This document shows positions 1-47,491 of a DNA stretch of 47,491 bases, in pieces. The DNA comes from Clostridia bacterium (lineage in GTDB: Bacteria; Bacillota_A; Clostridia; TANB77; CAG-508): NCBI GenBank assembly GCA_017475185.1, contig JAFVGB010000001.1, positions 1-47,491 on the forward strand, given 5' to 3'. The notes under the pieces are model-generated. The model saw only the letters and a list, made by a program, of their open reading frames with translations. It did not search any database and was not told the DNA's origin. The translations under genes were made by a program, and so were the position numbers. Numbering within the stretch: the first letter of the stretch is position 1; every line of letters begins with the position of its first letter.

Positions 1-32
1 ATATATATATAATATTATAATTTAAATATTAT

Positions 33-120
33 ATTAACATATAAAATAATAATTAATACTATTAACATATAATTAACATACAAGATAATATTACATTAAC
101 ATATAATATTACATTAACAG
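33..120. repeat. ATTAACATA short direct repeats (iteron-like)
   Basis: ATTAACATA occurs at 33-41, 61-69, 72-80 and 95-103, and ATTAACAG at 113-120. Spacing is irregular. Iterons at phage or plasmid origins can look like this, but in such AT-rich sequence chance or slippage is a real alternative. Confidence 0.45.
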
Positions 121-196
121 TATTTTAAATTTAAACATATAAAATATAAGACAATATTACATTAATAAATAAATATTACATTAACAGTATTTTAAA
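105..196. repeat. 25-nt perfect direct repeat pair
   Basis: The 25 nt at 105-129 recur exactly at 172-196 (they begin AATATTACATTAACAG and end TATTTTAAA), 67 nt apart. The exact match over 25 nt goes beyond the general AT bias. Confidence 0.7.
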
Positions 197-252
197 AATA
201 TATATATAAATATTTATTTTAAATATATATAATCGATAATAGGATAAATAAA

Positions 253-283
253 GCGCGTGCGCGCGCGCGAGTGTGTGCGTGTG
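253..283. other. Alternating purine-pyrimidine tract with Z-DNA potential
   Basis: A GCGCGTGCGCGCGCGCG run followed by GTGTGTGCGTGTG gives about 30 nt of alternating purine/pyrimidine with one break, in the middle of nearly pure A/T sequence. Such tracts can form Z-DNA under negative supercoiling. Function unknown. Confidence 0.6.
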
Positions 284-596
284 ATTTACTATTTATATGT
301 TCCTATAATTCAGGATATGCAAAATTACGCACAGAAATGACCAGTATTTAATTTTTATACTTCCACCCTTACAATTATCAAATTAAAAATAAAATTAAAA
401 TATGAGCAAATAAACGCTGTTTTTTGATATAATGAGAAAAGAATATAAATTTTTAATTCGATGAGATAATTTTACGCTGATGATTTGATATTTTTATTTT
501 TCATTCTCTTTTATTTTAGAATGTGTGTTTTTGCCGTCATTTGTCTCCTCTGTTGAGACTTTACAGCTTCACCCTTATAATTTATCATTTGAAAAG

Positions 597-632
597 AAAA
601 ACGCCGTAAATCAAAAATAAACGGCGTTTTTT
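597..632. terminator. Intrinsic terminator hairpin
   Basis: AAAACGCCGT (597-606) pairs with ACGGCGTTTT (621-630) and is followed by T residues on the plus strand. The A-rich left flank makes it usable on the minus strand too. Confidence 0.75.
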
Positions 633-672
633 AATTTTAAGAGGTTTTATTTTTTTTTTATATAAATTTTAT

Positions 673-764
673 TATTTTTGTATGGTGCTTTTTGCATTAA
701 GTATAATTTTTTGTTTTTGTTTATAAATTCAAAAGCGGACCTGTATAGATCCGCTTTCTTTTTA
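673..764 (+). ncRNA. Putative short RNA unit left of the recombination operon
   Basis: TATTTTTG (673-680) matches the -7 element seen genome-wide. No TTG lies at the right -33 distance, so the promoter is weaker than the others. About 80 nt downstream lies the hairpin AAAGCGGA/TCCGCTTT (732-757) followed by CTTCTTTTT. The predicted RNA spans about 687-764 and has no start codon with a useful frame. The same hairpin is the convergent terminator of the minus-strand operon ending at 762. Confidence 0.4.
731..764. terminator. Bidirectional terminator at end of recombination operon
   Basis: AAAGCGGA...TCCGCTTT stem with A-rich left and T-rich right flanks, directly beyond the stop of the minus-strand SSB-like gene. 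It can end transcription from both sides. Confidence 0.75.
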
Positions 765-1121
765 GTTAATTGTTCCTAAGGAATTAAATGTTCTTTTAAC
801 TTGCTCTATCGTATTTGACAGCTTGTCTGGCATTTGTGGATAATATAAGATTTCTAATTTATCGCATTGGACTTCTGTATTGTCATCTTTCGTATATGTT
901 AAATGTCCCTCAAAATATATTAAACTTCCCAGTGCATAATCATTAATCAATAAATCCGCTATTCCATTCCACGCTCTTATTTTTACAATATTCGACTCTC
1001 CATGTTTTCGCTGCAGGTCAAGCCAAGCATACGCCCATCGATGGTTTGAAGTTTTAGAATTAACAAGTTTGCTCACCTTTATAACTCTGCCTATTAACTC
1101 CACTTTATTCAAAGTATCCAC
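762..1121 (-). CDS. ssb: Single-stranded DNA-binding protein-like (OB fold)
   Basis: This 119-aa protein starts NKVELIGRVIKV, the usual opening of a bacterial or phage SSB OB fold. The expected strand pattern follows: W-A-Y/W-L-D near residues 29-34, V-K-I-R-A-W-N at 46-52, and G-S-L-I-Y-F-E-G-H-L around 65-74. It lacks the acidic C-terminal tail (DDIPF-like) that recruits host proteins and is shorter than a typical SSB (150-180 aa). It is the last gene of a minus-strand operon behind ERF and VRR-NUC, a common phage recombination set. Role inferred: coating single strands during replication and annealing. Confidence 0.7.
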   Translation of the reverse strand: MDTLNKVELIGRVIKVSKLVNSKTSNHRWAYAWLDLQRKHGESNIVKIRAWNGIADLLINDYALGSLIYFEGHLTYTKDDNTEVQCDKLEILYYPQMPDKLSNTIEQVKRTFNSLGTIN

Positions 1122-1136
1122 TTTAACAACCTAAAT

Positions 1137-1490
1137 TTATTTGTTTGATAAATAACTTTTTACTACAATTTGAAATTCCTCTAATGATTTGATTACAATA
1201 TATTTATAACCTTGCTGTTTTACTAATTCTTCAAAGAGCTTCTGGCTCTCTGACTGCTTGTTGTAATCCACCTTAAACTCAATATAAAGACCATGATATT
1301 CATTGTTTGGAACGCTTAGAAACATATCCGCTACGCCTGCCACTACTCCCTCTTTTTTTAGATAAGCTGCTGTTTTAATGTTCCTTAATCCGCCATTGGG
1401 AATTGCAAATAATAAACCTTTATATTTTCTATAAATTATATTAAAATAATAATAACAAGATGTTTGTAAATTATGCTCTTTAGTTTTCAT
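1137..1490 (-). CDS. VRR-NUC domain nuclease
   Basis: This 117-aa protein is made entirely of a VRR-NUC (PD-D/ExK superfamily) domain. Visible motifs are the early F-A-I-P-N-G-G loop (28-34), G-V-A-D (52-55, metal-binding Asp), I-E-F-K (70-73, the E-x-K catalytic pair) and the S-x-x-Q-K-x-F helix near residue 83. Stand-alone phage VRR-NUC proteins are thought to be structure-specific or Holliday-junction nucleases. It sits one nucleotide from ERF and 15 nt before the SSB-like gene, fitting a recombination module. Confidence 0.85.
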   Translation of the reverse strand: MKTKEHNLQTSCYYYFNIIYRKYKGLLFAIPNGGLRNIKTAAYLKKEGVVAGVADMFLSVPNNEYHGLYIEFKVDYNKQSESQKLFEELVKQQGYKYIVIKSLEEFQIVVKSYLSNK

Positions 1491-1491
1491 A

Positions 1492-2322
1492 TTAAAATTC
1501 TATTTCTGCTTTGTCTTCTAATACTGCTTCGTAAGACTCTGTATCTTTTTTGTATTTGTAATTGAATGCTTTAGTTGCTCTCTCGTGTAGTTCTTTAATT
1601 AAACTTGTTTTAACTTCATCTGCTATTTCTAAATTCTTTGCTCCTTGTTTAATTTCGTGCAGAAGAGCAGTAAAATCTTGAGCAAGAAAAGTATTATTTA
1701 AATTTTCTTTAATATTTTTTATAAACTTGTCTTTTTGTTCTTTTGTTATTTCTTTAGGTTTTATTTCCTGTATTTTCATAACAGGTTTTTGCGCCTGTCT
1801 TGGTTGCTGCTGAGCTGGCTGTCGTACTGGCTGTTGTGCCTGCTGTACTGGTCTGCTGCTTCTCTGTACTCTGTCCACTTCAACATTGTATTTGCTTTTA
1901 GTATTTGCCCATATATCAGGCGCCATAGCGTCCACGTCAATCTCATCACAAATTATTATATTCAAAATGCTTGATAATAAATAACGTTTGGCGTATGTTA
2001 TAAATCCGCCGAATTTTTGCGGATTGTCTTCTATTTTTTGTCCAATAATCAATTCTGTAATTCTCATTTCTTGAGAAGCAGAATGGGTTAATGTACAAGT
2101 CAATTTAATTTTTTCATTTTCTAAAGTCTTTAATGAAAAATAGCATTCTAAACCTACCTCGCTTAAAATAGGGAATATAGCTTGCTGTATAGTTGCTAAA
2201 TCTGCATAGCTGAATTGAGTTTTGCCGTTGTATTTCACGGTGTTTAATTTTTCAATAGGTTTAAGCTGTCTTTGAAATTCCAGCATTGCTTCGCTTAATG
2301 TTTTGTAAGATTCTTTACTCAT
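1492..2322 (-). CDS. erf: ERF-family single-strand annealing recombinase
   Basis: This 276-aa protein has an ERF domain over residues 1-135. It contains the signature G-G-F-I-T-Y-A-K-R-Y-L-L (105-116) followed by the acidic D-E-I-D-V-D-A (126-132). Residues 155-180 form a Q/P/R-rich linker and the C-terminus (185-276) is charged and helical. ERF proteins anneal complementary strands and support phage genome circularisation or recombination. It overlaps the upstream 101-aa gene by 8 nt and abuts VRR-NUC, so they are co-transcribed. Confidence 0.85.
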   Translation of the reverse strand: MSKESYKTLSEAMLEFQRQLKPIEKLNTVKYNGKTQFSYADLATIQQAIFPILSEVGLECYFSLKTLENEKIKLTCTLTHSASQEMRITELIIGQKIEDNPQKFGGFITYAKRYLLSSILNIIICDEIDVDAMAPDIWANTKSKYNVEVDRVQRSSRPVQQAQQPVRQPAQQQPRQAQKPVMKIQEIKPKEITKEQKDKFIKNIKENLNNTFLAQDFTALLHEIKQGAKNLEIADEVKTSLIKELHERATKAFNYKYKKDTESYEAVLEDKAEIEF

Positions 2323-2620
2323 TGTTTTCTCCTTTGCTGTTCATAATAATAGGATTTAAGATTAATAAACTTATATGCTTAAATAAATAAATCAATATAT
2401 ATTTAGCAGTGTTTTTCATTCTGAAAAACAAAGAGTATAAAGAATAATCATTATATTCTTTTTTGTAGTATTTAATAATACTTTTTCTATTATCTATTTC
2501 TTTAGATAATTGTTTGTAAACTTTTAGATATCTATTGTATTTTTCTAATTCTAAAAGTTTGATTTGATTAGTTTCTTTTTCTAATCTGGCTAAAATTCCG
2601 TTATACTTATTGATATTCAT
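2315..2620 (-). CDS. Hypothetical protein with basic coiled N-terminus and C-terminal membrane segment
   Basis: This 101-aa protein was not recognised. Residues 10-55 are a Lys/Glu/Ile-rich helical stretch and residues about 72-93 are hydrophobic (Y-I-L-I-Y-L-F...L-L-I-L), consistent with one membrane helix. It is the first gene after a good minus-strand promoter (2657-2686) and overlaps the start of ERF by 8 nt, so it leads the recombination operon. Confidence 0.6.
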   Translation of the reverse strand: MNINKYNGILARLEKETNQIKLLELEKYNRYLKVYKQLSKEIDNRKSIIKYYKKEYNDYSLYSLFFRMKNTAKYILIYLFKHISLLILNPIIMNSKGENNE

Positions 2621-2656
2621 TGATTACCTCAAATTTATATTAATAATTTTGTATTA

Positions 2657-2686
2657 CAAAAATAATAATTATTTTAAAAAAAACAA
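2657..2686 (-). promoter_or_regulatory. Bacteroidota-type promoter for the recombination operon
   Basis: Read on the minus strand: TTG (2686-2684), 19 nt, TATTTTTG (2664-2657). It matches the TTG/TAnnTTTG consensus, 37 nt ahead of the gene starting at 2620. Confidence 0.8.
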
Positions 2687-2698
2687 ATATATTTTTAA

Positions 2699-2866
2699 TT
2701 ATTTTAACAAATATTTTTCTTTATCAAATTTATAATTGCATTTATAATTATCTTTTACTTGAATATCAATAATATGGTGTCTATCGAAAGACAAAGAATA
2801 GCATTTACTGAAATTACAGCAATAATTACATTTATCGTATAATTTGTTTTCGTTTATGTACTTCAT
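2699..2866 (-). CDS. Small Cys-containing hypothetical protein (55 aa)
   Basis: This short frame begins ATG AAG TAC ATA at 2866 and is preceded by AAGGGAGA, a good ribosome-binding site. The protein opens MKYINENKLYDKCNYCCNFS and holds a CxxCC...C cluster and a D-R-H-H motif, so metal binding is possible. No family recognised. It lies between the HTH gene and the promoter of the recombination operon. Confidence 0.5.
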   Translation of the reverse strand: MKYINENKLYDKCNYCCNFSKCYSLSFDRHHIIDIQVKDNYKCNYKFDKEKYLLK

Positions 2867-2887
2867 TATATTCTCCCTTAAAGATAA

Positions 2888-3205
2888 TTATTTTTTTAAT
2901 TTAGGAACGTCGAAATATCTCCATAATTTATAATATGTTATATCATATTTTTTAGCTATTTTAAGTCTTGGAATACCAAGTTCTAAATCTCTTTTTATTT
3001 TTCTTACAATATCGGAATTATTAAGAATAATATAACGTTCAGGAGAAGGTGTATTTTTATCAATATAACGTCTCTTAAAGAAAACGAAAGATTGATAAGT
3101 AACTCCCATTTTTTCAGCTATTATTCTTTTTGGCACGCCTTTATCCAATAATTTTTTTATTTCTTTTTTATTAGCGTGCAGATTTTTAAGGTTCTCATTA
3201 CTCAT
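2888..3205 (-). CDS. Tandem helix-turn-helix protein, putative regulator
   Basis: This 105-aa protein is built from two similar halves. One is I-K-K-L-L-D-K-G-V-P-K-R-I-I-A-E-K-M-G-V-T (16-36), the other I-K-R-D-L-E-L-G-I-P-R-L-K-I-A-K-K-Y-D-I-T (70-90). Each has the layout of a Hin/resolvase-like or sigma-4-like HTH ('G-[IV]-P-x-x-x-I-A-x-K-x-x-[IV]-[TS]'). It probably binds DNA. It is 2 nt downstream of the frameshifted chaperone gene and probably co-transcribed from the promoter at 3946-3976. Confidence 0.65.
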   Translation of the reverse strand: MSNENLKNLHANKKEIKKLLDKGVPKRIIAEKMGVTYQSFVFFKRRYIDKNTPSPERYIILNNSDIVRKIKRDLELGIPRLKIAKKYDITYYKLWRYFDVPKLKK

Positions 3206-3207
3206 AA

Positions 3208-3914
3208 TTAATACTTGTTTTTAATTGTTGTTTCTAAAACCAACATAGTTTCAATAAAATTGCTTTTTTTAATATCTTCTACCCTTGTAATATCATAATC
3301 TGCCAGGAGCAGATTGTACCAGTTATTTTTTATTGCCCAGTCGAGTCTTTTTTCGATTTCTTCTTTTTCGAAGATATGCTTTGAAATAAATTGTTTTCTG
3401 ACAAGGTCTTTACGGAGTTTGTCATTTTTTCCCACGCTTCCGCCAATGCCATTAACTCTTCTGTTGGCGTTAGCTTTTTCGGATTTGCTCTGTAAGAGAA
3501 TGTCAATAGATCCTTTAATCTTCCCCGTTTTAGAAAAAAACTTTCAATAATCTTTTGCATTTTTACCTGCATGTCGCGAGAGCCGTTTTCTTGGTCTGCT
3601 GGTTGTTCCAGAAGACCGTTTCTAACATCAAGACAAGCATCAAGATTAAATTTTTGTATTTTATTATCTATTTCTTCCAAAAGCAGATAAGAAATTAAAG
3701 TCTCTTTCCAATAAGCAAAATCACATTGCAGTAATACATCAAAATCTTTAGGTACTTGCTTAGAAGACTGCAGGCACCACGTCATGTATTCTGTTGCAAT
3801 AGACACTTGAGCATTGCAAAGTTTATTATATTGATAAATATACGTTTTATCGTTAATAATAAACGTTTCTTTTTCATTAGTAAATTGTTCTACAATATCG
3901 TTAACCGTTTCCAT
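3208..3914 (-). CDS. Predicted -1 frameshift product of the tail assembly chaperone (gpGT-like), 235 aa
   Basis: The frame starting at 3914 carries a perfect slippery heptamer T_TTT_TTT (3540-3534) in phase (codons Ser125-Phe126-Phe127). The -1 frame is closed by a TGA at 3546-3544, immediately before the heptamer. From there it stays open for 108 codons down to the stop at 3208. A ribosome slipping here would make 127 aa of the upstream frame plus 108 aa of the -1 frame. The only alternative start for the -1 frame is a GTG at 3435, with no spaced ribosome-binding site. This is the G/GT arrangement of siphovirus tail assembly chaperones. The frameshift itself is inferred from sequence. Confidence 0.6.
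3330..3914 (-). CDS. Putative tail assembly chaperone (gpG-like), unshifted product
   Basis: This 194-aa protein has no strongly recognised motif. It has a mixed N-terminus (T-F-I-I-N-D-K-T-Y-I-Y), a helical middle, and ends in a run of Lys/Ser (S-S-K-K-K-K-S-K-K). Size, the overlapping -1 frame and the in-phase T_TTT_TTT at codons 125-127 match phage tail assembly chaperones, which make a short and a long form. Unusually, it lies downstream of the tape-measure gene rather than upstream, with its own promoter (3946-3976). Confidence 0.5.
   Translation of the reverse strand: METVNDIVEQFTNEKETFIINDKTYIYQYNKLCNAQVSIATEYMTWCLQSSKQVPKDFDVLLQCDFAYWKETLISYLLLEEIDNKIQKFNLDACLDVRNGLLEQPADQENGSRDMQVKMQKIIESFFLKRGRLKDLLTFSYRANPKKLTPTEELMALAEAWEKMTNSVKTLSENNLFQSISSKKKKSKKDSTGQ
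3534..3540 (-). promoter_or_regulatory. Programmed -1 frameshift slippery heptamer T_TTT_TTT
   Basis: Seven T residues on the minus strand sit in the X_XXY_YYZ phase of the 3914-start frame (AG-T TTT TTT-CTA). The -1 frame opens at this point after a TGA six nucleotides upstream and stays open to 3208. Homopolymeric T_TTT_TTT is a known efficient -1 slippery site. Confidence 0.6.
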
Positions 3915-3945
3915 AAAATTTTATATATTATTCTTTAACTTATTA

Positions 3946-3976
3946 CAAAAATAATAATAATTTTTGAATAAATCAA
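3946..3976 (-). promoter_or_regulatory. Bacteroidota-type promoter for the chaperone/HTH unit
   Basis: Minus strand: TTG (3976-3974), 20 nt, TATTTTTG (3953-3946), 32 nt before the ATG at 3914. Confidence 0.8.
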
Positions 3977-3984
3977 AATTATTT

Positions 3985-4473
3985 TTAATAATTATCTAAA
4001 TCATGCAATAATAAATTCAATCTTTCAAAAAATCTTTTTTCATTTATATTGTCGCATATATCATTATGATTTGCGCTTTCTGCTCTGTCAAAATCCACGC
4101 AGAACCAGCACGATTTGCAAGTCGTGCATTCTTCACACATAAAACAATTCATACAGCTGCTGCATTTATAACATTTCGTGCATCCAGTACACGCAAGACA
4201 ACCTATGCAGTCTCTACAAGTGCTTATGCACCACCCTGTGTTGCAGTTATGGCAATATTCGCATTTATAGCACTCATCGCAGTCTGAGCATTCGTAACAA
4301 TTAAAACAATTTACATTATTATATTTGTTTAAGTAATCTTTATACTCATCAAAATCTAATAGCCAATAATCTAAAAATTCTTGAGTACAGCCATTTACTT
4401 TTTTTGTTTTTATATCTTCTAACCATTCTTCTTTGTTATTATATAAAACAAGAGGGATTTCTGGATTATTCAT
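3985..4473 (-). CDS. Cys-repeat protein, paralogue 1 (162 aa)
   Basis: The start at 4473 is chosen over one 24 nt upstream because AAGGAGC sits just before it. The N-terminal 50 residues carry the family segment V-N-G-C-T-Q-E-F-L and an L-x-F-D-E-Y stretch. Then comes C-F-N-C-Y-E-C and about twenty CxxC steps at three-residue spacing, roughly 25 Cys in all. The residue before each Cys is often N, D, E or K. A short charged C-terminal tail follows. Four paralogues lie in this window (32695, 33288, 45179, 46794). Metal binding or a Cys-ladder repeat fold is inferred. It overlaps the upstream gene by 8 nt. Confidence 0.75.
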   Translation of the reverse strand: MNNPEIPLVLYNNKEEWLEDIKTKKVNGCTQEFLDYWLLDFDEYKDYLNKYNNVNCFNCYECSDCDECYKCEYCHNCNTGWCISTCRDCIGCLACTGCTKCYKCSSCMNCFMCEECTTCKSCWFCVDFDRAESANHNDICDNINEKRFFERLNLLLHDLDNY

Positions 4474-4804
4474 TTTTGCTCCTTTTTCTTGGTACAATAT
4501 TTTTTTGATAGTTTAATCTAATGCTTTTGTTTCTCTGTCTCCATTCTTCAAAACATTCTTTCACAGCATCAAGGAGTGCGTCTCCGTTTAATAAATCGTA
4601 ACACTTCATTCTGTTTATTTTGTCTTGAATAATAGAAGCAAACTTTTCATATTCTCTAACATAAGCAACAGCAAATAATTTTTCTGGCATTTCTATTTCA
4701 TTGTCCAGAATCATTTGGCACAAAGGACTTTCTTTTTGAGCGTTTACTTTAGCTTGTCCAATTTGATATGTAATAAAAACATATCCTTCATTTTCATAAC
4801 ACAT
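4466..4804 (-). CDS. Hypothetical protein (112 aa)
   Basis: Not recognised. It is mixed alpha/beta, with Y-V-F-I-T-Y at 8-13 and a helical, charged C-terminal half ending basic (P-R-K-R-S-K-N-E). It follows a strong promoter (4842-4871) and overlaps the Cys-repeat gene by 8 nt, so the two form one transcription unit. It lies between the tape measure and the putative tail chaperone, so a tail-assembly role is possible but not shown. Confidence 0.6.
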   Translation of the reverse strand: MCYENEGYVFITYQIGQAKVNAQKESPLCQMILDNEIEMPEKLFAVAYVREYEKFASIIQDKINRMKCYDLLNGDALLDAVKECFEEWRQRNKSIRLNYQKNIVPRKRSKNE

Positions 4805-4841
4805 TGCGTTACCTTTTTAAGTTGTTAATAATTTTGTAATA

Positions 4842-4871
4842 CAAAAATAATAATTCTTTTTGAAAAAACAA
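4842..4871 (-). promoter_or_regulatory. Bacteroidota-type promoter
   Basis: Minus strand: TTG (4871-4869), 19 nt, TATTTTTG (4849-4842), 38 nt before the gene at 4804. Confidence 0.8.
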
Positions 4872-4872
4872 A

Positions 4873-4904
4873 ATAAAAAAAACAGCAATCGTAAAATTGC
4901 TGTT
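4873..4904 (-). terminator. Terminator after the tape-measure gene
   Basis: AACAGCAAT/ATTGCTGTT (4881-4889 with 4896-4904), followed on the minus strand by a T-rich run (4880-4872). It ends transcription of the 5.7-kb tape-measure gene just before the next promoter. Confidence 0.8.
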
Positions 4905-4969
4905 AAGTAATGAAAGTTAAAAAGAACAGTTATTAATTATGAAAAATGTAATAAGAAACATTTTCAAAT

Positions 4970-7900
4970 TTAATAATTTCTCAAGCTATTTTCAAATTCT
5001 GTACGTTTTACTGATAAAATAATATCACTTCCTTTAATAGTAGAAGTAAGGTTTATATTGCTTATAGAATTTTGCAAAGCCTTGAAGCTGTTTGAAATTT
5101 TATTATTTTGAGTATCTACTACTTCCTCGACAAGTGAGCGGAGCTGGTCGTCTCTAAATACCCATTCTTTGTTATCTCCGCCTAACCTGTTGCCGTCTCC
5201 TATTAAAGCTAATGTTGGTGAGTCAATTCGTCCGCCTGTTGAGAAACTTAATAATTTAGAAGTTATAGAAGTTATTAAAGGACTTATAATTGCTTTTAAT
5301 GATGATTTAGCAATAGCCAATAAAGCAGGCACAAAAGCAATAATACCACCAGATTTTAAAGCTATATCTGACCAGAATGAGCTGCTAAATAAATAAGTTT
5401 CTAAAGCCGCTTCCGCTTCTCTAATTAAAAACTCACTAAATGTTTTTAATATCAATCTAAGACCGTCTTTTATAGAAGTTATTTGCTCGCCTGACGCAAT
5501 CATGCTGTCAAAGATAGAAACGAAAGTCTTTGCTATTTCTTCACCAGATAAAGCTAAGTTTTGAGAAACGGTGCTTATTGTTCCTTCTATTTCCTGTATT
5601 TTTAATTTCATTTGTTCAGCATTTTCAGTAACAGAAGCGATTTGAGCATCATACATTGCTTTAATAGTATCATCTTGTGTTTTGCTTCTTTGTTCCTGTA
5701 AAGTATTAATTAAATTTAATTGCAGTTCTAAGCTCTTTTTATAATATTCTTCTTCTTTCTTTAATTGTTCCGTTCTTTGTTGTTCTTCTAATTCAGCCAT
5801 ACGTCTTTGGTTTTGCAAATTAAGCGATTGCTCTCTGTATGCTGCTTGGATTTGCAATTTTTCTTTTTCTTCTTGATATTTCTTTTCAATTTCTAAACGT
5901 TTTTTATTATATAATTCTTCTTTGTAAGTAAGTTTTTCTTTTTTGCCGAATTGCTGGTCTAATTTGTCTAATTCGTTTTGCAGTTCATCGTTTATATTTT
6001 CTGTATCAATTTCTAATTTAGTATGGATTGTAGCAATTAAAGATTGATTTAAGAAATTAACGAAATTCGTTGCCTGCTCTTTTTGTTTATCCAAAGAGTT
6101 TTTATTTAATTCATTTTCAGTTTCGTATTTTTGTTTTAATAATTCTATTTCTTTCTCGTTTGCGTCTTTAGTTGCTTTCAATCTGTTATTAATAATATCA
6201 TTTACTTTAGATTTAGCTTCATTCAATTCTTTAGTAAGATTTAAAATATATTCTTGATTAGTTCCTGCTTTCATAGCTTCCTCTAATTTAGCTTTAATTT
6301 CTTCTGTTCGTTTAGTCAATATAGAAAGCATATCATCTGTAATTTTATTAACGTTTTCAGTTGCAATTCTTATACTGTCGTCATCTATACCGAATTTTAG
6401 GTTAATAGTTTTCATTTCGTCTTTTAATCTTTCTTCTAATAAATCCAATTGAGTTAAATCGACTTTAGCTTCGTAAGTCTGTATATCTTTCAAAGTATTA
6501 TTATATTCTTTAATAAAATCAACTACTAATTTTTGAGCTTTTTCCAACTCGTCTTTTTCTAATTTTATTCCAATAGATAAATCACTTAAATTATCTGTTG
6601 TCATAAAATCATCTTTTAATTTCAAATACTCAATTAAATCATTCTTTTCTTTTTCCAGGATTTTTAATTGTTCTTGATTGTATTTATAGTCATCGTAATC
6701 AGTTCTCACTCTTTTTTCAGATAAAATTAAATTATCTGTATTTATTTTAAATATCTCTTGTTCCAATTCGTATTTATTTTTCAAAGAGTTTAATATCTTT
6801 TCATTCTTTTCAAATTCAGTTTCTTTAGCTTTAGCAGAAGCAGTTGTAGTTTTCACTGATTTATCAAAAGTTTTATTGAAAGCATCTACATCTTGATTTG
6901 TTTTTTCAATCCAATCTGCGTTTTGTTTAGCTTGTTTCAATGCTTCTTTAGCGGCTGTAACATCTTCTAATAATTTTTTAGCGTGTGGGTCTGATTTAGC
7001 GGCTTTAACAGAATTATTTTGTACCCATTGATTATAACGCGCCGTCATGTCCCATAATCTCTGCTGTGCTTTTGTTACTTCCTCTGTATCTTTTGCTTTG
7101 TTGTAAGAAACAGCTTTGTTTACTTCTTCCTGTAATTGTAATTGCTGCTCTAATAATTGTTTTCTTTGTACTTCTGCTTGAATAACTTTCTTTAATTCGT
7201 CAGGTTGTTGTTTAATAGATTTAGCTATGCTGTTATATATCTTATCTGTTGCCGTTCCCTCTTTTTCCATTTGTTCTAATTGGCTTAACATTACGTCTTT
7301 TTGATTGCTCATAGAAGTTGCCAATTTATCATATTCAGCTCTTAGCTGGGAAACGTCTTCACCTCTCATTGATTTAGTTGTAATTTGTTTTTGCAAGTCT
7401 TTAAGTTTCTTTTCATTATAAGCAAATGTTTCACCTTGTTTTTCAAAAGTCTTTAATAAATTATTTTGGTTGTCAATTAATTCTTTGCTTACAGACTCTT
7501 CTAAAGCTTTGCTCATTTCTTCAACGGCTTCGCTTGACACTTCATAGCTATTTACTAATTTACCGTTTTCATCGACAATAGTATCTACAACCTTAACTGC
7601 AGCAGGCGCCCATTCTTGTATTTTTTCAGCAATACGTGCTTTCTCTGCTGCATCTTTAGCATTTTTAAAATCATCTTCTAATTGTTTAAGAGCTTGTACG
7701 TCTTTTAATTTTTCAGTAGATTTAACAATATTTTCAATTTGTTCTCCTATGTTAGCTTTTACAGCTTCATTTTTAATCTCGTTGTACATCTCTTTTACTT
7801 GTTCTACGGTTGTTTCTGTTTGCTCTGCAATCTTACGCGCCGCCTCGTCTGTAATCATACCGCCTGCCGTTTCTTTTATATTTTTATCGTATGCTTCTTT

Positions 7901-10699
7901 TACTGCATTGCTTAATACTTCAACCTTAGCTTTTTCTACTGCTTGAATTTCTTTTACTTTGGCTTCAGTTAAAGCGTCAAAGGATTTCATCAAGCTGTTT
8001 TTTTCTTCAGCTGTTGCTTCTTTTTGCCACCATTCGCTTTCAAATAGTTCCTGCATTTGTTCCTTAGCTTTTGCTAATTCTGCTTCGCTTGTTGCTTCTT
8101 TTATAGAATTGCTTATATTCATAGCAATCTTTTTAGGATTAGGAGTAAATACGTCATCTAACAAGCCGAAAGTCTGCCAACCTGCAATAAAATTTAGAAC
8201 GTCATTTTTTGTTTGTACAATCCATCCACCCTCTGTTGCTTCGCTTAGTTTATTTTTTAATTTATCGATTTCAATATCAACATCGTTGGTTGCAAGTTCT
8301 ATATCTAAATCAATTTTAGTTTGCTGTAATTCTTTAGCTTCAGTTTTAAGTTTGCTTAATCCTTCCACGTTTTCAGCTGATTTCTTTTTCAGAATATCCA
8401 AAGATTCAGAATAAGAAAGAATACCGATTTGAGCTTCTGGGATTTCTTTATTTAATTGAGCTTGTACGTCTGCAAGTTCTTTTTCTTCGTTTTTAGTAAG
8501 ACTTGTCTTTTTACCTAACTCATCATATTTTTTAATTAAAGCATCTATATTGTTTATAGTGTTTTGTCTTTGCTTGTTGCCTTCGATTAATTCTTCATTG
8601 TTTTTCTTTAATTCAAGATTAATTTTCTTTTGTTCCTCTGCAGATTTGTTTAATTGGGAAACAACAGCAGCTATTCCTGCACTTGCCATAGCTATTGCAG
8701 AAAATACAGCAATCATAGGATTAGCTTTAACAACATTCATTGCTATATTTAGAGCTTTTTGTATAGCAGTTGCACTTTGTGCTGCAGTGTTGTATTTCAT
8801 TAAAGAAGGGATAAGCTGACCAGTAACAGCAGTCGCAATACCTGTTATTTGTTGTTTAGTATTACCAAAAAGAGTATTAATACCGTTAAGAGTGTTTATA
8901 TAAGGCAGCATTTCGCTAAGAATTTGAATAGAAGCAACACCAGTTTCACCTATCGGACCGGTAACATTTATAACACTTGTAAGGACGCTTTCCAAAGTTG
9001 TTTTTAATTGGTTTGCTCTGTTTTCTATAGTGTCGCTCATATCATTAAAAGCGTCTTCAGTTGTACCTGCTGCATTATTGAATTGAGCGAGTGTTTCTGC
9101 CAATCCGTTAATATCACCTGTAAGAGTATTAAAAGCAGAAGATGCTTCGGCGCTTCCGAATGCCTGCGTTGCAGATACACCTGCTTTTTCAAACGCATCT
9201 TGTAACAATTGCAATGCACCTATAAAATCTCCGCCTCTTATTCTGTCTCCTAATTCTTCAATAGTAACACCTGCACCTTCTAAAGCGTTTTTTAATTCAG
9301 CAGAAGGTTTTTGCATTTGGATTAACATTTGATTTAATCTTGTTGTAGCTTGCGCAGTCGGCACACCTTTAGCAGTCATTATAGCAAGCGAAGCTCCTAT
9401 ATCTTTAAGCGACGCACCGTATGCTGCGGCTGTTGGGATTACTTGAGACAAAGAACGTGATAATTCTGGAATTGTAGTTTTACCTAAATTTACGGTTTGG
9501 AATAGAATATCAGAATATTCGGTTGCTTTTTCAGCAGTTTCACCATACGCATTTAATAAGGAAGATAATACATCGACCGTGTTATTAATAGATTCAGAAC
9601 CGCCGACCGCCAATTTAGCGGACGCGTCCATAAACGCTTCCATCTTTTCAGTTGTAGCTTCTATTCCAGCAGATAAAGCATTATAAGATGCGGCTTGTAT
9701 ATCTGCTGCATTGATAGGGATTTTTTTCGACATTGCCAAAGCCATACGTTCAAAGTTCTCGGCGTTTTCTTTAGCTGCACCGCCTAATGTTTTAATTTGA
9801 GCAGTTGCAGTATCTAAATTAACGAAAGGGTCTGTAATAGATTTAATAGAAGAAGTAAAAGTATTTAGACCTTGAGCAACAAAACCGAATTCGCTTAAAG
9901 CAGAAGAAAAATCTTTTGCTGGTTTTTCAAGATTTATATTTTTGTTTGCTTCCTGTAATTCTGTTATTTGATTTTCAGTTTGTTTAATAGCATTAGATAA
10001 ATCAATATATGCTTGAGTTCCTGTTTTACCAGAAGCCTGCATTTCGTTTAACGCTTTTCTTTGAGTATCTAATAATTTGCTTATATTTTTGAAAGCTTTA
10101 TCGTATTCTTCCGCTGCAGTTTTAGCGTCATTTCCAATTTTTACTCCATCTAAGCTGTTGCTAAGATTTTGTAAATCTGTATTAAGGTTTTTAATTTCAT
10201 TTTCTGGCAAGTAAGCAGCGAATTGTTTAAGACTTTCAATATCTATATTGCCAATATCTTTAAGATTTTGAATAACAGATTTTAATTGTTGTTCAAATTG
10301 TTTAGTATCAATACCTAAATCAAGATTTTTAAGAGTATCTTCCAATTTAGAAAAAGCACCAGTATCAACATTCAAAGACATTTTAATTTTGTTTATATTT
10401 TGTATCATTTCTAAAGTGCTTTGAAGTTGTGCTTCTAATTGTTTGTATTCATCAGTACCCTCTTTTCCTGCGGTTTTCATTTCTTTAAGCTGGCTGATTT
10501 GAGCGTTAGCTAAATCATCGACTTGTTTTTTGAATTGACCGAATTCGTTTGACGCTTTTTTCAGACTGACGTTTGCTTCAATAGTAGGGTTCTGTTTATC
10601 TATTTCATTTTGAATTTGTTTAGATACATTATCAAGTGATTTTTTATCTACAACAGGGTTTATATTAGCCTGTAATTGTACAGAAAATTTTTCGCTCAT
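4970..10699 (-). CDS. Tail tape measure protein (1909 aa)
   Basis: This is the largest gene. The N-terminal ~260 residues are coiled coil. Residues about 265-560 form the TP901-type tape-measure core (F-E-R-M-A-L-A-M-S-K..., A-A-S-Y-N-A-L-S-A-G, T-T-I-P-E-L-S-R-S-L-S-Q-V-I-P). A hydrophobic helix lies near 665-685, followed by about 1,000 residues of Lys/Glu-rich coiled coil, and hydrophobic helices again near 1770-1815. The length predicts a tail of roughly 0.28 micrometres by the usual 0.15 nm per residue rule. It is alone between its terminator (4873-4904) and the divergent gpG-like gene, far from the tail-tube candidate at 24832. Confidence 0.93.
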   Translation of the reverse strand: MSEKFSVQLQANINPVVDKKSLDNVSKQIQNEIDKQNPTIEANVSLKKASNEFGQFKKQVDDLANAQISQLKEMKTAGKEGTDEYKQLEAQLQSTLEMIQNINKIKMSLNVDTGAFSKLEDTLKNLDLGIDTKQFEQQLKSVIQNLKDIGNIDIESLKQFAAYLPENEIKNLNTDLQNLSNSLDGVKIGNDAKTAAEEYDKAFKNISKLLDTQRKALNEMQASGKTGTQAYIDLSNAIKQTENQITELQEANKNINLEKPAKDFSSALSEFGFVAQGLNTFTSSIKSITDPFVNLDTATAQIKTLGGAAKENAENFERMALAMSKKIPINAADIQAASYNALSAGIEATTEKMEAFMDASAKLAVGGSESINNTVDVLSSLLNAYGETAEKATEYSDILFQTVNLGKTTIPELSRSLSQVIPTAAAYGASLKDIGASLAIMTAKGVPTAQATTRLNQMLIQMQKPSAELKNALEGAGVTIEELGDRIRGGDFIGALQLLQDAFEKAGVSATQAFGSAEASSAFNTLTGDINGLAETLAQFNNAAGTTEDAFNDMSDTIENRANQLKTTLESVLTSVINVTGPIGETGVASIQILSEMLPYINTLNGINTLFGNTKQQITGIATAVTGQLIPSLMKYNTAAQSATAIQKALNIAMNVVKANPMIAVFSAIAMASAGIAAVVSQLNKSAEEQKKINLELKKNNEELIEGNKQRQNTINNIDALIKKYDELGKKTSLTKNEEKELADVQAQLNKEIPEAQIGILSYSESLDILKKKSAENVEGLSKLKTEAKELQQTKIDLDIELATNDVDIEIDKLKNKLSEATEGGWIVQTKNDVLNFIAGWQTFGLLDDVFTPNPKKIAMNISNSIKEATSEAELAKAKEQMQELFESEWWQKEATAEEKNSLMKSFDALTEAKVKEIQAVEKAKVEVLSNAVKEAYDKNIKETAGGMITDEAARKIAEQTETTVEQVKEMYNEIKNEAVKANIGEQIENIVKSTEKLKDVQALKQLEDDFKNAKDAAEKARIAEKIQEWAPAAVKVVDTIVDENGKLVNSYEVSSEAVEEMSKALEESVSKELIDNQNNLLKTFEKQGETFAYNEKKLKDLQKQITTKSMRGEDVSQLRAEYDKLATSMSNQKDVMLSQLEQMEKEGTATDKIYNSIAKSIKQQPDELKKVIQAEVQRKQLLEQQLQLQEEVNKAVSYNKAKDTEEVTKAQQRLWDMTARYNQWVQNNSVKAAKSDPHAKKLLEDVTAAKEALKQAKQNADWIEKTNQDVDAFNKTFDKSVKTTTASAKAKETEFEKNEKILNSLKNKYELEQEIFKINTDNLILSEKRVRTDYDDYKYNQEQLKILEKEKNDLIEYLKLKDDFMTTDNLSDLSIGIKLEKDELEKAQKLVVDFIKEYNNTLKDIQTYEAKVDLTQLDLLEERLKDEMKTINLKFGIDDDSIRIATENVNKITDDMLSILTKRTEEIKAKLEEAMKAGTNQEYILNLTKELNEAKSKVNDIINNRLKATKDANEKEIELLKQKYETENELNKNSLDKQKEQATNFVNFLNQSLIATIHTKLEIDTENINDELQNELDKLDQQFGKKEKLTYKEELYNKKRLEIEKKYQEEKEKLQIQAAYREQSLNLQNQRRMAELEEQQRTEQLKKEEEYYKKSLELQLNLINTLQEQRSKTQDDTIKAMYDAQIASVTENAEQMKLKIQEIEGTISTVSQNLALSGEEIAKTFVSIFDSMIASGEQITSIKDGLRLILKTFSEFLIREAEAALETYLFSSSFWSDIALKSGGIIAFVPALLAIAKSSLKAIISPLITSITSKLLSFSTGGRIDSPTLALIGDGNRLGGDNKEWVFRDDQLRSLVEEVVDTQNNKISNSFKALQNSISNINLTSTIKGSDIILSVKRTEFENSLRNY

Positions 10700-10731
10700 A
10701 AAATTTATATATTTTATTAAATAATTATAAT

Positions 10732-10739
10732 TATATTTG
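10732..10739 (+). promoter_or_regulatory. Possible -7 element for the gpG-like gene
   Basis: TATATTTG matches TAnnTTTG 40 nt before the ATG at 10779, but no TTG is found at -33. The 79-nt gap also has to hold the divergent tape-measure promoter, for which no consensus match was found. Confidence 0.35.
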
Positions 10740-10778
10740 TAAAAATAACAATTAAAAACAATATAAATTTACTATAAA

Positions 10779-11285
10779 ATGGAAACATCAGACGTAAGTA
10801 AAGAATTTAAATCCTTTATAGATGGATTTAGCAAATATCTTGCTGGATATTCAGGAGACTTGCCAAAACAATATGAGAACGCTATAATTGCCATAATTCA
10901 AACAGAGATTGCACAAAATATGGCTTTTCACGGTCGCTATGATGGTTCTGGAACAAGTCTATTCAGCAGCGGCAATGTTCAATGGAAAGAATTAAAAGAA
11001 AGCACAAAACGTTCATATAAAAGCAAGTGGGGTGATAATTACGACCCACAACCTACATTAGATAGGACTGGTGCTTTGCGTCAAAGTATAGAAGTAGTAT
11101 ATAAAGATAATTTAACATTTGAATTGAGCGCCAATACACCTTATGCACGTGTACATCAATATGGCAGTGAAGATGGCAAAATTCCTGCACGTCCTTATTT
11201 TGTATTATCTAAGAGTGCATTAAACAAAATCATAGATAATGTAATAGAAGGATTAGAGGAATATACTAAATCTGCATTAGTATAA
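10779..11285 (+). CDS. Mu gpG-like virion morphogenesis / tail completion protein
   Basis: This 168-aa protein fits the phage virion morphogenesis (Mu G-like) family. It has an N-terminal helical half, then F-S-S-G-N-V-Q-W-K-E-L-K-E-S-T (62-76), L-D-R-T-G-A-L-R-Q-S-I (94-104), the Y-A-R-V-H-Q-Y-G segment near 125-132 and I-P-A-R-P-Y-F-V-L. The family is linked to neck or tail-terminator assembly. It is the only plus-strand gene between two minus-strand structural blocks, and its stop codon (11283-11285) directly abuts the stop of the Mu F-like gene (11286-11288) with no terminator between. Confidence 0.8.
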   Translation: METSDVSKEFKSFIDGFSKYLAGYSGDLPKQYENAIIAIIQTEIAQNMAFHGRYDGSGTSLFSSGNVQWKELKESTKRSYKSKWGDNYDPQPTLDRTGALRQSIEVVYKDNLTFELSANTPYARVHQYGSEDGKIPARPYFVLSKSALNKIIDNVIEGLEEYTKSALV

Positions 11286-12614
11286 TTATTTATGCAGTCT
11301 GATAAGATAAGTGTTCCCAGTCTTTATATTGTCAAATACCTTAAATTTGTTATTGTTTTTAATAATAATGTCGTTTTTGTTATTAGGAATATAATTTGTT
11401 CCCTCTTTGATATAAAATTCATAAAAGAAATTTATTCTCTTTTTATCTTCTTTAGTTTTATAAGGATTAAATAAATTCTTGCTGTAGCTGTTGTGTCTTG
11501 ACAAGCTAAGATTAGAAAAAATTTCAAAAGTTATATATTCTCTTCCGTCAATAATATCTTTACATCTTTGAGGGAGTTCGTCTTCGTAATAACATTCACC
11601 GTAATAATAAACGTTCTTATAGTTTGTTTTATATATATTTTTTTCGAAAGCATCGTTTAGATTATCAATACTTTCTATATCTGTATTTCCGTAAGTAATT
11701 AGGTTGTTAATATCTTCAATATTATCTGCTAATTTTTTATTTGTGCTGTTTAGTTTATTATAGTTTCTTTTAATAGAAACATTTTCAATTTCATCTTTAT
11801 CTTTAACGTTTTCAGTATAATCATATTTATCAAATTCATTGTCTCTCTCTTTCAATTTCATTTTAATTTCCTGAGCGAGTTTCATATCATAAATAGAATA
11901 ATCTGGAACGTATTTAGAAGTAATTTGTATAGGGTTTTCTTCGTCATTCACAGGTTTATAATTGCTTCCGCTGTCTACTTTAAGACCGTTTTGCTTAACA
12001 AGTTCTTCATCAAGTTCTACCACGTGGCACGCGCAATTAAAAGCAGAAGGCGGATATATGCTGTTCCATATAGGGTCGTCATATCTAAATACTTTATTGT
12101 GCCATTTTTCGTGGTCGTGTCTTTTAGTTTTTCTTTGAAATTGTTTATACTGCCAATAAATGTTTTTTGTTAATTCTGCTGTTGCCGATTGCTGTTCCCA
12201 TCTACCTTGAGCATAAGCAACACCCATATTTGTATTGTATATAGTTGTAAGTCTATGCAAAGGTAGTGTTTCTTGTTTAGTTTTAGGGTCGTAAAGCCAA
12301 CCTTTCTCTTCTAAATTGCTTCTGACATTATTTTTAAATTCTTTCATAGGCAATCCTTCTTTTTTAGCTTTGATAAGGTTGTCAATCACGCATTGCAGTA
12401 CGTTTGCATTTGTAACGTTGGCAATAGTAAAGCATCTTTTATGTTCAGCAGAAGTTAAATCACGCCATGAGCTTGTAATTACAATATGTTTTTGTCTTTG
12501 GTTAAGATATTTAAGAGCTTCGTCTGGCGTTCTTCTCCACATATTGTTGTATATAGTATTTTTATTGTTTTGCTTTTTTGTTTTAGCGAAAGAATTAAAT
12601 AAATCTTTGTTCAT
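11286..12614 (-). CDS. Mu F-like minor head protein with an ART-like C-terminal extension
   Basis: This 442-aa protein has a typical phage Mu F head-morphogenesis domain over residues 40-215: an N-terminal helical part, W-E-Q-Q-S-A, K-R-H-D-H-E-K-W-H, I-Y-P-P-S-A-F-N-C-A-C-H. The family sits at the portal inside the head. Residues 285-442 are an extension whose order of elements resembles ADP-ribosyltransferase tails fused to many Mu F proteins: Y-Y-Y-G-E near 320, F-E-I-F-S-N-L-S-L-S-R near 353-363, then K-F-K-V-F-D-N-I-K-T-G-N-T-Y-L-I at the end. The expected ExE is not clear (K-N-D at that place), so it may be inactive or a different fold. Confidence 0.8.
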   Translation of the reverse strand: MNKDLFNSFAKTKKQNNKNTIYNNMWRRTPDEALKYLNQRQKHIVITSSWRDLTSAEHKRCFTIANVTNANVLQCVIDNLIKAKKEGLPMKEFKNNVRSNLEEKGWLYDPKTKQETLPLHRLTTIYNTNMGVAYAQGRWEQQSATAELTKNIYWQYKQFQRKTKRHDHEKWHNKVFRYDDPIWNSIYPPSAFNCACHVVELDEELVKQNGLKVDSGSNYKPVNDEENPIQITSKYVPDYSIYDMKLAQEIKMKLKERDNEFDKYDYTENVKDKDEIENVSIKRNYNKLNSTNKKLADNIEDINNLITYGNTDIESIDNLNDAFEKNIYKTNYKNVYYYGECYYEDELPQRCKDIIDGREYITFEIFSNLSLSRHNSYSKNLFNPYKTKEDKKRINFFYEFYIKEGTNYIPNNKNDIIIKNNNKFKVFDNIKTGNTYLIRLHK

Positions 12615-12615
12615 A

Positions 12616-14109
12616 TTATAATCCTGCTTCTCCGATTAGTTGCTGGTAAATAATCACTTTTTCCATAAACTTAGTAAGGTTTTCAGTTGGCATATTTGGG
12701 AAGCTCTGGATTAATAAATCCTGCAATTCATCATAATCTGACCCTTCGTAGTTATCAATCACTTCTTTAATAGTTTTATAAGCACCGTTATTAACATAAG
12801 TTTCTAATTCTTTTACTTGTTCTGTAATATCGTTTCCGTTATCATCTTTTATTTTAAGTTCTTTATTTTCTTCTTCTTTTAGTTCAACAACATCATTGTT
12901 ATTTTCATTTTTATTAAACATTCCATAACTTGAATTGTCTTGGATTTCAAAAACGGTTTCGCTTATATTGTAAGTAGAAGCAATATATTTTTTATCGAAT
13001 CTAATACCTAATTGATAAAGTTTAAGGTCTCTTTCAATTAAATCGTTATCGATTTTATAAGGAGCGTATAATTCAAAATAAGGTCTTCTTGATAATTCTT
13101 CTGGGAAGTTGTACAAAGTAATATAATAAATCAATCTGTCAAACATAGGCATAATCATTTTGCAGTCGCTTTGGATTACATCTTCACGAATTGCGAAATG
13201 TGTTTTGCTCATTGCGTATGAACCTACATTTGAAGTGTTTTCAGTTGTACCAGTTTGAGATAATACAGCTTTAGAAATTTCGTTATTATGGAAATTAATA
13301 AATGAAGTAAATAGTTCAGGATTAGCTGATATATTATTTAACGTAGATATTTGCGTATCTGGTCCAACAGCAACAGCTATATTTTTATTATAGTATTGAT
13401 CAAGAGTATAATTTACTAATGCGTCAGTTTCTGCTTGGTTGGCAGTTTCGTTTACGTGTATATAAATAAAGTTATCGGAGTTTTTATCTGTTGCTTTAGA
13501 CCATAATTTAATAGTTTGTTTTTTGAAAAATACAGACCAGTAGCAAAGAGAAAGAATAGCCAAGCCGTATGGGTTGTCAGGAGTTGGGTCGTGTTGTACA
13601 ACAAGGAATTTATCCTCTTTTACAGGAATAGGTTCTGTTGTATTTTTAATCCAAAGACATTGACCTGCTTGATTGAATTGAAAATACTCGTTAGGTCTTT
13701 GAATAATTTTAGTTGGAATAATTTTTCCATTTTCGATTTTCCATATTATTTCAAAAACAGAGTAACCATAAAGCACTGCGTCCATCATTTGTTTTATAAG
13801 AGTATCTATATTTAATTTTTCAAATATAGCGTCCATAAAAGCAATATATTCTTGAGAGTTTTCAATAGTAAATTGATTATAGTTCAATTTCCATAACATA
13901 GAAGAGACGCCTGATATTCTACTCTGCACGCATGAGAATACGTGAGGGTCTGTTAATAATTCTTTATATACAACAGGATTAGCTCCTAATTTTCGTAAAA
14001 TTAAATCTGGGTTAGGTAAAGTAACGTAAAAATCTTTAAATTGTGTTAAATTAGTTTTATATAAGTTAGCTGCAATACCTAACAATCTTTTTCTTTCTGA
14101 TGCATCCAT
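12616..14109 (-). CDS. Portal protein, DUF935 (Mu gp29-like)
   Basis: This 497-aa protein is typical of the DUF935 portal family: L-T-D-P-H-V-F-S-C-V-Q-S-R (52-64), G-Y-S-V-F-E-I-I-W (113-121), Q-R-P-N-E-Y-F-Q-F, N-P-Y-G-L-A-I-L (177-184) and S-Q-T-G-T-T-E-N. The dodecameric portal is the packaging pore and the neck of the capsid. An acidic Lys/Glu/Asp tail follows residue 400. It lies between Mu F-like and large terminase genes with 1-2 nt gaps, so all four packaging genes are one operon. Confidence 0.93.
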   Translation of the reverse strand: MDASERKRLLGIAANLYKTNLTQFKDFYVTLPNPDLILRKLGANPVVYKELLTDPHVFSCVQSRISGVSSMLWKLNYNQFTIENSQEYIAFMDAIFEKLNIDTLIKQMMDAVLYGYSVFEIIWKIENGKIIPTKIIQRPNEYFQFNQAGQCLWIKNTTEPIPVKEDKFLVVQHDPTPDNPYGLAILSLCYWSVFFKKQTIKLWSKATDKNSDNFIYIHVNETANQAETDALVNYTLDQYYNKNIAVAVGPDTQISTLNNISANPELFTSFINFHNNEISKAVLSQTGTTENTSNVGSYAMSKTHFAIREDVIQSDCKMIMPMFDRLIYYITLYNFPEELSRRPYFELYAPYKIDNDLIERDLKLYQLGIRFDKKYIASTYNISETVFEIQDNSSYGMFNKNENNNDVVELKEEENKELKIKDDNGNDITEQVKELETYVNNGAYKTIKEVIDNYEGSDYDELQDLLIQSFPNMPTENLTKFMEKVIIYQQLIGEAGL

Positions 14110-14111
14110 AA

Positions 14112-15539
14112 TTAAAATTTGTTTAATAAGTAATATCTATTATCAATAGCTTTAATATCTACTTGATATTTATTATTAGAAAAATAGTAAAATTTCTTTT
14201 GCAAATAATCTAATCCAAGAGTAAGAGCATCGACTTGGTCATCGTGTTCACCGTTTGGGAAGTCTGCCAATTCTCCTGTAAATTCCATTAAATAATTTGC
14301 ATTCTGATTAAGATATACATTTCCACCCTCAATAAGGGACATAACTTTTTGTGCACGTGTTACTTTATCCATAGGTTTTAGTTCTTCAATTCTCATACCG
14401 AATTCACCTTTTAATTCTTGTATAAGGGATTTACCGCTTGCAGCACCCTCGATACAAATTTTATCAGGCTTCCATTTGTTTATAAGTTCACGTCCTTTGT
14501 TTCTTAACTGCACGAAATCAATTTGTCCTCTGTACACATCTAATATATATATATCTTCATCTTTCTTTCCAAAAGTTACGCAAGCAGAATAATCGCTTGT
14601 TTTTTTAGTTTCAAAAGCAGTGTCCCACGTTTGGAGTACGTAATCAAATTCAGCTCTGCTCATATAGCTTGGGTCATACCATTGCCAATAATCCGATTTG
14701 AATATTGACGCTTGGTCGTTAATAGGTTCTTGTTGATATAAAGCAGAAAACCAATAATTTCCTTCAAGTTTTCTAATAGAATGGATTTGATTTTCGCTTA
14801 TAAGGTCTGGACATAACACTTCGCCTTCTTGTCTTCCCAATTTATCGTTTCTTCCTGCTATTGCTGGAATATTAATCATTTTCACGCCATTAAATGCGTC
14901 TTTATTGTCTATAATTCTGCCTGTAAGGTCGTTTTTATGCCATCGTGTCGCCATGACAATCAATTTAGCTTTTCCCTGCAATCTTGAGTAAAGAGTAGTA
15001 GTGAACCATTCCCATATACCGTCTCTTGTACGTCTGCTCATTGCTTCCTTATTGTTTTTCACAGGGTCATCAATAATAATAAGGTCGCCGCCTTTACCAG
15101 TCAATGCTCCGTTAATACCAGTACCAATTACTCCGCCGTTATAATAATTATAAAATTCTTTTTGTGTATTTTTTCTTAAAGACACTCCTAATTTATTGAG
15201 TGTGTCTCTAACTCTTGACGTAAAAGTTTCTGTTAATTGTACGCCGTAGCTTGTAAGAATAACTTTAAGATATGGATTATTATATATAAGCCAAACTAAA
15301 AGCCAATAACTTACATATTCGCTTTTTCCGTGTCGTGGCGGAATAGATAATAATAAAACTTGTAAATCACTATTAAATAAGAAGTTAAGCACTTCTTTTT
15401 CGATATATCTAAGATGTTTAAAAGGAAGATAAGAATGACCGCTTATAATAAAGCCTAAACCTAAAGGAGTATTTAATACTAATTTTTCTTTTTTCTTATT
15501 CTTACTTACTTCTAAAATATCATTAGTCAAATTTTTCAT
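14112..15539 (-). CDS. terL: Terminase large subunit
   Basis: This 475-aa protein has an N-terminal ATPase and a C-terminal RNase H-like nuclease. The Walker A is P-P-R-H-G-K-S-E (67-74), the Walker B is L-I-I-I-D-D (153-158), and the coupling motif lies in V-M-A-T-R-W-H (195-201). The nuclease carboxylates are D306 (Q-T-W-D-T-A-F), E364 (I-C-I-E-G-A-A-S-G-K-S) and D433/D434 (E-H-D-D-Q-V-D-A). It cuts concatemers and pumps DNA through the portal. It overlaps the small-subunit candidate by 17 nt. Confidence 0.96.
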   Translation of the reverse strand: MKNLTNDILEVSKNKKKEKLVLNTPLGLGFIISGHSYLPFKHLRYIEKEVLNFLFNSDLQVLLLSIPPRHGKSEYVSYWLLVWLIYNNPYLKVILTSYGVQLTETFTSRVRDTLNKLGVSLRKNTQKEFYNYYNGGVIGTGINGALTGKGGDLIIIDDPVKNNKEAMSRRTRDGIWEWFTTTLYSRLQGKAKLIVMATRWHKNDLTGRIIDNKDAFNGVKMINIPAIAGRNDKLGRQEGEVLCPDLISENQIHSIRKLEGNYWFSALYQQEPINDQASIFKSDYWQWYDPSYMSRAEFDYVLQTWDTAFETKKTSDYSACVTFGKKDEDIYILDVYRGQIDFVQLRNKGRELINKWKPDKICIEGAASGKSLIQELKGEFGMRIEELKPMDKVTRAQKVMSLIEGGNVYLNQNANYLMEFTGELADFPNGEHDDQVDALTLGLDYLQKKFYYFSNNKYQVDIKAIDNRYYLLNKF

Positions 15540-16155
15540 TCTCGTCTTGAATAAGATTGAATTTTATTTTATCCTTATTTAATAGTTCTATATTATTACC
15601 ATTTTCTTTATTTTCTTTAGCTTTTTCGTAGCTATATTCAAGGAAATCGTGAGTTCCTTTCAAGTCAATAGTTATATTATTAATTATATTGTCTTTATTT
15701 TCAGTTTCTGTATTGTCTTCTATATCCAAACCGTTTAATTGTCTTAGCTGTTTTACGCAGTCCATAAGCAGTTGGTTATTGTTAGTTTCCATACTTTCAG
15801 TAATTTTATTAGTAAGAATGTTATAAATTTCAGCTCTAAGCATAGTTTTATCTTTTTTAACAAGATTAGATAAAATAAAAGTTTTAGCTGCTTTATAAAG
15901 TCTTTCAAATTCACGTTCGACCGTATCGCCTTTTTTATATTGGAATAAAGTAAGTTTTTGTTTTTCTTTATCCTTTAAGCTGTTCAGGAAGAACGGATAA
16001 ATTACACCAGTTCTATAACATTTTTTCATAATTTCAGGTTTCGTATAGTAAGCAAGGTGCAGAGCCGCAATAATTTCAATTTTTTTAGCGTCATCGCATA
16101 CGAAATCAACGGAATTAGTTTTTCTTTTAGTTTCTTTTCTTTTTAACACACTCAT
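15523..16155 (-). CDS. Putative terminase small subunit
   Basis: This 210-aa protein begins basic (K-R-K-E-T-K-R-K-T), followed by a helical region that could hold an HTH (I-I-A-A-L-H-L-A-Y-Y-T-K-P-E-I). A long helical middle and an acidic Asn-rich tail follow. There is no decisive sequence match. The call rests on being the first gene of the packaging operon, overlapping terL by 17 nt, and on suitable size. It would recognise the packaging start site and recruit TerL. Confidence 0.6.
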   Translation of the reverse strand: MSVLKRKETKRKTNSVDFVCDDAKKIEIIAALHLAYYTKPEIMKKCYRTGVIYPFFLNSLKDKEKQKLTLFQYKKGDTVEREFERLYKAAKTFILSNLVKKDKTMLRAEIYNILTNKITESMETNNNQLLMDCVKQLRQLNGLDIEDNTETENKDNIINNITIDLKGTHDFLEYSYEKAKENKENGNNIELLNKDKIKFNLIQDENEKFD

Positions 16156-16328
16156 TTCAACAAATTTTATAAAAATTATTACAAAATTTTACAAATTTTT
16201 TATAAAAATAAACTTTTTTTTTAAAAAAAGCAAAATATTTTGTAAAAAATTTTGATTGTATTGTTAAATATTTATATTTTTACAAAAAAGATACAAAAAA
16301 TTTATTAACTAATAATAAATAAAGCAAA
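16156..16328. promoter_or_regulatory. Divergent promoter region between packaging and capsid operons
   Basis: A 173-nt very AT-rich gap from which the packaging operon (minus) and capsid operon (plus) diverge. No exact TTG/TAnnTTTG pair is present. The closest plus-strand element is TATTTTTAC near 16275-16283, and a similar TATTTTTAC occurs on the minus strand ahead of the tape-measure gene. This might be a late-gene promoter variant; the evidence is thin. Confidence 0.35.
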
Positions 16329-17573
16329 ATGAGAAGTTTACAAGGAGTAGAAATTTTTAAAGCAGGCACATTTACAGATGCGAATGGTCAAGATGTATCT
16401 ATAGACGCTGCAGGTTTAGAAAAAATAGCTAAAGAGTACAACGAAAAGATAAAAGAGGACGGCAACCTTGATGTTCCAGTAATAAAGGGACATGATACAA
16501 GTTCAGATAATCCTGCTGAGGGTTGGGTTAAGAAGTTGTATGTAGAAGATGACAAGTTGTACGCTGATTTTGATATAAATGACGACATGGCGGAGCAGAT
16601 AAAAGAAGAGAAATACAAGAAAGTAAGTATTTGTATTGAGCAAAGTGATGACGGTTTCATATTAAAGCATATTGGATTGCTTGGAGCCGCTGCACCTGCT
16701 GTTGCTGGAATGCAGTCAATATCATTAAATGAGCAACAGAACAAGCAACAATTTATATTTACAAGTTCAATAAGTCAAGAGACATTAGATTTATTAAATT
16801 CTTTGCAAAAAATAGAAAAAGATACAAGAGTTTCAGAAGAAGAATTTGAAAAGATATGTAATAAAGACTCTGTAAATTATAGTATTAAAAATCTTATAAA
16901 TTTTTTAACAAAGGAGTTCACTATGGACAATGAAAACGTAAAATCTTTCTTTGATGGATTAATTGAAGCGTTAAATACATTAGAAATAGGATTAACAGAA
17001 GAACAAAAGAGTTCTATTCAAGGAATAGTTAATACATATTTCAATGATCATGCTTCAGAATTAATAGTTGAAGTAGAAGTAAAAGAAGACAAGGAAAAAG
17101 AAGCAGAAGCTTCAGAACAACAACAACAAAACAATTCATTTGCAAAACAATTACAAGAGCAGGTTGAATTATACAAAGCAAAAGTTGCTGATGTAGAAAA
17201 GAAATTAAGATTTAGCGAATATCAAAAGCAAGCAGAACAATTAGTTCAGAGTGGCAAGATACGACCTAATTCAGAGAAACAATTTATTAATATGCAGGAA
17301 TTAGCATATCAAAACAACATTACAAAAGAATTCAATGAGTTCTTAAACAATTCAACATTTACAAGAGATTTGTTAGTTGATAATTCACAAGAATTTACAC
17401 AAGAAAAACAAGCACAAGCAACAAATCAAAGACAAGAATTAGATTTTTCAGCTTGGGCAGAATTAAATCCACAAAGTTATTTAGTATATAACGAAGTAGA
17501 AGATTATGCAAAGAAGCATAATATATCATTTATTCAAGCATACGATGAAAAACAAAAGAAAGGAGAAATATAG
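16329..17573 (+). CDS. Mu I-like prohead protease/scaffold fusion
   Basis: This 414-aa protein resembles the Mu gpI protease family over residues 1-140: V-E-I-F-K-A-G-T-F-T-D, L-D-V-P-V-I-K-G-H-D, A-E-G-W-V-K-K-L, K-K-V-S-I-C-I, G-L-L-G-A-A-A-P-A-V. Residues 200-414 are acidic, then Gln-rich and helical, as in scaffolds. An internal start at codon 199 would give the scaffold alone. It directly precedes the capsid gene (2-nt gap). It would cleave the scaffold and mature the prohead. Confidence 0.88.
   Translation: MRSLQGVEIFKAGTFTDANGQDVSIDAAGLEKIAKEYNEKIKEDGNLDVPVIKGHDTSSDNPAEGWVKKLYVEDDKLYADFDINDDMAEQIKEEKYKKVSICIEQSDDGFILKHIGLLGAAAPAVAGMQSISLNEQQNKQQFIFTSSISQETLDLLNSLQKIEKDTRVSEEEFEKICNKDSVNYSIKNLINFLTKEFTMDNENVKSFFDGLIEALNTLEIGLTEEQKSSIQGIVNTYFNDHASELIVEVEVKEDKEKEAEASEQQQQNNSFAKQLQEQVELYKAKVADVEKKLRFSEYQKQAEQLVQSGKIRPNSEKQFINMQELAYQNNITKEFNEFLNNSTFTRDLLVDNSQEFTQEKQAQATNQRQELDFSAWAELNPQSYLVYNEVEDYAKKHNISFIQAYDEKQKKGEI
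16923..17573 (+). CDS. Nested in-frame scaffold protein (internal start)
   Basis: Within the protease gene, in the same frame, ATG 16923 is preceded by AAGGAG (16911-16916) at a 6-nt spacing. This is one of the best Shine-Dalgarno sites in the window. It would give a 216-aa protein starting M-D-N-E-N-V-K-S-F-F that is acidic, Gln-rich and helical, equal to the scaffold half of the fusion. Mu gpZ and lambda Nu3 are made from nested starts in the same way. Confidence 0.65.
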   Translation: MDNENVKSFFDGLIEALNTLEIGLTEEQKSSIQGIVNTYFNDHASELIVEVEVKEDKEKEAEASEQQQQNNSFAKQLQEQVELYKAKVADVEKKLRFSEYQKQAEQLVQSGKIRPNSEKQFINMQELAYQNNITKEFNEFLNNSTFTRDLLVDNSQEFTQEKQAQATNQRQELDFSAWAELNPQSYLVYNEVEDYAKKHNISFIQAYDEKQKKGEI

Positions 17574-17575
17574 AT

Positions 17576-18520
17576 ATGAATACAAAAGATTTAGTTGTAA
17601 ATCCAATGCTTACTAACTTTGCATTAGGTTATAAAAATGCAGCTTATGTAAGTGAAAAGATATTCCCAGTTACAAAAGTTTCTTCCCCTTATGGAAAAGT
17701 AAGAAAATGGGGAATTGAAGATTTTAGAAATTATACAACAATTAGAAATGCACGCGGCAATGACAATGTTATTGACAACAACAATTTAACTAACATTGAA
17801 TATTTATGTCAAGAACACACATTGACTACTCGTTTAGATGTTCCACTTGAAATAAACATTGCTAAATCTGCTTCTGACGGTTTGGATTTAGAACGTGCTG
17901 CAGTAAATCAAGTAAGAAACAATTTATTATTATCACGTGAATATGACGAATTGACATACGCACAAAATGGTTCTAATTATGGAGCAAATAATAAAGTTAC
18001 TTATGCTGATAATTATTTAAACGAACCTGATGTAAATCCTATTACTGAAATTTTGAAGTATATGGATCAATTACAAACATCAATGCTTGGCAAGCGTCCA
18101 AACAAAATCGTTATGAACTCAAAAATTTATAACATTATACGCAATCATCAAAAAGTAAGAGCATACGCAGTTAATAACACACCAGGTGATGCTATTCCAA
18201 CAAAAACATTCTTAGAAGATTTGCTTGGAGTAAATGAGATTATTATAGCTGACGCTACATATACAGCAGATGGTTCTACATTCTCAAATATTTGGGGTAA
18301 TAATATATTATTATTAAACACTGCATTAGAATTTAATAATGGTATTTTAGATCCTACATTTGGTTTAACAATAGTAAGCAAAGAGCCTGTTGTAGATGAA
18401 TACTATGATTTTGGCGGCAAGATTAAGAACATACGTATAACAGAAGAATACGATTTCAAGATAACAATGCCAGATGCTGCATTCTTAATGATTTCGCCTA
18501 TTGATCCTCTTGAGTATTAA
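17576..18520 (+). CDS. Major capsid protein
   Basis: This 314-aa protein has the layout of an HK97-fold capsid protein: an N-terminal arm ending A-Y-V-S-E-K-I-F-P-V-T-K-V, the P-Y-G-K-V-R-K-W segment, a helical 'spine' region (N-Q-V-R-N-N-L-L-L-S-R-E-Y), R-P-N-K-I-V-M-N-S-K-I-Y (178-189) and a C-terminal D-F-K-I-T-M-P-D-A-A. Position directly after the scaffold and before the decoration protein supports the call. Length is typical. Confidence 0.9.
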   Translation: MNTKDLVVNPMLTNFALGYKNAAYVSEKIFPVTKVSSPYGKVRKWGIEDFRNYTTIRNARGNDNVIDNNNLTNIEYLCQEHTLTTRLDVPLEINIAKSASDGLDLERAAVNQVRNNLLLSREYDELTYAQNGSNYGANNKVTYADNYLNEPDVNPITEILKYMDQLQTSMLGKRPNKIVMNSKIYNIIRNHQKVRAYAVNNTPGDAIPTKTFLEDLLGVNEIIIADATYTADGSTFSNIWGNNILLLNTALEFNNGILDPTFGLTIVSKEPVVDEYYDFGGKIKNIRITEEYDFKITMPDAAFLMISPIDPLEY

Positions 18521-18532
18521 TAGGAGGCTGTT

Positions 18533-18799
18533 ATGGCTTTTCAGAAAAAGAAACCTGTTAAGAAAGCAGAAGAGAATATAGAAAAAGAAGAGATTAAACA
18601 AGAAGTGGAGCAAGTTGTAGAAGAAGCAAATAAGATTAAATATCGTGCTTTGACTACATTCAGCTTTAAGAAAAGAATATACAAAGAAAACGAATTATAT
18701 GAATTAGAAGATGAAGCAACAATTAACAGATTGCTTGATTTAAAATTAATAGAAGGCGTTTTAATAAAAGAAAATAATGAAAATATAGGAGAAAAATAA
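18533..18799 (+). CDS. Small hypothetical head protein (88 aa)
   Basis: The protein starts basic (K-K-K-P-V-K-K-A), has an acidic helix (residues 15-35) and a compact C-terminal region with F-S-F-K-K-R-I-Y-K-E-N-E-L-Y-E-L, which looks like a small beta domain. AGGAGG lies 7 nt before the ATG. Lying between capsid and decoration genes, it may be a head-associated or capsid-stabilising protein. No family recognised. Confidence 0.6.
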   Translation: MAFQKKKPVKKAEENIEKEEIKQEVEQVVEEANKIKYRALTTFSFKKRIYKENELYELEDEATINRLLDLKLIEGVLIKENNENIGEK

Positions 18800-18800
18800 A

Positions 18801-19163
18801 ATGGCTTTAAATAAAAAGACACAAAAAATAGGAATGGCTGTTGGCGATGTAAAAGCTGGCGGTACAATTCACAAATACAGATTAGTAAAATTATCTGCAT
18901 ATAATACAATAGTAGAAACAACAAGTGCAGCAGTAGCAGTTGGCGTTGTATTAGAAGATTATGCAGAAGGTGATACTGCAACATATTATTCACATTCAAT
19001 AGTTCCTGTTGAATGCAGTGCTGCAATAGCAATTGGTGCAAAGGTTTCTGCTGATTCTAATGGTAAAGCAGTAACTACTTCAAGTACTAATTTTGTTGTT
19101 GGTATCTGTGTAGAAGCTACAGCTGCAGCAGGTGATTTAGCAATGGTGCAATTATTAGTATAA
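18801..19163 (+). CDS. Capsid decoration protein (DUF2190-like)
   Basis: This 120-aa protein is Ala/Val/Thr/Gly-rich and beta-type. It has G-M-A-V-G-D-V-K-A-G-G-T-I, A-V-G-V-V-L-E-D-Y-A-E-G-D, I-V-P-V-E-C-S-A and G-A-K-V-S-A-D-S-N-G-K-A, the typical pattern of trimeric capsid cement proteins. It lies 1 nt after the 88-aa gene and in the standard place after the capsid gene. Confidence 0.75.
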   Translation: MALNKKTQKIGMAVGDVKAGGTIHKYRLVKLSAYNTIVETTSAAVAVGVVLEDYAEGDTATYYSHSIVPVECSAAIAIGAKVSADSNGKAVTTSSTNFVVGICVEATAAAGDLAMVQLLV

Positions 19164-19235
19164 TACTAATAGCATAATAAAACAATACCTATAAAGTATA
19201 AAATTATATATTATAATTAGATTTAATTAAATAAA

Positions 19236-19253
19236 GGGGCGGGCGACCGCTCC
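19236..19253 (+). promoter_or_regulatory. GC-rich GNRA-tetraloop hairpin ahead of the connector gene
   Basis: GGGGCGG (19236-19242), loop GCGA, CCGCTCC (19247-19253): a 7-bp stem with one G-U pair and a GNRA loop. It lies 15 nt before the ATG at 19269, in an otherwise AT-only 105-nt gap. There is no U-tract, so it is not a classical terminator. It may be an RNA processing, stability or translation-control element. Confidence 0.6.
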
Positions 19254-19268
19254 TACAATATAAAGCTT

Positions 19269-19703
19269 ATGACAAATACACAATATACGACGGTAGCAGA
19301 TATAAAAGCATATTTTGATGATAACTATTTAAATCAATTTACAATAGATACAGGAGATACAAGCACTACTGATGACGTTGTTATCGGTGCGGCTGTTGAT
19401 GCTTCTAATAATTTGATTGATGGTTTTGTATCAAAACGTTATTCTGTACCAATAACAGATTCAACAAAGATACCAGATATATTAAAACAGGTTGCTCGCT
19501 ACTTTACATATTACGATTTATATATACGTCGTGATGGTTTCCCAGATGAAAAGATGTTAAAGCAAAGAGAGGAGTATATGGATTTGTTGAAACGAATAGC
19601 AAAAGGTGATATATTACTTGATGGACTTGAAATAGTTAATGGCAATGTTATTTTTGGCGGTCGTCGTTTAGTTTTTACAGATGATATACTAAATATGTAT
19701 TAA
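19269..19703 (+). CDS. Head-tail connector, DUF1320 (Mu gp36-like)
   Basis: This 144-aa protein matches the DUF1320 pattern: Y-T-T-V-A-D-I-K-A-Y-F at the N-terminus, V-I-G-A-A-V-D-A-S-N-N-L-I-D-G-F-V-S-K-R-Y (36-56), then P-D-I-L-K-Q-V-A-R-Y-F-T-Y-Y-D-L-Y and a final G-D-I-L-L-D-G. The family forms a ring below the portal. It begins a new cistron after a 105-nt gap with a structured leader. Confidence 0.82.
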   Translation: MTNTQYTTVADIKAYFDDNYLNQFTIDTGDTSTTDDVVIGAAVDASNNLIDGFVSKRYSVPITDSTKIPDILKQVARYFTYYDLYIRRDGFPDEKMLKQREEYMDLLKRIAKGDILLDGLEIVNGNVIFGGRRLVFTDDILNMY

Positions 19704-19704
19704 T

Positions 19705-20160
19705 ATGGTAAGCGAAAAGAAAGTAATTGAAGAAGTTAAGAAGTTATTAAAAGCAGAATTTAGTCAAGCAAATAAAGATAAATTTGCTGTTGAAAGTTAT
19801 CCTGTTTCATTATCAAATTATACATTGAAGCATGCAAATGGAGTAATAATGGTAAAGGAGTTAGGAATGAGCGTTAATTTAATTCAATCTGAAGCTGGCT
19901 ATTATTACTACAATAAATTTGCATGGGATATGTTAAGTGTTGGGTTGGCTGTATTGTTTCGCCGTACATATATCAGACAGGATAGGGTTACTGAAATATG
20001 TGAAGTGTGTGATAGAATAAGAGCTTGTTTACAAGATCACGCAATTTTTAATAAGAATTTATATGTTACAGATATGAGTGAGAGCATATATGATTCTAAT
20101 AAAGATTGGTATTATAGAACGATAGATTTAACTTTCCCTTACATTGTGGAGGTAAGATAA
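19705..20160 (+). CDS. Putative neck / tail completion protein (Mu gp37-like)
   Basis: This 151-aa alpha/beta protein begins with a helix (K-K-V-I-E-E-V-K-K-L-L) and has I-M-V-K-E-L-G-M-S-V near 49-57 and a C-terminal Y-Y-R-T-I-D-L-T-F-P-Y. Placement directly after DUF1320 and the fold pattern fit the Mu gp37 / head-tail joining group. It overlaps the next start by one nucleotide (TAATG). Confidence 0.5.
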   Translation: MVSEKKVIEEVKKLLKAEFSQANKDKFAVESYPVSLSNYTLKHANGVIMVKELGMSVNLIQSEAGYYYYNKFAWDMLSVGLAVLFRRTYIRQDRVTEICEVCDRIRACLQDHAIFNKNLYVTDMSESIYDSNKDWYYRTIDLTFPYIVEVR

Positions 20161-20483
20161 TGAGTGCAGAATTTTTAGCAAGTGTAATCTTAGCAGTATG
20201 TTCATTAGCTGGTTTAATCATTAAATTAATAATGGACTTTAGAAGACTAAGAAAAGAAATTTTTGATAAAGACAAAAATATTGAAAATATACAAGACAAG
20301 TTTGTAGAAAGCATAGAACGTATAATGCTTCCTATAACACAAAGAATGGATAGAATTGAAGATGATTTCAATAAATTAGAATTAAAGATAAAAGACAATA
20401 ATTCTAAAATCCAAGATTTAAAACAGAATGAAATTAATATAAACAATAGAATAGATAAAATTTTAACTACTAAGAAAGATTAA
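20160..20483 (+). CDS. Single-TM coiled-coil protein, holin candidate
   Basis: This 107-aa protein has an N-terminal membrane helix (residues 5-26, L-A-S-V-I-L-A-V-C-S-L-A-G-L) followed by a continuous basic/acidic coiled coil to the end. The layout resembles short phage holins or membrane proteins placed ahead of lysis genes. It is translationally coupled to the previous gene. Confidence 0.5.
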   Translation: MSAEFLASVILAVCSLAGLIIKLIMDFRRLRKEIFDKDKNIENIQDKFVESIERIMLPITQRMDRIEDDFNKLELKIKDNNSKIQDLKQNEININNRIDKILTTKKD

Positions 20484-20485
20484 AT

Positions 20486-20872
20486 ATGAAATTAGAATTT
20501 AATATAAATGAAATTAGGAAAAATAAGTTATTAAGTTTAGCAATAAGCATATTATTAATTATAATAACTATTGTAGGTATATATTGGATAGACTCACCGT
20601 TTTTATATACTATTGCAAATATATTTACATTAATATTAACATACATAATAAGTATTAGTTTAGTAACGTATGCTTCTACAAAATTAAACTTTTTCAAAAT
20701 TGGTTTTGATATAGAAGAGTATAGAAAAATTGAAAATCTTAAAGAAAAAGATGCATATATAGAAATAGAAAAAATTAAGTTATTAGGAAAAGATATTATA
20801 TATGCTTTTTTGCTTTTAGGAATAGCAGTTATAATTGGTTATGGTTATAGTTTAATACAATTTAGAATGTAG
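20486..20872 (+). CDS. Three-TM protein, holin candidate
   Basis: This 128-aa protein has predicted membrane helices at about 15-35, 40-65 and 103-123, with a charged loop between (E-E-Y-R-K-I-E-N-L-K-E-K-D). It lies 3 nt before the endolysin gene, the usual holin position. Either this or the preceding single-TM protein, or both, could form the lysis hole. Confidence 0.55.
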   Translation: MKLEFNINEIRKNKLLSLAISILLIIITIVGIYWIDSPFLYTIANIFTLILTYIISISLVTYASTKLNFFKIGFDIEEYRKIENLKEKDAYIEIEKIKLLGKDIIYAFLLLGIAVIIGYGYSLIQFRM

Positions 20873-20875
20873 GCA

Positions 20876-21508
20876 ATGAAAAAGATTTTATTATTATTCT
20901 TGATTATTTCATATAGTTTATTTTGCAAAGAAAGTTATTCAGTAATTGATAATAACAATGTTTCTTTGTTAGCTTTGGAAATTGCAAAAACACAAATTGG
21001 AATAAAAGAAACAGCAGGTAAAAATAGGAGTAAGCAAATAGATTTATACAATAAGACAGCAGGTGTGAGTTTAGGTTCTCCTTATTGTGCAGCAGGTATT
21101 TATTATTGTTTCAAAATTGCTTCTGATTCATTAAAAGTAAAGAATATAATAAAACAGACAGCGTCAGCCAATGGACAATATGATTATTGCAAAAGCAAAG
21201 GTACAAAAGACAGCATTTATAAAGCTAATAAATCAAGTTTAATAGTATGGAAATATTCTAATTCTTACAATGGACATATTGAAATAATAAACAAAGTATT
21301 AAACAATGGAAACGTGGAAACAATAGGTTTTAACACTTCTTCAGGCGCCAGCGGTTCTCAAAGGGACGGTGAGGGAGTATATAAAAGACAAAGAAACATA
21401 AAATATAAATTAGGCAAGATGTTAGTTAGAGGAGTAATAAATTTTGAAAAAGAAAAGAATAATAGCAATAATACTAATTATTATAAATGTACTTTGTATA
21501 AGTTGTAA
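20876..21508 (+). CDS. Endolysin, CHAP/NlpC-like amidase-endopeptidase
   Basis: This 210-aa protein has an N-terminal hydrophobic segment (M-K-K-I-L-L-L-F-L-I-I-S-Y), a signal peptide or SAR-type anchor. The catalytic domain starts A-L-E-I-A-K-T-Q-I-G-I-K-E-T, with Cys71 in S-P-Y-C-A-A-G and His134 in N-G-H-I-E-I-I, then I-G-F-N-T-S-S-G. This is the Cys-His pattern of CHAP-type peptidoglycan hydrolases. The 3' end overlaps the spanin gene by 65 nt. An export signal implies it may reach the wall partly without the holin. Confidence 0.8.
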   Translation: MKKILLLFLIISYSLFCKESYSVIDNNNVSLLALEIAKTQIGIKETAGKNRSKQIDLYNKTAGVSLGSPYCAAGIYYCFKIASDSLKVKNIIKQTASANGQYDYCKSKGTKDSIYKANKSSLIVWKYSNSYNGHIEIINKVLNNGNVETIGFNTSSGASGSQRDGEGVYKRQRNIKYKLGKMLVRGVINFEKEKNNSNNTNYYKCTLYKL

Positions 21509-21869
21509 ATCTAATCAAGATATAATAAAAGATACTACAATAAATATAAAAGATGTAGAAACTGATTACAAATTTCAAAATGTGCCGAGTTTAGTTTATG
21601 ATAACAACCTTAATTTGATTTATTTTGAGAATGATACAATAATAGATGTAGATAATACTAAACTACATATAAAACAAAAATACGATGTAAAAAAGAATTT
21701 ACTAAATACTGATATACAAATAAAAAGACAAGATACTACTACCATAATAAAAGAAACAAAGGAAATAAAAAAAGAAATAGAAAAAAAAGATTACTTTTTT
21801 TTAATTACAGCAGGTTTTTTATTAGGTATTTTAGGAACAATATTTTTAATATATAAAATAAAGAAATAA
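21444..21869 (+). CDS. Unimolecular spanin (u-spanin): lipobox plus C-terminal TM
   Basis: This 141-aa frame uses a TTG start at 21444 preceded by AGAGGAG (21428-21434). It opens with a lipoprotein signal (M-K-K-K-R-I-I-A-I-I-L-I-I-I, C-I-S-C with Cys21 as the lipidation site). A periplasmic stretch rich in beta and coiled sequence follows, with a C-terminal transmembrane helix (residues 117-137, F-F-L-I-T-A-G-F-L-L-G-I-L-G) and K-I-K-K tail. One protein spanning outer and inner membrane is the u-spanin plan (as in phage T1 gp11), which fuses the membranes in the last lysis step. It overlaps the endolysin by 65 nt. Confidence 0.75.
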   Translation: MKKKRIIAIILIIINVLCISCKSNQDIIKDTTINIKDVETDYKFQNVPSLVYDNNLNLIYFENDTIIDVDNTKLHIKQKYDVKKNLLNTDIQIKRQDTTTIIKETKEIKKEIEKKDYFFLITAGFLLGILGTIFLIYKIKK

Positions 21870-21874
21870 AAAAT

Positions 21875-22591
21875 ATGTATTTGCAAAAGATAGGCAACAA
21901 TAATCTAAAAACATACGAAGCATTTGGAAAATTAGAATTTGATGATTTAGGAACAGGTTTTATTAATGTAATGAATAGTTACAATGTATTAAATCTTGAT
22001 ACTAATTCGCAATATGCAGGGGACAACGTTTTACAATGGATGGACGCATTAGCAAATACAAAGGTGCCGCAGGGCTCAGCTTCGCATCACCAGTATAGAG
22101 CAGGTGATTACATAGTACAATGTGTAATAAATGTAAAAGATACTACAAATAATACAATAATACATTATAACATAGACAAAGACCGTCAGCCAACAACATT
22201 TGATAGATTGGAAATAGTATTTGATGATATAATACAAAGTGATGTTTCAGGTTTTACTAATAAGAATTTAGATTATGATAGTTATGTTACTATTTATAAT
22301 CCATGCAATATGGGTATAAGGACATATTTTGGATATAGAAATATATATTCTGCTTCTTTGGATGCTGATTACGCACGGGATAAAAATCCAGCTTTTTATT
22401 TTCAAAAGGAGCATATATCATTATATCAAGGCTTTGCTGTTGTTGGAATAAATGAAATGATGGTTTTACATATTAAATATAATGTATATAGTGGTTTGAT
22501 GGTATTTATAGAAAATTATAAATATTCTGATTTTAGTTATGATAACACTCAGGATACTAAAGACAATGCAAATATATTTAAATTCATTTAG
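21875..22591 (+). CDS. Hypothetical structural protein (238 aa)
   Basis: Not recognised. It is rich in Asn, Tyr, Asp and beta-type sequence without signal peptide or membrane helix. It has Q-Y-A-G-D-N-V-L-Q-W-M-D near 48-59, R-A-G-D-Y-I-V-Q-C-V and M-G-I-R-T-Y-F-G-Y-R-N-I-Y. Directly upstream of the fibre gene, it may be a tail-fibre connector or an accessory fibre protein. Confidence 0.6.
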   Translation: MYLQKIGNNNLKTYEAFGKLEFDDLGTGFINVMNSYNVLNLDTNSQYAGDNVLQWMDALANTKVPQGSASHHQYRAGDYIVQCVINVKDTTNNTIIHYNIDKDRQPTTFDRLEIVFDDIIQSDVSGFTNKNLDYDSYVTIYNPCNMGIRTYFGYRNIYSASLDADYARDKNPAFYFQKEHISLYQGFAVVGINEMMVLHIKYNVYSGLMVFIENYKYSDFSYDNTQDTKDNANIFKFI

Positions 22592-22630
22592 GAAATAATT
22601 TTTTTAATTAATAAATAAAAGTAAACAATT

Positions 22631-24226
22631 ATGGCAGAACGTTTAGATATAGTTTCACAAAGTAACTTTCCAACAAATAAAAGCAATACTGTTGAAATAG
22701 TTACTACAACAAAGAAAAAAGTAACAACGGCGTCAGCTTCCGATATTGCAACGTTAGTAACGCCAGCAATTAGCAATTTGGATATAGCAACACAAACAAA
22801 CTTCCCGATCCAATCAAGCGACGCGCAGTCTGATTTTATAATAACAACAGACGGTGGTGTAAACAATGTAACAGCGGAGGCGGCGGCAGGTTTGATTAGT
22901 TCATACATACCAACAGGCGGCGGCGACCCTCACAAGCCAGACTTTACAGCAGATTACAGCACAAATTATTCTGATTTTAGCAATTTTACAGGGAGCGGAA
23001 CAGAAGCAGACCCTTATCAAATATGGGATGAGGAAATGTTTTTGAATGCACGTTTTAAGGTAAATAATGGTGGTTTGTCTTCTGCAACATATTTTAAACA
23101 AATGAGAGATATTGTGTGGCATTTTGATGGGATAGGCTTTTGTATGACAGCAGGTACTTTTTATATTTATGATACAGACAACACCGAGCTTCTTGATACT
23201 GCTTTTTATGGTTCAAGTACTGCATATCAATATTTTAATTATGAAGGCGGTTTACATACATTAAATGTACATTTAGATGATTTTACATTTAATACTGATT
23301 TTGTAGCAAATTTAATTAATTTTACTGCGCCTCATGGGAAAATAACTACTTCTACTACATCTAATAGTTGTAGTTTATTATTTTCTTTTATAGCTGCTAA
23401 TATAATTAAAGATTTAACATTTTCTTTAAAAGGGAAATTTTATTCTTCTTTATCTTTTATATATTGGAAATTGTTGGATTTTAAGACAAAATTAGAAAAT
23501 GTTACAATAAAAGACTCTCAAGTTATTGTTACTTCAAATAATTCTAAATTTGAGCAATTGATATTGAATAATTATTCATCAGCCGAATTTAAAAATATAA
23601 AGATTATAAATTGTAATGTAGTTGATGGTAATGCTACACCTTTAATTAGTATTTCATGTGATACTAATAATTTATTAATTGAAAATTGTGATTTTTCAAA
23701 TACTTATAATTATATATATAATACTTATTATTCCAAAGATATTAATTATTTACATATTAATAATTGTATAATTAAATGTATGCTAAGTAATACTAATGCA
23801 ATGATTACTGGTGGTAATATATATAATTGTTTAATAGAAAATACTAAATTTTATAGTGGTTCTGCAAGTTATGTTTGTTATTTAGTAAAAGCAGATTATA
23901 TATATAATTCATGTTTAAAGAATTTATATGTAGAAGGAAATTCTTTTTATGGTTTCAATGTAAATTATAAAATTTATGGTTGTTCATTTTTAGGTTCTAT
24001 ATGGTGCAAGCAATTAGACAACAACGGCGAATTTTATCTTTGTAGATCTGTTGGTTCGAGTGCTTTGCCAGAAGGTGAGTATACGGTTAATTATTGTAAA
24101 AATTCTGCAGTTTTTATGGTTGATAGTAATTCATATACATATAATTTAGATACTCATGCATATTTAGGAGCAGACACAACAGATTCATCAGGAGATAGCG
24201 AAGGAGTCGTTATTGCTAATATATAA
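22631..24226 (+). CDS. Tail fibre / receptor-binding protein with beta-helix repeats
   Basis: This 531-aa protein has an N-terminal duplicated module (L-D-I-V-S-Q-S-N-F-P-T near 4-14 and L-D-I-A-T-Q-T-N-F-P-I near 49-59, each followed by A-S/T-A-S-D-I/A-A-x-L). Next comes the 'G-S-G-T-E-A-D-P-Y-Q-I-W' segment common at the start of beta-helix surface proteins. About 350 residues rich in N-C, I-x-N and Tyr follow, with irregular 20-25 residue repeats (right-handed beta-helix). A host-range determinant is likely. Confidence 0.65.
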   Translation: MAERLDIVSQSNFPTNKSNTVEIVTTTKKKVTTASASDIATLVTPAISNLDIATQTNFPIQSSDAQSDFIITTDGGVNNVTAEAAAGLISSYIPTGGGDPHKPDFTADYSTNYSDFSNFTGSGTEADPYQIWDEEMFLNARFKVNNGGLSSATYFKQMRDIVWHFDGIGFCMTAGTFYIYDTDNTELLDTAFYGSSTAYQYFNYEGGLHTLNVHLDDFTFNTDFVANLINFTAPHGKITTSTTSNSCSLLFSFIAANIIKDLTFSLKGKFYSSLSFIYWKLLDFKTKLENVTIKDSQVIVTSNNSKFEQLILNNYSSAEFKNIKIINCNVVDGNATPLISISCDTNNLLIENCDFSNTYNYIYNTYYSKDINYLHINNCIIKCMLSNTNAMITGGNIYNCLIENTKFYSGSASYVCYLVKADYIYNSCLKNLYVEGNSFYGFNVNYKIYGCSFLGSIWCKQLDNNGEFYLCRSVGSSALPEGEYTVNYCKNSAVFMVDSNSYTYNLDTHAYLGADTTDSSGDSEGVVIANI

Positions 24227-24235
24227 TTACATACT

Positions 24236-24385
24236 ATGAAAAAAAACATACAAAAAGAATACAATAAATATCTTCAATCAAGATTAAATAAATGTATAGA
24301 AGATTACAATGAGAAGGTAGAAGCTAAGAAGTTATTATTAAAAGTAAAAGAAACAATAAACAATAATAAAAAAGTCAATGGATGA
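24236..24385 (+). CDS. Small basic helical protein (49 aa)
   Basis: A short frame starting M-K-K-N-I-Q-K-E-Y-N; Lys/Asn-rich and helical throughout. It overlaps the next start by 8 nt (ATGGATGA arrangement), suggesting translational coupling. First of three tiny genes between fibre and tail-tube genes. Function unknown. Confidence 0.5.
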   Translation: MKKNIQKEYNKYLQSRLNKCIEDYNEKVEAKKLLLKVKETINNNKKVNG

Positions 24386-24563
24386 TAGTTCAATTTTTCA
24401 GCCTCATGAATGGAAAATGATTTATTATTTTTTAGGCAACGAAAAGTATTTTAATTTAGAAGATACAAAAGATTTAAGGAACGAAATAAAAGATTATTTA
24501 GAAAAAAATGGTTATGGAGAATACAAAGAAAAAAGAAGACGAAAAAGAAAAAGAAATAATTAA
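24378..24563 (+). CDS. Small hypothetical protein (61 aa)
   Basis: Starts M-D-D-S-S-I-F-Q-P-H-E-W-K-M and ends in a strongly basic tail (K-R-R-R-K-R-K-R-N-N), so nucleic-acid contact is possible. It overlaps both neighbours in different frames. No family recognised. Confidence 0.5.
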   Translation: MDDSSIFQPHEWKMIYYFLGNEKYFNLEDTKDLRNEIKDYLEKNGYGEYKEKRRRKRKRNN

Positions 24564-24690
24564 AACTTTTAATATAAACATAAAAGATTTTATAAAATTC
24601 TTAAAAGATAATAATATAAAATTTATGTATAAAAAAGAAATGAAGGCGGAAGATTTACAAAGAATTTTCAAATGTTATCTAAAAGATTAA
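24514..24690 (+). CDS. Small hypothetical protein (58 aa)
   Basis: Starts at ATG 24514, or 6 nt earlier at 24508; neither has a clear ribosome-binding site. It overlaps the previous gene by about 50 nt in the +1 frame. The C-terminal part (I-K-D-F-I-K-F-L-K-D-N-N-I-K-F) is a plausible small helical fold. Translation by coupling or +1 shift is possible. Confidence 0.4.
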   Translation: MENTKKKEDEKEKEIIKTFNINIKDFIKFLKDNNIKFMYKKEMKAEDLQRIFKCYLKD

Positions 24691-24831
24691 AAATTTCGTT
24701 TATATTTTGTTTCTAAGACGTTTTTATTATTGACTTGATAAATTATAAAAATTTAATACACACAAAATAAACATTAAAAAATAATATATTTTTTTAACAT
24801 TATATTAAAAATAAATAGGAGAAATTAAAAA
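24691..24831 (+). promoter_or_regulatory. Leader of the tail-tube gene
   Basis: 141 nt of AT-rich sequence with no consensus promoter pair. A good ATAGGAGAAATTAAAA ribosome-binding region directly precedes ATG 24832, in keeping with high expression of a major structural protein. Confidence 0.35.
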
Positions 24832-25605
24832 ATGGCTAAGACAGTTAGTGCAACATTAGGAAATGAAAGCGATACCACGTTATTGTGCGCCTATCCAGCG
24901 GTGGCAATGTGGAAAGTATCCAGCGGCACTTTAGTTCCTTTATATAGTTTTTATGATACAGGCGATACGACAACAACATGGGCGGCAGATCCATCCAGTA
25001 CATCTGGTTCAGAAGCTACAAACTATGAAATAACAGCAGGCGACGGCACGGTGGTTCAGTTCCCAAAAAATACAAGACGCATCGATGGTACAGACGGCAC
25101 TTTAGTTACTACAAGTTCTACAAGTGATGGTAACTTCTCAAACGTAGGTACAATGCAATTTACAGCACAATTTGCGCCAAAAGCATATTCAGGTGCTTCA
25201 TTTGCAAAACAAACATGGTCAAGTTTCATAAATCAATTAACACAAGGCACTACGCCAGTAAGAGATATGGAATTATTGGTTGCAATGCCGACAGGTCAAA
25301 CATACACTGATATAAACACAAATAATACTGGTACTGGTCAAGTTGATGGTTGGATTTTCATGTTTGGCAAAATTAATTCTGATATTACAGTACAAGCAGG
25401 CAGTGCAAATCCAACAAACTTACAAATAACACTTGCATCATATCGTCCGCATGGAATAGATGCAGAAGATATAGGAGGCTTAACTTCAATTGCTTTGTTA
25501 GTTCCAGATGGTACACAAACAGGCATCACCGTTTCTACACCTTCTTTAACAAGTGATGATGCGGCAGTTCTTTTGGCAGGAAAAATTTTACTAAAAGCTA
25601 ATTAA
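24832..25605 (+). CDS. Major tail (tube) protein candidate
   Basis: This 257-aa protein is Thr/Ser/Gly/Ala-rich and beta-type, with an abrupt change of codon use to more C/G than its neighbours. It has N-Y-E-I-T-A-G-D-G-T-V-V-Q-F-P, M-Q-F-T-A-Q-F-A-P-K-A-Y, D-M-E-L-L-V-A-M-P-T-G and a C-terminal Ig-like stretch (G-I-T-V-S-T-P-S-L-T-S-D). Composition, strong ribosome-binding site and its own terminator fit an abundant tube protein. A tail-sheath or accessory head protein is less likely. Confidence 0.62.
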   Translation: MAKTVSATLGNESDTTLLCAYPAVAMWKVSSGTLVPLYSFYDTGDTTTTWAADPSSTSGSEATNYEITAGDGTVVQFPKNTRRIDGTDGTLVTTSSTSDGNFSNVGTMQFTAQFAPKAYSGASFAKQTWSSFINQLTQGTTPVRDMELLVAMPTGQTYTDINTNNTGTGQVDGWIFMFGKINSDITVQAGSANPTNLQITLASYRPHGIDAEDIGGLTSIALLVPDGTQTGITVSTPSLTSDDAAVLLAGKILLKAN

Positions 25606-25660
25606 TATATTGAATATCTTATAAAGTTGGTTTATTTAATTATTTAATATTATTATTAGA

Positions 25661-25690
25661 GGGAATTATGAGTACTTTGTAATTCCCTTT
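25661..25690 (+). terminator. Terminator after tail-tube gene
   Basis: GGGAATTA...TAATTCCC (25661-25687) followed by seven or more T. It would set the tail-tube transcript apart from the tail-tip genes. Confidence 0.8.
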
Positions 25691-25715
25691 TTTTATAAAA
25701 CTATTTATTTTTAAT

Positions 25716-28610
25716 ATGGATTTTATATTTCAAACATACAAAAGACAAGAGACTAATTTTGGCAATAAGTATATTTGTTTTATTGTATCCAAAGACTTAA
25801 AACATTTATACGCAGGCGGCAATAACTACATACAAACAAATATATTTCAATTATCATCTATAAAAAAAGATTTGGAAAATAATAAAGGTGGTTTCGTCTC
25901 GGACTCTGTTTCTTTTTCGTGCATAGATTATGAAGATATGTACACATTAAGCAGCGGCAATCTTATTGCAAACAACGATGCTAAATGTATTCATTTTATA
26001 CTACAAAATATAGAAAATTGTTTTTGCAGTATATTTATGAGCAATGAAAATTTTATAATTAATAATGGAATAAATTATAATGAGCTTATAGAAGATAATT
26101 TATTATATTTAGGCAAGTTAGACGCAAAAATAACAAGTACGGATTTGAAATGGTTGTATAATGAATACTCAAGCGACCGCCGACCATCTAAAGAGTATAA
26201 ATTTAATAGTAAAAGTCTTGACGCTTCTTTATTGGAAGATTGTTTATTCAATGGCAGCATTCAAGATATACGCGGGTATGATATAAAAAACGTATATGAA
26301 AGGTTTGTAGAAAGTGAAGACTCGGCTGGCAATGCTTATTCTATGTTTAATAGTTATTGCAAATATAGATTATTTCATTTGCAAAAAGGGAACGACCGAG
26401 TTTTATATCCATCTTTTACGTATGGAATGATTAATTTATATGAATGTTTAAGAATATATTTAGAAACTTGTCAAGATTTAATAAATGAAAAGTATAATTT
26501 AACTGATGATGATTGTATTAGTGTAGTTTTAGATAATACTACATATAATGATACGAAATTAAAAGGTATAACGTGCAATTATAATGTAAAACATAAAGCA
26601 GGCACAAAAAACTATTTACGATGCGTGGACGCAATAGAAGCTACAAACAAACAATATGAATTATATATTACAGATGACGCAACAATAGATATATTAAATG
26701 CTGGGCATACTATATCAAGTAGAAATTCTGCGGCTGCTTTGTATATCCATAGAGGCATGATTTCAGGTGAGTTGATGAATGAAATATGGCTCGGCTACAC
26801 TTCTACAGATGGATCATATAGAAAAACATTAAAAGAAATAAAACTATTATTAGAAACTAATTCAGAAACTTTAACAGATGATGATAAAAAAGCAATAGAA
26901 GATTATCAAAAGAAATTAAATTATTCTAATTATTCTGATAGTTTATCATTTGAAAAACTATATAAAAATATGTTAGAATTATTGAATGCAGTTACACAAA
27001 GTTTAGGATTAAAACTAATAATAAAATTTACTGATCCAAATACAATTACAGTTTATCTAAAAAATAGAAGTCAATTATCCAGCAAGGCAATAAGTTTTAA
27101 GAGTTCGACAAGTTCAAATACAAATTATTCTTATAATTTAGGAAGCACTGATTATAAACATTACACACAAACGACCGTCAATACTTTTGGTGGTTTTAAC
27201 AATTTGCGTATACAGCCAGATGCAGGCTATATACCACAAGAAAAACTATATACGACTGAAACAGAGTATTTATTTTTTACAAACAAAGTTTTTGCAGACA
27301 GCAAGGTGATGTATGAAAAGTCGGACAGACTTCAAACAGACGAATTAATAAGACAAATAGATAAAGACAAACGAAAAATAGAAGCAATTTATAATTGTTT
27401 CAGCGTTACGCATCCGCCGATGCTTACATACGATGAGAATTATTTTTCATTTAGGAGAAGCGTATTAAACGACAAGTCAGTTTTAATTAATGTAACTGAT
27501 AGTATATCAAATAGTTTAACAGAGTATGCAGAAGATTATTATTATAATTTTCACTGGGGATTTTATCAAAGTATAGACTTTGAAGGCTATATATTAGAAG
27601 GCTTAACTTGTGAATATTTGCTTACTAATCTATTTATAAGAGCGAAAGCATCTTATTTTACTGATACTTACACTGATAATTATGGTGAGCTTATAGATGT
27701 AGAAAGTACTGATAAAACAGGTTTGTATTTTACTCGTCCTTTGGTTGGAATAAATGCAAATATCAATAATAATACTAAATGTTATACTACATTACATGAT
27801 TATTTAAATGATATATATGAATTAGATGCTTCTACATATACAACCGAAATAGATTTAGATATTCCTTATTGGTCAGCTTTTAGACAGGTTCTAAATAACA
27901 CAAATATAGATGTATTAGACATATCAATGTGTGATTTAGTAACATTAAAAAATTATACAATAGATGCAAACAATGTTTTAGTATCAAGTGATGCAACATA
28001 TTGTATAACTTCTATTGAAATAGATTTAACAAGACCAAACGTAAAATTGAAATTACAGAATAATAGTAAATTAGGTATGTATGATGTTAGTTTAGAATAT
28101 GAGCCAGTAATAATAGAAAATAATAATAATTTTGATGTATCAAATAAGAATATACAAGTCTATGAGGCAGGCGGACCAATTACGAAAGGTTATGCCGTCA
28201 GATCATACGTTGATAATAGAGACCAGTCTGTTGTTGAAATTGCAGAGTCTATATTTGATGATTACAAAGTAAACAACATAATTGGAATTGCCTTAAATGA
28301 TGCTTTAACAGGCGAGTTAGTACAAATTGCAACAGGCGGTGTGGTTAATGTTGATTTTGGAAATTCACCATGCGAAATTGGCAAAGAATTATATGTAAGA
28401 TATGGAGCAGGCGGTGTGCTTCCTGCCGACCAAACAGGCAATATAGGTTATGCTAATAGTAAATTAAATATATCATATCAAGATATTATAACAGCAAAAG
28501 ACAATAACAATTTGATACAAGACGAAAATTTATATGCTAAAATTGGTTTCGTAAAAAACAAAAATTCAATAGAAATAAATATATTAGAATACAAATACGA
28601 AGGAGAATAA
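25716..28610 (+). CDS. Large tail-tip / baseplate protein with C-terminal decoration-like domain
   Basis: This 964-aa protein is Tyr/Asn/Asp-rich without membrane helices. The N-terminal part starts F-I-F-Q-T-Y-K-R-Q-E-T, and the middle (residues 520-640) contains R-Q-I-D-K-D-K-R-K-I-E-A and F-H-W-G-F-Y-Q-S-I-D-F-E-G-Y. The last ~110 residues read like a capsid-cement (DUF2190-type) beta domain: I-T-K-G-Y-A-V-R, I-I-G-I-A-L-N-D-A-L-T-G-E-L-V-Q-I-A, G-G-V-V-N-V. With the two following genes it probably builds the tail tip and hub. Family not identified. Confidence 0.6.
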   Translation: MDFIFQTYKRQETNFGNKYICFIVSKDLKHLYAGGNNYIQTNIFQLSSIKKDLENNKGGFVSDSVSFSCIDYEDMYTLSSGNLIANNDAKCIHFILQNIENCFCSIFMSNENFIINNGINYNELIEDNLLYLGKLDAKITSTDLKWLYNEYSSDRRPSKEYKFNSKSLDASLLEDCLFNGSIQDIRGYDIKNVYERFVESEDSAGNAYSMFNSYCKYRLFHLQKGNDRVLYPSFTYGMINLYECLRIYLETCQDLINEKYNLTDDDCISVVLDNTTYNDTKLKGITCNYNVKHKAGTKNYLRCVDAIEATNKQYELYITDDATIDILNAGHTISSRNSAAALYIHRGMISGELMNEIWLGYTSTDGSYRKTLKEIKLLLETNSETLTDDDKKAIEDYQKKLNYSNYSDSLSFEKLYKNMLELLNAVTQSLGLKLIIKFTDPNTITVYLKNRSQLSSKAISFKSSTSSNTNYSYNLGSTDYKHYTQTTVNTFGGFNNLRIQPDAGYIPQEKLYTTETEYLFFTNKVFADSKVMYEKSDRLQTDELIRQIDKDKRKIEAIYNCFSVTHPPMLTYDENYFSFRRSVLNDKSVLINVTDSISNSLTEYAEDYYYNFHWGFYQSIDFEGYILEGLTCEYLLTNLFIRAKASYFTDTYTDNYGELIDVESTDKTGLYFTRPLVGINANINNNTKCYTTLHDYLNDIYELDASTYTTEIDLDIPYWSAFRQVLNNTNIDVLDISMCDLVTLKNYTIDANNVLVSSDATYCITSIEIDLTRPNVKLKLQNNSKLGMYDVSLEYEPVIIENNNNFDVSNKNIQVYEAGGPITKGYAVRSYVDNRDQSVVEIAESIFDDYKVNNIIGIALNDALTGELVQIATGGVVNVDFGNSPCEIGKELYVRYGAGGVLPADQTGNIGYANSKLNISYQDIITAKDNNNLIQDENLYAKIGFVKNKNSIEINILEYKYEGE

Positions 28611-28612
28611 AT

Positions 28613-28987
28613 ATGAATATCTATTTATCTACAAATGCAAACAATAGTTCGCCAGAATTATTTAAATGTTTAAGAAAATATACAAATGAAATAGAGTCTG
28701 CTTCTGATACGAGCACCTGCTTAGATGGTACAATCGTAAAACATATAAAGTATTATCATAGAAAACATAATATAACTATTGGAGCAGATGTATTAAGCAA
28801 TAATAGTAAACTTAATTACTTAAATAGTTTTTTAGTATCTCCTATAAAAAAATTATCTTTTGATGGTACAAATTATGTAAATGTAATAATGAATGCTGAG
28901 ACCTTAAATTTATCATACGTGGATAATTTAGACTTTTTAAGAGAAGCTACAATAACATTTATAGAAACAAAAGCAGGAGGCAATTAG
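28613..28987 (+). CDS. Hypothetical tail-tip protein (124 aa)
   Basis: Not recognised. A compact alpha/beta protein with S-P-E-L-F-K-C-L-R-K-Y near 13-23 and a basic middle (I-K-Y-Y-H-R-K-H-N-I-T). AAGGAG lies 8 nt before the start. It is separated from the genes on either side by 1-2 nt, so it is one transcription unit with the 964-aa protein. Confidence 0.6.
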   Translation: MNIYLSTNANNSSPELFKCLRKYTNEIESASDTSTCLDGTIVKHIKYYHRKHNITIGADVLSNNSKLNYLNSFLVSPIKKLSFDGTNYVNVIMNAETLNLSYVDNLDFLREATITFIETKAGGN

Positions 28988-28988
28988 A

Positions 28989-29609
28989 ATGAGCGTTACG
29001 TTAGATAAAATTTTAGGCAGTATATTAATGCTTCCTATAACAAGTGCAAGATTTTATTCTAATCCAATAATAGAAAGTGAAGTTATAACAGGTTATACAA
29101 ACGATTTAAAAATTTTATATCCAGAGTTGGAAAGCAGTTATAATTTTCCATCTAAAAGCGTTATAGATAGTAAAGGTATGCAAAGAACATACGGCTGGGA
29201 TTTTGAATTTAGTGTTTACGTTCCTAATAATAATTTTTATAAAGATACAACAAGTGCAGGATTACATGGACAAGGTTTTAATATGCTTTTAGAATTACAA
29301 AAATTAATAAATTATGGTTCTTGTTTATTAGATTTAAGACTTGGCAACGTTCCTGATGGTTCGCAATTATTAGTTGATGAGAATTTGCCGTTGGGCGACC
29401 AGGAGGCGCCAACAAATATAAATTTTTCATTATTAAGACATATAATAATAAAAAAAGGAAGTATAAGTTATTCAGTTGAAAGTGTAGAAAACCGACCACG
29501 TACAAAGATAACATATAAAACATTCTTAAACTCTTTAACAGATCCAAATGAAATAGAATATACAGGTACGGAATACGTGGATACAGAACCGCCAGAAGAA
29601 ACTACATAA
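28989..29609 (+). CDS. Hypothetical tail-tip protein (206 aa)
   Basis: Not recognised. A mainly beta protein with L-P-I-T-S-A-R-F-Y-S-N-P near 14-25, a G-W-D-F-E-F-S-V-Y-V-P segment near 74-84 and an acidic Glu/Pro/Thr-rich tail. It is the last protein gene of the plus-strand structural block. The RNA array promoter at 29618 begins 9 nt after its stop. Confidence 0.6.
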   Translation: MSVTLDKILGSILMLPITSARFYSNPIIESEVITGYTNDLKILYPELESSYNFPSKSVIDSKGMQRTYGWDFEFSVYVPNNNFYKDTTSAGLHGQGFNMLLELQKLINYGSCLLDLRLGNVPDGSQLLVDENLPLGDQEAPTNINFSLLRHIIIKKGSISYSVESVENRPRTKITYKTFLNSLTDPNEIEYTGTEYVDTEPPEETT

Positions 29610-29617
29610 AAAACAAT

Positions 29618-29648
29618 TTGATTTTTAATTAAAAAAGTGTTATTTTTG
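29618..29648 (+). promoter_or_regulatory. Array promoter P1
   Basis: TTG 29618-29620, 20 nt, TATTTTTG 29641-29648. Confidence 0.8.
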
Positions 29649-29952
29649 TATATAACTAATTAACAATTTTTATTAACTAATTAACAAATCCTTAAACATT
29701 TAATTTAATAATCTGTTTTTTGATTTATATTTCATCACCATTGAATGATTTCTTTTGAATAAAATAGCTTAAAATTTTTTAGGTTATGAAATTATGAAAG
29801 TATTTCAAAGTAATATGAAAGATATTAGAAAACACTAAGAATAACTTAAGATGTTTATAAGAAAGGTTTTTTTAATAACAATAGTAAATTAGTTGTGTGT
29901 GTGAAAATAGGAAGGCGCAGCGAGTATCTACGCCTATTATTACACAAAATAT

Positions 29953-30027
29953 CGCGGGGTGGTGTAATTGGTAAACACGCGAGGCTGTGTACCTTGTTAG
30001 CTGGGAGTTCGAGTCTCCCCCCTGCTA
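29953..30027 (+). tRNA. tRNA-like element 1, anticodon loop reads GUG (His-like)
   Basis: A full cloverleaf can be drawn: acceptor CGCGGGG / CCCTGCT, D stem GTGT/ACAC with AATTGGTAA loop, anticodon stem CGAGG/CCTTG with loop CTGTGTA, T stem GGGAG/CTCCC with TTCGAGT loop. Oddities: pair 1-72 is C-U (unpaired, as in initiator tRNAs), position 37 is U instead of a purine, the discriminator is A with no encoded CCA, and the G-1:C73 pair of real tRNA-His is missing. It may be a degenerate tRNA or a tRNA mimic. Confidence 0.6.
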
Positions 30028-30062
30028 CGAATTTAATTAATTATTGTTTAACTAAATAAAAT

Positions 30063-30085
30063 CCTGCCGTGTTTGGAGGGGCAGG
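30063..30085 (+). ncRNA. Hairpin B1 (conserved GUGUUUGGAGG loop)
   Basis: Stem CCTGCC/GGCAGG, loop GTGTTTGGAGG. See B2 and B3: loop kept, stem pairs exchanged. Confidence 0.75.
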
Positions 30086-30208
30086 TGTGACATATTTAGT
30101 AACACCTATTAATTATTTTTTCTAGACATAAATAATCAAATAATTCTTCAAATCAATATCATACTAATTTTAGTATGATATTTTTTTTATTCTGCAATAA
30201 GAATTATT

Positions 30209-30238
30209 TTGTTATTGATTAGAAATTTATTATTTTTG
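30209..30238 (+). promoter_or_regulatory. Array promoter P2
   Basis: TTG 30209-30211, 19 nt, TATTTTTG 30231-30238. Confidence 0.85.
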
Positions 30239-30337
30239 TATTGTCTTTAGGTTTGATAGGTTTAATTTAACGACAACACAACATGACAAGGAGAATGCTT
30301 AGGAGGGTCGGCGTTCTCCTTTATTTATATATAACAT

Positions 30338-30411
30338 AGCGGGGTGATGTAATTGGTAAACATAGCAGGGTGGTTGCTTGCTTATTGTAGGTTCGAATCC
30401 TTCCTCCGCAA
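30338..30411 (+). tRNA. tRNA-like element 2, anticodon loop reads GGU (Thr-like)
   Basis: Cloverleaf: acceptor AGCGGGG / CTCCGCA, D stem ATGT/ACAT with the same AATTGGTAA loop, anticodon stem GCAGG/CTTGC with loop GTGGTTG, T arm GTAGG/CCTTC with TTCGAAT loop. Pair 1-72 is A-A (unpaired, as in element 1), positions 32/37/38 are G/U/G, and the T stem has a U-U mismatch. The discriminator A is followed by CA only. The unusual anticodon loop argues against a normal elongator tRNA. Confidence 0.55.
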
Positions 30412-30424
30412 CAAAAAATTTACT

Positions 30425-30454
30425 TTGTATTTTAATAAAAAAGAATTAATTTTG
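30425..30454 (+). promoter_or_regulatory. Array promoter P3 (TAATTTTG)
   Basis: TTG 30425-30427, 19 nt, TAATTTTG 30447-30454; a variant -7 box that still fits TAnnTTTG, 33 nt ahead of hairpin B2. Confidence 0.7.
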
Positions 30455-30486
30455 CAGTATAATTATTATGTTTAACTAATTAAAAT

Positions 30487-30510
30487 CGCGCCGATGTTTG
30501 GAGGGGCGCG
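30487..30510 (+). ncRNA. Hairpin B2 (conserved GAUGUUUGGAGG loop)
   Basis: Stem CGCGCC/GGCGCG, loop GATGTTTGGAGG (12 nt; one extra A against B1 and B3). Confidence 0.75.
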
Positions 30511-30612
30511 TGGTTAAGGTTTGACATACTAACTTCCTGTAAAATTTTTTTATAATATTTAACATTGTTTGAATGAAATATCATACTATTCCAGTATGAT
30601 ATTTTTTTTATT

Positions 30613-30642
30613 TTGTAATTAATTAGAAAAATGTTATTTTTG
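30613..30642 (+). promoter_or_regulatory. Array promoter P4
   Basis: TTG 30613-30615, 19 nt, TATTTTTG 30635-30642. Confidence 0.85.
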
Positions 30643-30648
30643 TATTAC

Positions 30649-30795
30649 AATTAATTTAATATGTTTAACAAACTTAAATCGTACCGTGTTTGGAGGGGTA
30701 CGTGTGTTGGGGGTTTGGATAGACATAACTACCTATTATTTTGTTTTGTAAAATTTAATTTTCTTAAGAAGGATAAATAATTTATCCTTCTTTTT
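30649..30795 (+). ncRNA. RNA unit 3: hairpin B3 and terminator, no tRNA-like element
   Basis: Leader ATTACAATTAATTTAATATG, TTTAACAAACTTAAATC, then hairpin B3 (30680-30702), a GACATA box, and a strong terminator AAGAAGGATAAA/TTTATCCTTCTT (30766-30777 with 30781-30792) plus T-run. This shows the minimal cassette: promoter, B hairpin, terminator. Confidence 0.75.
30680..30702 (+). ncRNA. Hairpin B3 (conserved GUGUUUGGAGG loop)
   Basis: Stem CGTACC/GGTACG, loop GTGTTTGGAGG identical to B1. Confidence 0.75.
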
Positions 30796-30953
30796 AATAA
30801 GAGTTTCCAAAACGGAAGGTGCAGGTGGTTGCTCTTCTGCATCTATAAAACATAAATGTTTTTTTCATATTTATAATAAAATTAAATTATTAAAAATAGT
30901 ATTAGACTGATTTTTATTTTTAGCAATAGATTAAAATTCTATTGCTTTTTTTA
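30796..30953 (+). ncRNA. Structured segment between units 3 and 4
   Basis: Contains TTCC/GGAA with loop AAAAC (about 30805-30817) and GGTGCAG/CTGCATC (30818-30824 with 30837-30843) with loop GTGGTTGCTCTT. It ends with the terminator AGCAATAGA/TCTATTGCT (30922-30930 with 30938-30946). No promoter of its own was found, so it may be read-through from unit 3. The loop word GTGGTTG recurs in unit 5 and in tRNA-like element 2. Confidence 0.5.
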
Positions 30954-30955
30954 TT

Positions 30956-30985
30956 TTGTTATTTCAAAAATAATTATTATTTTTG
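30956..30985 (+). promoter_or_regulatory. Array promoter P5
   Basis: TTG 30956-30958, 19 nt, TATTTTTG 30978-30985. Confidence 0.85.
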
Positions 30986-30991
30986 TATATA

Positions 30992-31180
30992 AATTTTTTC
31001 GTAATTAACAATTTTTTTAACTATTAAATCCCTTGTAATAGGGACTTCTTACAGAAGAGTTATACGTAGAAAAGAATATAACTAATGGTAGAATTAAAGT
31101 GTTAAAGAAAAATTTTGAAATGTAGTAAAAAAAAAGAAAAAAGGGATGACAGAGAGGTTTTCATGCCTCTCTTTTTTTTT
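30992..31180 (+). ncRNA. RNA unit 4 (about 190 nt)
   Basis: The leader ends TTTTAACTATTAAATC. Stems: TCCC/GGGA (31029-31032 with 31041-31044), AGTTATA/TATAACT (31058-31064 with 31077-31083), then the terminator AGAGAGG/CCTCTCT (31151-31157 with 31166-31172) followed by a T run. No plausible coding frame. Confidence 0.7.
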
Positions 31181-31201
31181 CTAAAAATTCTCAAAAAAAT
31201 T

Positions 31202-31231
31202 TTGTTATTTATAAAAAAGTTATTATTTTTG
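31202..31231 (+). promoter_or_regulatory. Array promoter P6
   Basis: TTG 31202-31204, 19 nt, TATTTTTG 31224-31231. Confidence 0.85.
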
Positions 31232-31237
31232 TAACAT

Positions 31238-31512
31238 ATTTGATTTTCGATTTGCAGTTAGCGATAACTGGAGATTCAAACTGACTGATTCATAAGAGGT
31301 GGTTGTTACAGCTCGCCGCCTCTTATACTGGCAATAATTTATTATTTATTGTATAGATATAACTTAAAAATTGCGTTCCATTAAGTTATCATGTTCACCT
31401 TATTCTCATAGAGTGTTATTTTGGCGGGACACTTTGTGAGTATATGCAGTAAGAAAAAGAGACAAGTTCCCTTATTAGGTTTATTACTCTTTCTTCAGCT
31501 TGTCTCTTTCTC
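31238..31512 (+). ncRNA. RNA unit 5: five consecutive hairpins (about 275 nt)
   Basis: Stems in order: CAGTTA-GCGA-TAACTG (31255-31270, GNRA loop); ATAAGAGG/CCTCTTAT (31292-31299 with 31319-31326); ATAACTTAA/TTAAGTTAT (31359-31367 with 31381-31389); CTCATAGAGTGT/ACACTTTGTGAG (31405-31416 with 31429-31440, two G-U pairs); AAAGAGACAAG/CTTGTCTCTTT (31456-31466 with 31499-31509). This is the most structured RNA of the array and very unlikely by chance. Confidence 0.8.
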
Positions 31513-31664
31513 TTAAAAAAGACAGCAATATTTTTTTAATTCTTATATAATCTTTAAATAATTTTTTCATATACTTTTAACATTATTTGTTTATAAAAAT
31601 TTATTTTTTGATATACTTTTGATTTTTTCATGGCTAACAGAACCTACAAAGGTTCTGTTTTTTT
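31513..31664 (+). ncRNA. Segment ending in terminator, weak promoter
   Basis: The terminator AACAGAACC/GGTTCTGTT (31636-31644 with 31651-31659) has a long T-run. The only -7-like box is TACTTTTG (31614-31621) without a TTG at the right distance. It may belong to unit 5 read-through. Confidence 0.4.
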
Positions 31665-31677
31665 ATGCAAAATTATT

Positions 31678-31707
31678 TTGTTTTTAATAAAACTTTTTGT
31701 ATTTTTG
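31678..31707 (+). promoter_or_regulatory. Array promoter P7
   Basis: TTG 31678-31680, 19 nt, TATTTTTG 31700-31707. Confidence 0.85.
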
Positions 31708-31713
31708 TAATAC

Positions 31714-31956
31714 AATTAATTAACATTTTTTTTAACAAATAATTTTTTATATTTCTATTAAATCTATACATAAATATATTAAAATATGTTATTTGATATC
31801 CTGCTTTATCTATTAATCAGTGCCAATTAAATAAGTTTATCATAATAGAAAAGCAAAAAATGTTATTAAATGTAGTTAATATATATAAAATCATATAACC
31901 AGAATAATAATGAGCAACAGAATTATTAAAGATTTTTAATAATTCTGTTTTTTTAT
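31714..31956 (+). ncRNA. RNA unit 6 (about 240 nt)
   Basis: Shares the ATACAATTAATTAACA leader. Otherwise AT-rich. Ends with a perfect 15-bp terminator stem AACAGAATTATTAAA / TTTAATAATTCTGTT (31916-31930 with 31935-31949) and a T-run. Confidence 0.65.
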
Positions 31957-31971
31957 TTGCTCCAGAATTGT

Positions 31972-32082
31972 TATTTTTGTACAATAATTAACTATTTATT
32001 CAAAATTTCAATTAAATGGTTTAATTTTTGATTCAGTATTATTTATATATCATTTAGCAGGAAGCCGCTCCTGCTTTTTTTA
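31972..32082 (+). ncRNA. RNA unit 7 (about 100 nt) with its -7 box
   Basis: TATTTTTG 31972-31979 (no TTG at -33). The transcript ends in AGCAGGA/TCCTGCT (32056-32062 with 32069-32075) plus T-run. Leader ACAATAATTAACTATT resembles the other units. Confidence 0.6.
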
Positions 32083-32093
32083 TATAAAAAGTT

Positions 32094-32123
32094 TTGTTAT
32101 TTGAAAGAAAATTATTATTTTTG
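32094..32123 (+). promoter_or_regulatory. Array promoter P9
   Basis: TTG 32094-32096, 19 nt, TATTTTTG 32116-32123. Confidence 0.85.
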
Positions 32124-32129
32124 TATATA

Positions 32130-32276
32130 ATTATTTTTGTTTAACTAATTAAATATAATTGCTTATCAATTTTATTTATTTAACTCTCAAATTATATAAA
32201 GACTTAAACATAAATAATTGCAAGTGTTCGGCTAATTGGAAATTTAGGGAAGCGAAAAACTTCCCTTATTTTTTGA
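32130..32276 (+). ncRNA. RNA unit 8 (about 145 nt)
   Basis: The leader includes TTTAACTAATTAAATATAATTG. Terminator AGGGAAG/CTTCCCT (32246-32252 with 32260-32266) followed by TATTTTTT. The 61-codon frame that spans it is not credible as a gene because it reads through the terminator and the next promoter. Confidence 0.7.
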
Positions 32277-32302
32277 AATTTATTAAAAATTTATTATTTT
32301 TG
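32273..32302 (+). promoter_or_regulatory. Array promoter P10
   Basis: TTG 32273-32275 (inside the T-tract of the previous terminator), 19 nt, TATTTTTG 32295-32302. Confidence 0.85.
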
Positions 32303-32308
32303 TTTATA

Positions 32309-32374
32309 AGATATAGATTCATTGAAGTAAAAAGGAAAATTTGAAGCAATAATTTTAAATTATTGCTTTTTTTA
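32309..32374 (+). ncRNA. RNA unit 9 (about 65 nt)
   Basis: The shortest unit: promoter, about 35 nt, terminator AAGCAATAA/TTATTGCTT (32344-32352 with 32360-32368) plus T-run. Confidence 0.65.
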
Positions 32375-32375
32375 T

Positions 32376-32406
32376 TTGTAAATAATCGTAGAAATATATA
32401 TTTTTG
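32376..32406 (+). promoter_or_regulatory. Array promoter P11
   Basis: TTG 32376-32378, 20 nt, TATTTTTG 32399-32406. Confidence 0.8.
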
Positions 32407-32412
32407 TACTGC

Positions 32413-32480
32413 CTTTATAAAAATATAAATTTTAATAGCTCTGATAAGAAGGGACGGCTTGCCTAACCGTCCAAATTTTT
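32413..32480 (+). ncRNA. RNA unit 10 (about 70 nt)
   Basis: Ends with GGACGG/CCGTCC (32452-32457 with 32467-32472) followed by AAATTTTTT. Downstream to 32650 lies a GC-richer stretch (around 32485-32560) without a gene. Either the terminator leaks or this is a separate structured RNA segment. Confidence 0.55.
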
Positions 32481-32654
32481 TAAAATTTTCGACTTCCCAA
32501 GACCGAGACCGGTTCGCGGCGAGCGTGGAAACCATCAGTCGTATGCATCCGAGACTTGCTGTTACCTGATACGTCTTAAAAGCAGTATTTCTATACCCTC
32601 TGCCAAACTATACTAAAAAATAAGACTTTGCTATACTGGGAAATATGTATAAAA

Positions 32655-32680
32655 AAAAGCACGCTCAATGCGTGCTTTGA
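32655..32680. terminator. Bidirectional terminator between RNA array and Cys-repeat genes
   Basis: AAGCACGC/GCGTGCTT (32657-32664 with 32670-32677), A-run on the left and T-run on the minus side. It ends the minus-strand Cys-repeat transcript and could stop the RNA array from the left. Confidence 0.8.
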
Positions 32681-32694
32681 CCAAAGATAAAATA

Positions 32695-33240
32695 CTACAA
32701 ATTTTTGTAAACTAATCTGCGTTTAATTAATTTAGAATCATACAAGTTTATTTTACTTGCTCGGTTATAATTTAGGAGGCTGTCAATATAGGCGTTGCTG
32801 CACATTTCGGCGTTATTGCAAAAATTGCAGTTATTACAGCAGTAACAATTTGTGCAGGCTTCGCATTTATAGGACATTTCGCAATTATGGCAATGTTCGC
32901 ATTTGATGCAGTTATAAATATTTACGCAGTCGAAATTGCCGTAAGATTTAGAGGCGTTGTTACATTTTATGCAATCAATGCAATTAATACAGGACATACA
33001 GGAGGCACAGCATTCACAATAGGAGCAGTCCACGCAGTCTGTGCAGTTTTTACAATTATAACAATTAAAGCAATGAAAATTATCTTGATTTAGATTTTCG
33101 TATTCTTCAAGGGTTAAATTTGCCCAATTTAGGAACTCTTGCGTTACGCCGTTTATGATATATTTCCAGTTCCATTTTTTATATTCTTTAAATTCGTTAT
33201 AATCTTTAAATATTAGAGTTTTGATTTTATAATTTAACAT
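32695..33240 (-). CDS. Cys-repeat protein, paralogue 2 (181 aa)
   Basis: About 27 Cys. N-terminal family region with I-I-N-G-V-T-Q-E-F-L-N-W and L-T-L-E-E-Y. Then H-C-F-N-C-Y-N-C and CxxC steps (D-C-V-D-C-S-Y-C), a short Cys-free break (N-N-A-S-K-S-Y-G) and a second Cys block, and a 35-residue tail without Cys (S-K-I-N-L-Y-D-S-K-L-I). The start is preceded by TTTTATAGGAATTAAAA, shared with paralogue 3. No separate promoter found; likely read-through from paralogue 3. Confidence 0.75.
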   Translation of the reverse strand: MLNYKIKTLIFKDYNEFKEYKKWNWKYIINGVTQEFLNWANLTLEEYENLNQDNFHCFNCYNCKNCTDCVDCSYCECCASCMSCINCIDCIKCNNASKSYGNFDCVNIYNCIKCEHCHNCEMSYKCEACTNCYCCNNCNFCNNAEMCSNAYIDSLLNYNRASKINLYDSKLIKRRLVYKNL

Positions 33241-33277
33241 ACTTTTAATTCCTATAAAATTTTATTAATAAAAAGAT

Positions 33278-33302
33278 ACAGGAGAGGCTAATCCTCTCCT
33301 GT
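33278..33302 (-). terminator. Leaky terminator between the two Cys-repeat genes
   Basis: ACAGGAGAGG/CCTCTCCTGT (33278-33287 with 33293-33302), overlapping the stop codon of paralogue 3 and followed on the minus strand by ATCTTTTTA. It probably lowers expression of paralogue 2. Confidence 0.7.
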
Positions 33303-33785
33303 TAATATATAATGGTAAAAATCGACTGCTTTATTTTTTAATTTAATATTTGAAATTTCGTTTCCATATTTTACATTTGTGCAATTTTTGCTTTTGCGGA
33401 GCGTTTCGCATTTTACGCATTCAGTGCAATCGTCGCAATCTTCACAATCGGTGCAAAAATTTGCTCTTTTACAATAGAAGCATCTAACATCAAAGAAGCA
33501 GTAATGACAACCTATGCAGTCATCGCAATCTTGGCAATTAAAGCAATTATGGCAAGATTGGCAATTTATGCAATCTTCGCAGCCCATGCAGTTCCAGCAG
33601 TAGTAGTTTGTTTCGTTGAACTTTTGGTAAAGTTCGAAAGAGAGGAGATAATTTTTTAAGAAAAGCTCGGAGCATCCGTTTATTTTTTCGTTCGGATGAT
33701 ATTCAAGGTAATTTTGAAAATCATCGTAGCTTTCAAAAATTTTAGTTAAAAATTTTTGTTCAGAATTGTTTTGTTTTTTTGTCAT
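33288..33785 (-). CDS. Cys-repeat protein, paralogue 3 (165 aa)
   Basis: About 22 Cys. N-terminal K-I-N-G-C-S-E-L-F-L, then C-W-N-C-M-G-C and CxxC steps with many acidic residues (C-E-D-C, C-D-D-C, C-T-D-C-E-D-C-D-D-C-T-E-C), then a Cys-poor tail. It has a strong promoter on the minus strand (33840-33870) and an ATAGGAATTAAAA start region identical to paralogue 2 and to the plus-strand gene at 34411. Confidence 0.75.
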   Translation of the reverse strand: MTKKQNNSEQKFLTKIFESYDDFQNYLEYHPNEKINGCSELFLKNYLLSFELYQKFNETNYYCWNCMGCEDCINCQSCHNCFNCQDCDDCIGCHYCFFDVRCFYCKRANFCTDCEDCDDCTECVKCETLRKSKNCTNVKYGNEISNIKLKNKAVDFYHYILTGED

Positions 33786-33839
33786 AATTTTAATTCCTAT
33801 AAAATTTGATTTTCGAAAAAGAGTTAAATTTTTGTATTA

Positions 33840-33870
33840 CAAAAATACAAAAATTTTTCGAAAACTCCAA
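33840..33870 (-). promoter_or_regulatory. Bacteroidota-type promoter for Cys-repeat genes
   Basis: Minus strand: TTG (33870-33868), 20 nt, TATTTTTG (33847-33840). Confidence 0.8.
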
Positions 33871-33943
33871 AAAATTTTTAATTTTTTGGACGGAAATATT
33901 CGATTTTTTTGAAAAATTTTTTTTAATTTTTTTTTAAAAAAAT

Positions 33944-33974
33944 TTGGTTTTTTCGAAAAAAAGTGTTATATTTG
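33944..33974 (+). promoter_or_regulatory. Bacteroidota-type promoter, divergent from the Cys-repeat genes
   Basis: TTG 33944-33946, 20 nt, TATATTTG 33967-33974, followed 35 nt later by the ATG of a small membrane protein. Confidence 0.75.
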
Positions 33975-34009
33975 TATTATAAAAATTGACAAAAAAAAGG
34001 AACGCAAGA

Positions 34010-34165
34010 ATGAAAAACAAGAACAGTTATTCAAATTTTAAAAAGGCAAGGCGGATAAAAAAAGCCAAGAAGATACTCCTCGCAATTTTTTTGAGAAATC
34101 CGATTGCATTTTTATTTTATTATATGCTTTTTTCGTATTTATGGTTTAAGCTCTGGGGCTTTTAG
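34010..34165 (+). CDS. Small basic membrane protein (51 aa)
   Basis: Starts M-K-N-K-N-S-Y-S-N-F-K-K-A-R-R. About 25 very basic residues are followed by a hydrophobic segment (A-F-L-F-Y-Y-M-L-F-S-Y-L-W-F) to the end. A promoter and AAGGAACGC lie ahead of the ATG. A GC-rich structured 3' region follows in the same transcript. Function unknown; resembles small toxin-like or lysis-regulating peptides in layout only. Confidence 0.55.
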   Translation: MKNKNSYSNFKKARRIKKAKKILLAIFLRNPIAFLFYYMLFSYLWFKLWGF

Positions 34166-34330
34166 AAGCAGGAAGCAAGGGAGCAGGGACGGCGGAAGCC
34201 GCCAAGAGGAGCGGACGCCCAAAGGGGCACCACCCACCCTCCTTCTTACAAACCTAAAAAAAGAGCAGGAACAAAAAGGAGACCAGGCGTTCCGCCCAAA
34301 GAGACTAAAAAAAAATAAAAAAAGTTCTTG
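34166..34330 (+). ncRNA. GC-rich structured segment with GGAGCAGG element
   Basis: GC content jumps well above the flanks. Stems: GGCGG/CCGCC with loop AAG (34191-34203), GCCC/GGGC (34217-34220 with 34225-34228), GGCG/CGCC (34286-34289 with 34293-34296). GGAGCAGG (34180-34187) is shared with the RNA regions at 38674, 38788 and 39499, suggesting a related RNA. It lies behind the small membrane gene, possibly as its 3' RNA. Confidence 0.5.
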
Positions 34331-34358
34331 CATATTTCAAAAAAAAGTATTATTTTTG
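34328..34358 (+). promoter_or_regulatory. Bacteroidota-type promoter
   Basis: TTG 34328-34330, 20 nt, TATTTTTG 34351-34358, 52 nt before ATG 34411. Confidence 0.8.
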
Positions 34359-34410
34359 TAATACAAAAATTAACAATAAACAAAAACAAAAAAAAATAGG
34401 AATTAAAAAA

Positions 34411-34758
34411 ATGCAAAGCACAGAAAAAAGATTTATTTGTTTAAGACGTACTATATTTAACCATAAGCCTTATATAGTAACAGAAAAAGCCACTCTAAGA
34501 TTGAACAACACAATAAAAGGGGACTTCCCAATGGTTTTTAATTTAGCATTATTAAAGACAAAAGATGCTTTTTATTTTGAGCAATATATAAAAAGCAAAT
34601 TAAAGGGAATAAACGAATACGATTACCCTGTAAATTACATAAAACGTTTATTTATTGAATGCTGGGATATGTCAAGTGACGGCGAATTAAAGATAGGAGA
34701 AAGAAAAGCAATTAACAAAATAGGATTTACAAAAGAGGAGGGGTTAGTATGTTTATAA
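34411..34758 (+). CDS. Hypothetical protein (115 aa)
   Basis: Not recognised. Begins M-Q-S-T-E-K-R-F-I-C-L-R-R-T; basic N-terminus, middle beta/alpha (D-A-F-Y-F-E-Q-Y-I-K-S-K-L), and no membrane helix. It has the ATAGGAATTAAAA start region seen in the Cys-repeat genes and is coupled to the next tiny gene by a 10-nt overlap. Confidence 0.6.
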   Translation: MQSTEKRFICLRRTIFNHKPYIVTEKATLRLNNTIKGDFPMVFNLALLKTKDAFYFEQYIKSKLKGINEYDYPVNYIKRLFIECWDMSSDGELKIGERKAINKIGFTKEEGLVCL

Positions 34759-34865
34759 TAAAATTATTATCTATATTTTGGTTTACGGTATTAGGACCAG
34801 TATTAGTAGGCGGGATAATAGGAGCGTATATAAAACGCAACGAAGAAGAGCCTATACAAAAATAA
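34749..34865 (+). CDS. Tiny membrane protein (38 aa)
   Basis: Starts M-F-I-I-K-L-L-S-I-F-W-F-T-V-L-G, hydrophobic through residue 27, with a charged C-terminus (K-R-N-E-E-E-P). It overlaps the preceding gene by 10 nt. Single membrane helix; function unknown. Confidence 0.5.
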   Translation: MFIIKLLSIFWFTVLGPVLVGGIIGAYIKRNEEEPIQK

Positions 34866-34866
34866 T

Positions 34867-34897
34867 TTGTTTAATAGAAAATTTATTTTTATTTTTG
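34867..34897 (+). promoter_or_regulatory. Bacteroidota-type promoter before the replication-like operon
   Basis: TTG 34867-34869, 20 nt, TATTTTTG 34890-34897. Confidence 0.8.
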
Positions 34898-34958
34898 TAA
34901 TACAATAAGTACTTCAATTTTATATTAAAAATATATTCTTCCTCAAAGAGAATAAATA

Positions 34959-35020
34959 AAGCAGGTTCAGTCTTCCCCCATTTTATCTTAATAAAAAATT
35001 TGAGCCTGCTTATTTTTATT
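34959..35020 (+). terminator. Attenuator-like hairpin just before ATG 35031
   Basis: AAGCAGGTTCA (34959-34969) pairs with TGAGCCTGCTT (35001-35011): 11 bp, one G-U, 31-nt loop, followed by TATTTTTATT. It sits between the promoter and the start codon 20 nt downstream, so it either ends a short leader RNA like the array units or attenuates the operon. Confidence 0.65.
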
Positions 35021-35030
35021 AATAATTAAA

Positions 35031-35729
35031 ATGATAACAGACATATATTCATTTACACAATCTATTGTTGAAGTAGTAAAGACATATTACAAGAATAATC
35101 CGACATTAGACAATTACAATGCGTCATCGCCATTATTTCCAAAATACATAGCAGAGTACATATTACGCACCAGATATGGGATATTGCGCAATACAGGGTT
35201 CAAGTTTTTAGATTTATTATTAACAAACACAGAAAGCAATCATATTTATAAAAAGATTGACACTGGGAATTTTGGATTAAAGCGTGATGTTATATTAATA
35301 AATAAAGAAATAGACAAGATAAAAGAGAATAATATATTAACTTCAGAGCAGAATATATTATTTGGCTTTATATATCATACATTATTAGATTATTACAAAG
35401 ATTATGAATTTTTGGAGCGTTACAATTTAAAGACGGTATCCAAGCAGAAGACATTTTTAGCACATTATTTAGTTTATTTTTCAGTAAGCACATATTGTGG
35501 GACATTTGATAGGTTAAAGAGGACTGAGAACGTATTTGATTCAGATTTTACGACCACTCGTATTAGTTTTATATATACTAATATATCTCGTAAATTCAAA
35601 AAGCAGGATAAAACGGCGATTGACATATACAATGAGATATTAAATTTTTTCAATGCTTCAAAATTCAAAGAATATTTTAATTATATTAAACCGATAGAAT
35701 ATGGACACAGCAACAGAGAAGAAAATTAA
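35031..35729 (+). CDS. Hypothetical helical protein (232 aa)
   Basis: Not recognised; strongly helical and Tyr/Ile/Lys-rich, with Y-I-L-R-T-R-Y-G-I-L-R-N-T-G-F-K-F near 43-59 and E-Q-N-I-L-F-G-F-I-Y-H-T. First gene of an operon that continues with two HTH-like proteins and a clamp-like protein, so a replication role (initiator or loader) is conceivable. It overlaps the next gene by 29 nt. Confidence 0.55.
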   Translation: MITDIYSFTQSIVEVVKTYYKNNPTLDNYNASSPLFPKYIAEYILRTRYGILRNTGFKFLDLLLTNTESNHIYKKIDTGNFGLKRDVILINKEIDKIKENNILTSEQNILFGFIYHTLLDYYKDYEFLERYNLKTVSKQKTFLAHYLVYFSVSTYCGTFDRLKRTENVFDSDFTTTRISFIYTNISRKFKKQDKTAIDIYNEILNFFNASKFKEYFNYIKPIEYGHSNREEN

Positions 35730-36024
35730 TTTAATGGACAGCCTATTACAAAAGATATTTGAGGTTATTCCAGAATATAATTTTGAGGATTGGTCTGTAT
35801 TTCAGTATAACATAGAGCCGTTATATATGGACACTATATTATACGTATTAGACACGTTAGAAATTCCACGTTTTATACTTGCAGAACGTTTTAATTATGA
35901 CATTGACGAATTGACAACGATTTTACACAAGACTTATTATGCTATAAATTTAGACAAAGAATACATAGAATTTTACAAAAAAGTTAAAACTAAATTAAAA
36001 GAGTATAATATTTTTATTATTTAG
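35701..36024 (+). CDS. HTH-like protein (107 aa)
   Basis: Helical. The segment L-E-I-P-R-F-I-L-A-E-R-F-N-Y-D-I-D-E-L-T near 56-75 reads like a helix-turn-helix, with an overall layout like the neighbouring 115-aa protein. It may be a diverged paralogue of it. DNA binding is inferred. Confidence 0.5.
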   Translation: MDTATEKKINLMDSLLQKIFEVIPEYNFEDWSVFQYNIEPLYMDTILYVLDTLEIPRFILAERFNYDIDELTTILHKTYYAINLDKEYIEFYKKVKTKLKEYNIFII

Positions 36025-36025
36025 A

Positions 36026-36373
36026 ATGTATAAAAAATTTGAAAATGTAGTTACTCCATACTATACATTTAATTATAAATATATAAATGAGATAATAAAT
36101 ATATTCTTAAAATTTTATAATGTATCGTATTTTGAACTTATAAATATAAACAAGAGTTATAATAAGATTTTCAGATTATTTATCTATTTTTTATGCAAAA
36201 ATTCTAAATTATCCAATGAGGAAGTTTCATATATTTTTAAAGTTCCTTATGATGCTATTATCGCTGTACTTGTAGAATTTAATAAAGAATTTAAAAAAAA
36301 AGATAAGAATGAAATTTATGCAAGTTTATACTCTGATTATTTAACACTTCAAGAATTGATTAATGATTTATAA
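36026..36373 (+). CDS. DnaA domain IV-like HTH protein candidate (115 aa)
   Basis: Residues about 27-90 follow the order of the DnaA C-terminal DNA-binding domain: F-Y-N-V-S-Y-F-E-L (start helix), a basic linker, R-L-F-I-Y-F-L-C-K-N-S-K-L-S-N-E-E-V-S-Y-I-F (helices), and V-P-Y-D-A-I-I-A-V. The canonical D-H-S/T-T-V signature is replaced by P-Y-D-A-I-I. It lies directly upstream of a clamp-like gene, mirroring dnaA-dnaN order. Similarity is by eye. Confidence 0.4.
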   Translation: MYKKFENVVTPYYTFNYKYINEIINIFLKFYNVSYFELININKSYNKIFRLFIYFLCKNSKLSNEEVSYIFKVPYDAIIAVLVEFNKEFKKKDKNEIYASLYSDYLTLQELINDL

Positions 36374-36391
36374 ACAAAACGGATTTTATCA

Positions 36392-37867
36392 ATGTTAAAT
36401 TTTAATATTTCGACTTTTAAATTTATTGAGCTGGTAAAAAATAGTTATGCTATTTGTACAGATTTAAGATGTAGAGGAAGAAATAGAGATACTGCTTTAA
36501 TGTATATTTATCAAAAAGATTTAGAGGTTTCTTTTTGTACTTCTTTTTACAATATATCGACAAAGAAAAATTATTTTACTGATAAACCAAACGAAGGCTT
36601 TGCTCTTGTTAAAATGTCTTCTTTATTTTATGTATTAAATCAATTTGGACATTATCAAGATAGAGTACTCGATACGCTCAATCCTATATTTAATGTGTTC
36701 TATGATGAAATTACTTCTCAATTAGTTATTTCTTTTGAAAATACTTCTTTTAAATTAGAAACTTTTAATAATGACGAAGTAAAATGCAGTGAGTTTTATT
36801 CTTTATTCAAAAACTTCAAGAATAACTTTGAAAATTTAACGTCTTTCAATCTGCCAAAATATACTAATTTTTTTATTGATCAGCTTAAAGGTTCAGAACA
36901 AAGCTCGTTTTATGACGGCTTCCCTTCTTGTTCTTTCAAAATAGATTTTAATAATGGGATTTTTAATTTTATAGACAATAGACTTGATGGACTTTTATTT
37001 TACTCTTCTACGGAAATGAATTTTGTAAATAAATTTGATTCTGGCGTTTATTATTATAATGTTCCTTACAAATTTTTTACTTGGTTCTCCTATTTCAAAT
37101 ATAAAGAAAAAAATCTAATGTTTTATATTTCTGGAAATGATATTTATATTGTCCGTGATTTAGTCAATTCTATTTCTGATTATTACGCTACTTTCTCTCT
37201 TAAAAGATTAAACGAAAATAAACTTAAAGCGTCTCAACAATCTCTTTTTGAAAATGCGTCCGAAACTTTAAGAAAATACAGGAAACTTAAACTCCACGAC
37301 AATCAAGATTTTAATAATATACTTAACTTCAAAGATATCATTAAAATTTCTAATATAAAAGTTTCTTCTTTTGAGAATATTTATAACGATGTAGATAATT
37401 ATAATGTAAACTTCGGTACTATTCAAGTTAATTTTAATAATTTATTTAATACTTTGGCTCTTTTTAATATTGGAGCTGATGCAGAAAATAAAGCTTCTTC
37501 TGGTACTTTTAGAGTTGTTGGTAATAATTTAAATTTTTCTCTTTCTTCTGCATATTCTAAAATAAATATTTCTCAAAATATCCCTATTGGTAATCCTGAT
37601 AATGTAAAATTTAATGTCTCTTTGAATCTTAATACTATTAAATTATTCTTAAACTCTTTTAGAGCTAAATTCTTTCAAGAATATTCTAATACTAAAGATT
37701 ACGATTTATATCTTTCTTTACTTGGCAATGATAATAACAATAATGCACGTTTAACCTTTAGAAAAAAATCTTTTGTTGATAATTATGCTATTAATAATTT
37801 CAAATATCAATTAAATTGTTCTCTTTCTAAAGATTATAAATTTTATAAAAAATCATTAGGTATGTAA
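36392..37867 (+). CDS. Possible sliding-clamp-like protein (491 aa)
   Basis: Three successive regions each look like a clamp half-ring unit: residues 65-130 (L-V-K-M-S-S-L-F-Y-V-L ... L-V-I-S-F-E-N-T-S-F), 190-275 (F-I-D-N-R-L-D-G-L-L-F ... N-L-M-F-Y-I-S-G-N-D-I-Y) and 350-475 (I-Q-V-N-F-N-N-L-F-N-T-L ... L-N-L-N-T-I-K-L-F-L-N). Length exceeds bacterial beta clamps (about 370 aa). Codon use here is richer in T-ending codons than in the rest of the phage, suggesting separate origin. A structural protein is a real alternative. Confidence 0.35.
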   Translation: MLNFNISTFKFIELVKNSYAICTDLRCRGRNRDTALMYIYQKDLEVSFCTSFYNISTKKNYFTDKPNEGFALVKMSSLFYVLNQFGHYQDRVLDTLNPIFNVFYDEITSQLVISFENTSFKLETFNNDEVKCSEFYSLFKNFKNNFENLTSFNLPKYTNFFIDQLKGSEQSSFYDGFPSCSFKIDFNNGIFNFIDNRLDGLLFYSSTEMNFVNKFDSGVYYYNVPYKFFTWFSYFKYKEKNLMFYISGNDIYIVRDLVNSISDYYATFSLKRLNENKLKASQQSLFENASETLRKYRKLKLHDNQDFNNILNFKDIIKISNIKVSSFENIYNDVDNYNVNFGTIQVNFNNLFNTLALFNIGADAENKASSGTFRVVGNNLNFSLSSAYSKINISQNIPIGNPDNVKFNVSLNLNTIKLFLNSFRAKFFQEYSNTKDYDLYLSLLGNDNNNNARLTFRKKSFVDNYAINNFKYQLNCSLSKDYKFYKKSLGM

Positions 37868-37868
37868 T

Positions 37869-38366
37869 ATGAAAAATATTTTTCTCTTTTTGCTTCTATC
37901 TCTATTCTTTGGCAATTCTTTAATTGCTCAATCTGAGACTATACACAAAAACGATAAAGAAGCATATCATTTATTTTTTGTTCACAAAAAAACTCTGGAC
38001 ACTCTCATTTCTAAATCTAAACATTTACAATTAACAGAAGAGAATTTTTTACTCCTCTGTGATTTGTTCAAAATACAATATCCTCGCTTTGTCTTAAAAC
38101 AAGCTATTCTTGAAAGCGGAAATTTTAAGTCTAATGTCTTTAACAATACTAATAATTTATTTGGTATGAAAAGACCAGGAGCAAGAAGAACGTATGCTCT
38201 CAAGAAAAAATACAAATTAAATTACGCTTGCTATGAAAGCTGGATACATTCACTCGCTGATTATAAACTTTGGCAAGGCAACAAAACTATTACTGGAAAT
38301 TATGCTGATTATCTGGAAAAACGATGTTTTGCCGAAGCCAAAGACTACAAAGAAAAACTAAAATAA
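37869..38366 (+). CDS. Secreted glucosaminidase (GH73-type), second lysin
   Basis: This 165-aa protein begins with a clear signal peptide (M-K-N-I-F-L-F-L-L-L-S-L-F-F-G, cleavage near I-A-Q). The catalytic region matches the FlgJ/GH73 family: K-Q-A-I-L-E-S-G-N-F with Glu82 as the acid, N-N-L-F-G-M-K (95-101), and the Y-x-S-W...S-L-x-D-Y motif near 122-133. It cleaves peptidoglycan glycan strands. It lies 1 nt after the clamp-like gene and far from the endolysin cassette; it may serve in entry or late lysis. Confidence 0.8.
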   Translation: MKNIFLFLLLSLFFGNSLIAQSETIHKNDKEAYHLFFVHKKTLDTLISKSKHLQLTEENFLLLCDLFKIQYPRFVLKQAILESGNFKSNVFNNTNNLFGMKRPGARRTYALKKKYKLNYACYESWIHSLADYKLWQGNKTITGNYADYLEKRCFAEAKDYKEKLK

Positions 38367-38396
38367 AAAAAGCACCTTTTATGGTGCTTTTCTTTT
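38367..38396. terminator. Bidirectional terminator
   Basis: AAGCACC/GGTGCTT (38370-38376 with 38383-38389), T-rich on the plus side and A-rich before it. It ends the plus-strand glucosaminidase operon and a short minus-strand RNA. Confidence 0.8.
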
Positions 38397-38447
38397 AACT
38401 TGTAGGGATTATTTTATCGGAAATAAATATTAATGAAAGCTCTTACG
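38367..38447 (-). ncRNA. Short minus-strand RNA (about 80 nt)
   Basis: A perfect promoter on the minus strand (TTG 38483-38481, 19 nt, TATTTTTG 38461-38454) fires towards the terminator at 38367-38396 with no coding frame between. Same promoter-short RNA-terminator form as the array, on the opposite strand. Confidence 0.6.
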
Positions 38448-38453
38448 CAATTA

Positions 38454-38483
38454 CAAAAATAAAGACTTTCTATAACTTTTCAA
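38454..38483 (-). promoter_or_regulatory. Bacteroidota-type promoter for a minus-strand short RNA
   Basis: TTG, 19 nt, TATTTTTG on the minus strand. Confidence 0.8.
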
Positions 38484-38619
38484 AAATTAACCACAAAAAT
38501 TCGGTTTTATACATAAATCCCTTTATCCCATGCACTTTTTTTTACGATGCGAGCCAATACGCCGCGAAGCGAACTCCTTTAACTCTCTTGTTTTTTTGGT
38601 GTTACGCTATTTCTCATTT

Positions 38620-38880
38620 TCGACCGCTTTTTTTTTGAGGCGGGAGCGGGCGGGAGCGGACTGCTTTGGACAAGGAGCAGGACGCCCGCACGACTGCCGC
38701 CGATATGAGGGCGGGAACAAATTTCGTGCAGTTCACGAGAGCAGATGGGAAAGAAGCAAGTTGAAGGTAATATCTGCACGCCGCCATGGAGCAGGGTCAT
38801 TGGGAAACCCAGCGACTAGCGGCGATGCAGAGCTTGATGACAAAGGGTGGGGAACCAAAGATACAATACAAATAAAATAA
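38620..38880 (+). ncRNA. GC-rich structured RNA candidate, element 1
   Basis: Stems: CGCCC/GGGCG (38683-38687 with 38709-38713), TCGTG-CAGTT-CACGA (38724-38738), GCAGAT/ATCTGC (38741-38746 with 38772-38777). Then comes the repeated 3' module: CCGC (38781-38784) paired with GCGG (38819-38822), enclosing GGAGCAGG and GGGT/ACCC. The frames through it contain no recognisable protein and the base composition is unlike any gene here. No promoter was found directly upstream. Confidence 0.55.
38781..38828 (+). repeat. Repeated RNA 3' module, copy 1
   Basis: CCGCC, GGAGCAGG, GGGT-CATTGGGAA-ACCC, AGCGACTAGCGGCG. Matches copy 2 at 39493-39540 with a compensating stem change. Confidence 0.7.
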
Positions 38881-38889
38881 AAAAATTGT

Positions 38890-38920
38890 TTGTTTTTTTC
38901 TAAAAAAAGTATTATTTTTG
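38890..38920 (+). promoter_or_regulatory. Promoter of the long structured RNA
   Basis: TTG 38890-38892, 20 nt, TATTTTTG 38913-38920, followed directly by the GC-rich segment. Confidence 0.85.
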
Positions 38921-38927
38921 TAATATA

Positions 38928-39598
38928 AAAATTAGCGACTGGGAGCGCGGCGCGGCGGTAGGCTTTTCCCTACAAGCCGAACGACACGGCGACGACCCCA
39001 AAGAGCCAAAAAGCACGAGATTTTGTCCAATCCTTCCCTGTGAGACTTTACACTCTCACAGGGGTGGAATACTTCGATACTAAGGGTCGGGCAACAGCAG
39101 GACGCGGGGTGGGACAAGGTAAACTAAAGCGAGGCGGTCGATGCACCGCCGAGCGGATTCCCTGTTCGTTTGGAAGTAAAATGTTTGGGAATTAGAGTAG
39201 GCGGGCTGCCGCACGCCTGCAAGAGTACGCATTCAGGGCAACGTGTTTATAAACGCATCGGTCTGATGCGATGCGTGTAGGCGGGCGAGGGGCACGCCTG
39301 CGAACAAAGGGTCGTCCTCTTGGGGGTGGGACTGAGAAACTTCAAGGCTTCGCCTCAGACGATGGCAATCGTCAAAGGACTTGGATCAATCCGATACTAT
39401 TAAAAAGCACTTGGATTTTGCACGATTCACACGCTTAAGCGCAAGCAGGCGAGAAATTGAGTTAATTCGATAGTTGATAGATAATTTGCCGTCCGCCGGG
39501 AGCAGGACCAGTGGAAGTCCAGCGACCAGCGGCGGCTGCTAAGCGAACGAGCGGAACGAATGTGGAGCGAGTGAGCGACAGCAATCATTTTTTATTTT
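38928..39598 (+). ncRNA. Long ornate structured RNA candidate (about 670 nt), element 2
   Basis: Perfect or near-perfect stems: CCCTGTGAGA/TCTCACAGGG (39036-39045 with 39054-39063), GGCGGT/ACCGCC (39133-39138 with 39145-39150), GTAGGCG/CGCCTGC twice (39197-39203 with 39214-39220; 39277-39283 with 39295-39301), ACGCATCG/CGATGCGT (39253-39260 with 39269-39276), CTGAG/CTCAG around AGGC-TTC-GCCT (39332-39358), GACGAT/ATCGTC (39358-39363 with 39368-39373), CCGCC/GGCGG (39493-39497 with 39531-39535). It has its own promoter, ends in T-rich sequence, and is strongly GC-biased. Size, structure and phage context recall the ROOL/GOLLD classes of large phage RNAs; identity not tested. Confidence 0.7.
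39493..39540 (+). repeat. Repeated RNA 3' module, copy 2
   Basis: CCGCC, GGAGCAGG, GGAC-CAGTGGAA-GTCC, AGCGACCAGCGGCGG. Against copy 1 the inner stem changes from GGGT/ACCC to GGAC/GTCC with pairing kept. Confidence 0.7.
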
Positions 39599-39614
39599 TT
39601 TACAGGATTTAATT

Positions 39615-39764
39615 ATGAATAAGAAACAAAGTCATCTTAAAAAAAAGAAAAAGAAAAAAGAATTTGACAACAACAAAAGAGTTTTTATAGATGGAGCTTG
39701 GAAATTGTTAAATGATGAAATTAGGAATTACTTTGATAATGTAAATAAGAAGTGGAGGGATTAA
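39615..39764 (+). CDS. Small basic protein before hsdM (49 aa)
   Basis: Starts M-N-K-K-Q-S-H-L, followed by nine consecutive Lys and a C-terminal helix (D-G-A-W-K-L-L-N-D-E-I-R-N-Y-F). AGGATTTAATT lies before the ATG, and its TAA is directly joined to the ATG of the methylase gene, so the two are coupled. Function unknown. Confidence 0.5.
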   Translation: MNKKQSHLKKKKKKKEFDNNKRVFIDGAWKLLNDEIRNYFDNVNKKWRD

Positions 39765-41264
39765 ATGGTAAGTCAAGATAATTTATTTGGAATTGAAGCG
39801 AATGAATCTCCTGTTCCAGTTGAAGCACCAGTTCAAGTTAATACAGAGTTAGATATAGAGCAATCAATTATAAAACTTGCTAAAGAGTTTCAAGGAGTAG
39901 TTGATGACAATGATTTTAAGAATTGTTTTATAATAGTTTTATTTTATCGTTTTATTTCAGAGAATTACTGGGATATAATAGAAAAAGAATGTTTATTTAA
40001 TTATGTAAAAGAACAATTAAATAAATATGACAATTTGAATGATTACTTAAAGTCTATATTTAGTAAAGTAGAAAAACCAAAATACAGCACAGAGTTTTCT
40101 TCACAATTTGAAGGATTGTTTGATGATTTCAAAGGATTAGACAACAGACATATAAAATTATTGTTTGAATGTATAGGAAGGTTGAATTTAAGCAACGAAC
40201 ATACAGATTATTTTGGTTTTATCTTTGAGTACTTTTTAATGTTTTATTCCAGTAACAGCAGGAAATACAGCGGAGCTTTTTTTACTCCTGTTTGTGTTAG
40301 TAAATTATTGGCAAGGTTAGTAAGATGGGATTATAACGGTACAGAAAGAGAAGACCCTTATTTTAGAATATACGACCCTACGTGTGGAAGTGGTACATTG
40401 TTATTATCTACATATAAAGAAATAAAAAGAGATGGATTTAATATAAAGGTAAAAGGACAAGAGATTAATAAAACTTCATCACGATTAGCAAGAATGAATA
40501 TGATAATAAACAACATACATTGGTATAATATAGAATGTGGTGATACTTTATTAAATCCAATACATAAGAATGAGAGGTTTGATGCTATTGTAAGTAATCC
40601 GCCATATAGTATAAAATGGGCTGGTTCAGATAATCCTGATTTACTAAAAGATGAACGTTATTCACCTGCTGGCGTATTAGCACCAAAAGGGAAAGCTGAT
40701 TTTGCATTTATTATGCATTCATTATATCATTTGAAAGAGAGCGGGAGTTATTATGGTGTTGTATTTCCTGGCATATTGTATAGAGATGGAGCAGAAGCAA
40801 AGATAAGAAAGTATTTGATTGATAATAATCTTGTAAAAGCAATAATACAATTACCATCAAATTTATTTTATGGCACACAGATTTCAGTTTGTATAATGAT
40901 ATTATCAAAGAATAAAGAAGAAGAAGGAGTAAAATTTGTAGATGCAAGCAATGAATGTGTAAAAGATGGCATATTTAATACATTGACTGATGAGAATATA
41001 AATAATATAAGTTCTTGGGTTAATGTTCCTTCTAGAATAAAATATAGAACACAATATGTAACGAATGAAGAAATAGCAAAGAATAGATATTCATTGACTG
41101 TCACTCAATATGTAGAGCAGGAAGACAAGAAAGAAAAGATTGATATTGTTGCATTGAATAGAGAAATAAGAGAATTGCACGCAAGGAATGAAGCCACTTA
41201 TCAAAAGATAGAAGCGTGTGTAAGAGAAATGAATGAATTGTTAGGAATAATAGATGAATATTAG
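39765..41264 (+). CDS. hsdM: Type I modification methyltransferase subunit (HsdM-like)
   Basis: This 499-aa N6-adenine methyltransferase has the SAM-binding motif D-P-T-C-G-S-G-T-L-L starting at residue 204 and the catalytic N-P-P-Y at 278. Also visible are the helical N-terminal HsdM domain, the F-G-F-I-F-E-Y-F region before the catalytic domain and a coiled C-terminus. It overlaps the specificity gene by 11 nt. No HsdR is present, so a protective or regulatory methylase is more likely than a complete restriction system. Confidence 0.9.
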   Translation: MVSQDNLFGIEANESPVPVEAPVQVNTELDIEQSIIKLAKEFQGVVDDNDFKNCFIIVLFYRFISENYWDIIEKECLFNYVKEQLNKYDNLNDYLKSIFSKVEKPKYSTEFSSQFEGLFDDFKGLDNRHIKLLFECIGRLNLSNEHTDYFGFIFEYFLMFYSSNSRKYSGAFFTPVCVSKLLARLVRWDYNGTEREDPYFRIYDPTCGSGTLLLSTYKEIKRDGFNIKVKGQEINKTSSRLARMNMIINNIHWYNIECGDTLLNPIHKNERFDAIVSNPPYSIKWAGSDNPDLLKDERYSPAGVLAPKGKADFAFIMHSLYHLKESGSYYGVVFPGILYRDGAEAKIRKYLIDNNLVKAIIQLPSNLFYGTQISVCIMILSKNKEEEGVKFVDASNECVKDGIFNTLTDENINNISSWVNVPSRIKYRTQYVTNEEIAKNRYSLTVTQYVEQEDKKEKIDIVALNREIRELHARNEATYQKIEACVREMNELLGIIDEY

Positions 41265-41835
41265 ATTAAAAGAGTTTATAGAATTAAAGAAACAAGGTTT
41301 TAATTATGGGTTATTGAGTGAATGTTGTTATATATTAGACAACAAAAGAGAAAGAATAAAAAAAGCAGACCGTGAAGCTGGGATATATCCATATTATGGA
41401 CCGAATGGAGTACAGGCATACGTAAACAAATATACATTTGATGGTGAGTTTGTATTAGTTGCAGAGAAAGGCGTTGTAACAACAGATGAAGGGCGTCCCA
41501 TAGTAAACTGGGCAACAGGGAAGATTGGTTGTGGAGATAGTGTGCATATTATAAGCGAAAAGCAAGGCACATTATTAAGATTTTTATATTATTATTTGCA
41601 ATGTGTAGATATAAGAATGATAGTAACAACAGGAATGATACCGTCATTAACAATAACAGCATTTAGGAATATAAAAGTTCCAATTATTCCCATAGAATAT
41701 CAACAAGAAATAGTAAACAATTTAGATATGTTTTATTACAGCTATAAAGATTTAGAAAAGGAATACAAATTGATAGACAAGTTATTAAAAGAGAATATTA
41801 TGTCAAGGATATTTAATTTTAAGGAATTGAAATAA
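41254..41835 (+). CDS. hsdS: Half-length type I specificity subunit (HsdS-like)
   Basis: This 193-aa protein carries a single target-recognition domain: Y-I-L-D-N-K-R-E-R-I near the start, I-Y-P-Y-Y-G-P-N-G-V-Q-A-Y near 46-58, V-L-V-A-E-K-G-V near 68-75, then T-G-M-I-P-S-L-T and the conserved helix (P-I-I-P-I-E-Y-Q-Q-E-I). Full HsdS has two such halves (about 400 aa). Half-S proteins can dimerise and give a palindromic split target. The partner is the adjacent HsdM. Confidence 0.82.
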   Translation: MNIRLKEFIELKKQGFNYGLLSECCYILDNKRERIKKADREAGIYPYYGPNGVQAYVNKYTFDGEFVLVAEKGVVTTDEGRPIVNWATGKIGCGDSVHIISEKQGTLLRFLYYYLQCVDIRMIVTTGMIPSLTITAFRNIKVPIIPIEYQQEIVNNLDMFYYSYKDLEKEYKLIDKLLKENIMSRIFNFKELK

Positions 41836-42071
41836 TGGGATGGGTTACAAGTACAGAAGATTGCAAAGAGTGTAGTTTAGACAATATGAAGATGAGATAT
41901 AAATTATGTAATAAATGTATATTAGATTATTATATAGAATATAGTGATTATATAAGTTCAGATACATTTAATTATCATAAATATAAGAAATATAGATGTT
42001 ATTTAATAAAATCGGAGCGTGAACGAATAGAAAAAGAGTTAAAGAAATTAAAAAGGAAGAAAAAAATTTAA
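41835..42071 (+). CDS. CxxC...CxxC small protein, family member 1 (78 aa)
   Basis: C-K-E-C near 10-13 and C-N-K-C-I-L-D near 26-32, then a helical, Lys-rich C-terminus (K-E-L-K-K-L-K-R-K-K-K). The two CxxC knuckles could hold one zinc. Five related genes lie downstream (42328, 44296, 44471, 44940, 45738). Its ATG overlaps the TAA of hsdS. Confidence 0.6.
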   Translation: MGWVTSTEDCKECSLDNMKMRYKLCNKCILDYYIEYSDYISSDTFNYHKYKKYRCYLIKSERERIEKELKKLKRKKKI

Positions 42072-42089
42072 TTTTTTTATAAAAAATGT

Positions 42090-42120
42090 TTGTTTATATC
42101 AAAAAATATTATTATTTTTG
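42090..42120 (+). promoter_or_regulatory. Bacteroidota-type promoter of the small-gene operon
   Basis: TTG 42090-42092, 20 nt, TATTTTTG 42113-42120, only 12 nt before the ATG at 42133, so the messenger is nearly leaderless. Confidence 0.85.
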
Positions 42121-42132
42121 TAATACAGAATT

Positions 42133-42312
42133 ATGCAAAACATAGAAGAATTAGTAAGAATAATAAAAGATGTTAAGAAGCTGGATGAGCATTTAGGCAA
42201 TCGGCTTTCGATGTTTGTATTAAACTCATTATATAATGAGTTAAGTGAATATAATGAAAAGAAACGTGAAGTAATGGATAATTTAATATATTTAAGAGAT
42301 CATAATTTATAA
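42133..42312 (+). CDS. Small helical protein (59 aa)
   Basis: Starts M-Q-N-I-E-E-L-V-R-I; charged helices throughout (K-K-L-D-E-H-L-G-N-R, E-K-K-R-E-V-M-D-N). First gene after the operon promoter, with an almost leaderless start. Function unknown. Confidence 0.55.
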   Translation: MQNIEELVRIIKDVKKLDEHLGNRLSMFVLNSLYNELSEYNEKKREVMDNLIYLRDHNL

Positions 42313-42327
42313 ATTAAGGGTTAAACA

Positions 42328-42558
42328 ATGATAACAATTAATGAAAGCAAAAAAGAATGTAGGTTTTGTGATTTAGAAGCTATGCTTAACAAAACGCCAG
42401 TTAGTTATAATGGCGATTACAGCAAATTAACGGAATGTGATAAATGTATATTACATTTTTCTTTGGTAATGTTGAGAAGGCAAGCGGAGTTTTTGCCGTT
42501 TGAGTATGAGGAAGCGTTTAATTTTTTCAAATATGCGAATAGGAAGGTAGAGCAATGA
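42328..42558 (+). CDS. CxxC...CxxC small protein, family member 2 (76 aa)
   Basis: C-R-F-C-D-L-E near 11-17 and C-D-K-C-I-L-H near 37-43, then helical sequence. The spacing of the two CxxC pairs and the C-x-K-C-I-L block match member 1. It overlaps the next gene by 4 nt (ATGA). Confidence 0.6.
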   Translation: MITINESKKECRFCDLEAMLNKTPVSYNGDYSKLTECDKCILHFSLVMLRRQAEFLPFEYEEAFNFFKYANRKVEQ

Positions 42559-42941
42559 AATTGACATGCAAGCACTGCTCGGAGGAGTTTGAATTTGACG
42601 CTGACCATCTCGATACGTACTATGATTTTGATTTAGATATAAATACAGATAATCCGAATTGGCGCTATAATAAAAAAATGACTTCTGCCATAATGAACAC
42701 ATACAGAGGGTTATTAGAGCGTATAGGATTTAAGGTAAACAGCGTAAAGAATTTAGATATTAGCAAAGGTGTATATTGTCCAAATTGTGAATACTTTTAT
42801 ACGACTAATGAGTTAGTACAGATGATAAGCGAACGATTGATATCATCATTAGATAATCTTATTTCTAATGAAGATTTACAACAAAGAATAAGAAATGCTG
42901 CAATAGAATATATAGAGGAGAAGTATAATGAGATTGCTTGA
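42555..42941 (+). CDS. Zinc-ribbon hypothetical protein (128 aa)
   Basis: C-K-H-C at residues 5-8 and C-P-N-C near 75-78 flank an acidic helical middle, like a split zinc ribbon. Overlaps both neighbours. Function unknown; probable metal-binding fold. Confidence 0.6.
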   Translation: MKLTCKHCSEEFEFDADHLDTYYDFDLDINTDNPNWRYNKKMTSAIMNTYRGLLERIGFKVNSVKNLDISKGVYCPNCEYFYTTNELVQMISERLISSLDNLISNEDLQQRIRNAAIEYIEEKYNEIA

Positions 42942-43509
42942 GAAAGTTGATGATTATGAGAGTGTTCTTTCAGAGGCTTATGAAATACGTTGTCCTGCTT
43001 GCCATTCTACAATAGAATTTGCAGAAAAAGAATTAACTCGTGATATAATTAATTTAGAAATAATAGATAGTAAAAAGTATTTTCCTTGTCCAGAAATAAC
43101 ATTCAGAAGGTTTTTAAGCAGAAAGTTTGCATATCCATCAAAGGTTAATTTTTATGATATATTAAGTCTTCATTGTTTGAATTGCAAGAATTTAGTAATA
43201 GTTGCTTCGTTAAATAGACATGATTTTACATATAAAAAGGGATTTATCGGTTATGAACGATTAGTAAAATGGGTTAATCCATTAGATACTTATGATTATG
43301 ATATTATAAATCATAATAGAAAAATATATGAATATGATGAGGTTTTAGATTTTAAGGTTATGTGTGCTGATTTTGAATTAAAGAGGTCGGAATTTAGCAA
43401 AGAATTATATACTACGTATAATCTAAATTTCGAAGAATTAGTAAGAGATAGAAATCCATTTTTTTATAACCAAAAAGAAAAGTTTTCAAGATTATATAAA
43501 TTCAATTAG
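42928..43509 (+). CDS. Zinc-ribbon hypothetical protein (193 aa)
   Basis: C-P-A-C-H near 22-26 and H-C-L-N-C-K-N near 82-88 make a ribbon-like pair within a larger alpha/beta protein. It overlaps the previous gene by 14 nt and may be a longer relative of it. Confidence 0.6.
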   Translation: MRLLEKVDDYESVLSEAYEIRCPACHSTIEFAEKELTRDIINLEIIDSKKYFPCPEITFRRFLSRKFAYPSKVNFYDILSLHCLNCKNLVIVASLNRHDFTYKKGFIGYERLVKWVNPLDTYDYDIINHNRKIYEYDEVLDFKVMCADFELKRSEFSKELYTTYNLNFEELVRDRNPFFYNQKEKFSRLYKFN

Positions 43510-43522
43510 AGGAGTTATTAAT

Positions 43523-43672
43523 ATGTATGATTATGTAATAATATTTTTAATAACATTTTTATGTTGCTGTTGTTTTAGCTGTATGAGCAGATTAAACGAC
43601 ATAAGAGAAGATATAGCACAAATAAAATATAATTTAATGTATCAAGACAACAGGGAGAATAAAGAGTTATGA
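43523..43672 (+). CDS. Small membrane protein with Cys cluster (49 aa)
   Basis: Starts M-Y-D-Y-V-I-I-F-L-I-T-F-L with a C-C-C-C-F-S-C cluster in the membrane helix and a charged helical tail. AGAGGAG lies before the start. It overlaps the next gene by 4 nt (ATGA). Confidence 0.5.
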   Translation: MYDYVIIFLITFLCCCCFSCMSRLNDIREDIAQIKYNLMYQDNRENKEL

Positions 43673-44028
43673 AACTGTGTATAGATGTCTGGTACACTAA
43701 AGATATGGATGATATTGTAAAAATATTTGAATGGAAAAAAAAATTAATAACGAGTTATGATAACATTGTAAAAAAATATGATGGTGAAATAATAGCATCT
43801 GATTCTTATAATGGACTTGTCATTATTAGTTGGGAATATCAAATAGAAGATAATTTATATCAATTGATAAGAAAAATATCAGAATGTGTTGAAATTATAT
43901 TCCCAGAATTAACATTTTTCAAACAAGAAGTAATAACATTAAAAGATAGTGATATGATTATTTTTTCTGAAGATTATTCTGATTATACCATTTATATAAG
44001 GACTGAGGAAAGGAATGGAAAAGAATAG
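43669..44028 (+). CDS. Hypothetical protein (119 aa)
   Basis: Not recognised. Alternating beta and helical segments (L-V-I-I-S-W-E-Y near 50-57, I-I-F-S-E-D-Y-S near 95-102), acidic, no membrane helix. Coupled to both neighbours. Confidence 0.6.
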   Translation: MKLCIDVWYTKDMDDIVKIFEWKKKLITSYDNIVKKYDGEIIASDSYNGLVIISWEYQIEDNLYQLIRKISECVEIIFPELTFFKQEVITLKDSDMIIFSEDYSDYTIYIRTEERNGKE

Positions 44029-44296
44029 AGTAAAATTTATAGACTATACAGGAGAATATCCAAATTTATGTAGTGGTGAACTTCGATTAGAAATCAATGG
44101 AGAAGTACTTACTTTATCCAATGTATTAAAATCTGGCGGTACATGGGGATTTGATAAAGATTGGAAAGACTATGTAACACATGGTGCATGGGAAGTTGAT
44201 TTGGAATGCTATCCTAAATTAGAAGAATTTGAAAATGAAATTATCGATGTTGTAAACAAAAATGTTCCACAAGGATGTTGTGGAGGGTGTATTTAA
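44015..44296 (+). CDS. Hypothetical protein ending CCGGC (93 aa)
   Basis: Contains V-K-F-I-D-Y-T-G-E-Y-P-N-L-C near 6-19 and S-G-G-T-W-G-F near 40-46, and ends G-C-C-G-G-C-I. It looks like a compact beta protein with a possible metal-binding tail. The pattern looks conserved, but I cannot name the family. Confidence 0.6.
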   Translation: MEKNRVKFIDYTGEYPNLCSGELRLEINGEVLTLSNVLKSGGTWGFDKDWKDYVTHGAWEVDLECYPKLEEFENEIIDVVNKNVPQGCCGGCI

Positions 44297-44493
44297 TGGA
44301 TTGTAAAGAATGCAATATTCATAAAGTCCGAGATTATATTATGAATAATCTCGATCATTTTGATACAGATTCAGAATGTGGGTGGTGTATAGCAGTATAT
44401 GGTATGCGTCAGATTTTAGCTTCGTATAACGAATTAGAAAATGATTTTGAAGAATTTAAGGAAATTTATCATGAAGAAATGTCAAGAATGTAA
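44296..44493 (+). CDS. CxxC...CxxC small protein, family member 3 (65 aa)
   Basis: The start at 44296 (overlapping the previous stop) is chosen over one 21 nt upstream because GGAGG lies 10 nt ahead. C-K-E-C near 3-6 and C-G-W-C-I-A-V near 30-36, then a helical acidic tail. Confidence 0.6.
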   Translation: MDCKECNIHKVRDYIMNNLDHFDTDSECGWCIAVYGMRQILASYNELENDFEEFKEIYHEEMSRM

Positions 44494-44680
44494 AGTTACA
44501 TTTGAAGATATTGGTGAGCTTAAAAAAAACTTTTCATTAACAGACTGCTATATGTGTAAATTAGCATTTTTTACATGTTATCCATTTAATTTAGCAGTTG
44601 CACGTTATGCAGAAAAATATAAATTAGAAGTATTAAATAAAATTTTTACAGAATATAAAAAGAAAGAAAATAAAATATAA
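44471..44680 (+). CDS. CxxC...CxxC small protein, family member 4 (69 aa)
   Basis: The start at 44471 is preferred (AAGGAAATT before it) over one 30 nt earlier. C-Q-E-C at 4-7 and C-Y-M-C near 26-29. It overlaps its neighbours by 23 nt and 1 nt in a continuous coupled series. Confidence 0.6.
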   Translation: MKKCQECKVTFEDIGELKKNFSLTDCYMCKLAFFTCYPFNLAVARYAEKYKLEVLNKIFTEYKKKENKI

Positions 44681-44922
44681 TGAATAAATACACAAAGAAA
44701 AATTATTATCAAAAAAGATATGAATATTTGTTAGAATTATTAATATGTTTAATAGATAGTTATGTCGATTCTATGGATAGCTTTTGGTTTGGGATAGGTT
44801 GGTATAATAAAAACATAGATAAACGAGTTGTAAATAGTTGGAAAAAGATTCAAGAAATTATTGAAATTTATATTAGTATTAAAGTTTATAACAAATGTAT
44901 AGAAGTAATTGATTATTTATAA
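44680..44922 (+). CDS. Hypothetical protein (80 aa)
   Basis: Not recognised. It has no Cys pairs, unlike its neighbours. Tyr/Lys-rich N-terminus (M-N-K-Y-T-K-K-N-Y-Y) and a helical middle with S-M-D-S-F-W-F-G-I-G-W. Coupled by a TAATG overlap to the previous gene. Confidence 0.55.
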   Translation: MNKYTKKNYYQKRYEYLLELLICLIDSYVDSMDSFWFGIGWYNKNIDKRVVNSWKKIQEIIEIYISIKVYNKCIEVIDYL

Positions 44923-44939
44923 TTGGAGGGATAGGTATA

Positions 44940-45182
44940 ATGAATAAATACGAAAAGAATTTTTTAAAAATGATAAATGAGGCACAAGTTAATTGTTGTA
45001 GAGTTTGTAGTTTAGATGAAGTATTATCTGATGATTTTCAGACTTTTAGTTATGAATGTATGAAATGTGAGGATAGATATAAAACATTATCTATTACTAA
45101 TCCAGAGTGTGATTTAGAAACTTTATTTAACATAGAAAAGCAACAAAAATTAATTAAATATTCACAGGAGATTAAAAAATGA
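44940..45182 (+). CDS. CxxC...CxxC small protein, family member 5 (80 aa)
   Basis: C-C-R-V-C-S-L-D near 19-26 and C-M-K-C-E near 40-44, then helical. GGAGGG lies 12 nt before the start. It overlaps the following Cys-repeat gene by 4 nt (ATGA). Confidence 0.6.
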   Translation: MNKYEKNFLKMINEAQVNCCRVCSLDEVLSDDFQTFSYECMKCEDRYKTLSITNPECDLETLFNIEKQQKLIKYSQEIKK

Positions 45183-45673
45183 GAACAAAAGTTTTCAAGA
45201 ATTTAGAAGATTATAAACTATACGTTAAATTAAATCCAGGTACTCTTATAAATGGAGTAACACAAGAATTTTTAGATGATTTTTATGAGTCATCATTAGA
45301 GGATTGCGATTCTGACAATGCAACAAATGAATTATGTTTTAATTGTTATAATTGCAAAGAATGCCATAGATGTTTGGAGATGTGGTGTTCTAAATGTTGC
45401 AATAATTGTTCAGAGTGTACAAATTGTAAAAATTGCAATGACTGCTATGATTGCAGTGAATGCATAGGCTGTTCGTATTGCTGTGAATGTGTAAAGTGTG
45501 AAAACTGCAGTAAATCCTTTGAATGTGAGAGTTGTTATTTATGCAAAGGAATATCTAACTCAAGCAACAGAGCATTTATTAAACATATAGTATTAGATAA
45601 AGATGTAATAGTATTTAATAGTTTATTTAATTTTGTAGAAAATTATAAATGCTATTTATCTGATGTTTTATGA
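45179..45673 (+). CDS. Cys-repeat protein, paralogue 4 (164 aa)
   Basis: About 26 Cys. N-terminal L-I-N-G-V-T-Q-E-F-L-D and a long acidic linker (S-S-L-E-D-C-D-S-D-N). Then C-F-N-C-Y-N-C-K-E-C and a run of CxxC steps (C-T-N-C-K-N-C-N-D-C), and a Cys-poor hydrophobic tail (I-V-F-N-S-L-F-N-F). Embedded in the small CxxC-protein operon, linking the two Cys families physically. Confidence 0.75.
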   Translation: MRTKVFKNLEDYKLYVKLNPGTLINGVTQEFLDDFYESSLEDCDSDNATNELCFNCYNCKECHRCLEMWCSKCCNNCSECTNCKNCNDCYDCSECIGCSYCCECVKCENCSKSFECESCYLCKGISNSSNRAFIKHIVLDKDVIVFNSLFNFVENYKCYLSDVL

Positions 45674-45741
45674 TAGAATTAAACAAAGAATATAATGATA
45701 AGTTAAAAGGAATAATAAAATACTTTGAGGAACAAAAATGA
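45670..45741 (+). CDS. Tiny coupled ORF (23 aa)
   Basis: Starts at ATG 45670 inside the previous stop (ATGATAG) and its TGA overlaps the next ATG. The peptide M-I-E-L-N-K-E-Y-N-D is helical and charged. It may just be a translational coupler. Confidence 0.4.
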   Translation: MIELNKEYNDKLKGIIKYFEEQK

Positions 45742-45968
45742 AGAATTGCAATTTAAATGAATTAAAGAAAAGAGTTGATCTTACTATAGATTATGAAGAT
45801 CAGGATGAATGTGGGAAATGTTATATAGCTTTTTGTGCAGAAGCTATAAAAAGAGTTCCTTATTCAAAAGAAAATTTAAATTTTATATCTAATAATCGTT
45901 TTGAATTAGAATTTGAAGAATATAAAGAATCTAAATATTGTATATTAGACGAGGAGATAGAACCATGA
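45738..45968 (+). CDS. CxxC-type small protein, family member 6 (76 aa)
   Basis: M-K-N-C-N-L-N near the start and C-G-K-C-Y-I-A-F-C near 29-37. Only one Cys remains of the first pair, so it is a partly degenerate member. The C-terminus is acidic. Confidence 0.55.
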   Translation: MKNCNLNELKKRVDLTIDYEDQDECGKCYIAFCAEAIKRVPYSKENLNFISNNRFELEFEEYKESKYCILDEEIEP

Positions 45969-46189
45969 TAAAAGAAGAGACCATAAGAGGCGGTATAGTC
46001 AGTATAGGAAAAATTGTATTAACCAATAAAAAAACAGGAAATGAAATTAATATAATTTTTTCAGGTCCATCGGCTACAATAGACTTTGATACAGAAGAAG
46101 AGGCAGTAAATACGATTGTTGGGATTTTAGAAAAAGATAATTTAGATGTTAATTTAGATGATTGGATAATCAGCACATACGCAGATTAA
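45965..46189 (+). CDS. Hypothetical protein (74 aa)
   Basis: The start at 45965 is preferred over one 27 nt upstream: GAGGAGATAGAACC precedes it and it makes an ATGA overlap with the previous gene. Beta-rich start (I-R-G-G-I-V-S-I-G-K-I-V-L) and an acidic C-terminus. No family recognised. Confidence 0.6.
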   Translation: MIKEETIRGGIVSIGKIVLTNKKTGNEINIIFSGPSATIDFDTEEEAVNTIVGILEKDNLDVNLDDWIISTYAD

Positions 46190-46213
46190 ATCAAGATAAA
46201 ACAGGAGTAAAAT

Positions 46214-46627
46214 ATGGGAGTTTTAGGTATAGTTATTATTTTATTTTTTGTTGGAGCTTTTTGTTTTTTGTATTTTTTTGATAGCTTTTCCGATATAATT
46301 TATGTTGGCGGCCTTCTATTATCATTAATTATGGGATTAGCTTTATTATGTATAATTCCAGATATTATATTAACACGCATAAAATTTGATTATATAAAGG
46401 AAGAATATCATAATTTAGAATTACAAGTAAATACAATAGAATACGATGATATTGTAACAGGTGCAAATTTACGTAATCAAGTTTTAGAAATGAATAATAA
46501 AATTTCAGAACATAAAGTATATTCTAAAAATATAATGGTGAACCTTTGGTATTCAGAGGAAATAGGAAATTTAAAACCTTTAGAATGGAAAAGCAAAAAA
46601 AGCTATCATAATGTAAATAGAAAATGA
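46214..46627 (+). CDS. Two-TM membrane protein with cytoplasmic coil (137 aa)
   Basis: Hydrophobic segments at about 4-24 (V-L-G-I-V-I-I-L-F-F-V-G) and 31-52, then a charged coiled C-terminal half (E-Y-H-N-L-E-L-Q-V-N-T-I). GGAG lies before the start. Last gene of the small-gene operon. Function unknown. Confidence 0.6.
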   Translation: MGVLGIVIILFFVGAFCFLYFFDSFSDIIYVGGLLLSLIMGLALLCIIPDIILTRIKFDYIKEEYHNLELQVNTIEYDDIVTGANLRNQVLEMNNKISEHKVYSKNIMVNLWYSEEIGNLKPLEWKSKKSYHNVNRK

Positions 46628-46691
46628 TTCTTTTTCATCATTTTTGTTTATCAAATAATCTCCTTAATTAATTATTAGTGATACATATTTA

Positions 46692-46719
46692 ACGGCAATA
46701 AAAATTTGCCGTTTTTTTT
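46692..46719 (+). terminator. Terminator of the small-gene operon
   Basis: CGGCAA/TTGCCG (46693-46698 with 46706-46711) followed by eight T. Confidence 0.8.
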
Positions 46720-46741
46720 ATAAAAAAGTAAAAAAAATATT

Positions 46742-46771
46742 TTGTTTTTAATTAAAAATTTATTATTTTTG
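46742..46771 (+). promoter_or_regulatory. Bacteroidota-type promoter for Cys-repeat paralogue 5
   Basis: TTG 46742-46744, 19 nt, TATTTTTG 46764-46771, 23 nt before ATG 46794. Confidence 0.85.
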
Positions 46772-46793
46772 TAATATGAAATTTTAATAAAAT

Positions 46794-47243
46794 ATGAAAA
46801 ATAATAAAACAAAAATATTTAATAGTTACGAAGAGTTTGTAAAATATGGATTAGAGAATAATGATACAGATATAAACGGAGTAACACGTGAATATTTAGA
46901 AGAGTATGGTTTAAGTTTAGAGGAGTATTCAGAGCAGACCAAGACGAATAAGCTGTGTTTTAATGTTTATAAATGTGAGAATTGTTTTCAATGTAGTGAT
47001 TGTTATTCCTGTTATTCGTGTACAAATTGTAAGCAGTGCCAAAGCTGTGTAGATTGCAAAGACTTAAAGCATTGTTTTAATTGTAGGTTATGCAATTTAT
47101 GTATGAATTGCATTGATTGTTCTTGTTGTGTTAATTGTTATGAGTGTGAGGATTGCAGCGACTGCCATAGCTGTTATCGTTTGCTCAAGCAAACCTGCAG
47201 AGTAGATGAGCAGGACACAGAAGAAGAAGAATTTGAGGAATGA
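46794..47243 (+). CDS. Cys-repeat protein, paralogue 5 (149 aa)
   Basis: About 25 Cys. N-terminal I-N-G-V-T-R-E-Y-L-E and G-L-S-L-E-E-Y, then C-F-N-V-Y-K-C and CxxC steps (C-S-D-C-Y-S-C-Y-S-C), ending in a strongly acidic tail (E-E-E-E-F-E-E). It has its own promoter, unlike paralogue 4. The acidic tail is specific to this copy. Confidence 0.75.
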   Translation: MKNNKTKIFNSYEEFVKYGLENNDTDINGVTREYLEEYGLSLEEYSEQTKTNKLCFNVYKCENCFQCSDCYSCYSCTNCKQCQSCVDCKDLKHCFNCRLCNLCMNCIDCSCCVNCYECEDCSDCHSCYRLLKQTCRVDEQDTEEEEFEE

Positions 47244-47491
47244 ATAGCAGGATTTGAATTATTAATGAATAAAAAAACTAAATAAATTTCAAATTATTCA
47301 CTTTTCATGCAATAAGTAATTTTAATTCCTAAATTTAAATTATGATAGCTTCCAGAATAGGAAGCTATTTTTTTTAATGTTAATAACTTTGTGGAAAAAT
47401 TGTTAATAAATAAATTTGGAAATTTAGTTTTTTTGTGTATATTATAATATATATATAATAATATTAATATATAAATATTTATAAATATATA
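47244..47491 (+). other. Non-coding right end: terminator and AT-rich run
   Basis: Contains one strong hairpin and otherwise AT-only sequence to the window end, similar in composition to the left end. No gene seen. Confidence 0.6.
47345..47376 (+). terminator. Terminator after Cys-repeat paralogue 5
   Basis: ATAGCTTCC/GGAAGCTAT (47345-47353 with 47360-47368) and eight T. Confidence 0.85.

What the first reader, a model, noticed from the sequence alone, without database searches (positions are those of the whole stretch)
29610..32694. A 3-kb array of at least ten independent promoter-small RNA-terminator units in a phage
Seen directly: ten TTG-19/20 nt-TAnnTTTG promoters in one direction, an eleventh -7 box, and about twelve perfect-stem terminators between them. 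There is no credible gene. Leaders share an ATACAATTAATTAAC / TTTAACTAATTAAATC theme, so the units look like repeated duplications that diverged. Phages seldom spend 6% of a genome on tandem non-coding transcription units. Possible roles (inference): decoys for host RNA-binding proteins or ribosomes, anti-defence RNAs, regulators of phage mRNAs, or packaged RNAs.
Basis: partly seen in the sequence, partly recalled or inferred. Interest (0 to 1): 0.93.

Follow-up and report, generated by a model that had tools for sequence, protein, structure and literature searches.

The report
Phage bank of tiny RNA genes
A bacterial virus carries a 2.9-kb stretch with ten promoter-like sequences, about eleven terminator-like hairpins and two tRNA genes but no apparent protein gene, kept in a sister virus from a goat's stomach, and the small RNAs it is predicted to make would likely act as mimics of parts of the host's protein-making machinery.

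Summary
The array is real. On the + strand of 29610-32694 there are 10 strict promoters (TTTG-N19/20-TAnnTTTG) against 0.21 expected and none on the - strand, an eleventh -7 box, and 11 hairpin/T-run terminators. A sister phage (G001:C107, goat-omasum MAG contig) keeps it at 6.5% substitutions; promoter boxes changed at 2/120 positions, spacers at 28/192. Substitutions lack codon phase and 21 of 39 indels are 1 nt: non-coding. Units are partly paralogous: three here (four in the sister) carry a covarying hairpin around a GUUUGGAGGGG loop; three sites share GGUGGUUGYU, the tRNA-Thr anticodon loop. No Rfam family apart from tRNA, phage record or other genome of the order matched. I read it as a bank of small structured RNAs, likely mimics or decoys of translation parts; expression and function are untested. 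A CsrA-sponge reading was tested and is disfavoured.

The parts
29617..32482 (+). whole bank of RNA transcription units
   Evidence: 10 strict promoters vs 0.21 in shuffles; sister phage keeps it
29617..29648 (+). U1 promoter
   Evidence: -33 box is TTTT in the sister
29655..30196 (+). U1 transcript (predicted): long leader, hairpin, tRNA-His, loop-A hairpin, terminator 30155-30182; the sister has a further loop-A hairpin near its start
29953..30028 (+). tRNA-His(GTG) gene, C:U at pair 1:72, no CCA encoded
   Evidence: 0/76 changes in the sister
30063..30086 (+). loop-A hairpin, copy 1
30208..30238 (+). U2 promoter
30245..30615 (+). U2 transcript (predicted): hairpin with UUAGGAGGGU loop, tRNA-Thr, then the U3 region
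30288..30321 (+). hairpin before tRNA-Thr with AGGAGGG in the loop
   Evidence: 34/34 identical in the sister
30338..30412 (+). tRNA-Thr(GGT) gene, A:A at pair 1:72, no CCA encoded
   Evidence: 0/75 changes in the sister
30369..30378 (+). motif B (anticodon loop of tRNA-Thr), copy 1
30424..30454 (+). U3 promoter, inside U2
30461..30615 (+). U3 transcript (predicted) with loop-A hairpin copy 2 (30487-30511) and terminator 30575-30605
30612..30642 (+). U4 promoter
30649..30800 (+). U4 transcript (predicted) with loop-A hairpin copy 3 (30680-30703) and terminator 30766-30792, which has one compensatory pair change in the sister
30801..30952 (+). U4 extension: hairpin 30817-30844 with motif B (30824-30833), terminator 30922-30946, no promoter of its own
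30955..30985 (+). U5 promoter
30992..31182 (+). U5 transcript (predicted), terminator 31151-31172
31201..31231 (+). U6 promoter
   Evidence: -33 box is TTTA in the sister
31238..31668 (+). U6 transcript (predicted): hairpin 31292-31326 with motif B (31298-31307), hairpin 31405-31440, long-loop hairpin 31456-31509, terminator 31636-31659
31677..31707 (+). U7 promoter
31714..31955 (+). U7 transcript (predicted), terminator 31916-31949
31972..31979 (+). U8 -7 box without a well-spaced -33 box
31987..32082 (+). U8 transcript (predicted), terminator 32056-32075
32093..32123 (+). U9 promoter
32130..32272 (+). U9 transcript (predicted), terminator 32246-32266
32272..32302 (+). U10 promoter
32309..32375 (+). 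U10 transcript (predicted), terminator 32343-32369
32375..32406 (+). U11 promoter
32413..32482 (+). U11 transcript (predicted), hairpin 32452-32472 with a weak T run

Best explanation
This is a phage bank of non-coding RNA genes, in which ten promoter-like sites, an eleventh -7 box and eleven terminator-like hairpins bracket units predicted to be transcribed by host RNA polymerase into small RNAs, two of them with tRNA genes, that would likely act as mimics or decoys of translation parts. Shown from sequence and the sister phage: the sites, the tRNA genes, the loop-A hairpin with covarying stem, the second repeated motif (the tRNA-Thr anticodon loop), conservation without coding signal, and common descent of parts of U1-U4. 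Inferred: that the units are transcribed during infection, that the RNAs act in trans, and that the GGAGG loops (which fit the 16S 3' end of a family relative) and the tRNA-like parts titrate ribosomes, an RNA-binding protein or a tRNA-targeting host factor. U5-U11 may do other things.
For: Promoters 10 vs 0.21 in shuffles, one strand only. Boxes 2/120 changed, spacers 28/192, Fisher p 1e-4. No codon phase, 21 of 39 indels of 1 nt. Loop-A stem: 42 of 42 cells paired, 3 of 6 pairs changed on both sides, score 0.524 vs 0.235 shuffled, 0 of 500 as high. TTNGGAGGG 4 times, all in the array, expected 0.33; GGTGGTTGYT 3 times, all in the array, expected 0.04. tRNAs unchanged, 0/151, though both have a non-standard 1:72 pair. 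16S of G028 ends GGATCACCTCCTTT; 18 of 54 chosen phage ORFs have an SD-like motif vs 4% of random 21-mers; loop A and real SDs pair with that tail at about -10 kcal/mol.
Against: No expression data. Any GGAGG would pair with the 16S tail; one search has no random control. The 16S used is from one relative, found in 1 of 8 genomes asked, not from the host itself. Loop A is absent from U5-U11. Motif B is mostly paired in hairpin 31292-31326. Outside the loop-A family only one clean compensatory pair was seen; in hairpin 31405-31440, 7 of 13 pairs are broken in the alignment. U9-U11 have weak z scores (-1.5, -1.6, -0.9), and in U6b, U7, U9 and U11 the minus strand folds at least as stably. One third of the phage's own ORFs use SD motifs, so an SD decoy would also cost the phage. 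Only one relative could be compared.
Confidence: 0.4

Rival explanations
1. A gathered set of unrelated accessory RNA genes, as in other phage tRNA/ncRNA-rich regions: each RNA has its own target, for instance base-pairing with host mRNAs, and there is no common mechanism; the tRNAs are ordinary translation helpers.
For: U5-U11 share promoter and leader but differ in body. Short unstructured 5' part plus terminator in U10 and U11 is the usual shape of base-pairing sRNAs (recalled). Bacteroides has many sRNAs and a paralogous family, FopS, that represses mRNAs (passages of PMC11697453).
Against: Loop A and motif B recur far above chance. No signal of pairing with 54 phage start regions for 8 segments; host mRNAs were not tested. 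Both tRNAs break the first acceptor pair.
Confidence: 0.35
2. Decoys against a host tRNA-cleaving or anticodon-recognising defence: the tRNA-like genes and the two motif-B hairpins present an anticodon loop as bait or replacement.
For: Motif B is the tRNA-Thr anticodon loop and recurs in two hairpins; the hairpins are unchanged in the sister, 0/28 and 0/35. Phage tRNAs can counter retron-Eco7 and PrrC (abstract of PMC11555353).
Against: Motif B is only partly in the loop in U4 extension and mostly paired in U6; it may simply be a tRNA relic. No defence system of the host was looked for.
Confidence: 0.12
3. CsrA sponge: the GGA-containing hairpin loops sequester host CsrA.
For: 47 of 54 genomes of the family and 74 of 123 of the order have CsrA, with a VHRKE motif in the three read. 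In 8 of 13 flagellin leaders that I could parse a GGCAGGA-type hairpin stands upstream.
Against: GGA is not enriched in the array, 19 vs 22.4 in shuffles; only GGAGG is, 4 vs 0.5. G001, whose bin holds the sister phage, has neither CsrA nor flagellin; it is a 95% complete draft of 340 contigs, so a gap is possible, and the true host is not proved.
Confidence: 0.06
4. Decayed coding region or a set of tiny protein genes.
For: A 14-codon frame at 31786-31830 is kept with one change. Of 10 typed frames, 3 had a PHROG match at E up to 0.1: E 0.0027, 0.059 and 0.07, all of unknown function.
Against: No codon phase, mostly 1-nt indels, promoter and stem constraint instead; the sister phage has no open frame there either.
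Confidence: 0.03

Closest known systems
tRNA-rich region of phage T5 (PMC11555353, abstract seen)
   Same: A phage region with several RNA genes including tRNAs, outside the protein genes; can serve against defence.
   Different: Here only two tRNAs, each in a larger transcript, plus many non-tRNA units with their own promoters and terminators; no sequence match in 50,697 phage records.
GOLLD and ROOL RNAs of phages (PMC12286853, passages seen)
   Same: Structured phage RNAs of unknown function, often near tRNA islands; tRNAs sometimes linked in the same RNA.
   Different: Those are single large RNAs with Rfam models; none matched here at E up to 2 in 29500-33300 or E up to 1 in 33700-47491. 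The array RNAs are short.
FopS family of paralogous sRNAs of Bacteroides (PMC11697453, passages seen)
   Same: Multi-copy sRNAs from Bacteroidota-type promoters; one phage was reported to hold the sequence.
   Different: FopS members (14) are classed as 9 intergenic, 4 antisense and 1 3'UTR sRNA genes and act by a seed region; here one tandem bank with a structured loop. Sequence comparison with FopS was not made.
CsrB/RsmZ-type CsrA sponges (recalled)
   Same: Repeated hairpins with GGA in the loop.
   Different: GGA not enriched over the array; the conserved core is longer, GGAGGGG.

Membership tests
Functional elongator tRNAs (His, Thr) | tRNA fold above the Rfam gathering score | tested here: met
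   47.5 and 38.3 bits, cut-off 29
Functional elongator tRNAs (His, Thr) | Standard first acceptor pair | tested here: not met
   C:U and A:A at 1:72
Functional elongator tRNAs (His, Thr) | Aminoacylation | not testable with these tools
   needs an assay; recalled E. coli identity elements G-1:C73 (His) and G1:C72 (Thr) are not seen
GOLLD / ROOL | Match to the Rfam model | tested here: not met
CsrA-sponge sRNA | Many GGA motifs, above composition | tested here: not met
   19 vs 22.4 in shuffles
CsrA-sponge sRNA | Host has CsrA | tested here: inconclusive
   47 of 54 family genomes yes, G001 no; the true host is unknown
Paralogous sRNA family | Copies share sequence and covarying structure | tested here: met
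   7 copies in two phages, loop-A module; only U1-U4
Paralogous sRNA family | Own promoter and terminator per unit | tested here: met
   by sequence for most units; exceptions U3 inside U2 and the U4 extension
Paralogous sRNA family | Transcripts detected | not testable with these tools
   no RNA-seq at hand

The most novel reading that the evidence does not exclude
A phage RNA arsenal aimed at translation: a tandem bank of separately promoted RNAs in which a repeated module presents a Shine-Dalgarno mimic in a hairpin loop to capture host 30S subunits, while tRNA-like genes and anticodon-loop hairpins engage tRNA-handling factors, tilting protein synthesis towards the phage's largely SD-free messages.
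Probability: 0.18. Interest if true: 0.88.

Novelty: new variant of a known kind. Interest (0 to 1): 0.62.

Why it matters
Phage RNA genes are easily missed because annotation looks for proteins. About 6% of this 47-kb window is a non-coding bank under clear selection on promoters and stems, with two recurrent loop motifs that name testable targets (30S subunits, tRNA factors). If the RNAs are translation mimics, this would be an RNA-based way for a phage to take over or shield protein synthesis.

Tried and rejected
Relatives: a terminase scan of viral contigs gave two distant phages, 22% identity, not examined for an array. The 964-aa tail-side protein gave none in viral contigs and one close protein cluster, 97% identity, 32 members on 3 short contigs (only the 7997 best candidates were scored). 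The terminase scan of genome contigs gave only the sister contig. Phage records: none by megablast of 24 kb or sensitive blastn of the array. Loop-A pattern in viral contigs: one hit, inside an open frame running off L055 that looks like a replicative helicase by eye, taken as chance. The U6 20-mer: none. In 123 genomes of the order, loop A at up to 2 mismatches: 33 places, 4 of them in G001:C107; the others lie scattered, never two on one contig, and the reversed-pattern control has 12 by my count. Model R1: 1 of 123 genomes. No metagenome scan was allowed.

A DNA search of part of the array in 54 family genomes rang in 45; outside G001 the matches are short, at most 93 bases. Of 29 such loci kept, 10 have a strict promoter within 120 nt of the centre.

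CsrA sponge: see rivals. Start codon after loop A (GUG in 6 of 7 copies, my reading): the frames differ in length between the two phages, so not coding. Antisense to phage start regions: best duplexes lie within the range of 12 shuffles for 8 of 8 segments. A sigma-70 scan gave no excess, 26 vs 30.7. The weak Rfam matches in the array besides tRNA (Plastid-psbA-2, Trp_leader, isrK) are below gathering scores.

Literature: nine searches listed no paper whose title or shown abstract start describes such a phage array. I saw passages of four papers and the abstract and outline of one; the rest are listings. The phage-sRNA review PMC12197685 has no 'tRNA', 'array' or 'decoy' in its main text by that search.
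Full report
WHAT THE WINDOW IS. The window is a tailed phage: terminase large subunit, portal, major head protein, head protease, endolysin and an Erf-type annealing protein match PHROGs or Pfam. Its nearest relative found is contig C107 of genome G001, 46,559 bp. A terminase scan of named genomes gave a contig of the same length, JAFRQN010000154.1, titled Bacteroidetes bacterium RGIG2709, goat omasum; I take the two to be the same. The two phages are collinear over the part compared. No phage record matched 24 kb of the window by megablast. The host is not proved.

THE OBSERVATION. In 29610-32694 the strict pattern TTTG-N17-20-TAnnTTTG occurs 10 times on + and never on -; 500 dinucleotide shuffles give 0.21 on average and 2 at most. 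The whole window has 27 on both strands. An eleventh -7 box stands at 31972-31979. Eleven hairpins followed by T runs lie on the + strand, the last with a weak tail. A stricter scan gives 10 terminator-like sites on both strands of 29000-33600 against 1.7 in shuffles. A sigma-70 scan shows no excess.

Two tRNA genes, His(GTG) 29953-30028 and Thr(GGT) 30338-30412, lie inside. Both show a non-standard first pair, C:U and A:A, and Thr also a T-stem mismatch. Neither encodes CCA (sequence). By recalled E. coli identity rules these would be poor His and Thr acceptors, yet they are unchanged in the sister phage, 0 of 151 positions. They are paralogues, 80% over 45 nt including sequence upstream, and the terminators of their units are 88% alike over 32 nt.

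SELECTION. Array substitutions are 181 of 2800 aligned positions (81 window bases have no partner), against 158 of 618 in the gene just upstream and 23 of 546 in the Cys-rich gene downstream. Promoter boxes changed at 2 of 120 positions, spacers at 28 of 192, Fisher p 1e-4; 8 of the 10 strict promoters remain strict in the sister. In 17 chosen hairpins the stems changed at 20 of 369 positions and the loops at 28 of 156, p 2e-5. Of their 185 pairs 169 are unchanged, 1 changed on one side, 3 on both sides, 11 broken, 1 gapped. Two of the 3 doubly changed and 7 of the 11 broken pairs are in hairpin 31405-31440, where the sister can form a shifted hairpin by eye; the third double change is in the terminator 30766-30792. 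Substitutions by phase are 59/66/53, while the upstream gene shows 48/35/75, and 21 of 39 array indels are 1 nt. The region is not coding.

TWO RECURRENT MOTIFS. Loop A: GUUUGGAGGGG occurs 3 times, expected 0.08. The aligned copies, 3 here and 4 in the sister, keep a 6-bp stem in 42 of 42 cells with 3 pairs changed on both sides; the covariation score is 0.524 against 0.235 in shuffles (0 of 500 as high) and at most 0.111 when the partner is slid. The number of pairs changed on both sides and of pair types is not above shuffles. One sister copy reads GUGUGCGGAGG. The hairpin before tRNA-Thr has UUAGGAGGGU in its loop; TTNGGAGGG occurs 4 times, 4 of 4 in the array, expected 0.33. The U1 copy present in the sister is missing here. 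Motif B: GGTGGTTGYT occurs 3 times in the window, 3 of 3 on + in the array, expected 0.04: as the tRNA-Thr anticodon loop, in hairpin 30817-30844, and in hairpin 31292-31326, where it is mostly paired. Both non-tRNA hairpins are unchanged in the sister.

FOLDING. z scores for 13 array segments, two of them overlapping, run from -0.9 to -4.8; 40 coding controls of 160 nt average 0.00, sd 0.81, lowest -2.03. U9-U11 are weak, and in U6b, U7, U9 and U11 the minus strand folds at least as stably. So evidence for structure is good for U1-U6 and slight for the last units.

HOW IT MOST LIKELY WORKS. Shown: promoter-like and terminator-like sites around a non-coding body for most units. Inferred: transcription by host polymerase, action in trans. 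For loop A, the 16S of a family relative, G028, ends GGATCACCTCCTTT, and 18 of 54 chosen phage ORFs have SD-like motifs against 4% of random 21-mers, so SD pairing seems to be in use; in 13 of 13 parsed flagellin leaders of the family GGAGG stands just before the start. Loop A pairs with the 16S tail at about -10 kcal/mol, like real SDs in the same calculation; but any GGAGG would. Motif B and the odd tRNAs fit mimicry of tRNA. I commit to translation-part mimics or decoys at 0.4, with a mixed bag of unrelated RNAs as the main rival at 0.35.

CsrA. The family commonly has CsrA, 47 of 54, and the order in 74 of 123; in G017, G028 and G036 it sits beside a gene I recognise by eye as fliW. In 8 of 13 parsed flagellin leaders there is a GGCAGGA-type hairpin. 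But GGA is not enriched in the array, and G001 has neither CsrA nor flagellin. Disfavoured.

NOVELTY. Loop A is in 1 of 123 genomes of the order by model, G001, and no array relative appeared in 50,697 phage records. Clusters of phage RNA genes are known; a promoter for nearly every unit with repeated loop modules is, as far as nine paper searches show, not described in the held library.

Noticed in passing
window 38620-38880 and 38928-39585: About 1 kb with no credible ORF at 45-56% G+C in a phage of roughly 27%, a strong promoter at 38889, fold z scores -5.2 and -4.8, 94% identical in the sister; the two parts share a motif. No Rfam match over gathering, no phage record; 7 viral contigs matched a motif without wider similarity. 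Candidate large structured RNA.
   Followed up: partly
window 32490-32650; L023 about 6311-6800: An element present once here and repeated in the sister phage, just after the RNA bank.
   Followed up: partly
window 3985-4497 -, 32695-33240 -, 33288-33785 -, 45179-45673 +, 46794-47243 +: Five Cys-rich proteins with CxxC-like spacing (by eye); one matches phrog_15341 of unknown function.
   Followed up: no
family f1 of G001: Terminase homologues at E up to 1e-20 in 50 of 54 genomes and major head protein homologues at E up to 1e-10 in 47 of 54; in G036 the terminase hit lies among chromosomal genes far from the head-gene clusters. Conserved prophages or a domesticated particle.
   Followed up: partly
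family f1, flagellin leaders (L121-L148): In 8 of 13 parsed leaders a GGCAGGA-type hairpin stands upstream of an SD, like a CsrA site; csrA sits by a fliW-like gene in the three genomes read.
   Followed up: partly
window 39765-41835: Type I-like DNA methylase and specificity gene pair; a restriction subunit was not searched for.
   Followed up: no
window 31786-31830: 14-codon frame MLFDILLYLLISAN in U7, one conservative change in the sister; could be a tiny peptide.
   Followed up: no
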